Of a stretch of DNA of 64,000 bases, positions 1-64,000 are shown piece by piece. Source of the DNA: Cellvibrio sp. 79. Lineage in GTDB: Bacteria; Pseudomonadota; Gammaproteobacteria; Pseudomonadales; Cellvibrionaceae. The notes beneath the pieces are model-generated. The model worked only from the letters and a program-made list of their open reading frames with translations, was not told the DNA's origin and searched no databases. A program made the translations under genes and the position numbers. Location of the stretch: contig MVDH01000004.1 in the NCBI GenBank assembly GCA_003056245.1, forward strand, positions 1 to 64,000, given 5' to 3'. Each line of letters begins with the position of its first letter. Within the stretch, counting starts at the first letter, position 1.

Positions 1-112
1 TGGGCCTGCCACCATCTCTTGCGAAGTTACGTAAATACCAATATCGCTACGCGATAAAACTATTTACTCTCGGCACACCTTAAAAACTGTCCAGCACCAA
101 AGGTGCGACGCT

Positions 113-994
113 TCAGCGATTTGTTATAGCTCTTTGATAAGCCCACATATTCATGCTGTCCATTACAGCTTTGCCAGCGCCGTCAGAACTCGGATAAATA
201 GTAGCGCCAGTGAAACCAACTTTTTTACATAATTCCAGTAGATTAAGGCTTTCTGTAACGGGAAGAGTTATTTTTACTAAAGGGCTATTTGGCAATATAG
301 CAAATTCATTTTCCAAACCTTCCACCTTAAACGGTTCCCCTCTGGACCCATTATGTGGGTGGATTGTAAATAAGCCAGATTGCGCCGAAAGATGTGGAGT
401 TACTGAACCAGGAATTTTTACAACCTTAACTTTTGAATATAAATTAATTAACTCTATGTTTAATACCCACAGTGCAAGATTTTCTTGTGTTGACCAGCTT
501 AATGAGTTTGACAGCGCAGTACTTGCAGCAAAATATGCCGCAACATACGGTTGAATTGTCCAATCTAAAAGTCTAGTTGGAACCCCATGATGTTGAGCAA
601 GCGCCATGATTTCAATTAGTTCTTCGTTTGGCCAAAGCGAGGGGTTTTTAATAAATTTATCTTGTGTCTGATGTGACAATACATTTTTTCTAAAACTTAT
701 AGAGTCGCTAGGTATTCTCACACCAATTTGATCACAATATTCAGCGAATACTTCTAACAGCCTAACTTCAGTAAAAATTTGCTCATCTGCATTTACTCCA
801 TCACCCCACATAACGTTAGCTGGATTATCTGAGCTTTTTCGCAATACCGATGGAATTAAACCCCAAGTAGCATTTGCTTGCCCTCTAAAAAGCAGCTTGC
901 ATGGTTTTGGAATAAGTTCTCTGGTGGGGCTGAGAGCTTCCCATAATTCGTTTGCAGTTTCGAAATGCATTACTCTAAATGATTCGTAGCTCAT
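113..994 (-). CDS. FRG domain-containing protein
   Basis: A 293-residue cytoplasmic protein with no signal peptide or membrane segment. The FRG domain (named for its Phe-Arg-Gly motif) is visible: LLFRGQ near residues 34-39 with a following Trp and Pro-Ser-Leu-Arg, and the second conserved block HHGVPTRLLDW at residues 135-145. FRG proteins are widespread in accessory regions and some sit in anti-phage loci; their biochemical activity is not settled. The ATG is preceded by AAGGAA at good spacing. The gene stands alone, with an unusual inverted-repeat promoter region upstream. Family assignment is firm; the role is unknown. Confidence 0.85.
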   Translation of the reverse strand: MSYESFRVMHFETANELWEALSPTRELIPKPCKLLFRGQANATWGLIPSVLRKSSDNPANVMWGDGVNADEQIFTEVRLLEVFAEYCDQIGVRIPSDSISFRKNVLSHQTQDKFIKNPSLWPNEELIEIMALAQHHGVPTRLLDWTIQPYVAAYFAASTALSNSLSWSTQENLALWVLNIELINLYSKVKVVKIPGSVTPHLSAQSGLFTIHPHNGSRGEPFKVEGLENEFAILPNSPLVKITLPVTESLNLLELCKKVGFTGATIYPSSDGAGKAVMDSMNMWAYQRAITNR

Positions 995-1019
995 AAATTC
1001 CTTTGCTATAACAATATTA

Positions 1020-1066
1020 TTAGACGGAAACTTTCCGTATTTCGCACCAGAAAAATTTCCGTCTAA
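1020..1066. promoter_or_regulatory. Nested inverted repeats upstream of the FRG gene
   Basis: An 11-bp perfect inverted repeat, TTAGACGGAAA at 1020-1030 and TTTCCGTCTAA at 1056-1066, encloses a second palindrome, ACGGAAA-C-TTTCCGT, at 1024-1038. Three copies of the GACGGAAA half-site therefore lie within 47 bases, 26 bases upstream of the FRG start codon. This arrangement suits an operator for a dimeric repressor. No cognate regulator is visible nearby. Confidence 0.5.
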
Positions 1067-1261
1067 GTTTAAAAGCCGCTTTTATACCACTTCCCAAAAT
1101 CGCTTGCATTACAATCGTTTAAGCATATTGAGCCAATCGATTCAAGCGTGAAAGGCGGAATATTTCCTGTCTAATAGGAACATTATGGGACCATAGCGAC
1201 ATTTCTCACCAGTATAAATTACAACCGATTACTGTCCCGCGTTGACAACCCCACCCTCATC

Positions 1262-1486
1262 ACCTAACCTGCCCGCGCTGCGGTAAATCCCGCAGTCGGG
1301 ATTACTACCCCCGCATCCAGACCGGCGCTAGAACGTAAGTTTTAGTGTCCTCGGACAGCTTTGCCTATTGTTTTGGCGGCTGGACGGGGCCACCTTCGGG
1401 TGGGCCGGTGTGGTTTGGACCGGTGGTAGTAACCCCGTTCAGTTCGCCTCCATGAATTACTACCTCATGGTGGTGGAATCAAATCC
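1262..1486 (+). ncRNA. Structured leader RNA, copy A
   Basis: GC-rich leader ending just before a small ORF. The first hairpin is CTGCGG (1278-1283) with CCGCAG (1290-1295), extended by CCCG/CGGG. The second is a UUCG-capped stem at about 1387-1405. The 3' part has interleaved pairings: GGTAGTAA (1425-1432) with TTACTACC (1457-1464), and CCATGA (1450-1455) with TCATGG (1465-1470), which is an H-type pseudoknot order. Related copies occur near 29250 and 35410. Function is unknown. It recalls leaders I remember before short DUF3077-type ORFs in Pseudomonas, but that is memory, not a search. Confidence 0.5.
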
Positions 1487-1504
1487 AAACTATGAGATTT
1501 TATT

Positions 1505-1822
1505 ATGGATAATGTTACTTCTCCTCCCGCTTCACCTATTCCCTGCATTATTAAACTCGATCAACTCCAATACACATTTTTCCAAAAATCGCGGCTGGAA
1601 ATTCATTCGCCTGAAGGAAATTTTCTTACCGTCGTCGCTAATCCATTGCCGGACAAAACAGGAGATGATGCGGTTTATCAGTTGTATTGCCAGACACTTT
1701 TGTTGGAAACGCTGTTTGATGGAATTAATGGGCGCATGAAATTACCGCAATGGGCAATCAATAGTATTGCGCGTGTGCTTGACAGAATTGATGTGCATCT
1801 TAGGAGGCAGACATCTGCGTGA
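1505..1822 (+). CDS. Small hypothetical protein downstream of leader A
   Basis: A 105-residue ORF with no recognised domain, signal peptide or membrane segment. Its main support is comparative: the C-terminal half (LLLETLFDGINGRMKLPQW onward) has a decayed nucleotide copy near 35608-35732, which also sits behind a related leader RNA. That suggests leader and ORF spread as a unit. The Shine-Dalgarno sequence is poor, so translation may depend on the leader structure. The overlapping ORF in another frame at 1368-1739 runs through the leader hairpins and is probably a shadow. Confidence 0.45.
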   Translation: MDNVTSPPASPIPCIIKLDQLQYTFFQKSRLEIHSPEGNFLTVVANPLPDKTGDDAVYQLYCQTLLLETLFDGINGRMKLPQWAINSIARVLDRIDVHLRRQTSA

Positions 1823-1838
1823 GATTCAAACTTTCAAA

Positions 1839-1866
1839 AGGCGGCTAAGTGCCGCCTGATTTATAA
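1839..1866 (+). terminator. Hairpin after the small ORF
   Basis: AGGCGGC (1839-1845) pairs with GCCGCCT (1851-1857) around a 5-base loop, followed by a short T/A-rich run. It is a plausible but weak intrinsic terminator. Confidence 0.45.
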
Positions 1867-1878
1867 AGACGCTATAAA

Positions 1879-1914
1879 TTAATCACCCGCGCATTTGATT
1901 ACGCGGGTGATTAA
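1879..1914 (-). terminator. Hairpin after the phosphodiesterase gene
   Basis: A perfect 13-bp inverted repeat, TTAATCACCCGCG at 1879-1891 and CGCGGGTGATTAA at 1902-1914, lies 5 bases past the stop codon of the minus-strand gene. A T-containing run follows on that strand. It can also stop transcripts arriving from the plus strand. Confidence 0.65.
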
Positions 1915-1918
1915 CGGC

Positions 1919-3706
1919 TTAAGGATTCAACAATCCCGGCCAAGTGGTGTTATTAACGGCAGCAGGATAACCCGCATCTGTAGAGTCATTGGTAATACTG
2001 TAACGAACGTAGCGTTGGTTGCTTAGGAAAAAATACGCACGGGTGTTACTCCATTTAACCGCTTCGGTAATTTCCGTCGCATAATTTCCAAGGCCCGGCC
2101 AATTGCTATTGTTAACCGGTTTTGGATAACCGCTATCCACACTGTTATTTACCAGGTCATAGCGCGAATAGGTTCCGTTGGCGAAAAAGAAATACACTTT
2201 GTTACCCGTCCAGCGCAAGGTTGCGCGAATATCTTGCGCGTAATTACCAAGGCCAGACCAATTGGTGTTGTTGGTTGGTTTGGGATAACCGGCATCCGCT
2301 TTATCAGTAGCGTTATCATACTGGATATAATTTCCATCACTTAAAAAGAAATAACTTTTTCCATTTTCTGCATTGAAACTGGCAGTGATTAAATTTTTAT
2401 AATTGCCCAATCCCGGCCAGTTGCTGTTAGTAATATCTGCCGGATAACCGCTGTCACTTTGATCGGTTGTTTTGTTGTAGCGCACATAGCGATTGTCACT
2501 GCGGAAAAAATACGCGCGACTGGTGCTCCAATTCAGGATAGCGGTGATATCAACATTCGATAACGCGCCGCGATAACTTACCGGTGTATTATTTAATACC
2601 AATGAGTAATCAGGTACGCCTTGCACAGTAGCGGGATCATTCCAACCCGGGCTGGTTGCCAATGCACTGTCCACATAAGTTCCATTGCGATAAATATCCA
2701 CTGTGCCAGTGCTGTCGCTATACCAGGCGATATCGGTATTGGTACCTGCCATTACTTTGCGCACACCGAGGTTACCAATGAGCGGGAGGCCATCCAATTG
2801 CCAACTCAATTGCGGCTCAACGCCCATATGACGCAACAGCGTTGGCGTAATTGAGGTTTGTGCTGCATAACCATAAATATTGTTGAATGATGTATTCGCC
2901 AGATTGGTTACGTGTTGGCTGAATTCCTGGTTGAGAACTTTATTGCTCGCAATAAAAATTGTTTTCTCACCAAAGGTTTGGTTGCCATGATTAAAACCGG
3001 TAGCTTCGCGACCATGATCGGTAGTCACCAATACCAACCAATCATCACCAGTCGTTTGTTTTAATTGCTCGACAGCGTTAAGCAATTGCCCGAGTTGTTG
3101 ATCGGCAGTCATGATGCTTGCATCGTAGCTGCTTCCAAATCCGTAACTGTGGCCAGCGTGGTCCGGACCATCGAGATGCACAAAGGTAAAATCACCGCCG
3201 CTGTTCATAAATGAAATGGCTTCGGTGACGACATTCGTATCACTTAAACCGCTTTGGACTTTATTAATCAGCGCTACATCGTTAGTAAAAAATTGGGTGT
3301 TGATGGGAGCCCAATTAACAATACTCGCTACTTTTAAATTGCTATTGGCCTGCTTCAGCCGTTTGAAAATACTGGGGTAAGCGGGATTGGCAAGGCCGGA
3401 ACTGTTGGACGTGACCTGGTGTTTGTGAACCCAATTCCCGGTGACAATTGTGGACCAACCCGGCCCACTGTAAGTGGATTGCTGGCTGGACTCCCCTGCA
3501 ATCCCGCCGGTGTAAGCACGATTGATATACAGGCGATCAAAGTTAGGCGTATTGAGCGCCTGGATACGCTCGTACTGCGCCCCATCAATACCAACCAACA
3601 AGGCTTTGGGTGCTGCACTACTCCAGCTCGCGCTACCTAGTAATACACCGGTTAATAATAATTTCATCGCTGATCGCCACGGGCGCGGCAATTGTATGTT
3701 CAACAT
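1919..3706 (-). CDS. Secreted alkaline-phosphatase-superfamily phosphodiesterase with four hemopexin-like repeats
   Basis: A 595-residue exported protein. The signal peptide runs to about residue 32. A type I phosphodiesterase/nucleotide pyrophosphatase core follows: VGIDGA (metal Asp41), GPGWSTIVTG with Ser80 in the usual nucleophile position, DGPDHAGH and TTDHGR. From about residue 385 to the end there are four repeats of about 53 residues with the pattern YFF...YxRYD...DxGYP...WPGLGNY, typical of hemopexin repeats. The GTG-free ATG start has AAGGAGGG directly upstream. It is divergent from the phosphonate operon, and the shared gap holds GntR-type operators, so co-regulation is likely. It could release phosphonates or phosphate from esters outside the cytoplasm; the substrate is inference. 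Confidence 0.85.
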   Translation of the reverse strand: MLNIQLPRPWRSAMKLLLTGVLLGSASWSSAAPKALLVGIDGAQYERIQALNTPNFDRLYINRAYTGGIAGESSQQSTYSGPGWSTIVTGNWVHKHQVTSNSSGLANPAYPSIFKRLKQANSNLKVASIVNWAPINTQFFTNDVALINKVQSGLSDTNVVTEAISFMNSGGDFTFVHLDGPDHAGHSYGFGSSYDASIMTADQQLGQLLNAVEQLKQTTGDDWLVLVTTDHGREATGFNHGNQTFGEKTIFIASNKVLNQEFSQHVTNLANTSFNNIYGYAAQTSITPTLLRHMGVEPQLSWQLDGLPLIGNLGVRKVMAGTNTDIAWYSDSTGTVDIYRNGTYVDSALATSPGWNDPATVQGVPDYSLVLNNTPVSYRGALSNVDITAILNWSTSRAYFFRSDNRYVRYNKTTDQSDSGYPADITNSNWPGLGNYKNLITASFNAENGKSYFFLSDGNYIQYDNATDKADAGYPKPTNNTNWSGLGNYAQDIRATLRWTGNKVYFFFANGTYSRYDLVNNSVDSGYPKPVNNSNWPGLGNYATEITEAVKWSNTRAYFFLSNQRYVRYSITNDSTDAGYPAAVNNTTWPGLLNP

Positions 3707-3738
3707 AGGAACCCTCCTTATACACGGTAATTAAAAGT

Positions 3739-3762
3739 TAGACCAAAATTGGTCTAGTCCAA
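3739..3762. promoter_or_regulatory. Palindromic GntR/PhnF-type operator (phosphodiesterase side)
   Basis: TAGACCAA (3739-3746), two bases, TTGGTCTA (3749-3756) is a perfect inverted repeat. It overlaps a second imperfect palindrome, TTGGTCTAGTCCAA, at 3749-3762. Both carry the GGTCTA/TAGACC half-sites of HutC-subfamily GntR operators. The site lies 33 bases upstream of the minus-strand start codon, a suitable place for repression of that gene. Confidence 0.6.
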
Positions 3763-3959
3763 TATTGCTTATCAATATGACTGGCGAGTGACATTGGTGT
3801 TACAGCCATCCAACTATTTTTCCAGTGCGACGAAAACCACATCTTGTCTTTTGCATAAAGGTATTAGTCCTATTTTTCCTATCTACATCATTGTCCTCAA
3901 ATTCGTCATTTATCCGTCATTGAATTGACATATTGTTGGGTTAAGGTGAATTTACTTTC

Positions 3960-3971
3960 TGGTATAGACCA
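3960..3971. promoter_or_regulatory. PhnF-type operator TGGTATAGACCA
   Basis: TGGTATAGACCA fits the HutC-subfamily GntR consensus GT-M-TA-K-AC and equals, as I recall it, the operator described for mycobacterial PhnF. It lies 59 bases upstream of the TonB receptor start. The last gene of that operon encodes a GntR-UTRA regulator, so autoregulation of the operon is the simplest reading. Confidence 0.7.
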
Positions 3972-4030
3972 AATGAATTAAATGCAAATACAAATCACCA
4001 ATCAACACAACCAACAATCGGATCGACAGC

Positions 4031-6628
4031 ATGAATTCGTTACTTCTGCGCAACCCCCTGGCGTTAGCCATTGCGTTGGCGAGCGCACCGTTAATGGCCC
4101 AAGACGGCATCAGTGATAACACCGGGATAGAGGAAATCGAGGTACTTGGGCATCTGGTACGCGGTGAACAGCGTGCTCTGGAAATCCAGCAACATTCCAA
4201 TCGGGTGATGAGCGTGATAAGCGCTACTGATATGGCAACGTTGCCGGATCGCAATGCGGCGGAAGCGTTGCAACGGGTGCCGGGTGTATCGATTGAGCGC
4301 GATCAGGGCGAAGGCCGATTCGTTGCCGTGCGCGGCCTGCCATCGCAATGGAATTCCACCACATTGAATGGCGACCGCATTCCCACCGCCGAAGAAGAAA
4401 CCACCAGCCGCGCGACTGCGTTTGATTTTTTCCCGACCGAAATGATCCAGCGCATCGAAGTATCCAAAACCTTAACCGCTGATATGGAAGGCGATGCAAT
4501 TGGCGGCAGCGTGAATTTTATTACCCGCACCGCGCCGGAACAGGAAACTTTTCATCTTTCGTTAGCTGATTCATTTAATGAAAAAGCCGATGACCACAGT
4601 GGTTACAACGCCAGCGTGCTTTATGGCAATCGCAGTGACGACGGACGCTTTGGTTTTCTGGTCAATGGCACGGCATGGAAACGCGCATGGGCGACCGACA
4701 ATTACGAACCGCGCCGCGGTGATGATGGTTTGGGGATTTATCGTTTGGAATTGCGCGATTACACCGGCGAGCGCGAAACCTACGGATTAAATGCGGCGAT
4801 GGAATTTGCGCCCAACGATGAGCATAAATTCACAGCGCGCGCGCTTTACGGCACGCTGATTGATGACGAAACCCATTATAAACATCGCTACCGTTTTGAT
4901 AAGGACCGCATAGAAGTACAAAACATCCACAACGAATTAATTACCGAAATGAGCGGCTATCAAATCGGTGGCGAACATCATCTGAATGACAACAGCCGCT
5001 GGGATTGGACGCTGGCGACTTACGCGAATGAATTTAAATACGGTTGTATTCCCAATTGCGAAGACAACTCTTATTTTGTCATTCGTTTCGATCAAAAAAA
5101 TGTGGGCTACACCGGGCTTGAAGATCGCGGTACCGGAAAAAAATATGCGTACAACACCATTGATGGTGGCAGTGATCCCGCTGATGCAATCAGCACTCAT
5201 TTACCTGATGGTTTTGCAATGGACCCACGTAAGGAAGTTTTATCCTGGGTTGAGCTTTATAAAATCCATGTAGAAGAAAAAGATAAAGCAGTTGCCAGTG
5301 TTAATTTCAATACCGATATCAACGATGATCTTGCCTTAAAATTCGGAGCAAAATATCGCGATAAGCAACGCACCGCTTCTTACGCCGATGAATTTTATGA
5401 GTGGAATAAAGCCGCAGGCCCTGCCCCTACGCTCGCCGATTTCCAGCAAATTGATCAGCCCGGTCGCAATGATTACCTGGATGATCTAAACATCGGCCCC
5501 GATTACCAACAGCATTTTTCCAAAGTGGTTTCCAATAAAGACCTGAGTAATTGGTACAACGCCAATCGCCACAACCTGGTATTGGTTGATAGTGAATCCG
5601 CATTGATTTCCAATGGTGCTGCGTTGGGCCGTAATTTCGATGTTGAGGAACAACACGCAGCCGCTTACGGAATGGCAACCTGGCAATTGGATAACCAATG
5701 GAATGTGATTTCCGGTGTGCGACTGGAACAAACCAACACTGAAGTTTCCGGCCAGGTTTTGGTAACAGATGCAGTGACGAATAAATCCACGTTACAAGCG
5801 AGCAATGGCAAAAAAGATTATGTGTCGGTATTGCCATCTGTCCATGTGAAATACAGCGTTGATGAAAACACCAACGTGCGTTTATCAGCAACCCGCAGTT
5901 TCACCCGCCCTGATTTTGCCTCACTCAATCCCGGCGGTACTTACTCCGAAGCGGACAACGAATTTTTTAGCGGCAACACGCAACTCGATCCAACTTATAG
6001 TTGGAACTACGACCTGATGGCTGAGCATTATTTTGGTGATATTGGTTTGTTATCCGGCGGGCTTTTTTACAAGGACATCACCGATCCCATTTTCCAAAGC
6101 AGCAGCATTGGTGAATTTAATGGTAAGTCCGGCGTGAATTTTTTCCGCCCTGAAAATGGTGCCGATGCAAAACTCTATGGTGCAGAAGTTGCGCTGAATA
6201 AACGGTTTACCTTTTTACCTGGCTTGTTGCGCCATACCGGAATACAAACCAATTTCACCGCGATGAATTCCTCAATGACCATTGATGGTCGCTCCGGTAC
6301 TGTACCCATTCCACGCCAGGCAGACGAGTTATACAACGTTACGTTTTATTATGATGACGGACGTTTTTCCGCGCGTATCGCCGTTAACCAGAAAGGTGCT
6401 TACATCGAAGAGCATGGTGAAGAAGCCAAATTCGATAATTATTACGGTGACTACACCAGCGTCGATTTCAGTACCTCATTCCAGATCACTGAACAGTTAA
6501 TGGTATTTGCGGAACTGAATAATCTTACCGATGAACCTCTCAGTTATTACATCGGCAGCAGTGATCGCCCGAAACAAATTGAATATTACGGCGTGCGCGG
6601 GCAAGCCGGCATCAAGTTTGGTTTCTGA
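4031..6628 (+). CDS. TonB-dependent outer membrane receptor (phosphonate locus)
   Basis: An 865-residue receptor. The signal peptide ends near MAQD (residue 25). The plug domain contains LPDRNAAEALQRVPGVSIERDQGEG and VAVRGLPSQWNSTTLNG, and the beta-barrel ends in the expected terminal Phe. The plug pattern resembles the Xanthomonas/Caulobacter-type TonB receptors that import carbohydrates and other organics rather than iron chelates. It is first in an operon with only 5 bases to the next gene and under a PhnF-type operator, so the likely cargo is a phosphonate or phosphonate conjugate. The family call is secure; the substrate is inferred from context. Confidence 0.9.
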   Translation: MNSLLLRNPLALAIALASAPLMAQDGISDNTGIEEIEVLGHLVRGEQRALEIQQHSNRVMSVISATDMATLPDRNAAEALQRVPGVSIERDQGEGRFVAVRGLPSQWNSTTLNGDRIPTAEEETTSRATAFDFFPTEMIQRIEVSKTLTADMEGDAIGGSVNFITRTAPEQETFHLSLADSFNEKADDHSGYNASVLYGNRSDDGRFGFLVNGTAWKRAWATDNYEPRRGDDGLGIYRLELRDYTGERETYGLNAAMEFAPNDEHKFTARALYGTLIDDETHYKHRYRFDKDRIEVQNIHNELITEMSGYQIGGEHHLNDNSRWDWTLATYANEFKYGCIPNCEDNSYFVIRFDQKNVGYTGLEDRGTGKKYAYNTIDGGSDPADAISTHLPDGFAMDPRKEVLSWVELYKIHVEEKDKAVASVNFNTDINDDLALKFGAKYRDKQRTASYADEFYEWNKAAGPAPTLADFQQIDQPGRNDYLDDLNIGPDYQQHFSKVVSNKDLSNWYNANRHNLVLVDSESALISNGAALGRNFDVEEQHAAAYGMATWQLDNQWNVISGVRLEQTNTEVSGQVLVTDAVTNKSTLQASNGKKDYVSVLPSVHVKYSVDENTNVRLSATRSFTRPDFASLNPGGTYSEADNEFFSGNTQLDPTYSWNYDLMAEHYFGDIGLLSGGLFYKDITDPIFQSSSIGEFNGKSGVNFFRPENGADAKLYGAEVALNKRFTFLPGLLRHTGIQTNFTAMNSSMTIDGRSGTVPIPRQADELYNVTFYYDDGRFSARIAVNQKGAYIEEHGEEAKFDNYYGDYTSVDFSTSFQITEQLMVFAELNNLTDEPLSYYIGSSDRPKQIEYYGVRGQAGIKFGF

Positions 6629-6633
6629 ACATC

Positions 6634-7938
6634 ATGACTGCCTTACATCGCTATTTGCAGCGCTGCACAACGCCGGTATTTATTTTATTTACCGGCGGCG
6701 TGGCGATGATGACGTACATCAGCATGTACGCCTATCGCAAACCATTTACTGCCGCCACATTTGATCATGTTAACGGATGGGATTGGTCGCTGGATTTCAA
6801 AACCGCATTACTCATTGCGCAAGTATTGGGTTATGCGTTATCGAAATTTATCGGCATAAAAATTATTTCGGAAATCACTGCTGGAAAACGTTTTGCGTGG
6901 TTTATTGGTCTGGTGTTGTGGGCGCAATTAATGTTGGTGTTATTTGCGTTACTACCGCCGGAATTAAAAATCATCGCACTCTTTGCCAATGGTTTGCCGT
7001 TGGGATTGGTGTGGGGTTTGGTATTCAGTTACCTCGAAGGCAGGCGTGTGACCGAAGCACTGGGCGCGATTTTGTGTACCAGTTTAATTTTTGGTTCCGG
7101 CATCGTAAAAACCGTTGGGCGCTGGTTAATTGTTGATGCGGGAGTTCCTGAATTCTGGATGCCCGCCGTGTGCGGTGCGTTATTCCTGCCGTTAGTAATC
7201 CTCTGCATCTGGTTGCTCGCACAAACACCGCCGCCCACACCAGATGACATTGCCCAACGCCGCGAACGCCGTCCGATGGATCGCGCCCAACGTCAGGCGT
7301 TTTACCAGCAATTTGGTTGGGGTTTAACGGCGTTGATTTTCACGTACATGTTGCTCACCGCATTTCGCGATTTCACCGACAATTTTGCAGCAGAATTGTG
7401 GATTGAATTGGGTTACGGCAACGCGCCGGAAATATTTGCCACCACCAGTATTCCCATTGCGTTACTGGTATTGGCCATTATGTGGCTCAGTATGTGGGTA
7501 ACCAATAATTTGCGCGCGCTGTGTTTATTGCATTGGGTAATCATTGCGGGATTTGCGTTATCTGCTACAGCAACGGCACTGTTTCAATTCGACATCATTA
7601 ATGGTCTGTGGTGGATGTTGTTATTAAACGCCGGACTCTACATGAGTTACATCCCGTTCAATTGCATTTTGTTTGATCGCCTGGTTGCCGTTAGTGGTAG
7701 TGCTGCAAATGCGGGCTTTTTAATTTATGTCGCCGATGCGTTTGGTTACATCGGCACGATTGTGATTTTGTTATTTAAAAATTTTATCCAACCGCAACTG
7801 CAATGGATCGATTTTGTCGTCACCGGCAGTTACAGCTTTGGCGTGTTGGGAATGTTGTTAATGGCATTGTCCCTTGTCTATTTCACTCGCCGTTTGCGCG
7901 CGCGGTCGTTATCTCCCCTGAAAGCTTGTTATGAATAA
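6634..7938 (+). CDS. DUF5690 family membrane protein, candidate phosphonate permease
   Basis: A 434-residue integral membrane protein with about ten to twelve hydrophobic segments and a cytoplasmic basic loop near residues 195-225 (AQRRERRPMDRAQRQ). The start VFILFTGGVAMMTYISMYAYRKPF and overall layout match DUF5690, which looks like a divergent MFS transporter. It follows the TonB receptor by 5 bases and precedes the catabolic genes by 8 bases. It is the only inner-membrane carrier in the operon, and no PhnCDE or PhnSTUV ABC system is present. A role as phosphonate importer is inference. Confidence 0.75.
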   Translation: MTALHRYLQRCTTPVFILFTGGVAMMTYISMYAYRKPFTAATFDHVNGWDWSLDFKTALLIAQVLGYALSKFIGIKIISEITAGKRFAWFIGLVLWAQLMLVLFALLPPELKIIALFANGLPLGLVWGLVFSYLEGRRVTEALGAILCTSLIFGSGIVKTVGRWLIVDAGVPEFWMPAVCGALFLPLVILCIWLLAQTPPPTPDDIAQRRERRPMDRAQRQAFYQQFGWGLTALIFTYMLLTAFRDFTDNFAAELWIELGYGNAPEIFATTSIPIALLVLAIMWLSMWVTNNLRALCLLHWVIIAGFALSATATALFQFDIINGLWWMLLLNAGLYMSYIPFNCILFDRLVAVSGSAANAGFLIYVADAFGYIGTIVILLFKNFIQPQLQWIDFVVTGSYSFGVLGMLLMALSLVYFTRRLRARSLSPLKACYE

Positions 7939-7946
7939 GGTTTGTT

Positions 7947-9125
7947 ATGAAGCAGTATGATCTCGCTATTGTCGGTGCCGGAATCCTCGGCACCTTTGCG
8001 GCCTATCACGCAGTACAACGTGGATGGTCGGTATTGTTACTGGAATCCGGAATGGAGGCCAAAGGTGCCAGTGTGCGCAATTTCGGGCAACTGGTTCCCT
8101 CCGGTATGGGCTTGAATGGCTGGCGCAATATCGGCGCGCGCACAATTCACCATTTAACGGAAATCAATAAATCCACTCCCCTGCCCTGGAAAAAAAATGG
8201 CTCCTTATATGTCGCATCAGACGAACAGGAATTGCAATTATTGGAAGAAATGCAGCAATTGAATGATGCACAAGGTTATGCCAGCCGGTTGCTAAGTGTT
8301 AATGAGTGTTGCGAATTATCACAACCACTCAATAAAGCTTACGCTAAAGGTGGATTGTTTTTTCCTGACGATGCGACAACGGAAAGCCCGAAATTACTAG
8401 CAACATTATTGCAATTCATTATCCAATCAGGTCGTTGTGATTATCGCAACGGCAGTTTAGTCCAGACCGTGGAAGAAAATGATTCCGGATGTAGCCTGCG
8501 TACCACTGACAACACTATTTATCGCGCACGCGATGTATTGGTATGTTGCGGCCATCAACTCAATCGTTTATTTCCCGCGATATTACAAACACCGGCAATG
8601 CGAATTTGTAAATTGCAAATGATGGATACCCTTGCATCCAGCCAGGTGAAATTGCATTGCAACCTGTTAACCGGTTTATCGATTCGCCGTTACGATGCAT
8701 TCCATAGCTGCGCTTCCTACGCGAATTTAATTACTTCCGAATATCAACAACAATTGCAGGCCGAAGGTATTCATTTGTTATTTACCCAGCGTGCAGATGG
8801 TTCATTAATTATTGGTGATTCACACCATTACACTAATGCACTGGATGTGGATTCACTTGATTATCACAACGACCAGCACATCAACCAACTAATCCTCACC
8901 GAAGCCCAGCGCATCCTGGGTGTGGATACATTGCCAATTAATCGTTTCTGGAACGGATATTACAGTCAACACGACAATTCAATTCTGGCAACGTCTATTC
9001 AAAAAAATATTCATGCGGTCACTGGTATTGGCGGTAAAGGCATGACGTGTAGCGGTGGTTTTACAGAGTTAGTCATTGAACAACTTACCAAACAACAATC
9101 ACTCGATCTTATCAACATTGTGTAG
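7947..9125 (+). CDS. TIGR03364-type FAD-dependent oxidoreductase of phosphonate metabolism
   Basis: A 392-residue D-amino-acid/glycine oxidase-like flavoenzyme. The N-terminal Rossmann motif VGAGILG lies at residues 9-15 with the acidic end of beta-2 at LLES. GSLYVASDEQE, GGLFFPDDATTESPK and the C-terminal GIGGKGMTCSGG complete the DAO fold. TIGR03364 members occur next to phosphonoacetaldehyde hydrolase. Related clades in phosphonate clusters (PbfC/PbfD in recent literature) oxidise N-methylated 2-aminoethylphosphonate to phosphonoacetaldehyde. No PhnW transaminase is present, so this enzyme probably supplies the PhnX substrate. The exact substrate cannot be read from sequence. Confidence 0.8.
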   Translation: MKQYDLAIVGAGILGTFAAYHAVQRGWSVLLLESGMEAKGASVRNFGQLVPSGMGLNGWRNIGARTIHHLTEINKSTPLPWKKNGSLYVASDEQELQLLEEMQQLNDAQGYASRLLSVNECCELSQPLNKAYAKGGLFFPDDATTESPKLLATLLQFIIQSGRCDYRNGSLVQTVEENDSGCSLRTTDNTIYRARDVLVCCGHQLNRLFPAILQTPAMRICKLQMMDTLASSQVKLHCNLLTGLSIRRYDAFHSCASYANLITSEYQQQLQAEGIHLLFTQRADGSLIIGDSHHYTNALDVDSLDYHNDQHINQLILTEAQRILGVDTLPINRFWNGYYSQHDNSILATSIQKNIHAVTGIGGKGMTCSGGFTELVIEQLTKQQSLDLINIV

Positions 9126-9138
9126 CAGGGCTTTCGAT

Positions 9139-9936
9139 ATGTTAGAAGCAATTATTTTTGATTGGGCAGGAACATTGGTGGACCACGGTTCGCGCGCGCC
9201 ATTAAAAGCATTTGTAGAATTATTTGCAGAGCAGGATATTGAAATTACCCTCGCTGAAGCGCGCGAACCTATGGGTACCGAAAAACGTTTGCATATTTGC
9301 CGGTTGTTGCAGCAACCGCGTATCCAGCAAGCCTGGATTACGCGACATGGTCGCCTGCCGACAGAAGCAGAGATCGATACGCTCTACCAACGTCTGGTTC
9401 CATTGCAACGCGAACAAATTGAATTACATACCAAGTTAATTCCCGGCACGCTGGATATGTTAGCGGCAGTGCGCGCACGTGGATTAAAAATCGGCACTAC
9501 CACCGGTTATGGACGCGCGATGATCGACAATTTATTAATTGCCGCAGCGGAACAAGGTTTTGTGCCGGATTGTGTGGTCGCTGCCGATGAAGTGCCTGCA
9601 ACTCGCCCCGCTGCAACAGCGGCACTGGCGAACCTGGTACAGCTTGGTGTAAGTGCAGTTCAACATTGTGTGAAAGTCGATGATACAGCGCCGGGAATCA
9701 GCGAAGGGCGCAACGCCGGAATGTGGACTGTCGCAGTGGTGCTGAGTGGCAATGCGGTCGGTCTTGGTGAAACAGAATTGCAACAATTGTCATCGGAGGC
9801 ACGTAAAAATTTACGCAATCAGGCTTACCGTAGTCTCGAACAAACAGGGGCGCATTATTTTATTGATTCCGTTGCAGACCTGCCCGATGTACTGGCAGAT
9901 ATTGAACGTCGCCTGGCCCGCAACGAAAAACCCTGA
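9139..9936 (+). CDS. phnX: Phosphonoacetaldehyde hydrolase
   Basis: A 265-residue HAD-superfamily enzyme that cleaves phosphonoacetaldehyde to acetaldehyde and phosphate. Visible features are the nucleophile motif FDWAGTLVDHGS (residues 8-19), the cap residues MGTEKRLHI that bring the Schiff-base lysine, IGTTTGYGR, and the C-terminal VKVDDTAPGISEGRNAGMWTVAV. The ATG at 9139 is preferred over the upstream in-frame start because GCAGGG precedes it and the family begins MLEAIIFDWAGT. It starts 13 bases after the oxidoreductase stop. This is the most certain enzyme of the locus and defines its pathway. Confidence 0.95.
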   Translation: MLEAIIFDWAGTLVDHGSRAPLKAFVELFAEQDIEITLAEAREPMGTEKRLHICRLLQQPRIQQAWITRHGRLPTEAEIDTLYQRLVPLQREQIELHTKLIPGTLDMLAAVRARGLKIGTTTGYGRAMIDNLLIAAAEQGFVPDCVVAADEVPATRPAATAALANLVQLGVSAVQHCVKVDDTAPGISEGRNAGMWTVAVVLSGNAVGLGETELQQLSSEARKNLRNQAYRSLEQTGAHYFIDSVADLPDVLADIERRLARNEKP

Positions 9937-10045
9937 TAATAATCCCATTATTATTTTTTAAATCTGCTTTTTCGTTAATCCACAGATTCCTGCTAGGCAC
10001 CGCCTTGTGTACCCCTTACACTAGGCGCTGCTAAGGGGGGATACA

Positions 10046-10750
10046 ATGGAAGCAATACCGATTTACCAACAATTGCGGCGGCATTTACAAACGATTATTC
10101 AATCAGGGCGCTTGGTGGCCAATGATAAATTGCCGTCCGAACGAGAACTGGTGGAACAATTCAGCACTACTCGTATTACCCTGCGTGACGCGTTGGTAAA
10201 ACTCGAATCCGAAGGTTTGATTTATCGGCAAAACCGCCGTGGTTGGTTTGTCGCACCGGCGCGCTTTGTCATCGATGCGAAACGCAAAGTTAATTTTAAT
10301 ACCATGGCCCTTGAACAAGGCCGTACAGCGCAAACACTGGTATTAAAAATTGAAAAATTTCCCGCATCATCTTCATTAAAAGAAGCAATGCAAATTAGTG
10401 GTAAAAACTCGCTGCTCGCTGTGCGCCGTATTCGCAGCCTGGATGGCCGCCCGGTACTGATTGAAGATTTGTTTTTTGATACACGCCGCTTTCCCGACCT
10501 GGAAAGTTTTGACCTGAGCCAATCCATCACCGAATTACAACATCGCCATTACGGTGTAACTATCGGCAGTGAAACCAGTAATATTCAAGTGGGCAGTTTG
10601 GAGACTGATCAAGCCATTGCATTAGGTTGTAGTGACGGACATCCTTGCTTGAAAATATTGCGCTGGCGCTATGATGAAGAAAAAAAATTAATCGATTACA
10701 ACATTGAGCATTGGTTGCACAACGCGGTTGAGATTACTGTGGATGCGTGA
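10046..10750 (+). CDS. GntR family regulator with UTRA domain, PhnF-like
   Basis: A 234-residue HutC-subfamily regulator. The winged helix covers residues about 1-72 (IYQQLRRHLQTIIQSGRL, LPSERELVEQF, ITLRDALVKLESEGLIYR). The UTRA effector domain covers about 85-232, with RRIRSLDGRPVLIEDLFFD and DGHPCLKILRWRYDE typical of the family. AAGGGGGG lies before the ATG. It sits 109 bases after phnX. Its likely targets are the PhnF-type palindromes at 3739-3762 and 3960-3971, with a phosphonate intermediate as inducer. Family certain; target assignment inferred. Confidence 0.9.
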   Translation: MEAIPIYQQLRRHLQTIIQSGRLVANDKLPSERELVEQFSTTRITLRDALVKLESEGLIYRQNRRGWFVAPARFVIDAKRKVNFNTMALEQGRTAQTLVLKIEKFPASSSLKEAMQISGKNSLLAVRRIRSLDGRPVLIEDLFFDTRRFPDLESFDLSQSITELQHRHYGVTIGSETSNIQVGSLETDQAIALGCSDGHPCLKILRWRYDEEKKLIDYNIEHWLHNAVEITVDA

Positions 10751-10845
10751 TTTTGATCTAATACGTCAACTGCACGCCGGAAATAAGATCGGCTTTTACA
10801 ACAACAAAAGAAAAACAAATATTTGTCACTTAAACATTCAAAGTC

Positions 10846-10869
10846 ACGCAAAAGCATTGCGTTTTTTTT
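10846..10869 (+). terminator. Intrinsic terminator of the phosphonate operon
   Basis: ACGCAA (10846-10851) pairs with TTGCGT (10857-10862) around AAGCA, followed by a run of eight T including the last stem base. It separates the regulator gene from the next gene. Confidence 0.8.
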
Positions 10870-10957
10870 ATAATTCCTTTCATTTAAGTTTAATCATTCG
10901 TCCTTAAACTCCCCGACCTTGATAACAGCCAACAATAAATAATCGGTGGAATTCGGT

Positions 10958-12802
10958 ATGAAAAAAGCGAATGGTTTTATTGCTTATCTCTGCACGTTTT
11001 TACTGCTTTTCTTGAGTGGTGCGTCGCTCCAGGCCGCCACATTAACGTTGAATCAAACAACGTTTCAACCTAATGCATCTATAGTGGCCACATATGCCAC
11101 TGGTCCCGGAAATGCAAGCGATTGGATCGGCATTTACCCTCAGGGTATTACGCCCAGTGGCTCACCACAATCACTGTTATGGCGCTACACGAATGGTACA
11201 ACATCAGCCAGCGGGACATTAAAAAATGGCGCTGTCACATTCACCAATCCGCAATTAGCCCAAGGACAATACAGCGCCTGGTTTCTCGCCAATAATGGAT
11301 ACAGTGTATTGGCAGGCCCGATAAATTTTTCTGTGAGCGCAGCTAGCACACCGCAATTACTATTAAATCGCACCACCTACAGCAGCACTGACACGATTAC
11401 TGCCAGCTTCAGTGGCGGCCCTGGCAATGCAGCAGATTGGATTGGTATTTATCCGCGCAATGAAATTCCCGATAGCAGCCCCGCTTCATTGGTTTGGCGC
11501 TACACCAATGGCACCAGCTCAGCGGGCGGTGCAGTAACGAACGGTTCGATCGCATTCAGTAATAATGGGTTGGCACCCGGTCTATACACCGCATGGTTCC
11601 TCGCCAACAATGGTTACAACGCATTAGCCTCTTTTAATTTTGCGATAAGTGGCGGCGCACAAGGTTGGATTGTTGATCAATTCACAACAATCCATGCTAT
11701 TTCCGGCACAGCCTATAGCGCCAACATTCGCGCCTGGGCCAAAACACCTGGCAGCACTACCAGTTTTTCCAAAGTATCTGGCCCGGGCTGGCTAAGTATT
11801 GCTAATAACGGCCAGATTAGCGGCACACCAGGCTCGGGCGATTTAGGCTCCAATGCATTTACCGTGCGTGTTGCAGATACTGCTAGCGGACAAACAGCCA
11901 ACGCTGTTCTTACTATCCCGGTTTTTGGTGTGGGCCAGGAAAATGTATCAACTATTCAGGTGATGACCTACAACACCTGGCATACATGGAATAGTGTTAA
12001 TAATGGATTTCAAAAAGGGATTGAATCCATTGTGCGCGCAAATGTTGATGTGATTGGCCTGCAAGAATCCTCGACCGCCCAAGCGCAACAAATTGCACAA
12101 ACATTGGGTTGGTATTACGCCAATAATGCCAAGGGCAGCACGCAGATTGTCAGCCGTTATCCAATTATGGAAAGCTCCCAAACCGGAGTGGCCGCCAAAG
12201 CACGCATCCGTCTTTCGTCTAATCCGTTAAAGGAAATTATTATTTATAACGTCCACCTGGATTATCAATATTACGGTCCCTATGCTGCGCAACGCGCTGG
12301 TGCCACAGCAACGAGTGTACTTGCGGAAGAAAATCGCTCGCAACGCTTGCCACAAATACAATCGGTTTTATCTTCAATGAGTTCTGATCTCAGTCGCGCG
12401 AATACAACACCGGTTTTTTTAACCGGCGATTTTAATGTAGCGTCACATCTTGATTGGACTAACACAACAACGTCAGCCCATAACAATACCGGTTATGTTG
12501 CCTGGCCCACCAGTGTTGCCGTTGCGAATGCCGGACTCATTGATTCATTCCGCGCAAGCTATCCTAATCCGGTATCGGTACCCGGAAATACCTGGTCCAG
12601 CATCCACAAAGGCACTGAACCGCAAGACCGTATCGACCGGATTTATTATAAAGGTGCGTCCACAAGCGTTAGCGCGGCCAATGTATTCATGACCAATGTG
12701 GAAGTCACTATCGGCCCATGGGGTTCATCAACCACGCCAATACTCAATAACACATGGCCCTCTGACCATGCGGCAGTTATTGTTTCTTATAATCTGGATT
12801 AA
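10958..12802 (+). CDS. Secreted endonuclease/exonuclease/phosphatase-fold protein with two N-terminal beta domains
   Basis: A 614-residue exported protein; the signal peptide ends near LQAA (about residue 27). Two homologous domains of about 95 residues follow, each with the pattern GPGNA-DWIGIYP and WRYTNGT-SA-G and an AWFLANNGY close. An Ig-like linker contains SGPGWLSIANNGQISGTPGSGD. The C-terminal half (from about residue 330) is an EEP domain: MTYNTWHTW, DVIGLQES, NVHLDYQYYGP, FLTGDFN and a terminal WPSDHAAVIV carrying the Asp-His pair. Such proteins hydrolyse phosphodiesters (nucleic acids or phospholipid headgroups) outside the cell. The ATG at 10958 has GGTGGA upstream and is preferred over the GTG at 10946. 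Confidence 0.8.
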   Translation: MKKANGFIAYLCTFLLLFLSGASLQAATLTLNQTTFQPNASIVATYATGPGNASDWIGIYPQGITPSGSPQSLLWRYTNGTTSASGTLKNGAVTFTNPQLAQGQYSAWFLANNGYSVLAGPINFSVSAASTPQLLLNRTTYSSTDTITASFSGGPGNAADWIGIYPRNEIPDSSPASLVWRYTNGTSSAGGAVTNGSIAFSNNGLAPGLYTAWFLANNGYNALASFNFAISGGAQGWIVDQFTTIHAISGTAYSANIRAWAKTPGSTTSFSKVSGPGWLSIANNGQISGTPGSGDLGSNAFTVRVADTASGQTANAVLTIPVFGVGQENVSTIQVMTYNTWHTWNSVNNGFQKGIESIVRANVDVIGLQESSTAQAQQIAQTLGWYYANNAKGSTQIVSRYPIMESSQTGVAAKARIRLSSNPLKEIIIYNVHLDYQYYGPYAAQRAGATATSVLAEENRSQRLPQIQSVLSSMSSDLSRANTTPVFLTGDFNVASHLDWTNTTTSAHNNTGYVAWPTSVAVANAGLIDSFRASYPNPVSVPGNTWSSIHKGTEPQDRIDRIYYKGASTSVSAANVFMTNVEVTIGPWGSSTTPILNNTWPSDHAAVIVSYNLD

Positions 12803-12882
12803 TTTTTAGCAAAATAAATTGCTGTTTTCAGAGTGGCTCTTTTGCGTAGCGCTTCAGCGATTTGTGAGGCGCTATTTCTCAT

Positions 12883-13125
12883 TTATAGTTCAATATATTT
12901 TTGGCCATTAATAGAAACGTTAATTTCGCTAAAACCACTCGGTAAATAGACTACCGCTTCAGCCTCTGCAACACCTATTTCAAATTCGCTAGAGTCATTT
13001 GTTACTTCAACAATAAACCTTGCCGAAGCTCCTGCTTCAAGCACTATTTCATCGGCCAATGGCTCAATAATTACCCTTAGGTTGGTTTTTCTTTCGTTGC
13101 GAATGGTAATGGCTTTTGTATTCAT
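12883..13125 (-). CDS. Small hypothetical protein
   Basis: An 80-residue protein with alternating hydrophobic residues suggesting an all-beta fold, no signal peptide and no recognised family. GAGGG lies just before the ATG. It is divergent from the AraC-type regulator at 13199, sharing a 73-base gap. No functional inference is justified. Confidence 0.55.
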   Translation of the reverse strand: MNTKAITIRNERKTNLRVIIEPLADEIVLEAGASARFIVEVTNDSSEFEIGVAEAEAVVYLPSGFSEINVSINGQKYIEL

Positions 13126-13198
13126 ACACCCTCATTATTGCTTTACCATTAGCATGACCACGTACCCGGAAGTTTTGAACTACAGGCGATAATGATAA

Positions 13199-14371
13199 AT
13201 GCAGGAATTCTATAACAGAGCACTTTTAGGCCTCTTGTGTCTTTTGGTGGCCAGTGGCCTGGTGGGTTATCTCTGTGTTGAAAATACGTTCACTCGCGTT
13301 GAACTCTTGCCGATGAGCAAGAGCAGCCTGCCCTGGCAGTCCGTTTCACAGACAGATGTTACCAATGGTGGAAACTCAACCCTGACCATTGCCGATGATA
13401 AATTCAGCCTGAATTTTAATTTCACGTTATCGCCCCAGGGGCAGTACCCCTTCGCTGCCCTGAACGTCCTGTTTGGCAATCAGCCGGGCGAGATTGGGTT
13501 GGTAGACTTATCGCAATATGACCGGATTTCGTTCAACGCCAAATGCTCTGCCCCCAATACGCTCAGTTTTTTCATGTTTACATTTGATGAGCAAGTATCG
13601 CAATTGAATGATTTTGTGAGTTACCGAACCCCGGAGACCTATTTTTCCTGCCATGAAAACTGGACACCTATTGAGCTTGACCTGACCCGGATGGACACCC
13701 CCCAATGGTGGTTCGACATGTTTAAGGTCGATTTGTCACGCAAGGAGTACAAGCTGGATAAGGTGGCGAAACTCAGTTTTGGGAGCAGCTTTCAAAGCCC
13801 GAAGAACGTGGATACGAATGTCCAGTTGAGCGAGGTAGTCCTGGTGGGACGCAATTGGTTTTATTTGTACCTGTTCGGCTCGCTGATGTTGCTGCTGTGG
13901 GGCAGTTATGTAATCTGGTTTTTCCGGCAGCATACACAAACACTGGTCCATGAATTAAAAAACAAAATTCAGCGCGATAGACCGCTGGTGGCTTATCAAC
14001 AACTGTCAGTAGAACCCCTGCGCGACAAGGATCGCAGTGCAATTTTGCATTTCATGGCAACCCAATACGCCGATCCGGAACTGGGCCTTGATGGCATGGC
14101 CACCAGCATTGGCATCAGCCGTACCAAAATTAATGACATCCTTAAATCTGAACTGGGGTTCACGTTTACTGGCTATTTGAATAAGTTACGTTTGACGGAA
14201 GCTGCACGCCTGTTGGCACAGGAAGATGAAGCCAATATCGCCGAGATCGCCTATTCGGTGGGTTACAAAAATGTCTCCTATTTCAATAAATTATTTAAAG
14301 AGGAGTACAGCTGTACCCCCAAGACCTACAAGACCCTGTGCGATAAAACCGACAAACCCACTTCAACTTAA
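13199..14371 (+). CDS. Membrane-anchored AraC-family regulator (paralogue 1)
   Basis: A 390-residue one-component regulator. Residues about 7-27 form a membrane segment, about 28-218 an exported sensor domain of beta character (DKFSLNFNF, LDLTRMDTPQWWFDMFKVDL), about 221-243 a second membrane segment, and 285-385 an AraC DNA-binding domain (ISRTKINDILKSELGFTF, NIAEIAYSVGYKNVSYFN). The layout suggests periplasmic or surface sugar sensing coupled directly to transcription. A close paralogue of identical length is encoded at 26699-27871, on the other side of the cell wall locus. It lies just upstream of the GH5 gene, its probable target. Confidence 0.85.
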   Translation: MQEFYNRALLGLLCLLVASGLVGYLCVENTFTRVELLPMSKSSLPWQSVSQTDVTNGGNSTLTIADDKFSLNFNFTLSPQGQYPFAALNVLFGNQPGEIGLVDLSQYDRISFNAKCSAPNTLSFFMFTFDEQVSQLNDFVSYRTPETYFSCHENWTPIELDLTRMDTPQWWFDMFKVDLSRKEYKLDKVAKLSFGSSFQSPKNVDTNVQLSEVVLVGRNWFYLYLFGSLMLLLWGSYVIWFFRQHTQTLVHELKNKIQRDRPLVAYQQLSVEPLRDKDRSAILHFMATQYADPELGLDGMATSIGISRTKINDILKSELGFTFTGYLNKLRLTEAARLLAQEDEANIAEIAYSVGYKNVSYFNKLFKEEYSCTPKTYKTLCDKTDKPTST

Positions 14372-14372
14372 C

Positions 14373-14408
14373 GCAAAAAAACTTCAACTTTTTGCAAATT
14401 GGTAATGT
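14373..14408 (+). promoter_or_regulatory. AT-rich motif shared with the cbp2 promoter (copy 1)
   Basis: The pattern CAAAAAAA-N-TTCAA-N-TTTTT followed by GCA-N-ATTG-N-TAA occurs here and again at 20458-20492, ahead of the other main operon of the locus. It lies about 80 bases upstream of the GH5 start. It is a candidate binding site for one or both AraC-type regulators. Confidence 0.45.
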
Positions 14409-14485
14409 TTTTAGAACAAGCATTACCGTCTGCCTATTATTTTCAGCAAAATCGTCCTCCGACTTTTGTACCTTAAGAGAACGCT

Positions 14486-15808
14486 ATGAAAATAATAAAT
14501 GCGCTCCTGCTATCCGCTTGCTTTACAACAATGGTTGGTTGCGGCGGTGGTAGTGGCGGTTCTGCCAACACGAATCCCGGCACCACTAAATCCAGCAGCA
14601 TCCAGTCCAGCTCGCAGGTATCGGCTTCTTCTATTGCCAATAGCCCGGTGAGTAGCAGCTCATCCGTTACCAGTGCGGTTTCTTCCTCAAGCCAGGCAAC
14701 AGGGCTTTATCCTGGTTACAACTCCAATCCGTTACCCGCAGACACAACCGGCATGGAGAGCTCTGCCCTCCAGATCGCAAGCAAAATCAAAATCGGTTTT
14801 AACATCGGCAACACGTTAGAGGCGATGGGCGGTAAATCCGAAACCTATTGGGGCAACCCCAAAATTAGCCGTGAGTTCGTGGCCTTCGTAAAACAAGCAG
14901 GCTTTAGTGCAATACGCCTGCCGGTATCCTGGGATCAATATGCCGATCCCGCCACTGCAGAGATTGATCCGGACTGGCTCAATCGTGTTAAAGAGGTTGT
15001 GCAATATTGTGTCGATAACGACTTATACGTAATCGTAAATATTCATTGGGATGGCGGCTGGCTTGAAAACAATGTAACGCCGGTAAAGCAGGCGCAAAAC
15101 AATGCGAAGCAAAAAGCTTATTGGGAGCAGATAGCAACCCATCTTGCCGGATTTGATGAACACCTGCTCTTTGCCAGCGCTAACGAGCCTAATGTTGAAA
15201 CCGCGGAGCAAATGGCAATTCTGCTCTCCTATCACCAAACATTTATCAATGCTGTACGCGCAACAGGTGGTAAAAATGCACATCGCGTACTTATTGTTCA
15301 AGGCCCCTCTACTGACATTGATAAAACGGATCGGCTCTGGACGCAAATGCCCGCCGATACTGTCAGCAATAAATTGATGGTGGAAATTCATTACTACAGC
15401 CCGTGGAATTTTACCGGGATGACTAAAGATGAAAGCTGGGGAAACCAATTTTTTTATTGGGGTAAAGGATTTCACTCGACCACCGATACCGCACATAACC
15501 CCACCTGGGGCGAAGAAGACACTATCGACCAACAATTCAAATTAATGAAAACCCGATTTGTAGATAAAGGAATTCCTGTTGTCATGGGCGAGTTTGGTAC
15601 CGGTGTGCGTAAAAACCTGACTGGTGCAGACCTGCAATTACATTTGGACAGCCGCGCCTATTATTTCAACTACATAACAAAACAGGCATTGGCGAATGGA
15701 CTCTTGCCTTTTTACTGGGATATCGGCGAGTTGCTGGATCGCAGCAACAATAAAGTATTAGACCAGCAAGCATTTGATGCATTGATGAACGGTACAACAG
15801 CGCAATAA
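14486..15808 (+). CDS. GH5 endoglucanase-like lipoprotein
   Basis: A 440-residue glycoside hydrolase. The N-terminus is a lipoprotein signal with Cys19 after TMVG, then a Gly/Ser-rich and poly-Ser linker to about residue 72. The catalytic domain (about 85-437) shows IGFNIGNTLEAMGG, IRLPVSWDQY, NIHWDGGW, the acid/base Glu234 in SANEPN and the nucleophile Glu369 in VMGEFGTG. This is the usual GH5 cellulase pattern, acting on beta-1,4-glucans, probably at the outer membrane surface. It is first in a run with a pirin-like gene, GH39 and GH43, in front of which lies an AT-rich motif shared with the cbp2 genes. Confidence 0.9.
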   Translation: MKIINALLLSACFTTMVGCGGGSGGSANTNPGTTKSSSIQSSSQVSASSIANSPVSSSSSVTSAVSSSSQATGLYPGYNSNPLPADTTGMESSALQIASKIKIGFNIGNTLEAMGGKSETYWGNPKISREFVAFVKQAGFSAIRLPVSWDQYADPATAEIDPDWLNRVKEVVQYCVDNDLYVIVNIHWDGGWLENNVTPVKQAQNNAKQKAYWEQIATHLAGFDEHLLFASANEPNVETAEQMAILLSYHQTFINAVRATGGKNAHRVLIVQGPSTDIDKTDRLWTQMPADTVSNKLMVEIHYYSPWNFTGMTKDESWGNQFFYWGKGFHSTTDTAHNPTWGEEDTIDQQFKLMKTRFVDKGIPVVMGEFGTGVRKNLTGADLQLHLDSRAYYFNYITKQALANGLLPFYWDIGELLDRSNNKVLDQQAFDALMNGTTAQ

Positions 15809-15885
15809 CAACTACTGCTCATCACAAACGAATGCTCAATACAAACTAATGCTCAATAAAAATTAATCAGGAGGCCAGCGCTTTC

Positions 15886-16713
15886 ATGAACATATTATTA
15901 AAAGATACCTACTCGCCGGCGGATAGTAATTTACATCTGGAAAATGTTTACCAGCGGAATAGTGATCAGTTAATAACATCAAAAAATGATGTGGAAAAAA
16001 TCAAACCATTTATATCGCTCACCCGTTTTACCGCCCGTGATATACCGCAATCAAGTCAATTAACATTAATGCCTGCTTCAGGCAAAGCCATCATCACGTA
16101 TGTAATGGCAGGAGAAGCGCGCTATTCGGATTCCACCGGGAAACACGGCAAACTAAAAAAAGATGGCTGGTGCCGGATCATGTCGGGATCAGGCATGTGG
16201 TATTCCATTGAACCGCTAACAAGTGATTATGTGGGCATCGAATTGTGTATTGCATTATCACCGGCATTGGAAAATTCACCGCCGCAGTCTACCTATCTGG
16301 ATGCCGATCCAACGGCGCCACATGATCCCGCGCAAGTATTAATTGGCTGGCACGGCAAAGGGCGTAGCAAATTTGCAACACCATCGCTAATTAATTATCT
16401 CGTGGTACATCTCAACGCCGGGCAACGCTGGAGTTATGAATTTCCGCTTAACCATCAATCCGCATGGGTAGCAAATGTCAGTGGTCGCGTTAGGACAACA
16501 GATGGTGACCTTGAAAATAATTTCACGCTCTTTAATAAACCCACGGAAACAATTGAATTTCACGCACAGACGGATTCTATTTTTGTGTTGGGCTCTTCCC
16601 CGGATTTTGATTACGATTTAATTTTCCAGAATGGTTCGGTACACACCTCAAGCGAAGCCTTGCATGAGGGGGCCAAGGGAATTTCCGCCGCGTTAAAAAA
16701 CGTTGGCACTTAA
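15886..16713 (+). CDS. Pirin-like cupin protein lacking the usual metal ligands
   Basis: A 275-residue cytoplasmic bicupin-like protein. The core ITYVMAGEARYSDSTGKHG and MSGSGMWYSIEP aligns with the pirin pattern of a beta-barrel, and the C-terminal SIFVLGSSPDFDYDLIFQNG with HTSSEALHEGAKGI matches the pirin tail. The His-x-His-Arg-Gly that opens the canonical metal site reads MPASGKAI here, so iron binding is probably lost. GGAGG precedes the ATG. It lies between the GH5 and GH39 genes. Its role is unknown; pirins include quercetinases and transcription cofactors. Confidence 0.65.
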   Translation: MNILLKDTYSPADSNLHLENVYQRNSDQLITSKNDVEKIKPFISLTRFTARDIPQSSQLTLMPASGKAIITYVMAGEARYSDSTGKHGKLKKDGWCRIMSGSGMWYSIEPLTSDYVGIELCIALSPALENSPPQSTYLDADPTAPHDPAQVLIGWHGKGRSKFATPSLINYLVVHLNAGQRWSYEFPLNHQSAWVANVSGRVRTTDGDLENNFTLFNKPTETIEFHAQTDSIFVLGSSPDFDYDLIFQNGSVHTSSEALHEGAKGISAALKNVGT

Positions 16714-16807
16714 GGCGTGGCAGCAGTAACTGCCAATAATCATAACGAACAACCTTAGCCAACCACTCACAACATGAACTCTGTGAAAATTTCATACAGG
16801 TCGCATA

Positions 16808-18376
16808 ATGATCGCTAAAATAATATTTTGTCTCACCGCATGGTGCTTTTTATCGGCATCCGCGCTAACCCAGGCCCAACAGCGGACTATCGTGCTTGAT
16901 GCAAGCCAGGTACAAGGTCCGTTCAATACTTTTTTTAAAACCAGTATTGGTGCCGGTCGCGCTAATGAAGGCTTGCGCGCTGATTGGCAACAACAACTCG
17001 CCGAATTAAAACGCGATACGGATTTTAAATACATTCGTATGCACGGTTTACTCACCGACGATATGGGCGTTTACAAAATTGATGCGCAAGGCCGCGAACA
17101 TTACAACTTCCAATATATAGATGCGCTGTACGATTATATTCTGAGTATTGGCATGAAGCCGTTCGTTGAACTCGGGTTTATGCCGTCCGCATTAGCCAGT
17201 GGTGATAAAACTATTTTCTGGTGGCGCGGCAACGTTACCCCGCCACACAGTTATGAAAAATGGGAAGCGCTGATTAAAAAACTCACCGAACACTGGACTG
17301 AACGTTATGGCGCAGAGGAAGTAGCAAGTTGGTATTTCGAAGTCTGGAATGAACCTAATCTCGATGGTTTTTGGGCAGGCACACAAGCAGAGTATTTTAA
17401 ACTTTACGCCCACAGTGCACGCGCCATTAAAAGTGTAAATCCCAACTACAAAGTGGGTGGCCCCGCCACTGCCGGTGCGGCCTGGATACCGGAAATGATT
17501 GCCTACAGCAAAACCAATAATGTCCCGCTGGATTTTGTCAGCACCCACGCTTATGGCGTCAACCAGGGTTTTCTGGATGAGTTTGGTAGCACCGGTACTG
17601 TGCTTTCTAAAGATGAATTAGCTGTTGCGCGCGACGTATTAAAAAATCGCCAGGAAATTACTGCCTCCGCCATGCCAGGACTGGAGTTGCATTACACAGA
17701 ATGGAGTTCTTCATATACTCCGGCAGATCCGACCCACGATTCCTATCACCAAGCCGCTTATATTTTGCAAAAATTAAAACAAACAGGTAATTCAGCTCAA
17801 TCGATGTCCTATTGGGTGTTCACCGATATTTTTGAAGAAGCGGGGCCACGCTTTGAAGCATTCCACGGCGGCTTCGGTTTAATGAATACCCAGGGCATCA
17901 AAAAACCGGCTTATTTCGCCTATCAATTCCTGAATCAACTTTCAGCAACAGAATTAAAAAATAACGATGCGCAATCCTTTGCAACCAAAGATGAAAAAGG
18001 CAATGTGCAATTGTTGTTGTGGGATTCAACGTTCACGCTTCCGGATGGTATTAATAACCAGCAGTATTACATCAAGGATTTACCACCAGCGAAAAAAGAT
18101 GACATCAATATACGTGTAGATGGCCTGAAAAAAGGCAAATACAAACTTGCCATTTCGCAAGTTGGTTATCAGCAAAATGATGCCTACACCGCGTATATCC
18201 GCATGGGCTCACCCGCGCAGCTCAGTAAGAACCAGGTAGCGGAATTAAAGGCACAGGCAAATGGAAAACCTGCACAGGAAAAAATCGTCCGTATTGGTAA
18301 GGATGGTCAATTTGCATTGAATTTACCCTTGCGTGAAAACGATGTTTACTTAATCGAACTGAGCGTTAGTAAATAG
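16808..18376 (+). CDS. Secreted GH39 glycoside hydrolase, beta-xylosidase type
   Basis: A 522-residue exported enzyme with signal peptide ending near TQAQQ (residue 24). The GH39 TIM barrel shows FKYIRMHGLLTDDMGVY, PFVELGFMPSAL, the acid/base Glu182 in EVWNEPNLDGFW, and the nucleophile Glu298 in LHYTEWSSSY. A C-terminal beta domain follows from about residue 400. GH39 enzymes are retaining beta-xylosidases or related exo-glycosidases that release xylose from xylan side products. It is followed by a GH43 gene after a 27-base gap, consistent with shared transcription and joint xylan breakdown. Exact substrate not determined. Confidence 0.88.
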   Translation: MIAKIIFCLTAWCFLSASALTQAQQRTIVLDASQVQGPFNTFFKTSIGAGRANEGLRADWQQQLAELKRDTDFKYIRMHGLLTDDMGVYKIDAQGREHYNFQYIDALYDYILSIGMKPFVELGFMPSALASGDKTIFWWRGNVTPPHSYEKWEALIKKLTEHWTERYGAEEVASWYFEVWNEPNLDGFWAGTQAEYFKLYAHSARAIKSVNPNYKVGGPATAGAAWIPEMIAYSKTNNVPLDFVSTHAYGVNQGFLDEFGSTGTVLSKDELAVARDVLKNRQEITASAMPGLELHYTEWSSSYTPADPTHDSYHQAAYILQKLKQTGNSAQSMSYWVFTDIFEEAGPRFEAFHGGFGLMNTQGIKKPAYFAYQFLNQLSATELKNNDAQSFATKDEKGNVQLLLWDSTFTLPDGINNQQYYIKDLPPAKKDDINIRVDGLKKGKYKLAISQVGYQQNDAYTAYIRMGSPAQLSKNQVAELKAQANGKPAQEKIVRIGKDGQFALNLPLRENDVYLIELSVSK

Positions 18377-18403
18377 CGTTCACCATTTTTATCAGGATTG
18401 ACC

Positions 18404-20038
18404 ATGCTGAATTTAACACGCAGAAATATTTTCAAAGCTTGTTTGGCGGGCGCGGCGGCATCGCCGCTCGCATTGATGGGCGCCGCGTCTGCAGCGACTC
18501 CTGCCAGCAAATGCAATCAACCGCGCTTGCAATGGGGGCGCAGTATTGAAGGGCAACGTACAGCCGATTTGGGTAATGGAATGTACCTGAATCCGATTAT
18601 TGCCGGTGATCGCCCCGACCCAACTATTTTGAAAGATGGCGATGATTACTACATGACGTTCTCGTCATTTAATTCGTATCCCGGCATCGTCATCTGGCAT
18701 TCTCGCGATTTAATTAATTGGGTCCCACTCGGTCCAGCCCTCAAAAAAAATATCGGTACTGTCTGGGCACTGGATTTATGCAAACACGGTGATCGTTATT
18801 ACATCTATATTCCCGCGCTCACCGACGGCAAGCCCTGGGCAATATATGCAATCTGGGCAAACAATATTAACGGCCCCTGGAGCGATCCGATCGGTTTAAA
18901 AATAGACGGTTGCATCGATCCCGGCCACGCCGTGGGTGAAGACGGTAAACGCTATTTATTTGTGAATGGCATTCGCAAAATTCGTTTGACCGATGACGGC
19001 CTCGCGACCGATGGCAAACTTGAAAATGCTTACAGCCCCTGGCGTTATCCCGATGATTGGATTGTTGAAAACTTCGCCCCCGAAGGCCCGAAATTAATGC
19101 GGCGCGGCGATTGGTTTTATTTGGTAACCGCCGTGGGGGGTACCGCTGGTCCGGTGACTGGCCACATGGTTATCGCGGCACGGTCGCGTTCTATTCATGG
19201 GCCCTGGGAGCATTGTCCTCACAATCCATTAGTGCGCACGTTATCGGAAGCTGAACCCTGGTGGTCACGCGGTCACGCAACGTTAGTGGAAGGGCCAGCT
19301 GGTGACTGGTGGATGGTTTATCACGGTTACGAAAATGGTTTTCGTACGTTGGGGCGGCAAGCATTACTTGAACCCATTGAATGGACAGATGATGGATGGT
19401 TTCGCGCAAAAGGTGGCGACCTTTCCCAGCCGCTTCCGGCACCGGTGACGAAAAAAAATAAAACGAAACCTGCAAATTCCGGTGTTGCGCTTTCCGATGA
19501 TTTTTCCAGCAACAAATTTGGCAGCCAATGGTGTTTTCATAACCCCGGTCCCGCTGAAAACGCTCGCGTGAAATACCGCACCAAAATGCTGGAGTTGGCA
19601 GCCAGTGGCGATTCGCCAATCGACAGCTCACCCATTACCTGCGGCGCTGTAGATCAGGCGTATCAGGTAGAGGTCACCTTAAAATTAATTGAAGGTGCGG
19701 AAGCGGGTTTAATACTTTTCTATAACCACAAAGCGTTCGTGGGGCTCGGGTTCACGCCCGGCACCATCAAAACCTTTCAATACGCTGAAGAGCAAACCTG
19801 GGCGCGGCTGGGATTTAAATCCAACAATGTACGCGCGCGTTTGACCAATGACCGGCATGTTATTACTTACGAATATTCTGAAGATAACGGTCGCACCTGG
19901 CAGCTCCATCCAACGCGTATGGAGGTATCCGGTATTAATCATAATGTGTTTGGTGGTTTCCTGAGTTTAAAGATCGGAATCTATTGTGCCGGAAACGGCA
20001 AAGTGCAAATTTCCGATTTCAAATATCGCGCACTTTAA
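18404..20038 (+). CDS. Tat-exported GH43 glycoside hydrolase
   Basis: A 544-residue protein. The N-terminus TRRNIFKACLAG is a twin-arginine signal, cleaved near ASAATP. The five-blade GH43 domain (about 58-345) shows GDRPDPTILKDGDDYYM with catalytic base Asp72, SRDLINWVPLG, LDLCKHGDRYYIYIPA, and EGPKLMRRGDWFYL carrying the catalytic acid region. A C-terminal beta-sandwich (about 370-542, DDFSSNKFGSQWCFHNPG) is the module often joined to GH43 xylosidases/arabinofuranosidases. The ATG at 18404 has TCAGGA six bases upstream; the TTG two codons earlier is less likely. Last gene of the GH5-pirin-GH39-GH43 run. Confidence 0.88.
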   Translation: MLNLTRRNIFKACLAGAAASPLALMGAASAATPASKCNQPRLQWGRSIEGQRTADLGNGMYLNPIIAGDRPDPTILKDGDDYYMTFSSFNSYPGIVIWHSRDLINWVPLGPALKKNIGTVWALDLCKHGDRYYIYIPALTDGKPWAIYAIWANNINGPWSDPIGLKIDGCIDPGHAVGEDGKRYLFVNGIRKIRLTDDGLATDGKLENAYSPWRYPDDWIVENFAPEGPKLMRRGDWFYLVTAVGGTAGPVTGHMVIAARSRSIHGPWEHCPHNPLVRTLSEAEPWWSRGHATLVEGPAGDWWMVYHGYENGFRTLGRQALLEPIEWTDDGWFRAKGGDLSQPLPAPVTKKNKTKPANSGVALSDDFSSNKFGSQWCFHNPGPAENARVKYRTKMLELAASGDSPIDSSPITCGAVDQAYQVEVTLKLIEGAEAGLILFYNHKAFVGLGFTPGTIKTFQYAEEQTWARLGFKSNNVRARLTNDRHVITYEYSEDNGRTWQLHPTRMEVSGINHNVFGGFLSLKIGIYCAGNGKVQISDFKYRAL

Positions 20039-20329
20039 GTAAATATCCTGCATTTTATGTAGGTACAGGAAATCAGCATCAAGGATGATGCAGTTTCTCG
20101 TTATTATCACATCCTCTATTAACACGTCCCCTATTGTTACATCCCCAACCCCATCATTTAATTGCCGCTCGTAAATTGCTCCTTCTTTAATTAACCGTTT
20201 TACGATTGTTACTTTTCCTGTTATTCCCTTAACTGTTTTTTATTTTCATACGACTTTTGTCAGTTAATTTTTTTGCTGATTAATATTTTTCTGCTTTAAT
20301 TCCATTTTTTGGTTTACACTTCTACCTCG

Positions 20330-20345
20330 CGTGATGTTCATCACA
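20330..20345. promoter_or_regulatory. CRP-like binding site
   Basis: CGTGATGTTCATCACA has the GTGA-N6-TCAC core of the CRP/Vfr consensus with one outer mismatch. Catabolite control of a cellulose-use operon would be expected. Confidence 0.5.
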
Positions 20346-20457
20346 TTTTCACGTAAAACACGATTTGCATCACATTACATTTTTTATTTGTTTACGCCGT
20401 AAAAACGCGCGTGCCCTTCCCTCAAACACCTGCAACGCCTTTTTTTATTCAACTTAA

Positions 20458-20492
20458 ACAAAAAAAAATTCAATTTTTAGCAGATTGATAAA
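20458..20492 (+). promoter_or_regulatory. AT-rich motif shared with the GH5 promoter (copy 2)
   Basis: Same order of blocks as at 14373-14408: an A run, TTCAA, TTTTT, then GCA-N-ATTG-N-TAA. It lies about 330 bases upstream of the cbp2E start. It is a candidate operator for the paralogous AraC-type regulators. Confidence 0.45.
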
Positions 20493-20819
20493 ACTTTCAG
20501 CTAAAACGTTACTGATTACACTGACATTTTCCGCAATATCTACTGGCACGGCTTTTTGGCTTGCCAATCAGAAAGTCACAGAAAAAATTCTTAAGGCGGA
20601 CGCCGCACTTTTAAAGATCCGCCAGGCAACTGCCATAAATCATCGTATTTGAAAAATTTTTTAATAATAAAAATTACTCCGTGTAAAGAGTTAGCTGAAC
20701 CAGCAACGCCGGCAATGAAATTCTCCAACCAGCGTTCCCGCGTTAAGACCTGTTTTAAATAATAAAGATGTAACAGCCCCATGCCGGTGAAAATCGGCGC
20801 ATACCCTGAGGACTACACT

Positions 20820-21893
20820 ATGAGCAGCCTAAAAGCCTCTGCGACTACCCCGCGTATAGCGAGCGCATTTACCCGCGCACTCTATGCAACCGGGTTTTCC
20901 CTGGCAGTTTCAACGCTTTCCATCAACGCCTATGCCGGTTGTCAGTACATTGTTGATAACCAGTGGGGCAATGGATTCGCAGCCAAAATACGCATTACTA
21001 ACGATGGCAATACAGTGATCGATGGCTGGACGGTCAACTGGCAATACGCCGGTGACAACCGCATGACCAGCAATTACAACGCGGTTTTCAGCGGATCAAA
21101 TCCTTACAGCGCCAGCAATTTGAACTGGAATAAAACTATCCAGCCAAAACAGTTTGTGGAATTCGGTGTACAAGGCACCAAAGGTAGTGGCGCAGCGGAA
21201 ATTCCAGTGGTCACCGGTGCAGCTTGCGGAACTGCAATAACTTCATCATCTTCAAGCGTTGCCATTAGTTCCAGTTCTTCATCATCCAGTGCGCTGGTTT
21301 CCAGCAGCAAATCCAGCTCGTCAGTTCCCGCTTCATCCAGCAGCCGCTCAAGCTCATCAGTTGCAAATACTGCTGCATGGACATTGAGCACCACGGATTC
21401 TTACTTGAATTTCATCACCACTAAAAATACCCACAACGTAGAAGTGCACAACTTCACCGGGTTGAGTGGCGATATCAGCAGCGGCGGCGTAGCGACATTG
21501 ACGATTGACCTCAACAGTGTGAATACCGGTGTGGCGCTGCGCGATCAACGCATGAAAGATTTATTATTTGAAACGGCAACCTATCCAACCGCCACTATCA
21601 CACTCACTGTTCCTTCTACAGTTATCAGTTCGCTTGCAATCGGCCAGGACAAAGCTACTGACATTTCCGCAAGCCTTAATTTGCACGGTGCGACCGGCAC
21701 TATCGCCACCAAAGTCTCGGTTCAGAAACTTTCCAACTCGCGCATTATCGTGCAAACACTCGCACCGGTATTGGTGAAAGCAGAAACCTACAACCTGACG
21801 GCCGGTGTGGAAGCGCTGCGCGCAGCAGTGAATATTGCTTCCATCAGTGTCGCGGTTCCGGTGGATTTTGCGCTTGTCTTTGATGCCCGTTAA
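20820..21893 (+). CDS. cbp2E: CBM2-YceI redox-associated protein, Cbp2E-like
   Basis: A 357-residue exported protein. The signal peptide ends near NAYA (residue 39). A CBM2 cellulose-binding module (about 40-140) has CQYIVDNQWGNGF at the start and a paired C-terminal Cys in GAACG, with Trp residues for cellulose contact. A poly-Ser linker covers about 145-185 and a YceI-like lipid/quinone-binding beta-barrel about 190-357. This matches Cbp2E of Cellvibrio japonicus, reported to be important for cellulose use together with Cbp2D. TGAGGA before the ATG at 20820 fixes the start. cbp2D follows after 25 bases. Confidence 0.85.
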   Translation: MSSLKASATTPRIASAFTRALYATGFSLAVSTLSINAYAGCQYIVDNQWGNGFAAKIRITNDGNTVIDGWTVNWQYAGDNRMTSNYNAVFSGSNPYSASNLNWNKTIQPKQFVEFGVQGTKGSGAAEIPVVTGAACGTAITSSSSSVAISSSSSSSSALVSSSKSSSSVPASSSSRSSSSVANTAAWTLSTTDSYLNFITTKNTHNVEVHNFTGLSGDISSGGVATLTIDLNSVNTGVALRDQRMKDLLFETATYPTATITLTVPSTVISSLAIGQDKATDISASLNLHGATGTIATKVSVQKLSNSRIIVQTLAPVLVKAETYNLTAGVEALRAAVNIASISVAVPVDFALVFDAR

Positions 21894-21918
21894 TTGGCCG
21901 AGCTAGAGAGAACCTATC

Positions 21919-24900
21919 ATGAAAAAATTATTGAAATTATCTATGCTCTCCTCCAGTCTGGCGTTGGGCATCATGGCTACCAGTGCCGCAACTGCCCAGG
22001 GCACTTGCGGCGTGAGTTACACCACGGCAAATAGCTGGGGCAACGGTGCGCAAATTAAAGCCACCATCACCAACAATGCCGCTGCAAAAACATCCTGGGA
22101 ACTTTGCTGGAGCTATGCGGGCAGTGAAGCCATTCAGAATTTATGGGATGGTACCTTCACCCAAACCGGAAAAAATGTGTGCGTAAAAAGTGCGGGCTAT
22201 AACGCAAACCTGCCCGCAAATGGTTCGGCATCGTTTGGATTTATTGTGAATAATCCGGGCGCAGCACCTACTGCTTTTACATTGAATGGCAGCGCGTGCG
22301 GCGATGTAACCAGCAGCACACCCATAACGAGCAGCAGTGTTAGCAGCCGCTCGATATCATCAAGTTCAATTCCTTCCAGCAGCTCAATATCATCAAGCAG
22401 CTCCACCAACAATGGTGTTGCCGCACGCTGGTTATTGGATGCAACCGCCTCGACGTTTAATTTTGTCACCGTGAAGAAAAACACGGCGGGCACAGAAACA
22501 CCGGAAAACCTGACCTTCAGCCAATTACAAGGCACAGTGTCGGCAACCGGCCAGGCAACATTGACAATTCCATTAACCAGCATCAGTACCGGCGTTGCAT
22601 TGCGTGATACACGCATGCAGGATTTGTTATTTGAAACCAATCATTTGCCCAGTTTGCATTTCACTACGCAATTGGATCTTGCAGCGATTAATGCGCTCGC
22701 TACCGGTTCAACTTCCGTACAAACCGTTACCGGTAATTTGATTCTGCACGGTGTGGTGAAATCAATCGTGTTTGATGCATTGGTGATAAAGCACGCGAAT
22801 AATCGTGTGAGTTTCTCACCGCGCAAACCTATCGTCATTAATTCAACCGATTTCGATTTGAATTACGGTGTGGAAGCATTGCGTCTCGCCGTCGGAACTT
22901 TATCGACGATTGGTGAAAAAGTACCAGTGTATTTCAAATTATTTTTGAATGGCGATAATCCCGGCTATACACCCGCTATCACTTTAGTTACTGCACCATC
23001 TGCGCCGTTAAGCCTCAGCGGTACTGCGGTCACTTCCGGCGCAAATTTAAATTGGGCGGATGCCAGCGCGACTGAATCAGGATTCCTCGTTCGTCGCAAA
23101 GGTGCCGATGGTCGTTGGGCTACTGCCAGTAAATTAAATGCGAATAGCGTGAGCTATCTCGATGCGTTGGCAACATCCGGTAGCTATGACTATAAAGTGA
23201 TTAGCTTCACCGAAAGTATTCCGTCAGCAGCTACCGCACCGCTCACCGTTATTTTTAATAACGGCAGCACGTCTTCTTCACTGGGTAGCAGCATTGCATC
23301 AACAACCTCATCCAGTTCCAGTAAATCGTCGGTGAATTCCAGCAGCTCAAGCAGCACCGGTAGCATCATCGGTAATGCGGCGAATGGAAAAATATTGTGG
23401 GCACAACAATGCGCCGCGTGTCACGGTGTCGATGGCGAGAAAAATGCGAACGGCTCACCGGCATTGCAACCATTAAATCCGAATCGTTCCAGCTACAAAC
23501 ACAGCAACGATACGCAAGCGCGTGCATTGCGCGATTTCATCGCGCGCTGGATGCCACAAGGCAGTGAAGGAACGTGTACTGGCCAATGCGCCGCTGATTT
23601 GGAAGCGCATATTTTCAGTTGGCGTAAAGCCAGCGATGGAGTACCGGATAAACCGGTTGGCAATTTTGCATGTCCCTCTAACGGACCAAGCTATGGACAA
23701 AGAACATTACGCTTGCTGACCAAAATGGAATACCAACGTTCTGTACGCGACCTGGTGAATTACCAAACGGATTTAACCGCAAGTTTGCCCGACGATTTTA
23801 TTTCTGGCGCATTTGTGAATAACAATCCGTTGTCGATTGATAAAGCGCGTTACACCAGTTACCTGGCCAATGCGGAACGTATCGCTGCCGATGTAGCAAC
23901 ACGCTGGAATGCAGTGCTCGGTTGTACACCATCAAGCAGTTGCGCAAATACCTTGGTGAATACACTCGGCCCGCGCATTTTCCGCCGCCCGCTGGATACC
24001 ACAGAGCAAACCGCGTATTTAAATGTTGCTAATGGCACCAGCGGTAGCCGCACGGTGGCAGAAGGTATGCAGGTTGCGTTGTTCTCCATGTTGTCTTCAC
24101 CGCAATTTTTATATCGTTCAGAAGTGGGTGAGCTTTCCAGTAACGGTGTTTACAAACTCAACGGTTACGAAATGGCGAGCTACCTGAGTTACACCTTCAC
24201 CGGTTCTACGCCCAGCCAGGCACTGTTAACCGCCGCAGGTAACGGCTCATTAAATACCGTTGCCGGTATTCGCACGCAGGTGGCAACCTTACTCAGTTCA
24301 GCTAACACCAAATTATTATTAAGCGATTTGGTAAACCGCTGGTTGATGACGGAAAAAATCGAAACACTGAGCAAACCCGCTGTGAATAATTTTGCGACGC
24401 TTGCCGTGGATATGAAAAATGAACTCGGTAAAAACTTTGCCAACACCATGCTGGATTCCACGAGCACATTTGCATCCATCTACAACCCGAATTACACGTA
24501 CATCAATTCGCGTTTAGCAACGCACTACGGCTTACCGTTCAGCGGTACGCAAGATAGTGATGGATTTGCAAAAGTCACCACCAGTGAACGCGGCGGTATC
24601 CTGACCTCGGGCGCATTTATGTCGCGCTACGCGAGCACAACGGATTCCAACATGATTACCCGTGCAGTAGCGATTCGCAGAAAGTTAATGTGTCAGGATA
24701 TTCCTGAACCGCCATCCGGTGTAAGCCTGGATCGCGAAGCATTAGCCGCACGCGATAAAGCGTTCTATGAAAATCCGCACACCACACAACGCATGATTTT
24801 CGACCGCATCACTTCCGGCACCAGCTGCTCGAATTGCCACGGCGAAATTATCAATCCGTTGGGCGGCGGTTTGGAAAACTTTGACGTTGCCGGTCGTATT

Positions 24901-25314
24901 CGCTCCACGGATTTAAAAGGCAATGCCATTGTGTCAAGCGGCACCTTCTTCTCGCCCTATCCACAATTGCAATTCCTGAACGATCCGGATCGCGTGATTT
25001 ATTCACCGGAAATTCAATTCAATGGAGCCAAAGATCTTGCGCGCACCATGGTTGAACAACCGGTAGTGGCGCAGCAAGCGCAAACGTGTTTAGCCACGCA
25101 ATTTATCAGTTACAGTTCAGGAATTAATTCCATTTTCCTGATCGATTCAGACAGAGATGTTGGTTACAAACGCATTAGTAAAGATGAAGAAAATTCTTAT
25201 CGTTGCGATATCGCCGATCTCACCAATGTGTTATCGACCAAAGGCCCGCGTGCAATGCTGGAAGAAATTCCGGTATTGGAATCTGTGATGTATCGGAAAG
25301 AGTGGGCGCGCTAA
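21919..25314 (+). CDS. cbp2D: Multidomain CBM2-YceI-FN3-cytochrome c protein, Cbp2D-like
   Basis: A 1131-residue secreted redox protein. Order of parts: signal peptide (1-27); CBM2 (about 28-130); Ser linker; YceI domain (about 165-345); fibronectin III-like domain (about 350-445); Ser linker; cytochrome c domain with heme motif CAACH at 498-502; then DUF1587/1592/1588-type modules (LTKMEYQRSVRDLVNYQTD, GPRIFRRPLDTTEQTAYL, FSMLSSPQFLYRSEVGE, RGGILTSGAFMSRYASTTDS) with a second heme motif CSNCH at 970-974. It matches Cbp2D of Cellvibrio japonicus, proposed to feed electrons to oxidative cellulose cleavage. The DUF modules are better known from planctomycete cytochromes. Confidence 0.88.
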   Translation: MKKLLKLSMLSSSLALGIMATSAATAQGTCGVSYTTANSWGNGAQIKATITNNAAAKTSWELCWSYAGSEAIQNLWDGTFTQTGKNVCVKSAGYNANLPANGSASFGFIVNNPGAAPTAFTLNGSACGDVTSSTPITSSSVSSRSISSSSIPSSSSISSSSSTNNGVAARWLLDATASTFNFVTVKKNTAGTETPENLTFSQLQGTVSATGQATLTIPLTSISTGVALRDTRMQDLLFETNHLPSLHFTTQLDLAAINALATGSTSVQTVTGNLILHGVVKSIVFDALVIKHANNRVSFSPRKPIVINSTDFDLNYGVEALRLAVGTLSTIGEKVPVYFKLFLNGDNPGYTPAITLVTAPSAPLSLSGTAVTSGANLNWADASATESGFLVRRKGADGRWATASKLNANSVSYLDALATSGSYDYKVISFTESIPSAATAPLTVIFNNGSTSSSLGSSIASTTSSSSSKSSVNSSSSSSTGSIIGNAANGKILWAQQCAACHGVDGEKNANGSPALQPLNPNRSSYKHSNDTQARALRDFIARWMPQGSEGTCTGQCAADLEAHIFSWRKASDGVPDKPVGNFACPSNGPSYGQRTLRLLTKMEYQRSVRDLVNYQTDLTASLPDDFISGAFVNNNPLSIDKARYTSYLANAERIAADVATRWNAVLGCTPSSSCANTLVNTLGPRIFRRPLDTTEQTAYLNVANGTSGSRTVAEGMQVALFSMLSSPQFLYRSEVGELSSNGVYKLNGYEMASYLSYTFTGSTPSQALLTAAGNGSLNTVAGIRTQVATLLSSANTKLLLSDLVNRWLMTEKIETLSKPAVNNFATLAVDMKNELGKNFANTMLDSTSTFASIYNPNYTYINSRLATHYGLPFSGTQDSDGFAKVTTSERGGILTSGAFMSRYASTTDSNMITRAVAIRRKLMCQDIPEPPSGVSLDREALAARDKAFYENPHTTQRMIFDRITSGTSCSNCHGEIINPLGGGLENFDVAGRIRSTDLKGNAIVSSGTFFSPYPQLQFLNDPDRVIYSPEIQFNGAKDLARTMVEQPVVAQQAQTCLATQFISYSSGINSIFLIDSDRDVGYKRISKDEENSYRCDIADLTNVLSTKGPRAMLEEIPVLESVMYRKEWAR

Positions 25315-25371
25315 TGCGCCCTGCTCTTCCCCACATTTCACTCGCCGTAATAATGAATTGGAGTCAATAAA

Positions 25372-26577
25372 ATGAGATACAAAGACTGCTTCGATAAAGA
25401 GCGTAGAGATTTTCTGAATATAGTAAAACGCGCGGGCATTTCAGCGGGCGTGCTGAAAGCATCCAGCTTGATCGGCGGCGTTATGCTAGCCCGTGCTGCC
25501 GAAGCCCAGGGCGGCGTGCCCAATAAAAGTTGTTTGATATTTTCCGGCGGTGGTTGCCATCCGCAATACTGGTTTGCAAAGGACGGCGTTTTACCTGTGC
25601 AATCAGCGCCCTTGCAAAGCCATTACAGCAAAATCACCATGCTGAAAAATGCCACACTCGCGCCCGGCGCAGGCCATGGTGGTATGTTTGCGAAATTCGA
25701 TAACGCCAGCTGGGGTAGAGATAGTTTTGAAGTGAATATGGGGCGCACTATCGGCGCTAATTATCCGGTGAAATATTTGAATGTGGCGAACGTGCCTATT
25801 TCGAATCTCACCCGCGAAGGCCCGCGTGAAATTCCATCCATTTCAAGCCCGCAAACCGTTCTGGATATTTTGTTTAGCGGCGGCAGCTCACCCACTACCG
25901 GTGTGTCACCACGAAAATCTGCTGCTGACTTGCATTATGCGGCGGTAAACAGTTTGAAAAATAAATTAGGGCAACATGAAAAAATAAAACTGGATAACCA
26001 TTTCACCGCGATCCAGGAAATTGAAGCGGCAATTGGTACTGGTGGCACTGGTGGTGGCAGTAGCGGCACTTGCCCTAAACCGGCGAGCACCGCCGTTACC
26101 GGATTTGATGCGCTCGCAAAAATACATTCGGACCTTATTGTACTCGCGCTGAATTGTAATTTAACCGCGTCAGTTTCTATCGCATTTGGTGACGATACCC
26201 ACAACCATATTTTCGATAAATTGGGTGGGCGTATGTCGCACCAGTCGCATCACTTCAACCAAACCATGTTCAATGAAGATATTGCCTACATGCAGGGTCT
26301 CACCAAATACTTGCTTGATAAACTGGATACGGCGGGATTGCTCGGCTCGACCATAGTGACACAAGTGTCGGATATGGGCGATCCTGATCAGCACGGCAAT
26401 ACCGATGTGCCGATGATAGTGGCTGGTGGGGGAATAACCGGCGGGCGAGTGTTGGAAGTTGGCAAGGCATCGCAAGCCAGTTTGTATCAAACACTGGGTT
26501 TAAAGCTTCGTGCCGATCAAAGCCCAAGCGGTACTGCTTATCGAAATTGGGAAGTGCCTACTATCGCCGGGTTATAA
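25372..26577 (+). CDS. DUF1552 family exported protein
   Basis: A 401-residue protein with a Tat-like N-terminus (RRDFLNIVKRAG, hydrophobic stretch, ARAAEAQGG). The family signature is visible in GGRMSHQSHHF, DIAYMQGLTKYLLDKLD and VSDMGDPDQHGNTDVPMIVAG. DUF1552 proteins usually accompany DUF1587/1592/1588 cytochromes, which here are fused into Cbp2D directly upstream (57-base gap). A joint redox or substrate-processing role is inferred from this pairing; no activity has been established for the family that I know of. Confidence 0.85.
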   Translation: MRYKDCFDKERRDFLNIVKRAGISAGVLKASSLIGGVMLARAAEAQGGVPNKSCLIFSGGGCHPQYWFAKDGVLPVQSAPLQSHYSKITMLKNATLAPGAGHGGMFAKFDNASWGRDSFEVNMGRTIGANYPVKYLNVANVPISNLTREGPREIPSISSPQTVLDILFSGGSSPTTGVSPRKSAADLHYAAVNSLKNKLGQHEKIKLDNHFTAIQEIEAAIGTGGTGGGSSGTCPKPASTAVTGFDALAKIHSDLIVLALNCNLTASVSIAFGDDTHNHIFDKLGGRMSHQSHHFNQTMFNEDIAYMQGLTKYLLDKLDTAGLLGSTIVTQVSDMGDPDQHGNTDVPMIVAGGGITGGRVLEVGKASQASLYQTLGLKLRADQSPSGTAYRNWEVPTIAGL

Positions 26578-26616
26578 AATATAAACATTTAAGTTGGTTA
26601 TAAACTTAATTAAAAT

Positions 26617-26663
26617 AAAAACCTGCGCCCCATTAAATCGTTTTTAATGGGGCGCAGGTTTTC
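26617..26663. terminator. Strong intrinsic terminator after the cbp2 operon
   Basis: AACCTGCGCCCCATTAAA and TTTAATGGGGCGCAGGTT form a near-perfect stem of about 18 bp with a T-rich tail and an A-rich head. It separates the DUF1552 gene from the second AraC-type regulator. Confidence 0.9.
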
Positions 26664-26698
26664 TATTATGTATGCCGTTAATAATAATGGTTAATTGA

Positions 26699-27871
26699 AT
26701 GCAAGAATTTTATAAAAAGGCGTTATCAACCTGTTCAGTGTTGTTGCTCATCACCGGCTTGTTAGGGTATCTGTGTATTGATAACACGTTTCTTAAACTG
26801 TCCTTATTTCCAGATACCAAAAGTTCTTTTCAATGGCGCACAGAACAAAACACAGACGCCTCTGCCGGGGGGGTGTCGTATTTGACTATAAATGACCACA
26901 AATTCAGCCTGGATTTTAATATCAACCTGTCACACCGCGCAAAATATCCACATGCAGCAGTATCGATAGTGTTCGTTGATCAAACGGGAACGAAAACCGG
27001 CTTTGTTGATCTGTCTGCATACGACCAGGTGCTATTCAGCACCAAATGTTCTACCGAAAATATGCTCACATTTTCGCTGACAACTTTTGATGAAAAAGTG
27101 TCAATGGATGATGATCCACTCAGCCATCGCTCACCAACAACATTTTTTTCCTGCAATAAGGAATGGCAATCAATTGCAATAGACCTGACGCGGCTGGAAA
27201 CTCCGCAATGGTGGTTCGATATGTATAAGGTCGAATTATCCCAACAGGAATACAAACTCGATAAAGTATCAAAAATAGCCTTTGGCAACACGTTCCAAAG
27301 TCCCTTCGATATTGAAACCAATATTCAAATTACCGAACTCACATTAGTAGGACGTAATTGGTTTTACTTGTATTTATTCGCGACCTTAACAATATTAATC
27401 TGGGCCGGATTCGCCGTATGGATTTTCCGACAATATACCCTGGCTATTGTTCGTGAACTCAATGATAAAATCCAACGCGACCGCCCGCTTGTTGCCTATC
27501 AACAATTGACGGTTGAATCCCATCGGGATCGGGATAAAAGCGCGATATTGCATTTTATGGCAACACAATATGCTAATGCGGAGTTAACGCTGGAATTGAT
27601 GGAAGTGACTATCGGTGTAAGCCGAACGAAGATCAATGATATTCTCAAATCCGAATTGGGCTTTACCTTTACCGGCTATTTAAACAAATTGCGCTTAACG
27701 GAAGCTGCGCGCCTATTAGCGCAAGATCGAAACAGCAACATCGCTGAAATCGCCTATTCCGTTGGCTATAAAAATGTTTCTTATTTTAATAAGCTGTTTA
27801 AAGAAGAATATAATTGCACACCAAAAGCGTATAAATCTTTGTTTGATAAGGCGTCTGAGTCGAATGAGTAG
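26699..27871 (+). CDS. Membrane-anchored AraC-family regulator (paralogue 2)
   Basis: A 390-residue regulator with the same layout as the one at 13199: N-terminal membrane segment (about 8-27), exported sensor domain, second membrane segment (about 222-243) and C-terminal AraC domain. The DNA-binding domains are almost identical (SRTKINDILKSELGFTFTGY, AEIAYSVGYKNVSYFNKLFK), while the sensor halves differ more. The two may therefore read different ligands but bind the same operators. It follows the cbp2 operon after a strong terminator, so it is its own transcript. Confidence 0.85.
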   Translation: MQEFYKKALSTCSVLLLITGLLGYLCIDNTFLKLSLFPDTKSSFQWRTEQNTDASAGGVSYLTINDHKFSLDFNINLSHRAKYPHAAVSIVFVDQTGTKTGFVDLSAYDQVLFSTKCSTENMLTFSLTTFDEKVSMDDDPLSHRSPTTFFSCNKEWQSIAIDLTRLETPQWWFDMYKVELSQQEYKLDKVSKIAFGNTFQSPFDIETNIQITELTLVGRNWFYLYLFATLTILIWAGFAVWIFRQYTLAIVRELNDKIQRDRPLVAYQQLTVESHRDRDKSAILHFMATQYANAELTLELMEVTIGVSRTKINDILKSELGFTFTGYLNKLRLTEAARLLAQDRNSNIAEIAYSVGYKNVSYFNKLFKEEYNCTPKAYKSLFDKASESNE

Positions 27872-27895
27872 CACAAAAGACTGTGCTCGTTCTTT
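27870..27895. terminator. Terminator overlapping the regulator stop codon
   Basis: AGCACA (27870-27875) pairs with TGTGCT (27882-27887) around a six-base loop, followed by CG and a T-rich run. It begins inside the TAG stop codon. Confidence 0.65.
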
Positions 27896-27908
27896 TTAAC
27901 AGCGCCAT

Positions 27909-28223
27909 TCAAAAATCCAAGTCTACATTACCGCTCCAGGGTAACGCGGTAATGTAGGCCTCCAGATTAAAGTAGGCATAAAACGCTTGATGTTTCATTT
28001 TACTGCTGTGTTTTTTCGCGCGATAAAAACCGTAGACAAAACCTGAAACCACAAACAAGGCGAAGCACACCAGAAAAACAGTAAAATTTCTACTTGCCTC
28101 TTCTTCACTGTTGTAAAGGCGAATATCAAAAGTAACGGCCAGCTTACTAATTAACCAAAAAGTGATATGGCAAAACAAGCCGCCGATGGCAGCGCCTAAA
28201 ACCGGGAATAGTATTCGTTTCAT
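27909..28223 (-). CDS. Small membrane protein next to the Tse2/Tsi2-like pair
   Basis: A 104-residue protein with two predicted membrane helices (about 5-28 and 47-68), a basic segment after the second helix (RAKKHSSKMKH) and an acidic C-terminus (GNVDLDF). No family recognised. AAGGCG lies before the ATG. It begins 26 bases after the Tsi2-like gene on the same strand, so it may be the third gene of that operon. Confidence 0.55.
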   Translation of the reverse strand: MKRILFPVLGAAIGGLFCHITFWLISKLAVTFDIRLYNSEEEASRNFTVFLVCFALFVVSGFVYGFYRAKKHSSKMKHQAFYAYFNLEAYITALPWSGNVDLDF

Positions 28224-28249
28224 TCGGCGCCTTTTGGTATCCCGACCAG

Positions 28250-28480
28250 TTAACCCGCAAATAACACAGATTCAATCGGAGGCAAATTTGCCCCGCGTTT
28301 CAACGCATCCTGATATGCGCCTTTCAATGTTTTCAAAGCCTCATCGTAGGAAACCAGGAGCTCCTCGATATTTTCAGGGTCACTTAACGTTTCTGAATCA
28401 AGGAGTGATTCATAGCGTTTGATATTTTGATACACAGCTTGGAGGGAAATTAAAAGTGTGTTGTCATCTATGTTAGGCAT
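28250..28480 (-). CDS. tsi2: Tsi2-like immunity protein
   Basis: A 76-residue acidic helical protein. Length and pattern match Pseudomonas aeruginosa Tsi2: an N-terminal helix (TLLISLQAVYQNIKRYESLL), then DPENIEELLVSYDEALKTLK, then AYQDALKRG-NLPP. Tsi2 neutralises Tse2 by direct binding in the cytoplasm. The start codon overlaps the end of the toxin gene by 8 bases, the tight coupling expected of an immunity gene. AGGGGG lies upstream inside the toxin gene. Assignment is by recalled similarity and gene order. Confidence 0.8.
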   Translation of the reverse strand: MPNIDDNTLLISLQAVYQNIKRYESLLDSETLSDPENIEELLVSYDEALKTLKGAYQDALKRGANLPPIESVLFAG

Positions 28481-29006
28481 TTCTTCTCAATTGCCCCCTA
28501 CGAGTTTCAATATTAATTAAAAGATTATCTAGAAGAAGTTTGAATGCTTTTATTGACATCATATGATCGGGAACAATTGAATAATGGGTTGCTTGCATCC
28601 GGTCATTATAGTCGTCTTTTATAATAAGTAATCCATCAGGAATCGAGGTACCTTCAGGTATTTCAATGTATTCCCAATTTTTACCTTTAAATGTATTAGA
28701 TCGGTCAAAAAGAGATGTGCCTTGAGCTTTCCATATATCATCAGAGCTTTTTTTTGTTACTTTGGGAATAATATATTCCACTCCATTGCGATTCTCGATA
28801 GTAACGTCTGCTGGCCTGAACTGACCTTTCCTAATTTCCCTTGGCACAAAATCAGGATGTAATGGATTTTCACACGGTTCATCTGTTCGTGAGGCCCGCC
28901 ACAAGAACAAAGCCAAATCTTTTTCTCCATCATAGATACGGCTAAGCCCATCAATCTTCGCAAAGAACTTTTTAACTGTGCCAGTTTGAAGCAAAATCTC
29001 TTTCAT
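28473..29006 (-). CDS. tse2: Tse2-like ADP-ribosyltransferase-fold toxin
   Basis: A 177-residue protein closely following the Tse2 pattern: LFLWRA near residue 33, NPLHPDF (47-53), GTSLFDRS (96-103), EIPEGTSIPDG (115-125) and YNDRMQATHYSI (133-144). Tse2 of P. aeruginosa is a cytoplasmically acting type VI secretion effector with an ADP-ribosyltransferase-like fold. No secretion or VgrG/PAAR gene is visible in the window, so this pair may act as an orphan effector or as a toxin-antitoxin module. AAGGAG precedes the ATG. Base composition is AT-rich compared with neighbouring operons, consistent with transfer. Confidence 0.82.
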   Translation of the reverse strand: MKEILLQTGTVKKFFAKIDGLSRIYDGEKDLALFLWRASRTDEPCENPLHPDFVPREIRKGQFRPADVTIENRNGVEYIIPKVTKKSSDDIWKAQGTSLFDRSNTFKGKNWEYIEIPEGTSIPDGLLIIKDDYNDRMQATHYSIVPDHMMSIKAFKLLLDNLLINIETRRGQLRRNA

Positions 29007-29249
29007 AAGTTATCTCCTTAATTAGTCCAGTAACGCTCCAATAATACATTGGTGAATAATCACGATCCTAGCGCGGTAGCACAAATCTGAACCAATATGC
29101 TGGCCCTGAGCTTATGGAAAAAATTTCAACCGCATTTTTAGGCGTCTAAATTAAAACTATCGCGCTCTGTAAAAAGGCTTGAAAACACACAACGTTTAAG
29201 TCTTTTTATTTGAGCTTGAATTCGCACAACCGCATGAGCTAAAGTACGC

Positions 29250-29470
29250 CTCGTTGCGGCACATCCGCAACCGGGTTTGACGGCCCGATCACAATAGGCG
29301 CACAGGCGCCCATCCATTCATTGCAGGCGCTTTTTTTACGCCCGCAATAAATGTTCTATGGTAGCTGTGTGCGGGAGGCCTTCGGGCCTGCCGGGTAGCC
29401 TATTGTCCCGGTCCGTCAACCTGTGCACAGCTGCCACCCTAATTGTTTGACGGCGATTTGTGGCAGCCCA
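29250..29470 (+). ncRNA. Structured leader RNA, copy C
   Basis: Same plan as copy A. Hairpin TTGCGG/CCGCAA lies near 29253-29270. A UUCG-capped stem, GGAGGCC-TTCG-GGCCTGCC, lies near 29374-29393. Two interleaved pairings follow: CCGTCAA (29413-29419) with TTGACGG (29447-29453), and CTGCCAC (29431-29437) with GTGGCAG (29460-29466). The strand CTGCCAC can alternatively pair upstream with GGTAGCTGTG near 29370, so two exclusive folds exist. The final pairing ends 11 bases before the ribosome binding site of the ORF at 29492. Confidence 0.55.
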
Positions 29471-29491
29471 TCAACAATAGGAGCGTCACAA

Positions 29492-29776
29492 ATGGAAAAT
29501 ACCGACCAATATTCGTTCAAACCTCTCTCCAGCAACTTCGGCACTGACAAAGTTTTATTTTTAAACACTGAAGCACCTCGACTCGACATTATCGACGCAG
29601 CAAACCTCCGTTTTACAGCAGCAAAGGATTTAATCAGCACTATTGCCTGCATGACAATTCAAGACATGCCTGATAATTCAATCACACCAATATGCCAAGC
29701 GGCTCATTTGTTGTTATCGGATGCTTGGGATTTGTTGCAGGTGGGGATTTATAAGAAAGGTGTTGGTGATGAATGA
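29492..29776 (+). CDS. Small protein behind leader C, DUF3077-like
   Basis: A 94-residue cytoplasmic protein. The C-terminal helix region (ITPICQAAHLLLSDAWDLLQVG) resembles the short DUF3077-type proteins of Pseudomonas, which also sit behind long GC-rich leaders; this is recalled resemblance only. TAGGAG lies eight bases before the ATG at 29492; the longer upstream reading frame runs through the leader RNA and is rejected. Function unknown. Confidence 0.6.
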   Translation: MENTDQYSFKPLSSNFGTDKVLFLNTEAPRLDIIDAANLRFTAAKDLISTIACMTIQDMPDNSITPICQAAHLLLSDAWDLLQVGIYKKGVGDE

Positions 29777-29947
29777 ATAAAATGTTAACTCATGACAACT
29801 AATGCCAAAGAATCTATGGCTTCTTTCAGGATTTTGACGATCTGGATTCTGTAAAACGTGACTGGTGTTCTCCGTTAACGAAATATTCAATGATTTTAAA
29901 TAGAAGAAAATTTTCCTAAATTTAATGTATTTCAAAGGAAAAAAATT

Positions 29948-31036
29948 TTGAGAAAAATTATTTTTTTTATGGTTTTCTTTTTTTGCTTCAAAAGTGCAGC
30001 ACTTACAATAAAAGAAGACTGCCTTCTTGATCTTCAAAAAATCCCGTATCACCTGCTTGCAAACGATGCTGGAGGAAAGGATATCTTTAATCGAAAGGGA
30101 AAAATATATTTTGAGGATTCTTTGCATTACCACCAATCACGGGTTTCTACGATCACTAGCGAACAAGAATGCCTTGACTTGATCGGTGAATATTTAAAGG
30201 TTTGGAGAGATGGGCATCTTTATATAGGACCATCGTCAAAGCAAAAATATACAACTGCGACAAGAAAAGAGAAATTAAAACGCCTTGCAGAAATTAAATT
30301 TATTAATCCTAATGTGGTTTACGTAGGCTTACCTAATTTTCAGAACTATAACAAGGAACACTTAAAGAAATTGTTATTAGATAATCGCGATCAGTTGCTG
30401 CTAACCAAAAATTGGATAATTGATGTACGCGGTAATGGTGGAGGATCTGACTCAATTTATTACCCAATTCTTCCATGGATAATATCTAACGAGACGATAC
30501 GAGTTTCCGCTAGCTGGCTCGTAACTGAGGACAACAAAAGTGCACAAAAAAGAATCTGTGATAATAATGACAGTGCAGATTGCGACGCAAAGGTACAGAA
30601 AATACTGGATAGTATGAAGGGCGTAGCCAACGGTGATTTTGCAAGTCAAACAAAATCGACGGGAGTGTCATTTACCCCACCATCCAATCATCCTAAAGCT
30701 GAAAAAGTAGCAGTATTAATAGATAATAAATGTGCCAGCTCATGCGAAGAATTTATTTTGCTTTTGAAACAGAGCTTTAATGTAAAAACTCTTGGACAAA
30801 GAACCGCAGGCTTGCTGGATTATTCCAATCTGCGTCCATATCAACTTCCATCGGGAAAAAGGGAATTATGGTATGCAACATCACGCTCGAATCGACTTCC
30901 TTATTTCCCTATTGATAGTTATGGAATCGCTCCTGATATTTATCTACCTTTTGATAACGCAGAATCTGATAAATTTATTTTAGTTAAAAGGGTAGCTAAT
31001 TGGATAGAAGGCGGAAGCTTGTCCCCAAAACAATGA
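29948..31036 (+). CDS. Exported S41 family peptidase
   Basis: A 362-residue protein with a signal peptide ending near KSAA (residue 18). The S41 (C-terminal processing peptidase/TSPc) fold is visible: VYVGLPNFQNYN, WIIDVRGNGGGSDS (residues 157-170), and the active-site block VAVLIDNKCASSCEEF, followed by LGQRTAGLLDY. No PDZ domain is apparent. The start is TTG, supported by AAAGGA about eight bases upstream. It is strongly AT-rich against the cell wall operons, pointing to acquired DNA. Substrate unknown. Confidence 0.8.
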   Translation: MRKIIFFMVFFFCFKSAALTIKEDCLLDLQKIPYHLLANDAGGKDIFNRKGKIYFEDSLHYHQSRVSTITSEQECLDLIGEYLKVWRDGHLYIGPSSKQKYTTATRKEKLKRLAEIKFINPNVVYVGLPNFQNYNKEHLKKLLLDNRDQLLLTKNWIIDVRGNGGGSDSIYYPILPWIISNETIRVSASWLVTEDNKSAQKRICDNNDSADCDAKVQKILDSMKGVANGDFASQTKSTGVSFTPPSNHPKAEKVAVLIDNKCASSCEEFILLLKQSFNVKTLGQRTAGLLDYSNLRPYQLPSGKRELWYATSRSNRLPYFPIDSYGIAPDIYLPFDNAESDKFILVKRVANWIEGGSLSPKQ

Positions 31037-31413
31037 CGCATATCTACTTTAAATAATATTAGTGAAAATCCAAGCTATTGGAATTTCAAGCAGAAAGATA
31101 TGGACGTAATCCATTAGTGAATGTCCCCGTCCCTACACCCCTTGCAGCTCTCTAAAACGTATATTTGTCTGACATTTTTTTCTAAAAAAGGCAAAAATCG
31201 ACATTTTCAGCCATTTTTTCACTATTATCTCTAGAATATATAAGACAATTGGTATGCGGGAACGCTAAACTCCCACTCGGGATTGATTTACGCAGGACGC
31301 GGCACTAACCGGGGAGATTAATAAGAAGAATCTTGGGCGTGCTGAGCTTTCCGCCCTGACTTATTGCCCTACTACAGAGACATAACAATAAAATTTTCTG
31401 GAGATCGTCAAAA
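31037..31413 (+). promoter_or_regulatory. Upstream region of the arabinanase gene
   Basis: No gene seen. The first half is AT-rich promoter-like sequence. From about 31257 the region turns GC-rich with several short stems, among them GGGCG (31335-31339) with CGCCC (31352-31356), which suggests a structured 5' UTR. No known riboswitch could be matched. Confidence 0.3.
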
Positions 31414-32823
31414 ATGTTTTCGAAAACGCTTACGTGTTCCTTAGTAATAATGGGATCGCTCTGCCTCACTAACGCCCATGCGGCGGTGAGCAACGGTACC
31501 TACCTCATTTCATCCCAGGTTAGCGGCAAGCCCGTTGAAGTTACTGGCGCATCCACGGCGAACGCTGCCGATGTATTGCAGTGGTCCGATAACGGCGGTA
31601 TTCACCAGCACTGGGTAATTACTAATCGCGGCAACAGTTATTACTCCATCACCAACCGCAACAGCGGAAAAGCGATGGAGGTTTACAACTGGAGTTCTGC
31701 CGATGGTGGCGATGTAGTCCAATACGATTATTGGGGCGGTGATTCGCAGCTATGGAAAATTATCGAACATGGAAATGGGGTTGTTAGTTTTACTAATAAA
31801 TTCAGCGGTAAAGCGCTCGACCTGTATAACTTCAGCACCGCCGATGGCGCGAACATTGCGCAATGGACTTATTCCGGTAACGATGCGCAACGATTTTTGT
31901 TAACGCCAATCAAGAGCAGTAATGTTCCAGCGGATACATCCACCACCAACGGCGCAGCAAATCATTGGCCGATATCCGGCAATCTGGTGACTCATGATCC
32001 GACCATTATTTACGAAAATGGAACCTGGTTTTTAATGCAAACCGGGCCGGGAATTTATGGAAAATATTCCAACGACGGGCTCTATTGGAATCCCCTGCCC
32101 GCTGTATTTCCGAATGGATTGAGCTGGTGGAAAAATTATGTACCCAATCAGGAAGGCATCGATGTATGGGCGCCGGATCTTAAATATTTTAATGGCCGCG
32201 TGTGGTTGTATTATTCCGTTTCCACTTTCGGTTCAAAAGTTTCTGCGATTGGTCTTGCATCTGCGACGAGTGTCAGTGCTGGAAACTGGCGCGATGATGG
32301 TTTGGTTATTCGCACTACCAGCTCCAACAATTACAACGCGATTGATCCGGATTTGGTCATCGATAAAAACGGTAACCCATGGTTAACATTTGGCTCATGG
32401 AATACCGGTATCAAACTGGTGCGCTTGAATCCGAACACCATGAAACCAAGCGGCATGATTCATTCCATTGCCAGCCGCAGTGGTGGTATTGAAGCGCCGA
32501 CGATTATTTATCGCAAAGGTTATTACTACCTGTTCACATCAATCGATAAATGCTGCAACGGCGCGAGCAGCACTTACAAAATTACCTACGGTCGCGCAAC
32601 CAATATTGCCGGCCCTTATCTCGATAAAAACGGCAATAACATGTTGAACGGCGGCGGTACCGTGCTGGATGCCGGTAATAACCAATGGGTTGGCCCTGGT
32701 GGCCAGGATATTGGTAATACCGATGTCATCGCCAGACACGCGTATGATGCGTACGACAATGGCACTCCCAAATTATTAATGAGTACCCTGAATTGGGATT
32801 CGAATGGTTGGCCGCGTTATTGA
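31414..32823 (+). CDS. Secreted GH43 arabinanase with N-terminal ricin-type lectin domain
   Basis: A 469-residue exported enzyme; signal peptide to about residue 23 (NAHAA). Residues about 26-168 form a ricin B-type/CBM13-like module with three repeats (SGKPVEV..., SGKAMEVYNWSSADG, SGKALDLYNFSTADG). The GH43 catalytic domain (about 183-469) has THDPTIIYENGTWFLMQTG with the base Asp, DVWAPDLKYFNGRVWLYY, AIDPDLVIDKNGNPWLTFGS and GGIEAPTIIYRKGYYYLF with the acid Glu. This is the pattern of endo-1,5-alpha-L-arabinanases. CTGGAG lies upstream of the ATG. It stands alone between terminators, away from the main cell wall locus. Confidence 0.88.
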   Translation: MFSKTLTCSLVIMGSLCLTNAHAAVSNGTYLISSQVSGKPVEVTGASTANAADVLQWSDNGGIHQHWVITNRGNSYYSITNRNSGKAMEVYNWSSADGGDVVQYDYWGGDSQLWKIIEHGNGVVSFTNKFSGKALDLYNFSTADGANIAQWTYSGNDAQRFLLTPIKSSNVPADTSTTNGAANHWPISGNLVTHDPTIIYENGTWFLMQTGPGIYGKYSNDGLYWNPLPAVFPNGLSWWKNYVPNQEGIDVWAPDLKYFNGRVWLYYSVSTFGSKVSAIGLASATSVSAGNWRDDGLVIRTTSSNNYNAIDPDLVIDKNGNPWLTFGSWNTGIKLVRLNPNTMKPSGMIHSIASRSGGIEAPTIIYRKGYYYLFTSIDKCCNGASSTYKITYGRATNIAGPYLDKNGNNMLNGGGTVLDAGNNQWVGPGGQDIGNTDVIARHAYDAYDNGTPKLLMSTLNWDSNGWPRY

Positions 32824-32826
32824 TTT

Positions 32827-32862
32827 AAAAAAAGAGGCCAGAGTGATCTGGTCTCTTTTTTT
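32827..32862. terminator. Strong bidirectional terminator after the arabinanase gene
   Basis: A 16-bp stem (32827-32842 with 32847-32862, one G-T wobble) around a GTGA loop, with A-run and T-run flanks. It can end transcripts from both sides. Confidence 0.9.
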
Positions 32863-32999
32863 AGTTGCGAAGATAACGTTAAATTTTTTGTTACAACGTG
32901 GCACAATATTATTCAGATTTGACTAATGAATGAGCTGCATAAAACCCCAATAAGAGTTGAACATGTAACGAAATCGCGTATTTAAAAATGGTAGCCGCA

Positions 33000-35083
33000 T
33001 CAAATGATGGTGCCGTCTCCATAATGCGCTACAGCCGCGTCCAGATTTTCCGGTGAGTGCAAAATAGTTGGTCCTCTGGAACATGCTTGTCGTGTCAGGT
33101 ATTCAGTCAAACCTTCCGCTTGAATTGCCGGAGAAATTACCGCCCCCATTTCCGCTAGCAACTCTACCGCCGCTTTGACAATCCATTCTACGGAGCGGTA
33201 CTTTGGGGAGACAATCTGAATGTTTTGCGAGTCAGTCTGGTCGAAGAAGCCATGTTGCAGTTTGTGTCGGACGTAGGAGAGCGCAGTGATCCCGGGGATG
33301 GTGCGTTTCTCCAAATAGGCCTGATTTTCGTTGTCGTCATAGCGTACGACATTGTCCGGGAATTCATATCCCTCATCTTCCAACAGTGCCTCACTGACGA
33401 TGCCGGGTAGCAGCGGCCTCGCGTCTTCGTGTGCGACTTCAAACAAGATAATTTTTTTGAGCTTTTTCAGTTCTCGTTGTTCTTCCGTGTCTATTTTTTG
33501 GATGGCGATAGTCGGGAAGTATGCACGGATCAAGTTATTGGATTTTTCTATGAGCTCATACCTGCTCACCTCGGGGTGTTTTTGGAAAAATTTATCGTCC
33601 ATGTCCATCATCTTCCATGAGTGGTTTAGGTCGTGAATCAGGAATTCGAGTGGAGACTGCCAGAATTCATCAACATACACAGGATCTGGTGATACTCCGA
33701 TAAAATATAGTGGCGTGCCCCGGATTTTCATGAGGTCAGTTGCGGAAATATTATCGAACGTCGGAATGATGATCACTTCCGGAATTCGGCGCATCAGTTC
33801 CTCATATCGATACCAGTATTTCTTTTGGAAATGGGTACTCAGGTTTTTCTCGATACGACATGCCACATCAAAGAAACCTACCGCTTCAAACACGATACGT
33901 AAAGTGGCGGCATAGGGACACATTGCTCCATTCTGTATCGTAACGTGATGAAGTTTGTGCACCAGCAGGTCCCGCATCGAGGCAAGTGCAGGATTGTTAT
34001 TGCACTTCTCGTCCATCGCTGGAAGCATCATTTGGCTGCGAATATAGTCGATTATTGGCAACAACTCCGGAACAGAAGTATCCACGTTGCCCCGATTTAA
34101 TTCGAACCGTTTCCGCAAAGCGCCGTACACATTTGCAGGATTCTTTACCAAATCCCGTATCCATTCATGATGGGATACACCCAGCGTTTTAGAAAAATTT
34201 TTCGCCAGGATTGAAGCGGCGATCTGTTTGTGGTGACCGAAGGCAAAGGAGCCTTCTTTTGCGTTCGGCGTAGTAATCACGCTTGCCGGAAGCCATCTAC
34301 CATTGATTTCTTCTGTATCGGATATTTCAACGAGAAATCCAACGGTATCGACAATATGGCGCGGATCGGATGGGAATGCGATTTCTTTTAAATGGTCGCG
34401 ATATCCGTGTGAAATGGTTCTGTCCATGTAGATCCGGGCTTCTTTTCCCGCGCTAGTTCGGACAAAATAATATTTACGACCATCAGCCTCCGAAATTCCA
34501 AATTCCGATTCTGGCGATTCGAATACTTTGTTGCCCGTTACCCGAAGTGCCGCAAAAATGTTGCTCGGGATTCCGGCATCATTTTGTTCGTCTTCATCCT
34601 TGAGTAGTGCGCCTGGTAGAGCGATGCCTTCTGGAAAAAAGACCTGTCCAGGGTCAGAAATTCCCTTCCATTCTGACCGTCACGCATCACGAGTACGTCG
34701 ACAGTTTTTCGAACCATAACACCTTGATCGATTCGATTCTTTGCCTGGAGTTTAAGTGTTGGATCGGACAGTAAGGCCTTTACTCCAGCAGATTCCCGAT
34801 CCACATGTAAATATTTGCTGATGTTATCTTCGATAGCATTTTTGCGCATGGGATCGCGCAGGCGATGGAACCAATAAATCATGTACAAGATTGATTCCGC
34901 ATAGAGGCCCGCCGGATAACGGGTGGTATCGAGAGATATCGAATATTGATTCAGTATGTCGAAAACCATGTCTGCCAAACTATCGGTGAGCGTAGCAGAG
35001 TATGAAAAAAGATCGTCGATAACGTCAGGACATTTACTGCTTTCTTCCTGATGTCGGGGCGGCGTGGGAGCGTTAGATAGCAT
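33000..35083 (-). pseudogene. Unknown 694-residue protein split by a -1 frameshift
   Basis: Two adjacent minus-strand ORFs (35083-34538 and 34427-33000) form one coding unit. Codon 150 of the first frame lies in a U UUU UUC heptamer (34640-34634) in the correct phase. Reading on in the -1 frame gives RSFFPEGIALPGALLKDEDE and stays open into the second ORF, for about 694 residues. Residues about 110-165 (VDVLVMRDGQNGREFLTLDR, ALPGALLKDE) look like the front of a Nudix fold, but the Nudix box RE-x2-EE is not seen. The remainder, including LIHDLNHSWKMM, is unrecognised. It may be a sequencing indel, a real mutation or programmed frameshifting. Confidence 0.7.
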
Positions 35084-35409
35084 AATGTTTCCCTTAAAGG
35101 ACTCTTTCTAAATATATGTCTTGCGTAAATCAATATTTCACAAAAAGGTGCAATTTGATGAAATGAATTTCAAATCCCTCTTAAGTTTCCCTCGCGTTAA
35201 CGTCGGCTTTGGGTCGAAAGCAGCTATTTAACGATACCGAATAAATATTGACATTTACTCCGCTTATCTTTTTGCTCCACTTATCTTTGCCAAAAGAAAA
35301 CCGCTTCCTCAGGGTAAAATCCTGACAACAAAACCCAATTAAATACCATAGCAACATTTAGCGCCAGCATGAATTTTGCGCTTTCGCTGACAGCCCTATC
35401 CTCATCTAA

Positions 35410-35622
35410 CAACCTGCCCGCGCTGCGGTAAAACCCGCAGCCCGGAGTCGCACCCAGTTCTTCAGCGGCACAAAGCATAAGCGTTTTCGTGGCTATCTGC
35501 AGCTTTGCCTGCATTTTAGTGGCTGGGTTGGGCCACTTTCGGGTGGGTCGGGTTAGTTGAGTTCGGCAATCCGAACCCTGTCCAGTCGCCTTCATAAATT
35601 CGCACTTTATGTCAGGCGCATT
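35410..35622 (+). ncRNA. Structured leader RNA, copy B (degenerate)
   Basis: Nucleotide similarity to copy A is obvious in GCCCGCGCTGCGGTAAA-CCCGCAG and in GGGCCAC-TTTCGGGTGGGTCGG. The first two hairpins are kept. The 3' pseudoknot strands have drifted: GTTCGG/CCGAAC and CGCCT...AGGCG now form simple hairpins. This fits decay along with the ORF it once preceded. Confidence 0.45.
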
Positions 35623-35732
35623 TGTTGGAAACGTTGTTTGATGAAGTGAATTACCGCTGTGAGCGATTAATAGTATTGCGCGTGTGATTGACAGGCTTGA
35701 TGGGTATATTAAGAAACCGTTGTCGATGTAAC
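35608..35732 (+). pseudogene. Remnant of a gene related to the ORF at 1505
   Basis: The stretch TTGTTGGAAACGTTGTTTGA and the later TTAATAGTATTGCGCGTGTG closely match the 3' half of the ORF at 1505-1822. The 5' half is missing, and small indels break the frame. It shows that leader plus ORF existed twice in this genome segment. Confidence 0.55.
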
Positions 35733-35772
35733 GTTGATTTTCAGGTTAACTGTTAGGTTTAATCGAGTAAAA

Positions 35773-35800
35773 AAATAGAGGCGTTTTTTCGCCTCTATTT
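35773..35800. terminator. Bidirectional terminator
   Basis: AAATAGAGGCG (35773-35783) pairs with CGCCTCTATTT (35790-35800) around a T6 loop. It lies 25 bases beyond the stop codon of the sulfatase gene on the minus strand. Confidence 0.8.
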
Positions 35801-35824
35801 GTGAAATGAATTAATTAAAAATGT

Positions 35825-37792
35825 TCATTTACATAAACCACTACTTGAATACTTACCTTCCCGATACAAGTACGATGGCAATTGAACCTGAGCTAATGCC
35901 TTTTTCTTTTCTATATCCGACGCACTTCCGGCCATCGTTAACACTTTTTTATGCTCATCGTAATGCGCAATAAAAGCCGTCTCATCGGGCTTGAGAATGG
36001 TCAGTTTATCTGGCTCCATCAATGCAAAATAATCCTCAAATTGAAGAATGGCACGCCCCGGGCTTGTTGAGTCGCTGGCAAAATCGCGCCCTATCATCGG
36101 GTGGCAAGCAGAAACGCCCATGAGTGAGAGTAGCGTCGGTGCCAAATCTATTTGGCTGCTCAACGTAGTTACTGTTGTGGGCGAAATATCGGCACCAAGA
36201 ATTAATCCGGGTATCTGGAATTTTTCTACCGGAATAAGGTTGTTTCCATACACGCGGTTATCATGATCCGCAATCACTAGAAATACCGTGTCCTGCCAGT
36301 AGGAACTTTGTTTGGCCTGTTCAAAGAATTTGCCCATCGCCCAATCAGCATATTTAACCGCATTGTTTGCCGTGTTTTTGGGGCGTTCGAATAATTCGAT
36401 TCGATTGTCCGGAAACTCAAATGGTTCATGATTGCTGGAGGTAAAAATTAAACTGAAAAAAGGCTTTCCGGTTTTATGAAGCTCATCAAGCTCATATTGC
36501 GCAGTATTAAAAAGATCTTCATCGCTGGCGCCCCAGCTTCCAACAAAAACCGGATTGCGAATTTTTTTGATATCGACAATATCTTCAAAACCATTGCTGG
36601 TAAAAAAGCCGCGCATGTTGTCAAAGTGAGCTTCGCCGCCATAAATAAATTGTGTGCGGTAACCCGCTGTTTTCAGCACAGAAGCCAATGTTGCAAAGTT
36701 ATTCTGGCTTTTCGAAAGTTTTACCACGCTTTGTGCCGGTGTCGGCAAATATCCAGCAACAACGGCTTCGATACCGCGCACCGAACGAGTACCCGTTGCA
36801 TATAAGCGTTCAAACCACATGCCCTCTCCTGCCAGCTTTTCCAGCTCCGGAGTAACGGCTACACCGCCCAGGGATTTAACAAATGTGGCGCCCATGCTTT
36901 CTTGTAAAACAATCACCAGATTCAATGGCCTTTCACGCTTTATCGCCGCTTCTTGTTGATGAAGCGTGGGATACTCCGGATTTTCAAACGTATATTTTTT
37001 CAACCAGGGCCAATCAAGGCTGAGCTGAAGCATCTCGTTGATGGGTAATTTCCCATATATTTCACTGGAGCGAGCTTCATGCTTCATGTTGTAGAGCGCG
37101 TACAATACGGAATAACCGGAATTGATGACCAATGAGTTCACCATGGAGTCGCCGGTAATTGCAAACAGCGCAGGATTAGCTGGCCGATGATTGGTGGTGG
37201 AGCGTATTCCCATGAACACTGCCATAAAAATCAACGGCCACACCAGCAGGTTTTTTAGCGGCGACCACACCGTTAATGAAGCTGTTGGCCAACGCAAAAG
37301 ACAATGCAGTCCATAGCCAAACAACACCGTTAATAATAAACCGCCTACAAATGGCAGCCGGAATCCATGCCATAACGTTGAGAGAACTTCTTGCGGATAT
37401 TTTAAATATTCAATGAACAGTCGATTGGGCCGGGCATCAAATTGCATCAGGAATGCCGGTGTTGCCAATTCCATAAATAAAATGCAAACCAACCCGGCAA
37501 GGCACCACACATAAGTGCCTTTAAACCAGATTGCTGCCCAACGTTTCCATGCAAACACAGGTACACATAACACAGGGATTAAAAGCCATAAGCAGATCAG
37601 AATGAGGTCTGCCCTCACGCCCTGCAAAAAAATACTTGTCAGATTTCCTGCAACGTCCACCCGCTCATAATTCCACACCACAAGTGCTATACGGCTAACA
37701 CTGAGTACCATCAACGATAGAACCGCCATTCGCACCAGATAAACGTACGGCCCAAAAGCACCGGCGAGCGAGGACTTGATAATAGAAGTCAT
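35825..37792 (-). CDS. LTA synthase-like membrane sulfatase-family transferase
   Basis: About 655 residues: five membrane helices in the first 200 residues, then a periplasmic sulfatase-fold domain. Key parts are NLVIVLQESMGATF (metal Glu), YATGTRSVRGIEAV with the nucleophile Thr, YRTQFIYGGEAHFDNMRGFF, SNHEPFEFP and FLVIADHDNRVYG. Gram-negative members transfer phosphoglycerol or phosphoethanolamine to envelope glycans. ATG at 37792 is chosen; the TTG at 37834 has no better ribosome site. Divergent from the PmrAB-like operon, with an exact PmrA-type box 49 bases upstream, so co-regulation is likely. Confidence 0.85.
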   Translation of the reverse strand: MTSIIKSSLAGAFGPYVYLVRMAVLSLMVLSVSRIALVVWNYERVDVAGNLTSIFLQGVRADLILICLWLLIPVLCVPVFAWKRWAAIWFKGTYVWCLAGLVCILFMELATPAFLMQFDARPNRLFIEYLKYPQEVLSTLWHGFRLPFVGGLLLTVLFGYGLHCLLRWPTASLTVWSPLKNLLVWPLIFMAVFMGIRSTTNHRPANPALFAITGDSMVNSLVINSGYSVLYALYNMKHEARSSEIYGKLPINEMLQLSLDWPWLKKYTFENPEYPTLHQQEAAIKRERPLNLVIVLQESMGATFVKSLGGVAVTPELEKLAGEGMWFERLYATGTRSVRGIEAVVAGYLPTPAQSVVKLSKSQNNFATLASVLKTAGYRTQFIYGGEAHFDNMRGFFTSNGFEDIVDIKKIRNPVFVGSWGASDEDLFNTAQYELDELHKTGKPFFSLIFTSSNHEPFEFPDNRIELFERPKNTANNAVKYADWAMGKFFEQAKQSSYWQDTVFLVIADHDNRVYGNNLIPVEKFQIPGLILGADISPTTVTTLSSQIDLAPTLLSLMGVSACHPMIGRDFASDSTSPGRAILQFEDYFALMEPDKLTILKPDETAFIAHYDEHKKVLTMAGSASDIEKKKALAQVQLPSYLYREGKYSSSGLCK

Positions 37793-37840
37793 TAGTTCAG
37801 TTAACCCTGAGTAAAAATCGGGGCATCGTAACAACTGAAA

Positions 37841-37857
37841 CTTAAGTAAATCTTAAG
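37841..37857. promoter_or_regulatory. PmrA/BasR-type box 1
   Basis: CTTAAG-TAAAT-CTTAAG is an exact direct repeat with the 5-base spacing of the PmrA (BasR) consensus. It lies upstream of the LTA synthase-like gene on the minus strand. Confidence 0.75.
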
Positions 37858-37905
37858 AGACCAATAAGCGGTGATATTTCTGCTAATTGCTCTTGAAAAC
37901 AACAT

Positions 37906-37922
37906 CTTAAGCACCTCTTAAG
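37906..37922. promoter_or_regulatory. PmrA/BasR-type box 2
   Basis: CTTAAG-CACCT-CTTAAG, the same direct repeat and spacing as box 1. It faces the response regulator gene, so autoregulation is likely. Confidence 0.75.
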
Positions 37923-38140
37923 TTTCTCGTTTTATTCTGGCCTGACCGGATTGGTCCTTTATCTCAGGGGGCTGTAGTGAAAAATCGAGAGAAAATGGTT
38001 TTAAAACGATTGGGCTATAATCCTGAATAAACAGAGACGGGGCACTCGGGGGGCGCATCCCCCATGATTTATGCTTCACCATAACAAACCCTCACAGACT
38101 GCATTCTGTAAGGGTTTGTTGCTATGAAAGAGGGTCTGGA

Positions 38141-38800
38141 ATGCACATATTGTTAGTTGAAGATGACAGCCTGCTTGCGGACGGAATTGTAACCGCGCTC
38201 AAGCGTTCGGGTTTTGCCGTTACCTGGCTGAATAATGGCAAGACCGCCAGCGCCTATCTTGCTGCAGAATCTCCGGATATTCTCTTATTGGATTTAGGCT
38301 TGCCCGATATGGATGGCATGGAATTGCTGCAGCTGGTACGTCAAAAACAATTTACAACACAAGTATTGATTCTCACTGCTCGCGACAGCACAACCGCAAA
38401 AGTTGCGGGGCTGGATGCAGGTGCCGATGACTACCTCACCAAACCCTTTGAGGTGGATGAGTTACTTGCGCGACTGCGCGTACTGGAGCGACGCCTTGGC
38501 AATGCCCCCACAGCACTAATGCAAGTAGGCGCCGTAACATTGGATACCACTCATCACCTCGCATTATTAAATGATGAGCCAATAAATTTATCGCGCCGCG
38601 AATACATGCTGCTGAAAGCATTAGTAGAACACGTTGGAATTATCCAGACCAAAGAAGGATTGGAAGGAAAACTTTATAGTTGGGGCGATGAAGTTGCCAG
38701 CAATGCTATTGAAGTCCATATACACAATTTACGAAAAAAATTACCGGCTGATTTTATTCGCACGGTCCGTGGTATTGGTTATATGGTTCCCCGCCAATGA
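38141..38800 (+). CDS. pmrA: OmpR-family response regulator, PmrA-like
   Basis: A 219-residue regulator. The receiver domain (1-115) has the acidic pair VEDD, phospho-acceptor Asp in LLLDLGLPDMDG (residue 51) and Lys in YLTKPFEVDEL. The C-terminal winged helix (about 125-218) has LSRREYMLLKALVEHVG and NAIEVHIHNLRKKL. It overlaps the kinase gene by 4 bases. Three exact CTTAAG-N5-CTTAA boxes near this operon, the neighbouring LtaS-like gene and the PAP2-eptA genes support PmrA/BasR identity over the closely related QseB. Confidence 0.8.
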   Translation: MHILLVEDDSLLADGIVTALKRSGFAVTWLNNGKTASAYLAAESPDILLLDLGLPDMDGMELLQLVRQKQFTTQVLILTARDSTTAKVAGLDAGADDYLTKPFEVDELLARLRVLERRLGNAPTALMQVGAVTLDTTHHLALLNDEPINLSRREYMLLKALVEHVGIIQTKEGLEGKLYSWGDEVASNAIEVHIHNLRKKLPADFIRTVRGIGYMVPRQ

Positions 38801-40185
38801 AATCTATTCGCGTATTTTTAGTAGTGTTATTGGTAGCAATAGTAACGCTCGCCAATTTTGCTGCTGCGGTACGTGGCTATCTGGGGAGTATGGACGAAGC
38901 TGAGCGCCTATTTAATAAACGATTATTGCAGCAAGTAGATTTACTCGATTACCTGCTGCCCGCTCGTTACCAGGAATATTTGCAGCGCCCTGCCCCGGAA
39001 ATATTTCCTGCACTGCAAAAAAGTGAGCAGTCGGGTTCATCGCCACAAATAGCCGACTTGCAATTTCAATGGGTCAGCAGCGACGGAAAATTACTAGCCC
39101 GATCAGCAGCTATGCCCGATGAAATAATTACGGATTTGAAAACTGGCTATCAGTTTGTCAATTTCAATCATTATCGCTGGCATGTATTAGTGGCTGCAGC
39201 GGCGAATAATTCGGGATGGTATTTATTAGCCGAGCGCGATGATCAACGTTATCGGCTCGCTGAATCCATGATATTGCAGGCAGTATCACCGATGGTCATC
39301 GCAATTCCACTTATTGGCTTTGTTATTTGGTGGGTGCTAGGCATTGGCTTGAAGCCAATAACGACGCTTGCAAAAGAATTTCACGCACGGGAAGCAACTG
39401 ACCTACGCCCCATTGAACAACAGGATATGCCTAACGAATTAATCCAATTAGCGCAATCCGCAAATGAATTGTTACGCAGGCTGGAGTCCTCATTTATACG
39501 TGAGCAACGTTTTTCGGCTGATGCTGCTCATGAGTTGCGAACGCCTATTGCCGCGCTAAATATTCACTGTGAAAATCTTTTGCATGAAATTAACCCTGCC
39601 CCTGAGTCCGCGTATAACTTGCAACAAGGCATTAAACGTATGCGTTATTTAGTGGAGCAAATTTTACTACTCAATAAAACATCACCAGACCATTTTATGA
39701 GTCAGTTCATGCCGGTTAATCTCACTGCACTAACCAAGCAAGTTGCGGTTTCAGCTAGCGAAGCACTGGGTGAAAAAAGCCTCAATATTGAATTCGAAGG
39801 TAATGAATGTTGGGTCGAAGGAGATACTGCTGCACTGGAAACATTAATTAATAATTTATTGGGTAATGCCATTAAATATACGCCCCCGAATGGGCAGATT
39901 ATCTTGCATACCTGGCTTCGCGATGATGAAGTGATATTGGAAGTGATGGATAACGGCCCTGGTATTCCGATGGAACAACGCAATCGGGTCTTTGATCGTT
40001 TTTATCGTTTACACGGTGATCGACATGATTCAGGAACTCCCGGTTGTGGGTTGGGCTTATCTATCGTAAAGCAAGTGGTGGATTTACATCAGGCGCATAT
40101 TCGCCTCACAGACTCATCGTTCCCATCGGGCTTATTGGTGGTAGTTACTTTCGCTGCGAATAAAAAAAGAGAAAATAATTTATGA
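38797..40185 (+). CDS. pmrB: Sensor histidine kinase, PmrB-like
   Basis: A 462-residue kinase with two membrane helices (about 5-25 and 165-187) around a periplasmic loop of about 140 residues, longer than the classical PmrB loop. The H-box is FSADAAHELRTPIAAL; the ATPase motifs are NNLLGNAIKYTPPNGQI, DNGPGIPMEQR and GCGLGLSIV. ATGA overlaps join it to the regulator before and the cupredoxin-like gene after. The link to FTR1 suggests iron or envelope stress sensing, but no ExxE iron motif was clearly identified in the loop. Confidence 0.82.
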   Translation: MKSIRVFLVVLLVAIVTLANFAAAVRGYLGSMDEAERLFNKRLLQQVDLLDYLLPARYQEYLQRPAPEIFPALQKSEQSGSSPQIADLQFQWVSSDGKLLARSAAMPDEIITDLKTGYQFVNFNHYRWHVLVAAAANNSGWYLLAERDDQRYRLAESMILQAVSPMVIAIPLIGFVIWWVLGIGLKPITTLAKEFHAREATDLRPIEQQDMPNELIQLAQSANELLRRLESSFIREQRFSADAAHELRTPIAALNIHCENLLHEINPAPESAYNLQQGIKRMRYLVEQILLLNKTSPDHFMSQFMPVNLTALTKQVAVSASEALGEKSLNIEFEGNECWVEGDTAALETLINNLLGNAIKYTPPNGQIILHTWLRDDEVILEVMDNGPGIPMEQRNRVFDRFYRLHGDRHDSGTPGCGLGLSIVKQVVDLHQAHIRLTDSSFPSGLLVVVTFAANKKRENNL

Positions 40186-40511
40186 GAATCAGCACACTAT
40201 TATTAATTTTACTCGGTATATCGCCCCCCCTTTACGCGATGGCGGCGCCAGAGTTTACCATTGAAATTCGCGATCATTTATTTTTTCCTTCAACGTTAGT
40301 GGTTCCAGCCAATACCAAGGTGAAGCTAATTATTATTAATAAAGATTCAACGCCGGAAGAATTTGAAAGCTACGAGCTTAATCGCGAAAAAGTGATTATG
40401 GGTGGCGCCAAAGCGGTTATTTTTATTGGGCCGTTGAAACCGGGAGATTATCCATTCTTTGGTGAGTTTAATCCTAAAACCGCTCAAGGTTTAATTCGCG
40501 CACAACATTAA
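40182..40511 (+). CDS. Exported cupredoxin-like protein of an iron uptake pair
   Basis: A 109-residue protein with signal peptide ending near AMAA (residue 22). FTIEIRDHLFFPSTLVVPANTKVKLIIINKD is the cupredoxin_1 start typical of proteins paired with FTR1. The C-terminal ligand block reads FFGEFNPKTAQG where a His and a Met are usual, so the copper site may be altered or lost. It overlaps pmrB by 4 bases and lies 10 bases before the FTR1 gene. The probable role is periplasmic iron or copper handling for the permease. Confidence 0.75.
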   Translation: MRISTLLLILLGISPPLYAMAAPEFTIEIRDHLFFPSTLVVPANTKVKLIIINKDSTPEEFESYELNREKVIMGGAKAVIFIGPLKPGDYPFFGEFNPKTAQGLIRAQH

Positions 40512-40521
40512 AGGCAAGATT

Positions 40522-41361
40522 ATGGTTGATGCAATTTTATTGATATTGCGAGAAGTATTAGAAGCCGCGCTCATTATCACTATGCTATTGGCAATGAGCC
40601 GCAAATTATCCATCTCATTTAACTGGATAGTACCGGCCCTGGTTCTCGGAGTACTGAGTTCCTGGCTGCTGGCGCATTATGCCTACGCTATTGCGGATGC
40701 ATTGGATGGCACGGGGCAAGAATGGATTAATGCATTACTTTATTTATCGGTAATTTTATCGTTCATCATTATTGGTTTAATAATAGCGCCGCTATTATTC
40801 AGTGCATCTTTGCAGGAAAAATACCTATCGTTTACAGACAATTCAATAAAGCCCCATAAAACATTACTGCTGGTTTGTTCTATTTTCGCCGTTGGTTTAT
40901 CGCTTGCACGTGAGGTTGCTGAAATATGGATTTACCTGGGAGGATTTTTGCATCAGCAGGATTTACTGCAATCCGCATTAACGGGTGGTGCTATAGGATT
41001 GGGCATAGGTATGAGTTTGGGCGTCATCACCTACTATCTATTAGTGTTTATTTCTGTACGCAGGTTCTTTATTGTTCTTTTTGTCTTTTTGATTTTTTTA
41101 TGCGGTGGACTGTCAATGCAAATTGCAAGGCAACTATTGCAAATTGGCATGCTAACTTCTGCTACCCCCTTGTGGGACAGCTCAACCATAGTCAATGAAC
41201 ATTCCTGGCTCGGGGAGCTACTTTATGCGCTCATCGGCTATGATTCCAGCCCCAATGCCATACAAGTTATTTTTTATTGGATAGCAATTATACCTTTTCT
41301 AGTTGCATTGGCATGGAATTGGCACCGCAGAAATCAGGCATCCTCCACTACATCGATATAA
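40522..41361 (+). CDS. FTR1 family iron permease
   Basis: A 279-residue membrane protein with about seven helices. The first helix carries the REVLEA motif (Arg10-Glu11...Glu14) characteristic of FTR1/EfeU, and a second acidic motif lies in LAREVAEIW (residues about 128-136). It moves iron across the inner membrane, usually after ferroxidation. It is the fourth gene of the pmrA-pmrB-cupredoxin operon, tying metal uptake to the two-component system. Confidence 0.85.
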   Translation: MVDAILLILREVLEAALIITMLLAMSRKLSISFNWIVPALVLGVLSSWLLAHYAYAIADALDGTGQEWINALLYLSVILSFIIIGLIIAPLLFSASLQEKYLSFTDNSIKPHKTLLLVCSIFAVGLSLAREVAEIWIYLGGFLHQQDLLQSALTGGAIGLGIGMSLGVITYYLLVFISVRRFFIVLFVFLIFLCGGLSMQIARQLLQIGMLTSATPLWDSSTIVNEHSWLGELLYALIGYDSSPNAIQVIFYWIAIIPFLVALAWNWHRRNQASSTTSI

Positions 41362-41500
41362 CTCAAGATACATTTTCCTTTTATTAAATTGCACGTTAAT
41401 AAATGCAGGTCACGCCATAGTGCGCAACCTGCATTCATTTATGCGACATGATTTTTCGCTGCAAACTCAATTTCACACCCCCCGTCAATATCAGTAAAAA

Positions 41501-41517
41501 CTTAAGCATCTCTTAAT
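41501..41517. promoter_or_regulatory. PmrA/BasR-type box 3
   Basis: CTTAAG-CATCT-CTTAAT matches the PmrA direct-repeat consensus, 57 bases before the PAP2 start. It is the expected control site for the PAP2-eptA genes. Confidence 0.75.
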
Positions 41518-41573
41518 TTTTACTGCGTAGCATTCTCTCATCTGTCCTTATCTTCCAGTTAGATTCTTTGTGT

Positions 41574-42272
41574 ATGTTTATAAAACCTATAGACAAAAAA
41601 TTCTTATTTCTATCAGTAATAAAGGTATTGGCTGTATTGGTTTTGATTAGTCTGGCAATAGAAATTACCAGCGCTGATCAGGCGTTCGCCGATTTGCTTT
41701 ATCAATGGGAAGGTAACGAGTGGCAATTCAAAGATGGGTGGGTAACAGCAACCCTTATTCATAAAGGGGGAAAATACTTTTCCATTGCGTTGTTGTTGAT
41801 TGTCTTCGCAATGCTCCTGATCTCTTACACCTCATCGATATTGGCATCATGGAAACACTCACTGCAATATTTATTTGTTGCCACCGTTTTGGGATCGTTA
41901 GCCGTGAGTATCGGAAAATCCATCACCAATATTTCTTGTCCCTGGGATTTTTCCCGTTACGGCGGCACGTTGGAATATCTATCACTCATAGAACAACTTT
42001 GGGTTCGCAACGGCAGCCAATGCTTCCCTGCCGGTCATGCTAGTGCGGGCTTTGCGTGGGTGGCACTTTATTTTGTCGGTCGTTACCACAAAGCAACCTG
42101 GCGCTGGTGGGGGTTAGGTTTTGCGCTGCTATTGGGAAGCGTGTTCGGTATATCGCAACAACTCCGTGGTGCACATTTTTTTTCTCATGATCTTTGGTCA
42201 TTTGGCATTTGCTGGATGGTTTCTCTTATTTGCTATGAAGTGATGTTAAAACCTTATGAATCTACCAAATAA
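41574..42272 (+). CDS. PAP2 family membrane phosphatase
   Basis: About 232 residues with five or six helices. PAP2 motifs: KSITNISCPWD, CFPAGHASAGF (the PSGH-type block) and RGAHFFSHDLWS. The family removes phosphate from lipid phosphates such as undecaprenyl pyrophosphate or lipid A. The ATG at 41574 is preferred to the TTG at 41568, though no good ribosome site is seen. It overlaps eptA by 17 bases and follows a PmrA box, so a role in lipid A remodelling is likely. Confidence 0.82.
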   Translation: MFIKPIDKKFLFLSVIKVLAVLVLISLAIEITSADQAFADLLYQWEGNEWQFKDGWVTATLIHKGGKYFSIALLLIVFAMLLISYTSSILASWKHSLQYLFVATVLGSLAVSIGKSITNISCPWDFSRYGGTLEYLSLIEQLWVRNGSQCFPAGHASAGFAWVALYFVGRYHKATWRWWGLGFALLLGSVFGISQQLRGAHFFSHDLWSFGICWMVSLICYEVMLKPYESTK

Positions 42273-43953
42273 TGTAGCCATCAAAAATTTATACTCTGTC
42301 CAACAGGCGTTTCTGGGCCGGATTCGCCAGCGACTCGATCAATTTAATATTCAGATGCCCAGTCAGCATTTTGCGATGGGGCTATCTCTGGCATTCGTAC
42401 TTTTATTTAACAAAGCGTTTTTCTTTGCTGCATGGAACACACAGAGTGCCGATTCTTTTGGAGCAATTGTGTTTTTTGTAAGCCTGATTCCATTGTTATG
42501 GATGTTAACTTTTTTCTTTATCAGTCTCGTCTGTATCCCTGGCATCATTAAACCCATTAGTGTCTTTTTATTAATTGGTGGCTCTTTTGCATCCCACTTT
42601 ATGGATACATATGGAGTGGTAATTGATAAAGAAATGTTGAGAAATGTGTGGGAAACAGACACACAAGAAGCTGCAGGATTATTAAACCTTCATTTAATTG
42701 GTTATCTGATTGTTTTGGGAGTTCTGCCGTCACTACTGGTTATCAGGACCAACATTATTTGGAGCAGTGTTAAACGCGAATTCGTTGTCAGAACAGTTTC
42801 TGTAATATTATCGTTGGTAGTGTCATTTTTATTAATACTGAGCCTTTCCAATTACTACAGTTCTTTTTTTCGTAATCATAAAGAAGTACGCTTTCTAGCA
42901 AACCCCCTTGGATTTGTAAATGCAGGAATTTCCTTATTACGCGAAAACTCCAGCCGGCCTTTAGTGATAGATCCTATCAGTCAGGATGCGCGATTAGGAA
43001 CAGGAACTATTCATCAAACCAAACCGGTGTTGATTGTTTTCGTTGTTGGGGAAACTGCTCGCGCCGCCAATTTTGGACTCAGTGGTTATCAGCGTGATAC
43101 AACCCCGCTCCTGGCCAAACAAGATATCATTTACTTCAATAATTTCTCATCCTGTGGGACATCTACCGCAGTTTCATTGCCGTGTATGTTCTCTTCACTT
43201 TCCCGCGACGATTACAGCGATAATAAAGCCAAATCACGTCATGGTTTGCTAGATTTTATTAGCGCCAGCGGGGTTGATGTACTGTGGCGAGATAATAATT
43301 CAGGATGTAAAGGGACTTGCGACCGTGTTTTATATGAATCCCCGGAATCGCTCAGTGCAGAATCGCAGTGTGAAAATGGCAATTGTTATGATGAGGTACT
43401 ATTAAACAATCTCCCTAAAAAAATCACTGCTGGCAATCAGTTTATTGTTCTGCACCAGAAAGGAAGCCATGGCCCTGCCTACAATCAACGTTATCCAAAC
43501 TCCATGCAGTTTTACACTCCGGTTTGTAGCTCGAACCAGTTGCAAAAATGCTCGCAAGCTGAGGTGATAAATGCGTATGACAACACCATTCGCTATACAG
43601 ACTATTTTCTGAATAGCGTAGTTGAATGGCTTAAAACGCAACAATCCACTCACAACACCGCCATGATATACGTGTCTGATCACGGCGAATCCCTAGGGGA
43701 AAATAATTTGTATTTGCATGGGATGCCCTATGCAATAGCACCGGAATTTCAAAAACACGTGCCTTTTATATTTTGGGCATCATCAAGTTTTTATCGTGAC
43801 CGGGGATTAAGCAAGGAGTGTTTGAACAAGCTTAAAGCGCATGAGTTTAGCCACGATAATATTTTTCATTCTTTTTTAGGCTTGCTGGATATAGATACAA
43901 AACACTACCAACCAGGCCTGGATATTTTCTCTTCCTGTTTTGGTCGATATTGA
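42256..43953 (+). CDS. eptA: Lipid A phosphoethanolamine transferase
   Basis: A 565-residue protein: five membrane helices in the first 215 residues, then a periplasmic sulfatase-fold domain. VVGETARAANFGLSGYQRDT supplies the metal Glu, SSCGTSTAVSLPCMFS the nucleophile Thr, and VLHQKGSHGPAYNQRYP and YVSDHGESLGE the remaining metal ligands. Paired Cys residues are consistent with the usual disulfides. EptA adds phosphoethanolamine to lipid A and reduces binding of cationic peptides such as polymyxin. Its place behind a PmrA box matches the known regulation of eptA. Confidence 0.9.
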   Translation: MNLPNNVAIKNLYSVQQAFLGRIRQRLDQFNIQMPSQHFAMGLSLAFVLLFNKAFFFAAWNTQSADSFGAIVFFVSLIPLLWMLTFFFISLVCIPGIIKPISVFLLIGGSFASHFMDTYGVVIDKEMLRNVWETDTQEAAGLLNLHLIGYLIVLGVLPSLLVIRTNIIWSSVKREFVVRTVSVILSLVVSFLLILSLSNYYSSFFRNHKEVRFLANPLGFVNAGISLLRENSSRPLVIDPISQDARLGTGTIHQTKPVLIVFVVGETARAANFGLSGYQRDTTPLLAKQDIIYFNNFSSCGTSTAVSLPCMFSSLSRDDYSDNKAKSRHGLLDFISASGVDVLWRDNNSGCKGTCDRVLYESPESLSAESQCENGNCYDEVLLNNLPKKITAGNQFIVLHQKGSHGPAYNQRYPNSMQFYTPVCSSNQLQKCSQAEVINAYDNTIRYTDYFLNSVVEWLKTQQSTHNTAMIYVSDHGESLGENNLYLHGMPYAIAPEFQKHVPFIFWASSSFYRDRGLSKECLNKLKAHEFSHDNIFHSFLGLLDIDTKHYQPGLDIFSSCFGRY

Positions 43954-44017
43954 TTTCCCATAGGACAATCCCCTTAGGACATATTTTATAATTTAATTAT
44001 GTGCGTCAGGATAAGCT

Positions 44018-45670
44018 ATGTTTAACAGATTGCTTTTGCTGTGTGTTTTGCCAACACTCGGCTGCCGTTTTGCTTATGGTTCAGAAACGATACCTTCCAA
44101 CACAGAAAAGACGAGCGAAATACCCACGATAGAAGAGATCAAGATTAATGTTCATCCGGTATTTGATGAGTCTAACCCGAAGGAAAATAACATAGTATTT
44201 CGTTTAATAAACCGTTTGCACATCAACACCAAAAAACAAGTGATTGAAAAAGATCTCACGTTTAAAAAAGGTGACGTCCTGGACAAAAAATTGATGGAGG
44301 AAAGTGAGCGGCGGTTGCGTGAGCGTCGCTACTTTGCGAAAGCAAAAATAACCGTCGTAGATCCCAAAGACGATTCAGCAACACCAAACAACCAAGTGCA
44401 AGTTGATGTGCGAGAGGTTTGGACGCTAATACCTAAAATCAGTTATTCAAATGCTGGCGGAAAATCACATTATGGTTATGGCTTGCATGACTCGAATTTT
44501 TTAGGCTTGGGAAAAACAGTAAAAATCGAACAAACCTCTACTGAAGAGCGTACAAGCAATGCGATTGTTTATCGCGACCCTAATTTCGGAGCCGATAAAC
44601 AATTGGCATTGGCCTATGCCGACAACAGTGATGGTAAAGAGCAAGAATTCCACTTTAGTAATCCCTTCAGGTCAGTTCGTACGCCCTGGACAGTGGGTAT
44701 TGATGTTAAAGAATATCAGCGAGAAGATACGTTATTTAATGCTGGCGATGAAGCCTGGCGCTTTGGACATGATGGATCTTATTATTCCGTGTTCTATGGG
44801 CAAAGGCTGAACTCATCGACCGATAATAGAACGCATCGCTGGACGGTAGGTTGGGATAAAATTGCGGATGATTTTTATGTTGTACCGCAATCAGAAACTA
44901 ATTTTTCGAACGAGCCGCCAAAAGACAGGGATTACAATATCGCCTGGATCGAATACGCGTACTTGCATAACCGGTTTTTTGAAGCCGTTAATGTGCAGCA
45001 AATTAATCGCATTGAAGATATCAATTTGGGCTCGCAGTGGCGTGCACGTGTTGGAAGTGTTATGGCTAATGATGAACAACTGGATAAATCAACGGTTGTT
45101 CAATTGGACTATAGCAAGGCGTATCGTTTATCCCCCAATCAATTACTAACCACCAAATTATCAACGTCTGGATTTTATTCCGATAAAAAAAGCCTGCATT
45201 CCATTTCACAAGCCGATTTAACCTATCATTGGCAGAACTTCGCACGCGGGCAGTTTTATATCCTGGCCAACGAAATTTATGGGAATAATCTATTTGCGGA
45301 TATGCCACTCGAATTAGGCGGCGATACAGGATTGCGCGGTTATCCCGCGCGATTTATGGCAGGTGATCGCTCGCGCTTATTAACCGTCGAGCAACGTTAT
45401 TTTGGTGAGACCGAATGGTTTTCATTATTTCATGTTGGTGCTGCGGTTTTTTACGATCAGGGCAAGGTTTGGGGAAGCAGCAATATACCGCAAAATTACC
45501 AACAGACTTTACGCGATGTCGGGATTGGTTTGAGAATATCAGGTACACGCACAGGGGGACGAGATGAAGGCGCGCACAATGTTGCGCATATCGATCTGGC
45601 CTACCCTCTGGATGGCGGCAACGAAATTGATAAGTATCAAATATCTGTAAAAATCAAAACCGGTTTTTGA
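44018..45670 (+). CDS. BamA/TamA-type outer membrane protein
   Basis: A 550-residue exported protein. After the signal peptide a single POTRA-like domain (about 95-130, TFKKGDVLDKKLMEESERRLRERRYF) precedes a 16-strand-like beta-barrel ending in Phe. ELGGDTGLRGYPARFMAGDR is the RGY/F motif of Omp85-family surface antigens. AGGA lies seven bases before the ATG. It is smaller than BamA and has fewer POTRA domains, so it may export or insert a specific partner. It follows eptA and could belong to the same envelope response. Confidence 0.8.
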   Translation: MFNRLLLLCVLPTLGCRFAYGSETIPSNTEKTSEIPTIEEIKINVHPVFDESNPKENNIVFRLINRLHINTKKQVIEKDLTFKKGDVLDKKLMEESERRLRERRYFAKAKITVVDPKDDSATPNNQVQVDVREVWTLIPKISYSNAGGKSHYGYGLHDSNFLGLGKTVKIEQTSTEERTSNAIVYRDPNFGADKQLALAYADNSDGKEQEFHFSNPFRSVRTPWTVGIDVKEYQREDTLFNAGDEAWRFGHDGSYYSVFYGQRLNSSTDNRTHRWTVGWDKIADDFYVVPQSETNFSNEPPKDRDYNIAWIEYAYLHNRFFEAVNVQQINRIEDINLGSQWRARVGSVMANDEQLDKSTVVQLDYSKAYRLSPNQLLTTKLSTSGFYSDKKSLHSISQADLTYHWQNFARGQFYILANEIYGNNLFADMPLELGGDTGLRGYPARFMAGDRSRLLTVEQRYFGETEWFSLFHVGAAVFYDQGKVWGSSNIPQNYQQTLRDVGIGLRISGTRTGGRDEGAHNVAHIDLAYPLDGGNEIDKYQISVKIKTGF

Positions 45671-45807
45671 TTTTCAGAGTAAGGCTTTTCCAAAAGATCA
45701 GTCAGCGCACAATAAAAGATTGAACACTATCTTTTACCGACGCTACAACCGTTGGCCAATATCATGAATATGGATGGATAAGCCGATTCGCCGATTAAAC
45801 GGTTTAT

Positions 45808-47601
45808 TTACAATACAGAGTCCAGCGTTTCCTCGTCGTGACGGACTGGTGATGGCGTTGATAGATAGTCAACAGGGTTTTCAATTGCAACAACCTGCCC
45901 GTTTTCCATTCGAATTAAACGATCAGCGAAATTGAAATAGTGATGGTCATGGGTGATCACCAGTACTGTTTTATTTTTGGCTTTTAGTTCAGGCAATAAA
46001 TCGCGATAGAACACATCTTTGAATAGTGGATCTTGATCTGCGGCCCATTCATCGAATACCAAAAAGGGCCTGTCTTCGAGATAGGCAACCACTAACGCTA
46101 AACGTTTGCGTTGGCCTTGCGAAAGTGCGAGTGTGGTGAATGCACCATTTTTGACTTGCACTTTATGTTGCAAATGAAGTTTTGCAAGAAGCGCATTTCC
46201 TTTTGCATCAAGCTCTGCTGATGCCGTATCCAGCAATTGATCGAACAAATAAAAATCCGAAAAAATGGTTGAAAAAATCTGGCGGTATTGATCGCGGTTT
46301 GCATCATTCACCGAGGCGCCGTTCAGTAATATATTGCCTCGTTCGGGTGAATACAGCCCTACCAATAACTTGGCGAATGTCGTTTTACCGCTACCATTGC
46401 CACCGACCAGATAGGTAATTTGTCCGGGCGAAAAAGTCAGATCGATTGGGCCCAGCGTAAAAATATCATCCACGCCTTCATGGTAATAACTGTGGGCAAC
46501 ACTCTGGATATCAAGCTGGATCAATTGTGTTGGAAGTTGTGCTTGCGGGGTTGATTCAATTTCATCAAGTTGCTGGGTAACTTCATCAATTCGCTCACCG
46601 GATACCTTCGCGAGATTTGCTCTTGGCAGTGCCAGTAATAATCCTTCCAATGGAACAACCATGTAGACGAACACCAATGCAAAACCTGTCATTACCCGCG
46701 CTCTGTCGGGTATGTCGCCCACCAATGCGAACAGCACCAACCCGATAAATGCGTAGATAAGAAAATTACCCCAGGCAACAGACGCCGAGAATAATGACAT
46801 ACCAAATGTACGTTCGTGCCGGACTTTTTCGATGGATGAACCCAACACATCCCGGGCAAATTTTTTGCGTTTGGCAGCGTTTTGCCGTAATTCTTTTGCA
46901 CCATCGACCAGCGAGCGAAAATGACTGAATAATTTATCCTGCTCGCGCGACGCAGCACCTAAATGCCGAACCGCTTTCATGTGCGCAAAATGATAGCCGA
47001 GCGATCCCAAGCCAATCACAACGATGGCCGCTAAAAATATTTGCCACGATAACCACGCCATATAAACCATGCAGCCGATAACGATAACTGCATTCACCAA
47101 AATAATCGGAAGGCTGAGAAAAAATTCTGCTACGCGGGTGCTGTGTTCCGATAATGCGGAATGTACTTTCGGCCCGCCAATTTTTTCCAGTTTTCGATAA
47201 TCCACCGACATAACACGGCTTGATATAAAACCGCGCAAATTGGCGTGAACCTTTTGACTTAACCGTTCAAAAAGCATTGAGGAAATCATGCGCGTGAGCA
47301 TTGCCGCGATGGCGACCACAGCAAATTGCACGGCAAGGTTTTTGCCTGCCTCAATCGTTTCAATAGTTAAGGCCCGATTGATTTGCATAATGAGCAGAAC
47401 ACTGCACACGCCGCTCACAATACTGACGAGTGCTGCAATGATTAATAAATGGCGCGACTGGCGAATAAGATAAGTAAGCAAAATAGTTGTTCCTGATAGC
47501 GAGGGATACATCAGCTCTATCAAGTTGGACGGGTTCGATTTATCCATAATTGCGGAGCCATTTTGCTTAGATGACGATTCCGACGCGGATTTGTTTAGCA
47601 T
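45808..47601 (-). CDS. Cyclic peptide export ABC transporter, PvdE/SyrD type
   Basis: About 597 residues combining six membrane helices (from about residue 45) with one ATPase domain. Walker A is GGNGSGKTTFAKL, signature LSQGQRKRLALV, Walker B LVFDEWAADQDP and H-loop ITHDHHYF. This single-chain half-transporter is the family that exports pyoverdine precursors and lipopeptides. The start is uncertain: GTG 47628 and ATGs at 47601, 47547 and 47511 are all in frame; 47601 is chosen for a weak GGTGG. Divergent from the siderophore receptor and close to the NRPS genes, it probably exports their product. Confidence 0.85.
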   Translation of the reverse strand: MLNKSASESSSKQNGSAIMDKSNPSNLIELMYPSLSGTTILLTYLIRQSRHLLIIAALVSIVSGVCSVLLIMQINRALTIETIEAGKNLAVQFAVVAIAAMLTRMISSMLFERLSQKVHANLRGFISSRVMSVDYRKLEKIGGPKVHSALSEHSTRVAEFFLSLPIILVNAVIVIGCMVYMAWLSWQIFLAAIVVIGLGSLGYHFAHMKAVRHLGAASREQDKLFSHFRSLVDGAKELRQNAAKRKKFARDVLGSSIEKVRHERTFGMSLFSASVAWGNFLIYAFIGLVLFALVGDIPDRARVMTGFALVFVYMVVPLEGLLLALPRANLAKVSGERIDEVTQQLDEIESTPQAQLPTQLIQLDIQSVAHSYYHEGVDDIFTLGPIDLTFSPGQITYLVGGNGSGKTTFAKLLVGLYSPERGNILLNGASVNDANRDQYRQIFSTIFSDFYLFDQLLDTASAELDAKGNALLAKLHLQHKVQVKNGAFTTLALSQGQRKRLALVVAYLEDRPFLVFDEWAADQDPLFKDVFYRDLLPELKAKNKTVLVITHDHHYFNFADRLIRMENGQVVAIENPVDYLSTPSPVRHDEETLDSVL

Positions 47602-48022
47602 TGGCCACCGGTTCCAATCCCACGGCACTTACTGCCGACTAACCCTGAACAAACTATTTACTAAACAAAAAGGGATGTTTTCCGTCTTGGTAAATGCACA
47701 TGAAGGAGGATCGATCATATAGTCGATACGGTCCGAAGAGAGACCCGCGCAAAAGCGTAAGGCCTCAATCCGCTACTGTCAGGTTAACGCCCGGTTTTGA
47801 GCCTGGCATTAACCAAGCGGGGATGCGTTGATTTTTAGAGGGAGCATGACATCCAGGAATCGTTAAATCGACGGATGTATTTTTCGGCCTCTGCCTAACT
47901 GACGAAAGGAATGTCTACCTGCGTTTATTCCATTGCTTATCCAGACCGTCGCACGCTGATTGGTTATCGCTGGCTCCCTGATCTGTGCATTACTAAAACT
48001 CACTATCTCCCAGGACCATAGC
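47602..48022. promoter_or_regulatory. Divergent promoter region, exporter and siderophore receptor
   Basis: It holds a 10-bp stem with one mismatch, GGTTAACGCC (47782-47791) and GGCATTAACC (47805-47814). No convincing Fur box and no B12 riboswitch core could be found. The short plus-strand ORF at 47525-47722 lies mostly antisense to the exporter and is not supported. Confidence 0.4.
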
Positions 48023-50182
48023 ATGCAAAAAAAGTCTTTTCTCTGTTCTTCAAGCTTCACGCTTTCCCCCATTAACAGAGCCATACAACTCGCTTTACTC
48101 GGAATGGTTTTACCGGCCATTGCAATCAATGCGCAAGAGCAACCTGTCCGGGAAAAAGGTAAGTTACAAAAAGTGGTTATTTCGGATACCGAAGAAAAAG
48201 AGAGCAGTTTCACCGCAAAACAAAGTTCTACCGGCACTAAAACAGACACTCCCACCATCGAATCTCCCCAATCCATTTCTGTTGTGACCGCTGAGCGCGT
48301 GGAGGCTATCGGTGCGACCCGCTTGAAAGAAGCGTTAGCGTATACACCCGGCGTAAACACCGCGCCCTGGGGATCATCACATTACGACTGGATTTACCTG
48401 CGCGGCTTTGATGCTTACTCACCCGGTTTTCTGCGCGATGGATTGCCGCTACGCAACAGTATGGGCTGGGGCACCTGGATGACCGAGAGTTATGGTGTTG
48501 AGCGTTTTGATGTGATGCGCGGCCCTGCATCTGTACTCTACGGTCAAGCGGCTGCGGGTGGTGTGGTAAATGTTGTTAGCAAGCGCCCTTCCCCGATCGC
48601 CCAACGCGAAGTGCAAGTTCAGGTGGGTGACCATGATTGGAAGCAGGTTGCCGGTGATTTAACGGGTTCTTTGGCGGAAGACAACAGCGTTAGTTATCGC
48701 CTGGTTGGTTTGGCACGCGATGCGGAATTGCCGACAACAGAACGTCGTGACGATGAGTTATTCCTCGCACCTTCACTCGCGTGGGATATTTCAGCAAACA
48801 CAAACATTACCTTTCTGGGGGAATACCTTCGCATTCGTAACGGCACCGAAGCCGATTCATTACCGGTAAGGGGAACGCTGATTGATAACCCGAATGGCCC
48901 TATTTCACCGCGGACATTCAAGGGAGAGCCTGACCACAACCGTTATTACCAGGATCAATGGACTATCGGCTATGAGTTGGAACATGAAGCCAGCGACCGT
49001 TGGACATTCCGTCAAAATACTCGTTACGCCGAGTTTGATACCGATTACCGTACGGTTTACGGCACCGCCTTTAGAACGGTGGATGCAGCGAATCCAGCCA
49101 GCGCCGCCAACTTCCGCCTGATCAACAGAACCCCCCATCACACTGACGAAGAGGCAACGTCATTCACTATCGATAACCAATTGCAGGGTGATTTCCAATC
49201 CGGTAACTGGAGCCAAACCCTGTTAGTCGGCGTGGATTACCAACAGGCAAAATTTGATGTGTTCTCACGCTATGGTGGCGTGTTAGCCCCATTGGATCTT
49301 TACAACCCGGTTTATGGCAATCCCATCACCCTGGCCGCGCCACATATCGATGAGGAATTGGAACTGACCCAAACCGGCATCTATGCGCAGGATCAGATCA
49401 AGTTTAATGACCGTTGGGTGGTGACGTTGGGTGGGCGTTACGATGAAGTTGAAATCCGTGAAAAACAAGATGCGTTTTCCGGACGTGCCGGCCTTGTTTA
49501 CCTCGCGCCTAACGGCTTGGCGCCTTACATCAGCTATTCCGAATCTTTCCAACCGATTACCACGATAAATCCTGCGACGGGCAAGCCCTTTGATCCGGAA
49601 GAAGGCAAGCAAGAGGAAGCGGGTCTGCGTTACCAGCCCAATCAAAGCAGCAATATTTACAGCATTGCCGTCTTTGAAGCACAGCGCATGAACTACGTGA
49701 CCTATGGATACGAAACCGGCGTTCCGGTGCCCAAAGCGCGGGGAGAAGTGACGGTTCGCGGTGTAGAGCTGGAGGCAGTAGCGAAACCGACGGAGACATC
49801 AAACCTCATCGTCGCTTACACCTGGATTCCAAAAGCGGATATCACCAGCAGCGCCAACCCGGTGGAAGTTGGCAAACAACTCCAGGCGGTGTCCGAGCAT
49901 CAACTGTCGGTATGGGGTGATTATGCCTTTACCAATGGTTTCAAAACCGGTCTCGGCTTGCGTTATGTCGGTTCCAATAAAGGCACCCTGGAAGCGGCTC
50001 CACGTGAAGTTCCAGCCTACACACTGGCTGATCTAATGCTCGGCTATGAGTTCGACCATTGGGACTTCAGGGTCAATGTGCGCAATGCGGGCGATAAAGA
50101 GTTCGCGACGGTATGCGATGCACGGCAGTGTTTCTACGGCGCTCCGCGCTCGGTAATTGGCACCGTTGAATATCACTGGTAA
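48023..50182 (+). CDS. TonB-dependent siderophore receptor
   Basis: A 719-residue outer membrane receptor. Signal peptide to about residue 38 (AINAQE). The plug has TPTIESPQSISVVTAERVEA, LKEALAYTPGV, WIYLRGFDAYSPGFLRDGLPL and FDVMRGPASVLYGQAAAGGVVN, the pattern of FhuA/FoxA-type siderophore receptors; the barrel ends in VEYHW with an aromatic terminus. The ATG at 48023 follows CCAGGA at seven bases. Its position between a PvdE-type exporter and NRPS genes suggests uptake of the ferric form of the cluster product, or of a hydroxamate from other organisms. Confidence 0.88.
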   Translation: MQKKSFLCSSSFTLSPINRAIQLALLGMVLPAIAINAQEQPVREKGKLQKVVISDTEEKESSFTAKQSSTGTKTDTPTIESPQSISVVTAERVEAIGATRLKEALAYTPGVNTAPWGSSHYDWIYLRGFDAYSPGFLRDGLPLRNSMGWGTWMTESYGVERFDVMRGPASVLYGQAAAGGVVNVVSKRPSPIAQREVQVQVGDHDWKQVAGDLTGSLAEDNSVSYRLVGLARDAELPTTERRDDELFLAPSLAWDISANTNITFLGEYLRIRNGTEADSLPVRGTLIDNPNGPISPRTFKGEPDHNRYYQDQWTIGYELEHEASDRWTFRQNTRYAEFDTDYRTVYGTAFRTVDAANPASAANFRLINRTPHHTDEEATSFTIDNQLQGDFQSGNWSQTLLVGVDYQQAKFDVFSRYGGVLAPLDLYNPVYGNPITLAAPHIDEELELTQTGIYAQDQIKFNDRWVVTLGGRYDEVEIREKQDAFSGRAGLVYLAPNGLAPYISYSESFQPITTINPATGKPFDPEEGKQEEAGLRYQPNQSSNIYSIAVFEAQRMNYVTYGYETGVPVPKARGEVTVRGVELEAVAKPTETSNLIVAYTWIPKADITSSANPVEVGKQLQAVSEHQLSVWGDYAFTNGFKTGLGLRYVGSNKGTLEAAPREVPAYTLADLMLGYEFDHWDFRVNVRNAGDKEFATVCDARQCFYGAPRSVIGTVEYHW

Positions 50183-50325
50183 TTGAAAAATACCTGGTAG
50201 CCCGGTCTCGGGCTCATCAGGTCGCATCAAGCGATGGCCAGCCGCAGGCCGGTCATCTCCTTTCCCTAATGCCCCTACCCCTATGTAGCAAAGGCTAACT
50301 TTGATAATTGCACGGAGATAAAGTG

Positions 50326-52191
50326 ATGCAGAGTTCGACGATCAACCGGATTGCAGAGCGTTTTTCCCAATTGGGTGCCCAGGATCGTCGCACTGTATTT
50401 CAAAAGATCAGGCAGGAGGGAATGGCCATGAACCAGTTTCCAATCCTCCGCCGTGACAACACCATCCAGCACAAATGCCCGGCGTCCTATGCCCAGGCCC
50501 GCCAGTGGTTCCTCTGGCAGCTCGATCCGGATTCATCGGCCTACCATATCAGCGGTGCAATCTGGTTAACCGGTGAACTTAACCTGGAGGTTCTCAGGGA
50601 TAGTTTTGATGCCTTAATTCAACAACACGAATCACTGCGCACCCTGTTCAGGAGTGCAGATAACGGCAATGTTGAGCAGGTTATTCACGCTGCATCCCCG
50701 GTGAATTTCCGCCTGATCAACCTGACCGATGTAAAACCTGATGAAGACCCGGATGCGCGGATCAAAACTGAAGTCAGGCAGTTTCAGAATCAGCCATTTG
50801 ATCTTATGCATGGCCCCTTACTCCGTGTAGCGTTGATCAGGGAGGCGGCTAACAGACATCTGCTGGTAGTGGTGATGCATCACATCATTTCAGATGGTTG
50901 GTCGGTGCAAATCATGATCGAAGATTTCGCAGCGCAATATCGCGCACAGATACAGCACACTGCCGGGCACACAGAGAATGCGCCGATTCAATACGCGGAT
51001 TATGCAATCTGGCAACGGCATTGGCTGGAGGCCGGCGCGCAGGAGTCGCAACTGGAATATTGGAAATCGCATTTGGGGGATGTACGGCCGGTATTGCAAT
51101 TACCCACTGATCGCTCACCCCAACCGGGACATTATTCACATGCAGCGCACTATTCCCTGACGCTGTCATCGGCTGATATCAGCGTATTACGTGAACGCGT
51201 TAAAGCAGAGGGAACCACTTTTTTCACCATTCTTTTGGCGGCATTCCAGGGGTTGCTTTATCGCTACACCGGGCAGACCGAGATTCAAATCGGTGTTCCT
51301 AACGCGAATCGTTACAAAGCCGAAACCCGGCGAATTATCGGACTGTTCGTTAACACCCAAGTATTGGGTGCAACACTGAACGGTCGCACCCGCTTGGGCC
51401 AATTGCTACAGCAAACAATGTCGGCAATATCCGGAGCCCAAAGCCATCAGGATTTACCATTCGAACAATTGGTTGAAGCACTGCAACCGGAGCGTCATCT
51501 GGATAGCAATCCACTGTTTCAAGTGATGTTCAATCATCAACTCCAGGACCAGACCCCGCTGCAAGACCTGCCGGGCTTACAAGTCGAAGAATTCGCGCTG
51601 GAACCACAAAGTCCCCAATTTGATCTGGTGATCGACAGTACGGAAACCACTGGCGGTGAAGTGAGTTTGTTATTTACCTATGCGAAGGACCTGTTTAATC
51701 CGGACACGATCAGCCGTATGGCCGGGCATTATCTGGCGTTGTTGCGTGCATTGGCCGATTTGCCCGAGCAATGCCTGGGTGATGTGGAGTTGCTGGATGT
51801 GCGTGAGCAAGTCAATTTGCGTAATTGGGGTACAAAAGACGCACGATTTACCGATCTTAAACCCGTCCATAAATCCTTCGAACACCACGCCCGGACCAGT
51901 CCATCTGCACCGGCATTGGTCTTTGGCAACCAGCGCCTCACCTATGCCGAACTCAACAGCCGCGCGAATCGCCTTGCCCATCACTTGCGATTACTCGGCG
52001 TAACAACCGATGCGCGCGTGGGGATTGCAGTTGAGCGTTCGGTGGAAATGATTGTGGGCATGCTGGCCATCCTGAAAGCCGGCGGCGCCTACCTGCCGCT
52101 GGACCCGGAATTACCCAAAGACCGCCTCGCCTACATGATTGAAAACAGCAAGGTCACTTTGCTGTTAACCCACTACCTGGCCTGCGTTTGA
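50326..52191 (+). CDS. Truncated NRPS: condensation domain and start of an adenylation domain
   Basis: About 621 residues. An N-terminal helix region resembling the start of pyoverdine-type NRPSs (STINRIAERFSQLGAQDRR) leads into a complete condensation domain (about 50-490) with HHIISDG near residue 185. An adenylation domain then begins (LTYAEL and LKAGGAYLPLDPE) but stops at VTLLLTHYL, just after core motif A2. Motifs A3-A10 and the carrier domain are missing. The frame closes at 52189, and heterocyclization-domain coding resumes in another frame within about 20 bases. This is an internal deletion or an assembly fault rather than a natural end. Confidence 0.85.
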   Translation: MQSSTINRIAERFSQLGAQDRRTVFQKIRQEGMAMNQFPILRRDNTIQHKCPASYAQARQWFLWQLDPDSSAYHISGAIWLTGELNLEVLRDSFDALIQQHESLRTLFRSADNGNVEQVIHAASPVNFRLINLTDVKPDEDPDARIKTEVRQFQNQPFDLMHGPLLRVALIREAANRHLLVVVMHHIISDGWSVQIMIEDFAAQYRAQIQHTAGHTENAPIQYADYAIWQRHWLEAGAQESQLEYWKSHLGDVRPVLQLPTDRSPQPGHYSHAAHYSLTLSSADISVLRERVKAEGTTFFTILLAAFQGLLYRYTGQTEIQIGVPNANRYKAETRRIIGLFVNTQVLGATLNGRTRLGQLLQQTMSAISGAQSHQDLPFEQLVEALQPERHLDSNPLFQVMFNHQLQDQTPLQDLPGLQVEEFALEPQSPQFDLVIDSTETTGGEVSLLFTYAKDLFNPDTISRMAGHYLALLRALADLPEQCLGDVELLDVREQVNLRNWGTKDARFTDLKPVHKSFEHHARTSPSAPALVFGNQRLTYAELNSRANRLAHHLRLLGVTTDARVGIAVERSVEMIVGMLAILKAGGAYLPLDPELPKDRLAYMIENSKVTLLLTHYLACV

Positions 52192-52228
52192 TGTTCGCGC
52201 CAGCCTGCTGGACGATGGTCGCATCCGT

Positions 52229-55200
52229 TTGCACTTGAGTGTGGATGGCACCTTCCTCGATTTCCGTAGTTTCCTGATTTTGTTCCGCGAACTTATTTTG
52301 CTGTACAAGAGCCCGGATGAGCCGCTACCGGCACTTGAACTGAATTTCCGGGATTATGTGTTGACCCAGCGCGCGCAAGAATCCAGCCCGGCATACCAGC
52401 GCAGCCTTGCTTATTGGAGCAAGCGTATTGAGAGTATCGCGCCGGCGCCGGAATTACCGTTGGTGAAGAAGCCCTCGCAAGTTAAGAACCATCGCAGCAA
52501 GCGCTGGGAGAGCAGCCTGTCGATCAGCGACTGGAGTGCCTTTAAAGAGACCATGCAGCAACATGGTTTGACACAAGCGGCAACACTGTTGGCGGTGTAC
52601 GGCGAAGTGCTGGGCACCTGGAGTAGTAGTCCGCGTTTCTGTATCAACGTTCCGGTATTTAACCGTCAAGGTTGGCATAAGGATGTAAACCATGTGCTGG
52701 GTAATTTCTCCTCTTTTACCCTGGTGGAATTTGATTACAACCAGCCGTTAAGTTTTGTTGAGCGCGTGCGTGATGTGCAACGTCAGTTAATGGAGGGTTT
52801 GCAATATCACCACATTAGCGGTGTGCAGATCCTGCGGATGATCAACCAGGCGCGCGGCAAAATTGCTGCCGGTGCTTATCCCTGCGTATACACCAGCTTG
52901 CCATCGGGTGTGGATGAGTGGGATTCATCACTTAAATCCATGATTACTGGCGAGCTGGGTGAAATCAAATACACCATTAGCCAGACGCCGCAAGTGTGGA
53001 TTGATGTGCATGTGTGGTACGAAAGCGGTGGCCTGGAGTTCAACTGGGACGCTGTGGATGAGCTGTTCCCGACGGGCATGGTGGACTCCATGTTCGGCGC
53101 TTATTGCTCCATGATTGAAAACCTCGCAGCCCAGCCAGCGCTGTGGCAACAAACGCAAATTGATTTATTGCCAGCGCCCCAGCAACAACTTCTGGCTGAG
53201 GTTAATGCCACTGCCAAACCGGTGAATGAAGCACTGCTGCAAACCCTGTTTTATCGGGCGGCGGATCAATTCCCGCAGGAGTTGGCGCTGATCGGCAGCC
53301 AAACCGGCATCACCTATGCCCAATTGCGTGAGCAGGCCAACCGCCTGGCGCACCGCTTGCGTGCTGAGGGTGTGGTTCGCAACCAGTTAGTTGCCGTCGC
53401 CATGCCTAAATCGGCAGAGCAAATCATTGCAGTAATGGGGATTTTGATTGCTGGTGGTGCTTACTTGCCTATCGACCTGAACCAGCCGCAACCACGTATT
53501 GATTATGTGCTGGCGAATGGCCAGGTACGGATCGTATTGGTCGCTAATGACGAAGGTATGGCGCGCCAATGGCCGGAAACCGTACAGGTGTACCGCCTTG
53601 ATAATGCGCTCGCCGATAGCACAACTGACCTGGCGCCTATCCAGCAACAAAACGATCTCGCTTACGTACTTTATACCTCGGGTTCTACCGGTAAACCCAA
53701 GGGCGTGATGATCAGCCATCGCAATGTGGTGAACATGGTCGAACACACCAACGGTCATTTTGGTGTGAAAGCTGGCGACCGCGCGTTCAACATCACGGCG
53801 CTCAATCACGATTTATCGGTGTACGACATCTTCGGTTGCCTTGCAGCCGGTGCCGGTCTGGTTATTCCGGATGAAGACAAGCGTCGCGAACCAACGCATT
53901 GGTTTGAACTGATGCAAGCTCACCGCGTAACGCTGTGGAACTCGGTTCCGGCGTTGATGGATATGTTGCTTGAATCCAGTGACGAGCAAGCAACGCTAGC
54001 CGATTTGCGCGTAGTGATTCTCGGTGGCGATTGGGTTTCACCCACCTTGCCGGAGCGAATCCATCAACTGGCGCCAGCGGCGAATTTGTTGAGTATCGGC
54101 GGACCAACTGAAACCACGGTCTGGAATATCTGGTACTTCATGAATGAGGTGAAACCGGATTGGCCGAACATCCCCTATGGCAAACCCATCAGCAACAGCA
54201 AATATTTCATTCTGAACACCAGCGGCAAGCCTTGCCCGGTATGGGTGCCAGGCGAATTATGCGCGGCGGGCGAGGGTGTGGCGCAGGGTTATTTGAATGA
54301 TCCGGAAAACACGCAACGCAGTTTTGTGAATCACCCGTTCAACGGTGAACCTATCTATAAAACCGGTGATATGGGTCGCTACTTACCCGATGGCACCATC
54401 GAGTTTTTAGGCCGCAAGGACTTCCAGCTCAAGATTCGCGGCCAGCGCATCGAAGCGGGTGAAATTGAGCACGCACTGCTGGGATTCGAGGGCGTTGATA
54501 ACGCCGTTATCGTCGATGCCGGCGATGGTTTGCAAAAACACCTGGTTGCGCACATCGCGATGGAAGGCGTGCAACAAAACTTTGCCCAAGCGAATAAAAC
54601 CGCTGATTTCCTTAGCGATGATGAGCAGCAAGGCGTCATTACCAATGCGATCGAGCGTCTGGAGTTTACGTTATCCGAACGCGGCCGCCGCCATTTTGAT
54701 GCCAGCCATCAGCGTGTGGATTTTGCGGTCCAGTCAACGGATTTGAAATCGTATTTGCAGCGCCAAAGCTTCCGTCGTTTTGAGGGAGATATCACTCGCG
54801 AGACCTTGCAGCGTACCTTGTCATGCCTGTCGCTTGCGCGTCTCGAAGGTCAGGTTCTGCCTAAATATCGCTACCCGTCAGCGGGTGGTTTGTATCCGGT
54901 GCAAGCTTATGTGTTCGTTAAACCCGGTGCCATAAACGATCTGGCTGGCGGCTATTACTATTTCGATCCGGCGACCAGTGCATTGGTGCAACTAAACGAT
55001 CCGCTGGGTAGTGAGGAAGACTTATACGCAGGCTACCTAAAGCCACTCTATGCGGCAGCGGCATTTAGTCTCTACCTGGTTGCCGATCTGGATGCTATCC
55101 AGCCCATGTACGGGAAGGTTGCACAGGATTTCTGCTTTATCGAAGCGGGTTATATGGGCCAATTGTTGATGGCGGAGTCTGCCAATCATCTGGTGGGTAT

Positions 55201-55891
55201 CTGCCCGGTGGGTGGTTTGGAAGAGCAGGATGCGTTCCGCAACGCGCTGCAACTGGGTGGCTCCCATCGTATTGTCCACAGCTTCACTGGCGGCGGTATC
55301 ACCGCGGAACAGCAAGAGTACTGGCTGGAGAAACCGCGTTCACAGGCCGATGACGCTGACGCCACTCAGGACACGGTGAACAACCTGAGCCTGGATGAGC
55401 AAATCCTCGAGCATCTGCGCCTGTTTGTTCCTGAATACATGCTGCCAACCCGTATTGTTTTCCACGACAAATTGCCGCTTACCGACAATGGCAAAGTGGA
55501 TCGCAAAACCTTGCGCGAAAACTCCAATCAAGTGGCCAGCGTACGCGCTGAAGAAGCCTACGTTGCGCCAGCAACACCGATGGAACAGCGCTTCGCAGAG
55601 GTGCTGGCCGATATCCTGGGCCTGCCGCGCATCAATGTTGAAGGCAACTTCTTTGAGATGGGGGCTAACTCCATTCACATGGTGCGAATCCAGAAGCGCT
55701 TTAAGGATGAGTTGGGGCGCGAGCTGGCAGTAACGGATTTATTCCGTTACCCGACACTGCGCAGCCTGGTTGCTTTCCTGGATAAAGATCCGGATGAAAA
55801 GCGCGATCTCAGTGAAAGCAGGGAACGAGCGGCGAAACGTGCCGCCGCCCGTGGCCGTAACCGCAGCGCTGCCGAAACGGAGGAGGTGTAA
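52229..55891 (+). CDS. NRPS module Cy-A-oxidase-PCP, 5'-truncated
   Basis: A 1220-residue ORF; homologous coding (FDVRASLLDDGRIR) extends upstream to about 52169 without a start, so the N-terminus is cut. The heterocyclization domain keeps its DGTFLDFRS (DxxxxDxxS) motif. The adenylation domain (about 345-800) has YTSGSTGKPKGVM, and the pocket residues D, L, Y in HDLSVYD and N in LWNSVP match the cysteine code DLYN. An McbC/SagB-type nitroreductase domain is inserted near 820-1045 (KYRYPSAGGLYPVQAYVF). The peptidyl carrier has FFEMGANSIHMVRI. Expected chemistry: cysteine loading, thiazoline formation, oxidation to thiazole. Confidence 0.85.
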   Translation: MHLSVDGTFLDFRSFLILFRELILLYKSPDEPLPALELNFRDYVLTQRAQESSPAYQRSLAYWSKRIESIAPAPELPLVKKPSQVKNHRSKRWESSLSISDWSAFKETMQQHGLTQAATLLAVYGEVLGTWSSSPRFCINVPVFNRQGWHKDVNHVLGNFSSFTLVEFDYNQPLSFVERVRDVQRQLMEGLQYHHISGVQILRMINQARGKIAAGAYPCVYTSLPSGVDEWDSSLKSMITGELGEIKYTISQTPQVWIDVHVWYESGGLEFNWDAVDELFPTGMVDSMFGAYCSMIENLAAQPALWQQTQIDLLPAPQQQLLAEVNATAKPVNEALLQTLFYRAADQFPQELALIGSQTGITYAQLREQANRLAHRLRAEGVVRNQLVAVAMPKSAEQIIAVMGILIAGGAYLPIDLNQPQPRIDYVLANGQVRIVLVANDEGMARQWPETVQVYRLDNALADSTTDLAPIQQQNDLAYVLYTSGSTGKPKGVMISHRNVVNMVEHTNGHFGVKAGDRAFNITALNHDLSVYDIFGCLAAGAGLVIPDEDKRREPTHWFELMQAHRVTLWNSVPALMDMLLESSDEQATLADLRVVILGGDWVSPTLPERIHQLAPAANLLSIGGPTETTVWNIWYFMNEVKPDWPNIPYGKPISNSKYFILNTSGKPCPVWVPGELCAAGEGVAQGYLNDPENTQRSFVNHPFNGEPIYKTGDMGRYLPDGTIEFLGRKDFQLKIRGQRIEAGEIEHALLGFEGVDNAVIVDAGDGLQKHLVAHIAMEGVQQNFAQANKTADFLSDDEQQGVITNAIERLEFTLSERGRRHFDASHQRVDFAVQSTDLKSYLQRQSFRRFEGDITRETLQRTLSCLSLARLEGQVLPKYRYPSAGGLYPVQAYVFVKPGAINDLAGGYYYFDPATSALVQLNDPLGSEEDLYAGYLKPLYAAAAFSLYLVADLDAIQPMYGKVAQDFCFIEAGYMGQLLMAESANHLVGICPVGGLEEQDAFRNALQLGGSHRIVHSFTGGGITAEQQEYWLEKPRSQADDADATQDTVNNLSLDEQILEHLRLFVPEYMLPTRIVFHDKLPLTDNGKVDRKTLRENSNQVASVRAEEAYVAPATPMEQRFAEVLADILGLPRINVEGNFFEMGANSIHMVRIQKRFKDELGRELAVTDLFRYPTLRSLVAFLDKDPDEKRDLSESRERAAKRAAARGRNRSAAETEEV

Positions 55892-55892
55892 G

Positions 55893-58800
55893 GTGAATAA
55901 GGACTATGAAGGTCGTATAGCGATTGTGGGGCTGGCGGGCAGAATGCCCAATAGCGGCAATCTCGATGAATTTTGGCAAGCGTTGGTGGAGGGAAAATCC
56001 CTCCTTACCACGCTGGACGAGAATGCATTGATTGCGGCAGGCGTACCTGAATCGGTACGTCGCCACCCTAATTACATTCCCGTCGCCAGCAGCATGGCGG
56101 ACATCGATTGTTTCGATCACAACTTTTTCGGCTATAGCTTGCGTGAAGCAGCCATTATCGACCCGCAGCAACGCATCCTGCTTGAATTGGCCCATGAAGC
56201 CTTTGAACACGCGGGCTATGTACCTGACCAGATTGATGCCAAAGTCGGGGTGTATCTGGGCAGCGGTTATTGCAATTACCTGGTGAATAATTTGAGCGGT
56301 GATATTGATCCCAACGATCAATTATCCGGCTTGCAAATTTTGATGGGTAACGACAAGGAATACGCAACAACCCGTATTTCCTACAAGCTCAATTTAAAAG
56401 GCCCGAGTGTTTCCGTGAACTCGGCCTGCTCCACATCGCTGGTAGCGATTCACCAGGCGTGCCGCGCATTACAAGCCTATGAATGCGATTACGCACTGGC
56501 TGGCGCTGCAAAAGTGAACATCCCCAATCTGGTCGGTTACACCGCCCAGGAAGGTGGAATCAGTTCGAAGGACGGCACTTGCCGGCCTTACGATGCGGAT
56601 GGCACCGGTCCCGTCTTTGGCAGCGGCGCGGGTGTCGTGGTATTAAAGCGAATTGAAGACGCTATTGCCGATGGTGATGCAATCTATGCCGTTATTCGCG
56701 GCAGTGCGGTCAATAACGATGGCTCTTCCAAAGTCAGTTTTTCGGCCCCCAGCACCGATGGACAAATAGAAGTTATTGCCGATGCATTGGCTGATGCGGG
56801 AGTAGCGGCAACTGCAATCGGTTATGTGGAAGGGCACGGGACGTCGACGCCGCTGGGTGATCCCATTGAAGTTTCCGCATTAAGCGAACTTTATAAATCG
56901 GAAGGTGTTGCCACTGGCAGTTGTTATCTGGGTTCGGTGAAAGCCAATGTGGGGCATTTGGAAGCCGCTGCTGGTATGGCAGGCTTATTCAAAGTGATCT
57001 ACGCGCTGCGCAATAATGTGGTTCCACCGCAACTTAATTTTCGCAGCCCGAATAAAAATATTCCGTTGGCGCAAACACCCTTCACGATTAATCAACACGC
57101 AACTGCATGGCCAGGTTCACCGACCGATAAACGTTTGGCCGCACTCAGTTCATTTGGAATCGGCGGTACCAATGGCCATTTGATTTTGCAGTCTTATCAA
57201 TCGGCAGAGCCGCAATCCCCGACAATTTCCGGCCCCATTGTGTTGCCGTTTTCTGCAACGACGGATGAACAGGTTGCAACAATACAAGCGGCTTACCAGA
57301 TCCATTCGCTAACAGAAGACTCATTGGCCTCTGTTGCGTTAACAGCTGCATTGGGCCGACAACATTATGCAAAACGTAAAGCGTTTGTTGCAGAAAACTA
57401 CAACGACTTGCAACAACAATTGCAACAAGGTGGAGTTGACGCGGCAGAAGCGATAACACTTGCGCTGACTGTGACCGATTGGAATACCAATGAATGGCAA
57501 TCAGATAATTCAATGCTTGCCACCAGCTTGCGCAGTTATGCGCGCCGTGCTGAAAAAACAATTACTGACATTATCAACACCAATGCATTGGCAAACAATG
57601 TATTAACACGTTTACCTGCCGCGACAGTTCCGCTGCTGGCTTATGCTCTCTGGGTAAAGAACAGCGGCATTCATCTTTCTGCCATTTACACCGATACAGT
57701 AAGCCTGCCGGTAACTGCTTTTCTAGCGGGTAGTTTGACACTCGAAGACGCTATTCTCGCCCTGTTGATCAGTCATGGGGTGGCCGCTGGCAAATCGATA
57801 AAAGCGATTAACCTGGGGCAAAGCGCAATAAAAATTGTTGATTTACATAGCCAAAAAACGATTTCCGGTTATTGGGCACCTCAACCGATAATAACATCGG
57901 CTGTTGCTACTGCGGCAGGAAAATTGCCCAAGGTTGATGTGGTGTTAGGCTCTGCACCGACAACGATAATTAATCGCAATCTGTTGCAACTTATTGCGCG
58001 CGCCTATGTTCGTGGTGATCGAATAAATTGGCGTTCGATTTATCGCGGACTCTCGTTGCCTAAAGTTTCATTGCCCACTTATCCTTTTGCAAAAATCAGT
58101 TGCTGGATTGATCCTAAAACAAAAGCAGGTAGTTCCCTCGCTCAAGCCGTTGCACAGGATTCAATTAAAGCATTCAGCAAAAACACATTGGTTGAGCATA
58201 TTGCCAGCTTTGTCCGGCTCCCGGCGGAAACGCTCACCGGATCAATGCAATTCCAGCGCGATTTGTTGATGGAATCGATGATGATTGCCGAATTCAATGC
58301 GTCTTTGAAAACTGTATTTGGTTTGAATGGCAGTGTTCCGCTCGCGTTTTATTTTGAAGGCGGTGACATTGATAACCTGTTTGCAAAACTGCAACACATT
58401 CCGGTGCTCGATCAATCCGATACTGTAATTGATACACAGCAAGCGGGCGTAGCACTTGCGCAAATTTCCCACTGGCGAGAAACCTCAATATTTCCCGCGC
58501 TACAGCGGTTAGAGCGTCGTCTGGTACATAAACATTTTGATAAAAATGTATTGGTGGCCAGAACGGCGTCGCTCGGCAGTAATTTATTTATTGCCGAAAT
58601 TACCCAAGATGTCGCTCACGAATATTACTACGAACATGCGCAAGATCATGTGCCCGGTTTATACATGATTGAAGCCGCGCGCCAGGCCGCAACCGCCATC
58701 GTGCATCAATTTTACGATGTACCTTATGGCTACAAGTTTATCCTCAACGATTTGCAATCCAGCTTCAGCGGTTTTGCGGAACTTGATGCGCCGCTGTTCC

Positions 58801-58976
58801 TCAGTATCAGCTTTCAAAATCTGGTGAAAGAAGAGGGCGTGCTTAAGCGTGCACTCGCACAGGTTGAATTTATTCAAGGAGATAAAGTCATTGGCACAAT
58901 GCAATCACAAGCCGTTATTTTTGAACCGAAAAACTATAACCATGTCCGCGATGGGCATGCCGTTATCGCGGGGTAA
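55893..58976 (+). CDS. PKS: ketosynthase, degenerate acyltransferase, ACP and AfsA domain
   Basis: A 1027-residue protein; GTG start with AGGAGG seven bases upstream, one base after the NRPS stop. The KS (about 5-430) is intact: Cys179 in SACSTSL, His315 in EGHGTSTPLGDP, His355 in NVGHLEAAAG. Residues about 440-690 resemble an AT, but the GHSxG nucleophile block reads YTDTVSLP, so it should be inactive. An ACP-like domain has Ser795 in DLLMESMM. The last 150 residues (LVHKHFDKNVLVA, GLYMIEAARQAATAIVHQFY, PYGYKFIL) are an AfsA hotdog domain, which in Streptomyces condenses a beta-ketoacyl chain with dihydroxyacetone phosphate. Confidence 0.85.
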   Translation: MNKDYEGRIAIVGLAGRMPNSGNLDEFWQALVEGKSLLTTLDENALIAAGVPESVRRHPNYIPVASSMADIDCFDHNFFGYSLREAAIIDPQQRILLELAHEAFEHAGYVPDQIDAKVGVYLGSGYCNYLVNNLSGDIDPNDQLSGLQILMGNDKEYATTRISYKLNLKGPSVSVNSACSTSLVAIHQACRALQAYECDYALAGAAKVNIPNLVGYTAQEGGISSKDGTCRPYDADGTGPVFGSGAGVVVLKRIEDAIADGDAIYAVIRGSAVNNDGSSKVSFSAPSTDGQIEVIADALADAGVAATAIGYVEGHGTSTPLGDPIEVSALSELYKSEGVATGSCYLGSVKANVGHLEAAAGMAGLFKVIYALRNNVVPPQLNFRSPNKNIPLAQTPFTINQHATAWPGSPTDKRLAALSSFGIGGTNGHLILQSYQSAEPQSPTISGPIVLPFSATTDEQVATIQAAYQIHSLTEDSLASVALTAALGRQHYAKRKAFVAENYNDLQQQLQQGGVDAAEAITLALTVTDWNTNEWQSDNSMLATSLRSYARRAEKTITDIINTNALANNVLTRLPAATVPLLAYALWVKNSGIHLSAIYTDTVSLPVTAFLAGSLTLEDAILALLISHGVAAGKSIKAINLGQSAIKIVDLHSQKTISGYWAPQPIITSAVATAAGKLPKVDVVLGSAPTTIINRNLLQLIARAYVRGDRINWRSIYRGLSLPKVSLPTYPFAKISCWIDPKTKAGSSLAQAVAQDSIKAFSKNTLVEHIASFVRLPAETLTGSMQFQRDLLMESMMIAEFNASLKTVFGLNGSVPLAFYFEGGDIDNLFAKLQHIPVLDQSDTVIDTQQAGVALAQISHWRETSIFPALQRLERRLVHKHFDKNVLVARTASLGSNLFIAEITQDVAHEYYYEHAQDHVPGLYMIEAARQAATAIVHQFYDVPYGYKFILNDLQSSFSGFAELDAPLFLSISFQNLVKEEGVLKRALAQVEFIQGDKVIGTMQSQAVIFEPKNYNHVRDGHAVIAG

Positions 58977-58978
58977 TT

Positions 58979-59641
58979 ATGAATTCCAATAAGCCGGTAA
59001 TTGCTGTTTATGACTTTGATGGAACCATTACGGATCGCCACACCTTCTGGCGCTTTTTGCGCGAGCTGACGGGGCCATTCAAATTCTGGTACATCGTGAT
59101 CACCATGGTTCCCTGGGTTTTCGGAATTTATTATCGCGGCACTTCGATCATGGATGCGCGTGAAGTGCTTATTCGTCGTTTATTGAAAGGCACAACAAAA
59201 AAACGTTTTTATGAAGTCAGTCATCAGTTTGCGCGCGAACAAATTCCATTATGGGTTAAACCGGAAGCAAAGGTATCTATTGCGCATCACCTGGCAGAAG
59301 GCCATGTTTTACTGTTAATCAGCAATAGTGCATCAAGCTATTTAAAACCCTGGGCGAATACGATGGGGTTCCATCAGGTGTACGGTTCGGAATTTGAATT
59401 TGATGCGCGTGAAAAAATGACGGGTGAATTGTCAGGTACACATTGTCAGGGCGCTGAGAAATTAAAACGCCTCAAAGAATATCTAGGCAATCTGGATGAT
59501 TTTGAATTGCACATATTCGGTGATAGCGAAGGCGACCTCGATATGTTGGAAGCAGCCGATTTTGCTTACTACCTGACATTTGCAGAGATCCATCGCAATG
59601 ATCAACGAAATGTAGCCTGGGCTAATGGAGGTGTGCAATGA
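58979..59641 (+). CDS. HAD-IB family phosphatase of the biosynthetic cluster
   Basis: A 220-residue HAD hydrolase with the nucleophile motif YDFDGTIT (residues 10-17), motif II LLISNSASSYL and motif III GDSEGDLDML, of the SerB-like IB subfamily. It starts two bases after the PKS stop and its end overlaps the monooxygenase start (ATGA). In AfsA-type pathways a phosphatase removes the phosphate left from dihydroxyacetone phosphate, as MmfP does in methylenomycin furan synthesis. That is a strong contextual role, though a general housekeeping phosphatase cannot be excluded. Confidence 0.85.
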   Translation: MNSNKPVIAVYDFDGTITDRHTFWRFLRELTGPFKFWYIVITMVPWVFGIYYRGTSIMDAREVLIRRLLKGTTKKRFYEVSHQFAREQIPLWVKPEAKVSIAHHLAEGHVLLLISNSASSYLKPWANTMGFHQVYGSEFEFDAREKMTGELSGTHCQGAEKLKRLKEYLGNLDDFELHIFGDSEGDLDMLEAADFAYYLTFAEIHRNDQRNVAWANGGVQ

Positions 59642-61314
59642 ATGATATTGCCGTAGTGGGCGCAGGCCCGGTTGGTTTGACATTAGCTTGCATACTGGCG
59701 AGCAGCGGTCAGCAAGTAACGGTGTATGAGCGTGAAAAAAGCAAGCCGGCATTTTCCAAAGCATTTGCATTGCATGCGCGCACATTAGAGTTGTTTCGCG
59801 ATCTTGGCGTGGCCGATGAACTGTTATCCCAAGGGCGGGCAATTCGTCGAATGAGTATTTATTCCGAAGCGCAACGCTTGGGAACGGTAGACTTCCGGCA
59901 TCTCGAAAGTGAATTTCCATTTTTTCTCAGCATTCCGCAGTATCAATTGGAAAATATTTTACGTGAGCGATTATTGGCGCTGGGCGGTGAAGTTTCTTGG
60001 AATAAAAAAGTGGTGGCGATTCAACAATCACTTACCGATGCAATTGATGTCGGCGTAACTGTTGAAGACGAAACAGGGCAATACACCCATCGCCATAGCT
60101 ACGTTATTGGTTGCGATGGCGCGCACAGCGCGGTACGTAAACTGATCGATAGCAAATTCAGCGGCGATACCTATGACAGCGAGTTTTTAGTTGTTGATGC
60201 GCACATTCGCTGGGCGGGAAATAAATACGAAGCCCATACGTTTTTATCCGCTAAAGGTTATTTGATGGTAATGCCTTTTCCCGGCCTTAAACATCGAATT
60301 GTGACCGATTTGCAGGCCGGGCAATTTTCAGCGCCGCCAACGCTGGAGCAGGTTCACGAATTGCTGGCGGAAAAAGGATTCAAGGATATTCAGTTGTACG
60401 ATGCAGAGTGGATCAGCAACACTCGCTACCACAAACGAATGGCCGACAAATTTCGCGTAGGGCGTGTATTCCTGGCTGGGGATTCTTGCCACATTCATAG
60501 CCCCGTTGGTGGGCAGGGTTTGAATACCGGTATCCAGGATGCGTTTAATCTCGGGTGGAAATTGGCAGCGGTAATATCCGGTGATGCACCAGTACGGTTG
60601 CTTGATACCTATGAGCAGGAGCGTCGCGTTATTGCGCAACAGGTGCTCGATAATACCGACGCAATGACCAAACGCTTCGCCGATAAAAGCCCATTCAAAA
60701 TTGCATTGCGAAAATGGCTGTTGCCCATGGTTTTTTCATCACCCAAAGTGCAGCGAAAACTGGCAATGAATGCATCCGGCGTGGCGATTGGAAATCCTGT
60801 TTCTGCGGCGACTATTCCGGTAACCGGCAACTCTCTTTTGAAACCGGGTCAGCGCTTGCCCGATGTAAAAGTTAACGATGGTAATAGCCAGCAGTGGTTG
60901 CATCGTATATTGCCTGCCAATAATTATTCCGTGTTATTGATTGCAAAAAATAATGTACCTGCACAGGTGATTGAAACAGCAACAGCGTTATCTTCTCACT
61001 ATCTTGCCCATCCCAAAATTATTCAGTTGGGCGCTAATCTGGTATTGGGGAGTCGTAAGCAATCAAACGATCAATGGCAAGTGGGCCAACTTGAAAAAAT
61101 CCTTAATAAAGAGTTGGCAGTAGTGATTGTTCGTCCGGATAAATATATTGCCTATGTCTGTGAATCATTCAATGAAACTGAATTAACGAAAGTCTTCAAT
61201 CAACTATTTAATCCAATTTCTGCGCTCCAAAATCATTCGTCCCTGATAACCCTTGGGTTATCAACTCATCAACAATCCAATCATAAGGAGGCTAGCAATG
61301 AAGTGGTACTTTAA
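59638..61314 (+). CDS. FAD-dependent aromatic-type monooxygenase
   Basis: A 558-residue flavoprotein of the p-hydroxybenzoate hydroxylase/PheA class: VGAGPVGLTLACIL at the N-terminus, IGCDGAHSAVRKLI (DG motif) near 160-175, and FLAGDSCHIHSPVGGQGLNTG (GD motif) near 279. A C-terminal thioredoxin-like domain covers about 395-535. It overlaps the HAD gene by 4 bases and the transporter gene by 17. It probably hydroxylates or oxidises the released product; the acceptor is unknown. Confidence 0.88.
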   Translation: MNDIAVVGAGPVGLTLACILASSGQQVTVYEREKSKPAFSKAFALHARTLELFRDLGVADELLSQGRAIRRMSIYSEAQRLGTVDFRHLESEFPFFLSIPQYQLENILRERLLALGGEVSWNKKVVAIQQSLTDAIDVGVTVEDETGQYTHRHSYVIGCDGAHSAVRKLIDSKFSGDTYDSEFLVVDAHIRWAGNKYEAHTFLSAKGYLMVMPFPGLKHRIVTDLQAGQFSAPPTLEQVHELLAEKGFKDIQLYDAEWISNTRYHKRMADKFRVGRVFLAGDSCHIHSPVGGQGLNTGIQDAFNLGWKLAAVISGDAPVRLLDTYEQERRVIAQQVLDNTDAMTKRFADKSPFKIALRKWLLPMVFSSPKVQRKLAMNASGVAIGNPVSAATIPVTGNSLLKPGQRLPDVKVNDGNSQQWLHRILPANNYSVLLIAKNNVPAQVIETATALSSHYLAHPKIIQLGANLVLGSRKQSNDQWQVGQLEKILNKELAVVIVRPDKYIAYVCESFNETELTKVFNQLFNPISALQNHSSLITLGLSTHQQSNHKEASNEVVL

Positions 61315-63652
61315 AGCAGTGGTGGATCGACCGAAACTAACCCTGGTGTTGATTTTAATTGTTACTTTATTAATGGGAGCAGGTTTGCCTAACCTGAAAA
61401 TTCGTAACAATTCTGATTCCGAATTGCCTGAGACTGATCCTATCGTTCTAACCAAAAATAAAATCGACGGAATTTTTGGCGATAAAAGTGCGGTGCTTAT
61501 CGGTATCAAAACCGACAATATTTACAACACGCGCACATTGGAAAAAATTGCAGCTATTTCACTTGAATTGCAAAAAGTGGATAAGGTTATCCCCAATGAA
61601 ATTACCAGTCTTTCTACGGTAAATAACGTTGCCGGGAATGAGGAAGGGCTGGAAGTCGGTGTGCTGATGAAGGAGGTCCCCAGAACTCAGGAAGATATTG
61701 ATGCGTTAAAAAATATCGTTGAAATGAACGATATGATTCGCGGATCGCTGGTGTCAAAAGATCACACTTTTACCGCGATAGTTGCCAATCTTGAAGAGGG
61801 CGCTGACCAGGCAGCTATCCATAAACAAGTTTATGAACTTATCGAAAAATACCAGGGGCCTGAGACTATCTATGCCTCGGGAGAAAAAATATTCGCCCAG
61901 GAAATTGATTCGGGTGTGCAACAGGATTCAAACGTACTCACCCCGATTTCATTACTGGTAATCATGTTGGTTCTCTATTTCTTTTTGCGCTCTGCTCGCG
62001 GTGTTGCATTGCCCTGGCTGGCGATTGTGTTGAGTATCGTCTGGACACTGGGTTTTATGGGGCACATGGGCATTATGCAAAGTGTGGTCACATCTATGTT
62101 GCCCGCGTTGCTGGTGATTATTGGTAGCTGTTTCGCCATCCATATTATGTTGCATTATTACAAAGCAACGGCGGATAAAAATATTACGCCCAGGGACGCT
62201 GCCTATGTTTCTGTCGTTCATCTTATTCGCCCACTAGTGCTTGCCGGTGTTACCAGTTCATTGGGTGCCAGTAGCCTGGTGGTATTTGAAGTGTTATCGA
62301 TTCGTGAATTCGGATTAATTTTTACCATTGCCATTTTGTTTTCACTGTTTCTGTGCATGACTGTTATTCCTGCCTTCCTGGCGTTATTAAAAGTACAAGT
62401 TCGGGATATGGATGACATTAAAGGCACTCAATGGCTTACCGGATTTTTGCGTTGGTCAACCGATATCAGTGTTCGTCGGCCATGGATAGTGCTCAGTATT
62501 TTCATCGTAATTTTTGCTGTGTCGCTGGTGGGTATCAGCAGAATTAAAACCGGCCTTGATGTCGCCAGTATATTTCCGGATGGTCATCGCGGAAAAGTTT
62601 CACTGGATTCTTTCGGCGAAAACCTGGGTGGTGTGCGCGTGCTGAGCGTGATGATTGAGGCACCGGAATCAGAAGGAATTAAAAGCCCTGAATACCTGAA
62701 AAAAATTGCTGATTTTGAGCAATTTATGAAAGAGCAACATGGCGTCGGGCATGTTACGTCGTTCACCGATGTGGTAATGCAAGTTGCAAAATCCCTGCAT
62801 CCCGAATGGGGCGGAGTGGGGCGTATTCCGGAAACCCAGGATGAAATTGCGCAGTATTTATTTCTCTATGATATTTCCGGTACACCCGGCGATTTCGCCA
62901 ATCTGGTTGACTACGATTATCGTCGTGCGCGAATTCAAATCACCCTCGATACATCAGATCCGGATGATCACAGGCGTATTTACCAAACGGCCCGTGACTA
63001 TTGGGATAAAAATTTACCGGCAGCAGGTAAAGCAGAATTTGGTGGCGACACTTTATTCTGGATTGCTCAATCCGCTTATGTTGTTGAAGGAAAAATCTGG
63101 AATGTTATTACATCGGTCTTCACCATTCTTCTGTTTGTTGCACTGGTGTATCGATCACTGACTGCCGGATGGGTGAGTGTGATCCCGGTGGTTATTGGTG
63201 GTGTTGTTACATTCGGAATTATGGGCTTCTGTGGTATTCGCCTTGATATCGCAGCTGCATGTATATCCGGTGTGACTGCGGGTATAGGTATCGATTTCTC
63301 ACTGCATTATCTCGATAGTATTCGTAAATATGGACGATCCGGCTCAACGATTAAAGTTGCTTGCGATGAAACACAAATGCTGGTTGGCAGGGCGATTGTT
63401 TATGACGCACTCACCAATACTCTCGGCTTCCTGGTAGTAACACTTTCCGGGTTTGTGATTGTTAAAAACTTCGGCTACTTGCTGGCCATCGCAATGGCAA
63501 CAACGTCAATCACGGTCATTGTCTTAATGCCGGTATTGTTGTTATTAGTGAAGCCCAAATTTATCTCTACGGATGCCGCTTTCTGGCGAGTCAGGCCTAT
63601 CGCCAAATCCACAGATTCTATTCCTGAAAATATTTCCACTGCGATTAACTAA
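61298..63652 (+). CDS. MMPL/RND-type lipid or product exporter
   Basis: A 784-residue transporter with twelve membrane helices in two repeats of six, each after a large periplasmic loop (about 35-225 and 430-600). MMPL features include RNNSDSELPETDPIV in loop 1, the helix pair SLGASSLVVFEVLSIREFG, and GITAGIGIDFSLHYLDSIRKYG-like sequence near the end. AAGGAGG directly precedes the ATG at 61298; the upstream start at 61253 is rejected. Members export hydrophobic metabolites or lipids. The next gene encodes a LolA-like protein, the frequent partner. Confidence 0.87.
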   Translation: MKWYFKAVVDRPKLTLVLILIVTLLMGAGLPNLKIRNNSDSELPETDPIVLTKNKIDGIFGDKSAVLIGIKTDNIYNTRTLEKIAAISLELQKVDKVIPNEITSLSTVNNVAGNEEGLEVGVLMKEVPRTQEDIDALKNIVEMNDMIRGSLVSKDHTFTAIVANLEEGADQAAIHKQVYELIEKYQGPETIYASGEKIFAQEIDSGVQQDSNVLTPISLLVIMLVLYFFLRSARGVALPWLAIVLSIVWTLGFMGHMGIMQSVVTSMLPALLVIIGSCFAIHIMLHYYKATADKNITPRDAAYVSVVHLIRPLVLAGVTSSLGASSLVVFEVLSIREFGLIFTIAILFSLFLCMTVIPAFLALLKVQVRDMDDIKGTQWLTGFLRWSTDISVRRPWIVLSIFIVIFAVSLVGISRIKTGLDVASIFPDGHRGKVSLDSFGENLGGVRVLSVMIEAPESEGIKSPEYLKKIADFEQFMKEQHGVGHVTSFTDVVMQVAKSLHPEWGGVGRIPETQDEIAQYLFLYDISGTPGDFANLVDYDYRRARIQITLDTSDPDDHRRIYQTARDYWDKNLPAAGKAEFGGDTLFWIAQSAYVVEGKIWNVITSVFTILLFVALVYRSLTAGWVSVIPVVIGGVVTFGIMGFCGIRLDIAAACISGVTAGIGIDFSLHYLDSIRKYGRSGSTIKVACDETQMLVGRAIVYDALTNTLGFLVVTLSGFVIVKNFGYLLAIAMATTSITVIVLMPVLLLLVKPKFISTDAAFWRVRPIAKSTDSIPENISTAIN

Positions 63653-63669
63653 AATTTAGAGGAGTTGTT

Positions 63670-64000
63670 ATGTTGAAAAAACACTTGGTCGCGATACTTT
63701 TATTATCGTCTGCGTCTTCCTGCGTGCTTGCTAATATGAGCCCTAAAGATGTCATGCTGGCTAACGAGGCTTCACGTAAAAGTATTACTGAAATGTCTAA
63801 TATGAAAATGACATTAACCAACGCAAAAGGCGATTCCCGTGTGCGCGATGTACTGTTGCTGATTGATGACAGTAACCCTCTTGCACGAAAAACCTACTTG
63901 CACTTTGAAACACCACGCGATGTGAAAGATGTACGTATTTTGACGCTTGAGTCAGAAGCACTCGAGTCGGATGATGACCGCTGGTTATATTTGCCGGCAA
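63670..64000 (+). CDS. Outer membrane lipoprotein-sorting (LolA-like) protein, partial
   Basis: 110 codons are visible before the window edge. The signal peptide runs through LLLSSASSCVLA. The rest (MKMTLTNAKGDSRVRDVLLL, ARKTYLHFETPRDVKDVRIL, DDRWLYLPA) matches the periplasmic LolA/LppX-like fold often encoded after MMPL transporters. GAGGAG lies before the ATG, 17 bases after the transporter stop. It may carry the hydrophobic product across the periplasm. The C-terminus is outside the window. Confidence 0.82.
   Translation, partial: MLKKHLVAILLLSSASSCVLANMSPKDVMLANEASRKSITEMSNMKMTLTNAKGDSRVRDVLLLIDDSNPLARKTYLHFETPRDVKDVRILTLESEALESDDDRWLYLPA

Follow-up and report, generated by a model that had tools for sequence, protein, structure and literature searches.

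The window, by which we mean the whole 64,000-nucleotide stretch of Cellvibrio DNA analysed here, probably carries the second half of a hybrid assembly line for a fatty-acyl thiazolyl butenolide that is released by an AfsA domain. The initial annotation had described a Cy-A-oxidase-PCP module, a KS-ACP-AfsA protein, a HAD phosphatase and an FAD monooxygenase in this region, and our Pfam-based analysis found all of these named domains in place (Table 1). Two features had escaped it: the remnant of an AT domain lies between the KS and the ACP, and the Cy domain is cut.

In the route that we propose, a fatty acyl-AMP ligase with an ACP would load a fatty acid, which a KS-KR-ACP module and then a KS-AT-DH-KR-ACP module would extend, and the Cy-A-oxidase-PCP module would add cysteine and form the thiazole. 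The KS, AT remnant and ACP of the terminal protein would attach a final, externally supplied malonyl unit and leave the beta-keto group in place; the fused AfsA domain would then take the beta-ketoacyl chain off the ACP and pass it to the dihydroxyacetone phosphate (DHAP) hydroxyl, ring closure giving a butenolide phosphate. This would be dephosphorylated by the HAD enzyme, the FAD monooxygenase would oxidise the product, and the MMPL and LolA-like proteins may move it through the envelope. The AfsA offloading of a thiazolyl beta-ketoacyl chain onto DHAP, followed by the HAD step, was already part of the initial annotation; homology, gene neighbourhood and a natural fusion now support it, and its chemistry is a prediction from sequence.

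Table 1. Features at the contig join and in the right-hand part of the window.
Feature	Position	Strand	Evidence
TonB-dependent siderophore receptor (FoxA/FhuA-like), probably outside the thiazole line, left of join	47960..50182	+	Pfam; TIGR01783 319 bits vs cut-off 223.5
NRPS fragment C-A, not part of the thiazole line	50308..52191	+	Pfam; A cut after profile position 99 of 384; junction analysis
Join between left side of contig and thiazole line	52174..52183	.	ten bases TACCTGGCCT also found where contig C6 of the same genome ends, in Cy codon phase
Cy(part)-A-oxidase-PCP, probable cysteine-activating thiazole-forming module	52229..55891	+	Pfam and motifs; Cy N-terminus on contig C6
KS - AT remnant - ACP - AfsA, terminal extending and releasing protein	55893..58976	+	Pfam, NCBIfam, alignment A1, hhalign of AT remnant
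Putative phosphopantetheine serine S795 of divergent ACP, motif ESM	58275..58277	+	invariant in four-row alignment A1
AfsA single hotdog; E927 and R930 of EAxRQ at 58671-58673 and 58680-58682	58521..58910	+	PF03756, alignments A1/A3, AlphaFold model
HAD-IB phosphatase, motifs DFDGT, SNS, GDSEGD	58979..59641	+	PF12710, TIGR01490, motifs
FAD-dependent aromatic-hydroxylase-type monooxygenase	59638..61314	+	PF01494 (FAD_binding_3) 3.9e-79
MMPL-family exporter	61253..63652	+	PF03176; start probably after first TTG
LolA-like periplasmic protein, start	63670..64000 (contig 63670-64503)	+	ORFs and Pfam

A cysteine-type thiazole module

The first reading frame of the line in the window matches the Pfam Condensation profile from position 143 to 455 of 456, its N-terminus being absent, and also matches AMP-binding (2.7e-89), a Nitroreductase-type oxidase (8.6e-12) and PP-binding (1.5e-13). 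It contains the motifs DGTFLDFRS, HDLSVYDIF, WNSVPALM and GGPTETTVW, all near-identical in two other lines. The features of a thiazole-forming module are therefore all present: DGTFLDFRS fits DxxxxDxxS, which we take to be the Cy motif, and it is accompanied by an FMN-type oxidase and a PCP. The A domain likely activates cysteine. Its specificity positions, mapped by eye, read D L Y N I G I V W, and against what is presumably the cysteine code (DLYNLSLIW) five of the nine are identical, three are similar and one has G for S. The same thiazole line occurs in Microbulbifer litoralis and Andreprevotia chitinilytica.

Phosphatase and monooxygenase genes accompany the AfsA fusion

The tight coupling of the HAD gene, as proposed in the initial annotation, is real, because its start follows the AfsA stop by two bases and its own stop overlaps with the ATG of the monooxygenase gene. 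The HAD protein matches PF12710 at 1.7e-30 and TIGR01490 at 110.5 bits (cut-off 98.3). Among the best 25 NCBIfam families listed for the monooxygenase all scored under their own cut-offs, and the HAE3 and HpnN families likewise fell below cut-off for the exporter. Past the window follow a porin-like protein (no Pfam match), a type II thioesterase, an SDR and a LuxR-like gene, reaching to about 69,475, with argS later; these labels come from Pfam on four ORFs, the LuxR-like call having been made by eye.

Whether a HAD gene always follows AfsA was a question raised at the outset, and it does so in the fused loci that we compared. Using tblastn with the window HAD, together with a profile that left out the HADs of the other fused loci, we found a HAD-type gene directly after AfsA in 10 of 10 fused loci, and in one of these genomes (G387) KS, ACP, AfsA and HAD form one protein. 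Beside AfsA and HAD, 9 of 9 fused loci also have a monooxygenase-like gene (shorter in the two cyanobacteria, at 429 residues), which makes further modification of the released ring probable. This gene content also favours an alternative in which AfsA acts as in our scheme, yet a rearrangement in which the FAD monooxygenase takes part converts the phosphorylated or dephosphorylated intermediate into a furan or a 4-hydroxybutenolide. AfsA-type intermediates lead to butyrolactones, methylenomycin furans and 4-hydroxy-3-methylbutenolides, according to an excerpt of PMC7756379 (the papers cited here by PMC number are all represented by excerpts). We regard such a rearranged product as somewhat unlikely, but as a serious contender for the structure finally made.

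A second contig carries the first half-line

The Cy domain is cut at about 52,174-52,183, where an unrelated C-A fragment abuts it in another frame. The missing first half is found on contig C6 of the same genome, which ends in codon phase where the window Cy begins; set against the Microbulbifer protein, the sequence runs on from C6 into the window. Because the half-line on C6 ends in phase at the Cy start, the stretch to the left of about 52,174 is joined either in error or through rearrangement. As the assembly stands the Cy domain is broken, and so the line would work only if the join is an artefact.

C6 also carries the start of the line, a fatty acyl-AMP ligase, and the line is accordingly longer than the initial annotation could see. 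The C-A reading frame at 50308-52191 was considered as module 1 and rejected, since in the Microbulbifer and Andreprevotia lines Cy is immediately preceded by a KR region, which here is found on C6. On the same grounds we set aside a siderophore role, which the neighbouring TonB receptor had suggested.

We think it unlikely that the line is truly broken in this strain, with recombination inside Cy having split the two halves and left a pseudogene cluster in the window. The join does lie inside the contig, and the ten bases common to both sides are what microhomology recombination leaves. Moreover, in the closely related genome G027 the nearest relative (61% identical) of the left-side gene 44018-45667 is found some 10 kb away from argS, and the left side might thus be a displaced part of this region; since one of seven related genomes has the best relative of this gene close to argS, it is not evident that the left side is foreign to the neighbourhood. 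However, C6 stops exactly at the join and does not continue into the missing part of the truncated A domain. The remainder of that domain was not found at contig ends among the 26 PF00501 matches in the genome, and the partial matches starting at profile positions 112, 168 and 204 are by their coordinates not at a contig end. The gene flanking the line on C6 (14914-15810) adjoins argS in G021 and G015 and lies about 53 kb from it in G027, as expected if C6 is contiguous with the right part of the window, whereas the counterpart of the left-side gene in G021 is at 4.41 Mb, far from argS at 0.54 Mb. One left-side gene had no match in any of the seven relatives.

The terminal protein and its last extension

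The probable start of the KS-AfsA reading frame (ORF 55770-58976) is a GTG at 55893, one base past the NRPS stop. The ketoacyl-synt match is strong (Pfam, 1.2e-66), and the Cys and His motifs of the KS are intact. The AT remnant, examined by hhalign and motif search, has no GHSxG serine. Six AT matches occur in the genome, one of them in this cluster, in module 2; because the last module has no working AT and the single cluster AT belongs to module 2, the malonyl source that we propose for it is a guess. The module also has no KR. Its ACP is too divergent for a Pfam match in the window protein; in the G031 homologue Pfam recognises the ACP, and in the G387 homologue it falls below cut-off. The AfsA domain stands directly after the ACP, as placed from the serine motif and the homologues, and there is no terminal thioesterase domain.

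A line ending in this way could be read as one whose last KS-AT remnant-ACP does not extend, AfsA using either the thiazolyl thioester directly or some other partner. The GHSxGE motif is absent in all eight proteobacterial fused proteins (it is present in the two cyanobacterial ones), the AT region is wholly missing in G387, and the divergence of the window ACP points the same way. Nevertheless, we consider this reading improbable, as the KS motifs are preserved, the ACP serine is found in 10 of 10 fused proteins (five by pattern and five by inspection of the sequence), the G031 locus contains an AT encoded by a separate gene, and published AfsA reactions take 3-keto thioesters (PMC7756379).

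Identity of the AfsA domain

The C-terminal domain of the window protein matches PF03756 at 1.3e-34, with 119.5 bits against a cut-off of 24 (124.3 bits in the genome search). The glutamate and arginine of EAxRQ, presumably essential in ScbA, are invariant in 27 of 27 aligned domains (alignment A3), and the motif was found in all ten fused proteins. Literature searches brought up no listed paper that named the essential residues of ScbA. An AlphaFold model of the domain (pLDDT 88.6) is a single FabZ-like hotdog. Two observations weigh against our reading: the window protein has only one PF03756 stretch, whereas the GblA-type enzyme has two AfsA repeats (PMC5735094), and it scores 62.8 bits, below the cut-off of 200, for the NCBIfam ScbA/BarX equivalog NF041195. 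By repeat number and equivalog score, the domain thus falls outside the GblA/ScbA-type butyrolactone synthases. Searched by sequence against the PDB, it gave seven chance-level matches, to T-cell receptor chains.

The initial annotation would have given way to placement in another hotdog family or to an alignment lacking the AfsA catalytic residues; in Pfam no FabA or PKS-dehydratase family matched the window protein at E 0.1 or better, and the two EAxRQ residues are conserved throughout. That the hotdog is instead a drifted FabZ/FabA-kind dehydratase or a thioesterase, with release by hydrolysis through a type II thioesterase and an unrelated HAD, is very improbable: the nearest solved folds to the model are the FabZ and FabA dehydratases, the catalytic glutamate has the PGxxxxE spacing of FabZ (which we take to be the FabZ motif) and a type II thioesterase gene does lie downstream, but the PF03756 score, the invariant arginine, a last module that offers no hydroxyl to dehydrate and the constant, once fused, HAD neighbour all oppose it.

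Relation to known AfsA systems

The statement in the initial annotation that no such Gram-negative fusion had been described does not hold, as lines ending in a fused AfsA domain are known for gladiofungin and gladiostatin (PMC7756420, PMC7756379) and a KS-AfsA line is listed for Pseudomonas Ps664 (PMC8719888). The gladiofungin PKS of Burkholderia gladioli ends in a fused AfsA domain (PMC7756420); in the gladiostatin line of the same species the fused domain uses DHAP in vitro, GdsF releasing 3-ketothioesters onto DHAP (PMC7756379). As in the window, a C-terminal AfsA domain (PBS) that follows an ACP stands in place of a thioesterase domain, the cluster contains phosphatase genes and the last module has no working AT, which in B. 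gladioli reflects a trans-AT line and in the window an AT remnant. Unlike the window, these lines make glutarimide polyketides and have no thiazole, and the likeness is one of description rather than of AfsA sequence. The excerpts mention no fatty acyl-AMP ligase start, and they do not place the phosphatase in fusion with AfsA or directly behind it.

Pseudomonas Ps664 PKS 1, given as A / T / KS-AT-KR-T-KS-AT-KR-T / KS-AfsA / TE (PMC8719888), resembles the window in having an activating A/T start and, after it, KS-AfsA as a protein of its own but, in the published excerpt, has no Cy-A-oxidase-PCP; our loci L068 and L070 look similar to it. Orphan PKS and PKS/NRPS lines with a terminal AfsA are reported from Gloeobacter, Paenibacillus and Ruminiclostridium (PMC7756420). 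The cyanobacterial loci L066 and L067 are probably of this kind; they differ from the window in having no thiazole module within the flanks retrieved and in retaining the GHSVGE of a working AT, and L066 has a HAD-IA rather than a HAD-IB enzyme. The A-factor and GBL synthases AfsA, ScbA and MmfL share PF03756 and the chemistry of DHAP with 3-keto thioesters, but they are free-standing, have two repeats where described, and make signalling molecules. Free-standing AfsA-type hotdogs beside or near a HAD-IB hydrolase, outside any assembly line, also occur in the Gram-negatives Chromobacterium subtsugae and Ruegeria pomeroyi and in the window's own bacterial family, on the evidence of PMC12114271, of the annotation of locus L063 and of motifs in loci L026-L029. 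The alkyloxazole (AOX) signalling NRPS of Streptomyces likewise joins an alkyl tail to an azole head, and its authors predict thiazole variants, but by their account it is non-AfsA in origin (PMC13367870).

A literature search of open-licence papers, mostly by titles and the starts of abstracts, found no thiazole line with AfsA among the papers listed. Acaterin is a Pseudomonas butenolide with a C3 unit; a search for its biosynthesis gave no paper on it among the best 8 of 363 matches. As far as we found, AfsA release may not yet have been described for a thiazole line, although AfsA-terminated lines themselves are known. New here are the half-line on C6 with its ligase start, the presence of one thiazole line in two further genera, and the HAD gene behind AfsA, once fused to it.

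More tentatively, we suggest as possible, though short of an even chance, that these loci belong to a horizontally shared Gram-negative family of lipid lines for envelope-routed fatty butenolides, built jointly from a fatty acyl-AMP ligase start, PKS modules, an optional thiazole module, KS-ACP-AfsA release, HAD, FAD monooxygenase and MMPL/LolA, with AfsA and HAD coupled and in a member united in one protein. The thiazole version would combine in one lipid the azole and butenolide head groups known separately from signalling molecules. An AfsA release domain is a rare ending for an assembly line, and the published products in the cited excerpts are the B. gladioli glutarimides. If our reading is correct, a compact single-hotdog AfsA that takes thiazolyl chains and has a phosphatase of its own would be useful for the in vitro synthesis of butenolides, and with the fused protein one could test on one polypeptide in what order release, cyclisation and dephosphorylation take place.

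Used as a single-sequence query, the window AfsA domain gave no match in the genome collection. A tblastn search of plasmids with the whole KS-AfsA protein gave 1,277 records, none with a query cover of at least 80%, and the best 10 of the 1,277 end before AfsA. The conserved cassette is itself a search handle: one scan of the genome collection with the five-row AfsA alignment A2 identified 40 loci, nine of them fused.

A probable thiazole line with a terminal AfsA domain

The window covers the first 64,000 bases of contig C10 (313,560 bp) of Cellvibrio sp. 79, whose genome measures 5.7 Mb. It encodes, in order, a Cy(part)-A-oxidase-PCP module, a KS-AT remnant-ACP-AfsA protein, a HAD protein, an FAD monooxygenase and an MMPL exporter; the four core genes are separated by 1, 2 and minus 4 bases. 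LolA-like, porin-like, type II thioesterase and SDR genes lie to the right of the window, followed by a LuxR-like gene (labelled by eye) and, farther on, argS. The porin-like protein, which had no Pfam or NCBIfam match, keeps its place beside the LolA-like gene in three other clusters (L064, L065 and L073). Judged by sequence, the thiazole line with its terminal AfsA is real and well conserved. The domains that the initial annotation had described in the window stand, and its proposed chemistry (thiazolyl chain, AfsA release and HAD step) is plausible; the extent it gave was incomplete, the first half of the line being on another contig, C6.

AfsA-terminated lines are already known, and the thiazole version appears to be the new part. 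AfsA is shown as a release domain for gladiofungin (PMC7756420) and gladiostatin (PMC7756379) in Burkholderia gladioli, and a KS-AfsA line is listed for Pseudomonas Ps664 (PMC8719888), so that the earlier statement that no Gram-negative AfsA fusion had been described was too strong. The gladiofungin paper also names Gloeobacter, Paenibacillus and Ruminiclostridium as carriers of PKS or PKS/NRPS lines that end in AfsA (PMC7756420). In Chromobacterium subtsugae, AfsA is placed next to HAD-IB within a quorum-controlled set (PMC12114271), and killing of competitors by Ruegeria pomeroyi is reported to require an afsA cluster (PMC7426152). By annotation, the Ruegeria cluster has a HAD-IB gene. Among the papers that our literature searches listed, we found none that describes AfsA release from a thiazole line.

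Probable placement of the first half on contig C6

In the window, the N-terminal third of the Cy domain is missing, and an unrelated C-A fragment in another frame stands before it. In Microbulbifer litoralis, whose genus falls within the window's family in the genome collection, a single protein of 3,111 residues reads KS-AT-DH-KR-ACP-Cy-A-oxidase-PCP. On C6 (21,206 bp), an ORF shares 58.9% identity with residues 1-1,885 of this protein and exits the contig at base 1, ending ...MSHQVLPLDTWP. The window resumes with ...TWPAFDVRASLL without a change of codon phase, and the final ten bases of C6 recur at the join. C6 also encodes a fatty acyl-AMP ligase (FAAL) with ACP and a KS-KR-ACP protein, in the Microbulbifer gene order. 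A C6 flank gene directly adjoins argS in two relatives (G021 and G015) and is about 53 kb from it in a third (G027); in Cellvibrio sp. 79, argS lies to the right of the cluster. The Microbulbifer match, the codon phase, the shared bases and this synteny with argS make it most likely that the right part of the window is a continuation of C6, which would then be the genuine left-hand neighbour of the line.

The join is likeliest an assembly error, and possibly a real rearrangement. Of the genes in the 52 kb on its left, one had no match in any of seven relatives; in G027 the nearest relative of another lies some 10 kb away from argS, and in G021 it is distant from argS. The ABC exporter, TonB receptor and C-A fragment left of the join resemble the beginning of a distinct siderophore NRPS cluster that the join truncates. 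We rejected the C-A ORF as part of the thiazole pathway, since C6 supplies the missing Cy part instead; the TonB receptor, left of the join, is probably also no part of it.

Coordinates of the thiazole line, its join and related features
Feature	Sequence	Coordinates	Remarks
ABC exporter, FoxA-like TonB siderophore receptor, C-A NRPS fragment	window	45,808-52,191	left of thiazole line
Join	window	52,174-52,183	ten-base overlap with C6 end
Thiazole line	window	52,229 onward	
Porin-like protein	C10	64,611-65,969	452 residues
Flank gene	C6	14914-15810	
KS-ACP-AfsA-HAD protein (L073)	G387:C8	88817-91882	1,021 residues
Andreprevotia ligase	Andreprevotia C1	542-544 kb	64% identical to C6 FAAL
Andreprevotia fused locus (L064)		550,915-571,403	

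Predicted working of the line

A fatty acid would be loaded on the FAAL-ACP and extended by two PKS modules; cysteine would then be joined and oxidised to a thiazole, and a final extension would proceed without reduction. AfsA would move the chain onto dihydroxyacetone phosphate, HAD would take off the phosphate, and oxidation and export would follow. Against the cysteine specificity code, the A domain is identical at five of nine positions, mapped by eye, and similar at three more, a good hint rather than proof that it activates cysteine.

The AT of the last module is a remnant without GHSxG (hhalign probability 98.9 across KS-AT linker, AT and post-AT linker, owed partly to the linkers). Pfam detected no AT in the first C6 module and one in the second. 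As modules 1 and 4 appear to have no working AT, malonyl must then arrive in trans, presumably from the second-module AT or from a different one among the genome's six AT hits, which include a FabD-sized ORF of 314 residues. A related gammaproteobacterial locus (G031) has a separate AT gene.

Relatives with KS-fused AfsA and their HAD genes

One scan of the genome collection found 40 AfsA loci, nine with AfsA fused behind KS: Andreprevotia chitinilytica, Microbulbifer litoralis, Pseudomonas cyclaminis, Pseudomonas sp. GM79, Pseudoalteromonas byunsanensis, two gammaproteobacterial MAG contigs (G031, G387), a Gloeobacterales MAG and Aphanocapsa lilacina. The initial annotation had asked whether a HAD gene always follows KS-ACP-AfsA; in the window and all nine fused loci (10/10), AfsA is immediately followed by a gene of HAD type. 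The window HAD itself matched in seven of the nine, both by tblastn and by a profile built without the HADs of the other fused loci; among these seven is a natural four-part fusion in G387. The two cyanobacterial loci have a HAD-like ORF in that place, HAD-IA in the one scanned. In the 31 loci that lack a KS fusion, tblastn with the window HAD gave no match and the profile gave three. An FAD-monooxygenase-like gene occurs in 9/9 fused loci, a LolA-like gene in 7/9 and MMPL in 6/9, the last being absent from Andreprevotia and both cyanobacterial loci.

Cy matches were found in at least two of the nine (Andreprevotia and Microbulbifer), a lower bound given flanks of at most 10 kb and some still shorter contigs. 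The Andreprevotia ligase would lie just upstream of the fused locus if that locus sits on C1. In the AfsA domain tree the three thiazole lines cluster (support 92/85), and Andreprevotia, a betaproteobacterium, falls beside the window with weak support (83/41), which suggests horizontal transfer. The KS-fusion label needs two changes on this tree; the fusion possibly arose once.

Other AfsA architectures and their frequency

Of the 144 genomes in the window's family, 28 gave a PF03756 match, with ORFs above 1,000 residues in three and a free-standing AfsA gene in 25. A HAD-type gene (FFDVDDT) lies alongside in at least four of the five free-standing family loci examined. In loci L026-L029, from other genomes of the family, a free-standing AfsA-type gene adjoins an FFDVDDT HAD-type gene, and the conserved surroundings include response-regulator-like genes (assigned by eye); these loci possibly represent butyrolactone-like signalling in this Gram-negative family.

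PF03756 occurred in 15 of 390 genomes sampled from the order, with ORFs above 1,000 residues in G000, G387 and five more, and above cut-off in two of 398 sampled from the phylum. The five additional genomes have ORFs of about 2,500 residues of another type, ligase-ACP-KS-AT-...-thioesterase-AfsA-AfsA in the one scanned. In loci L055, L056 and L057 (same order, family f28), AfsA closes a single protein of about 2,500 residues; in L055, the one scanned, two AfsA stretches come with a fatty acyl-AMP ligase, ACP, KS, AT and thioesterase. Their neighbours (methyltransferase-like, epimerase-like and PEP-synthase-like, by eye) resemble those beside the free AfsA of Streptomyces clavuligerus (L062).
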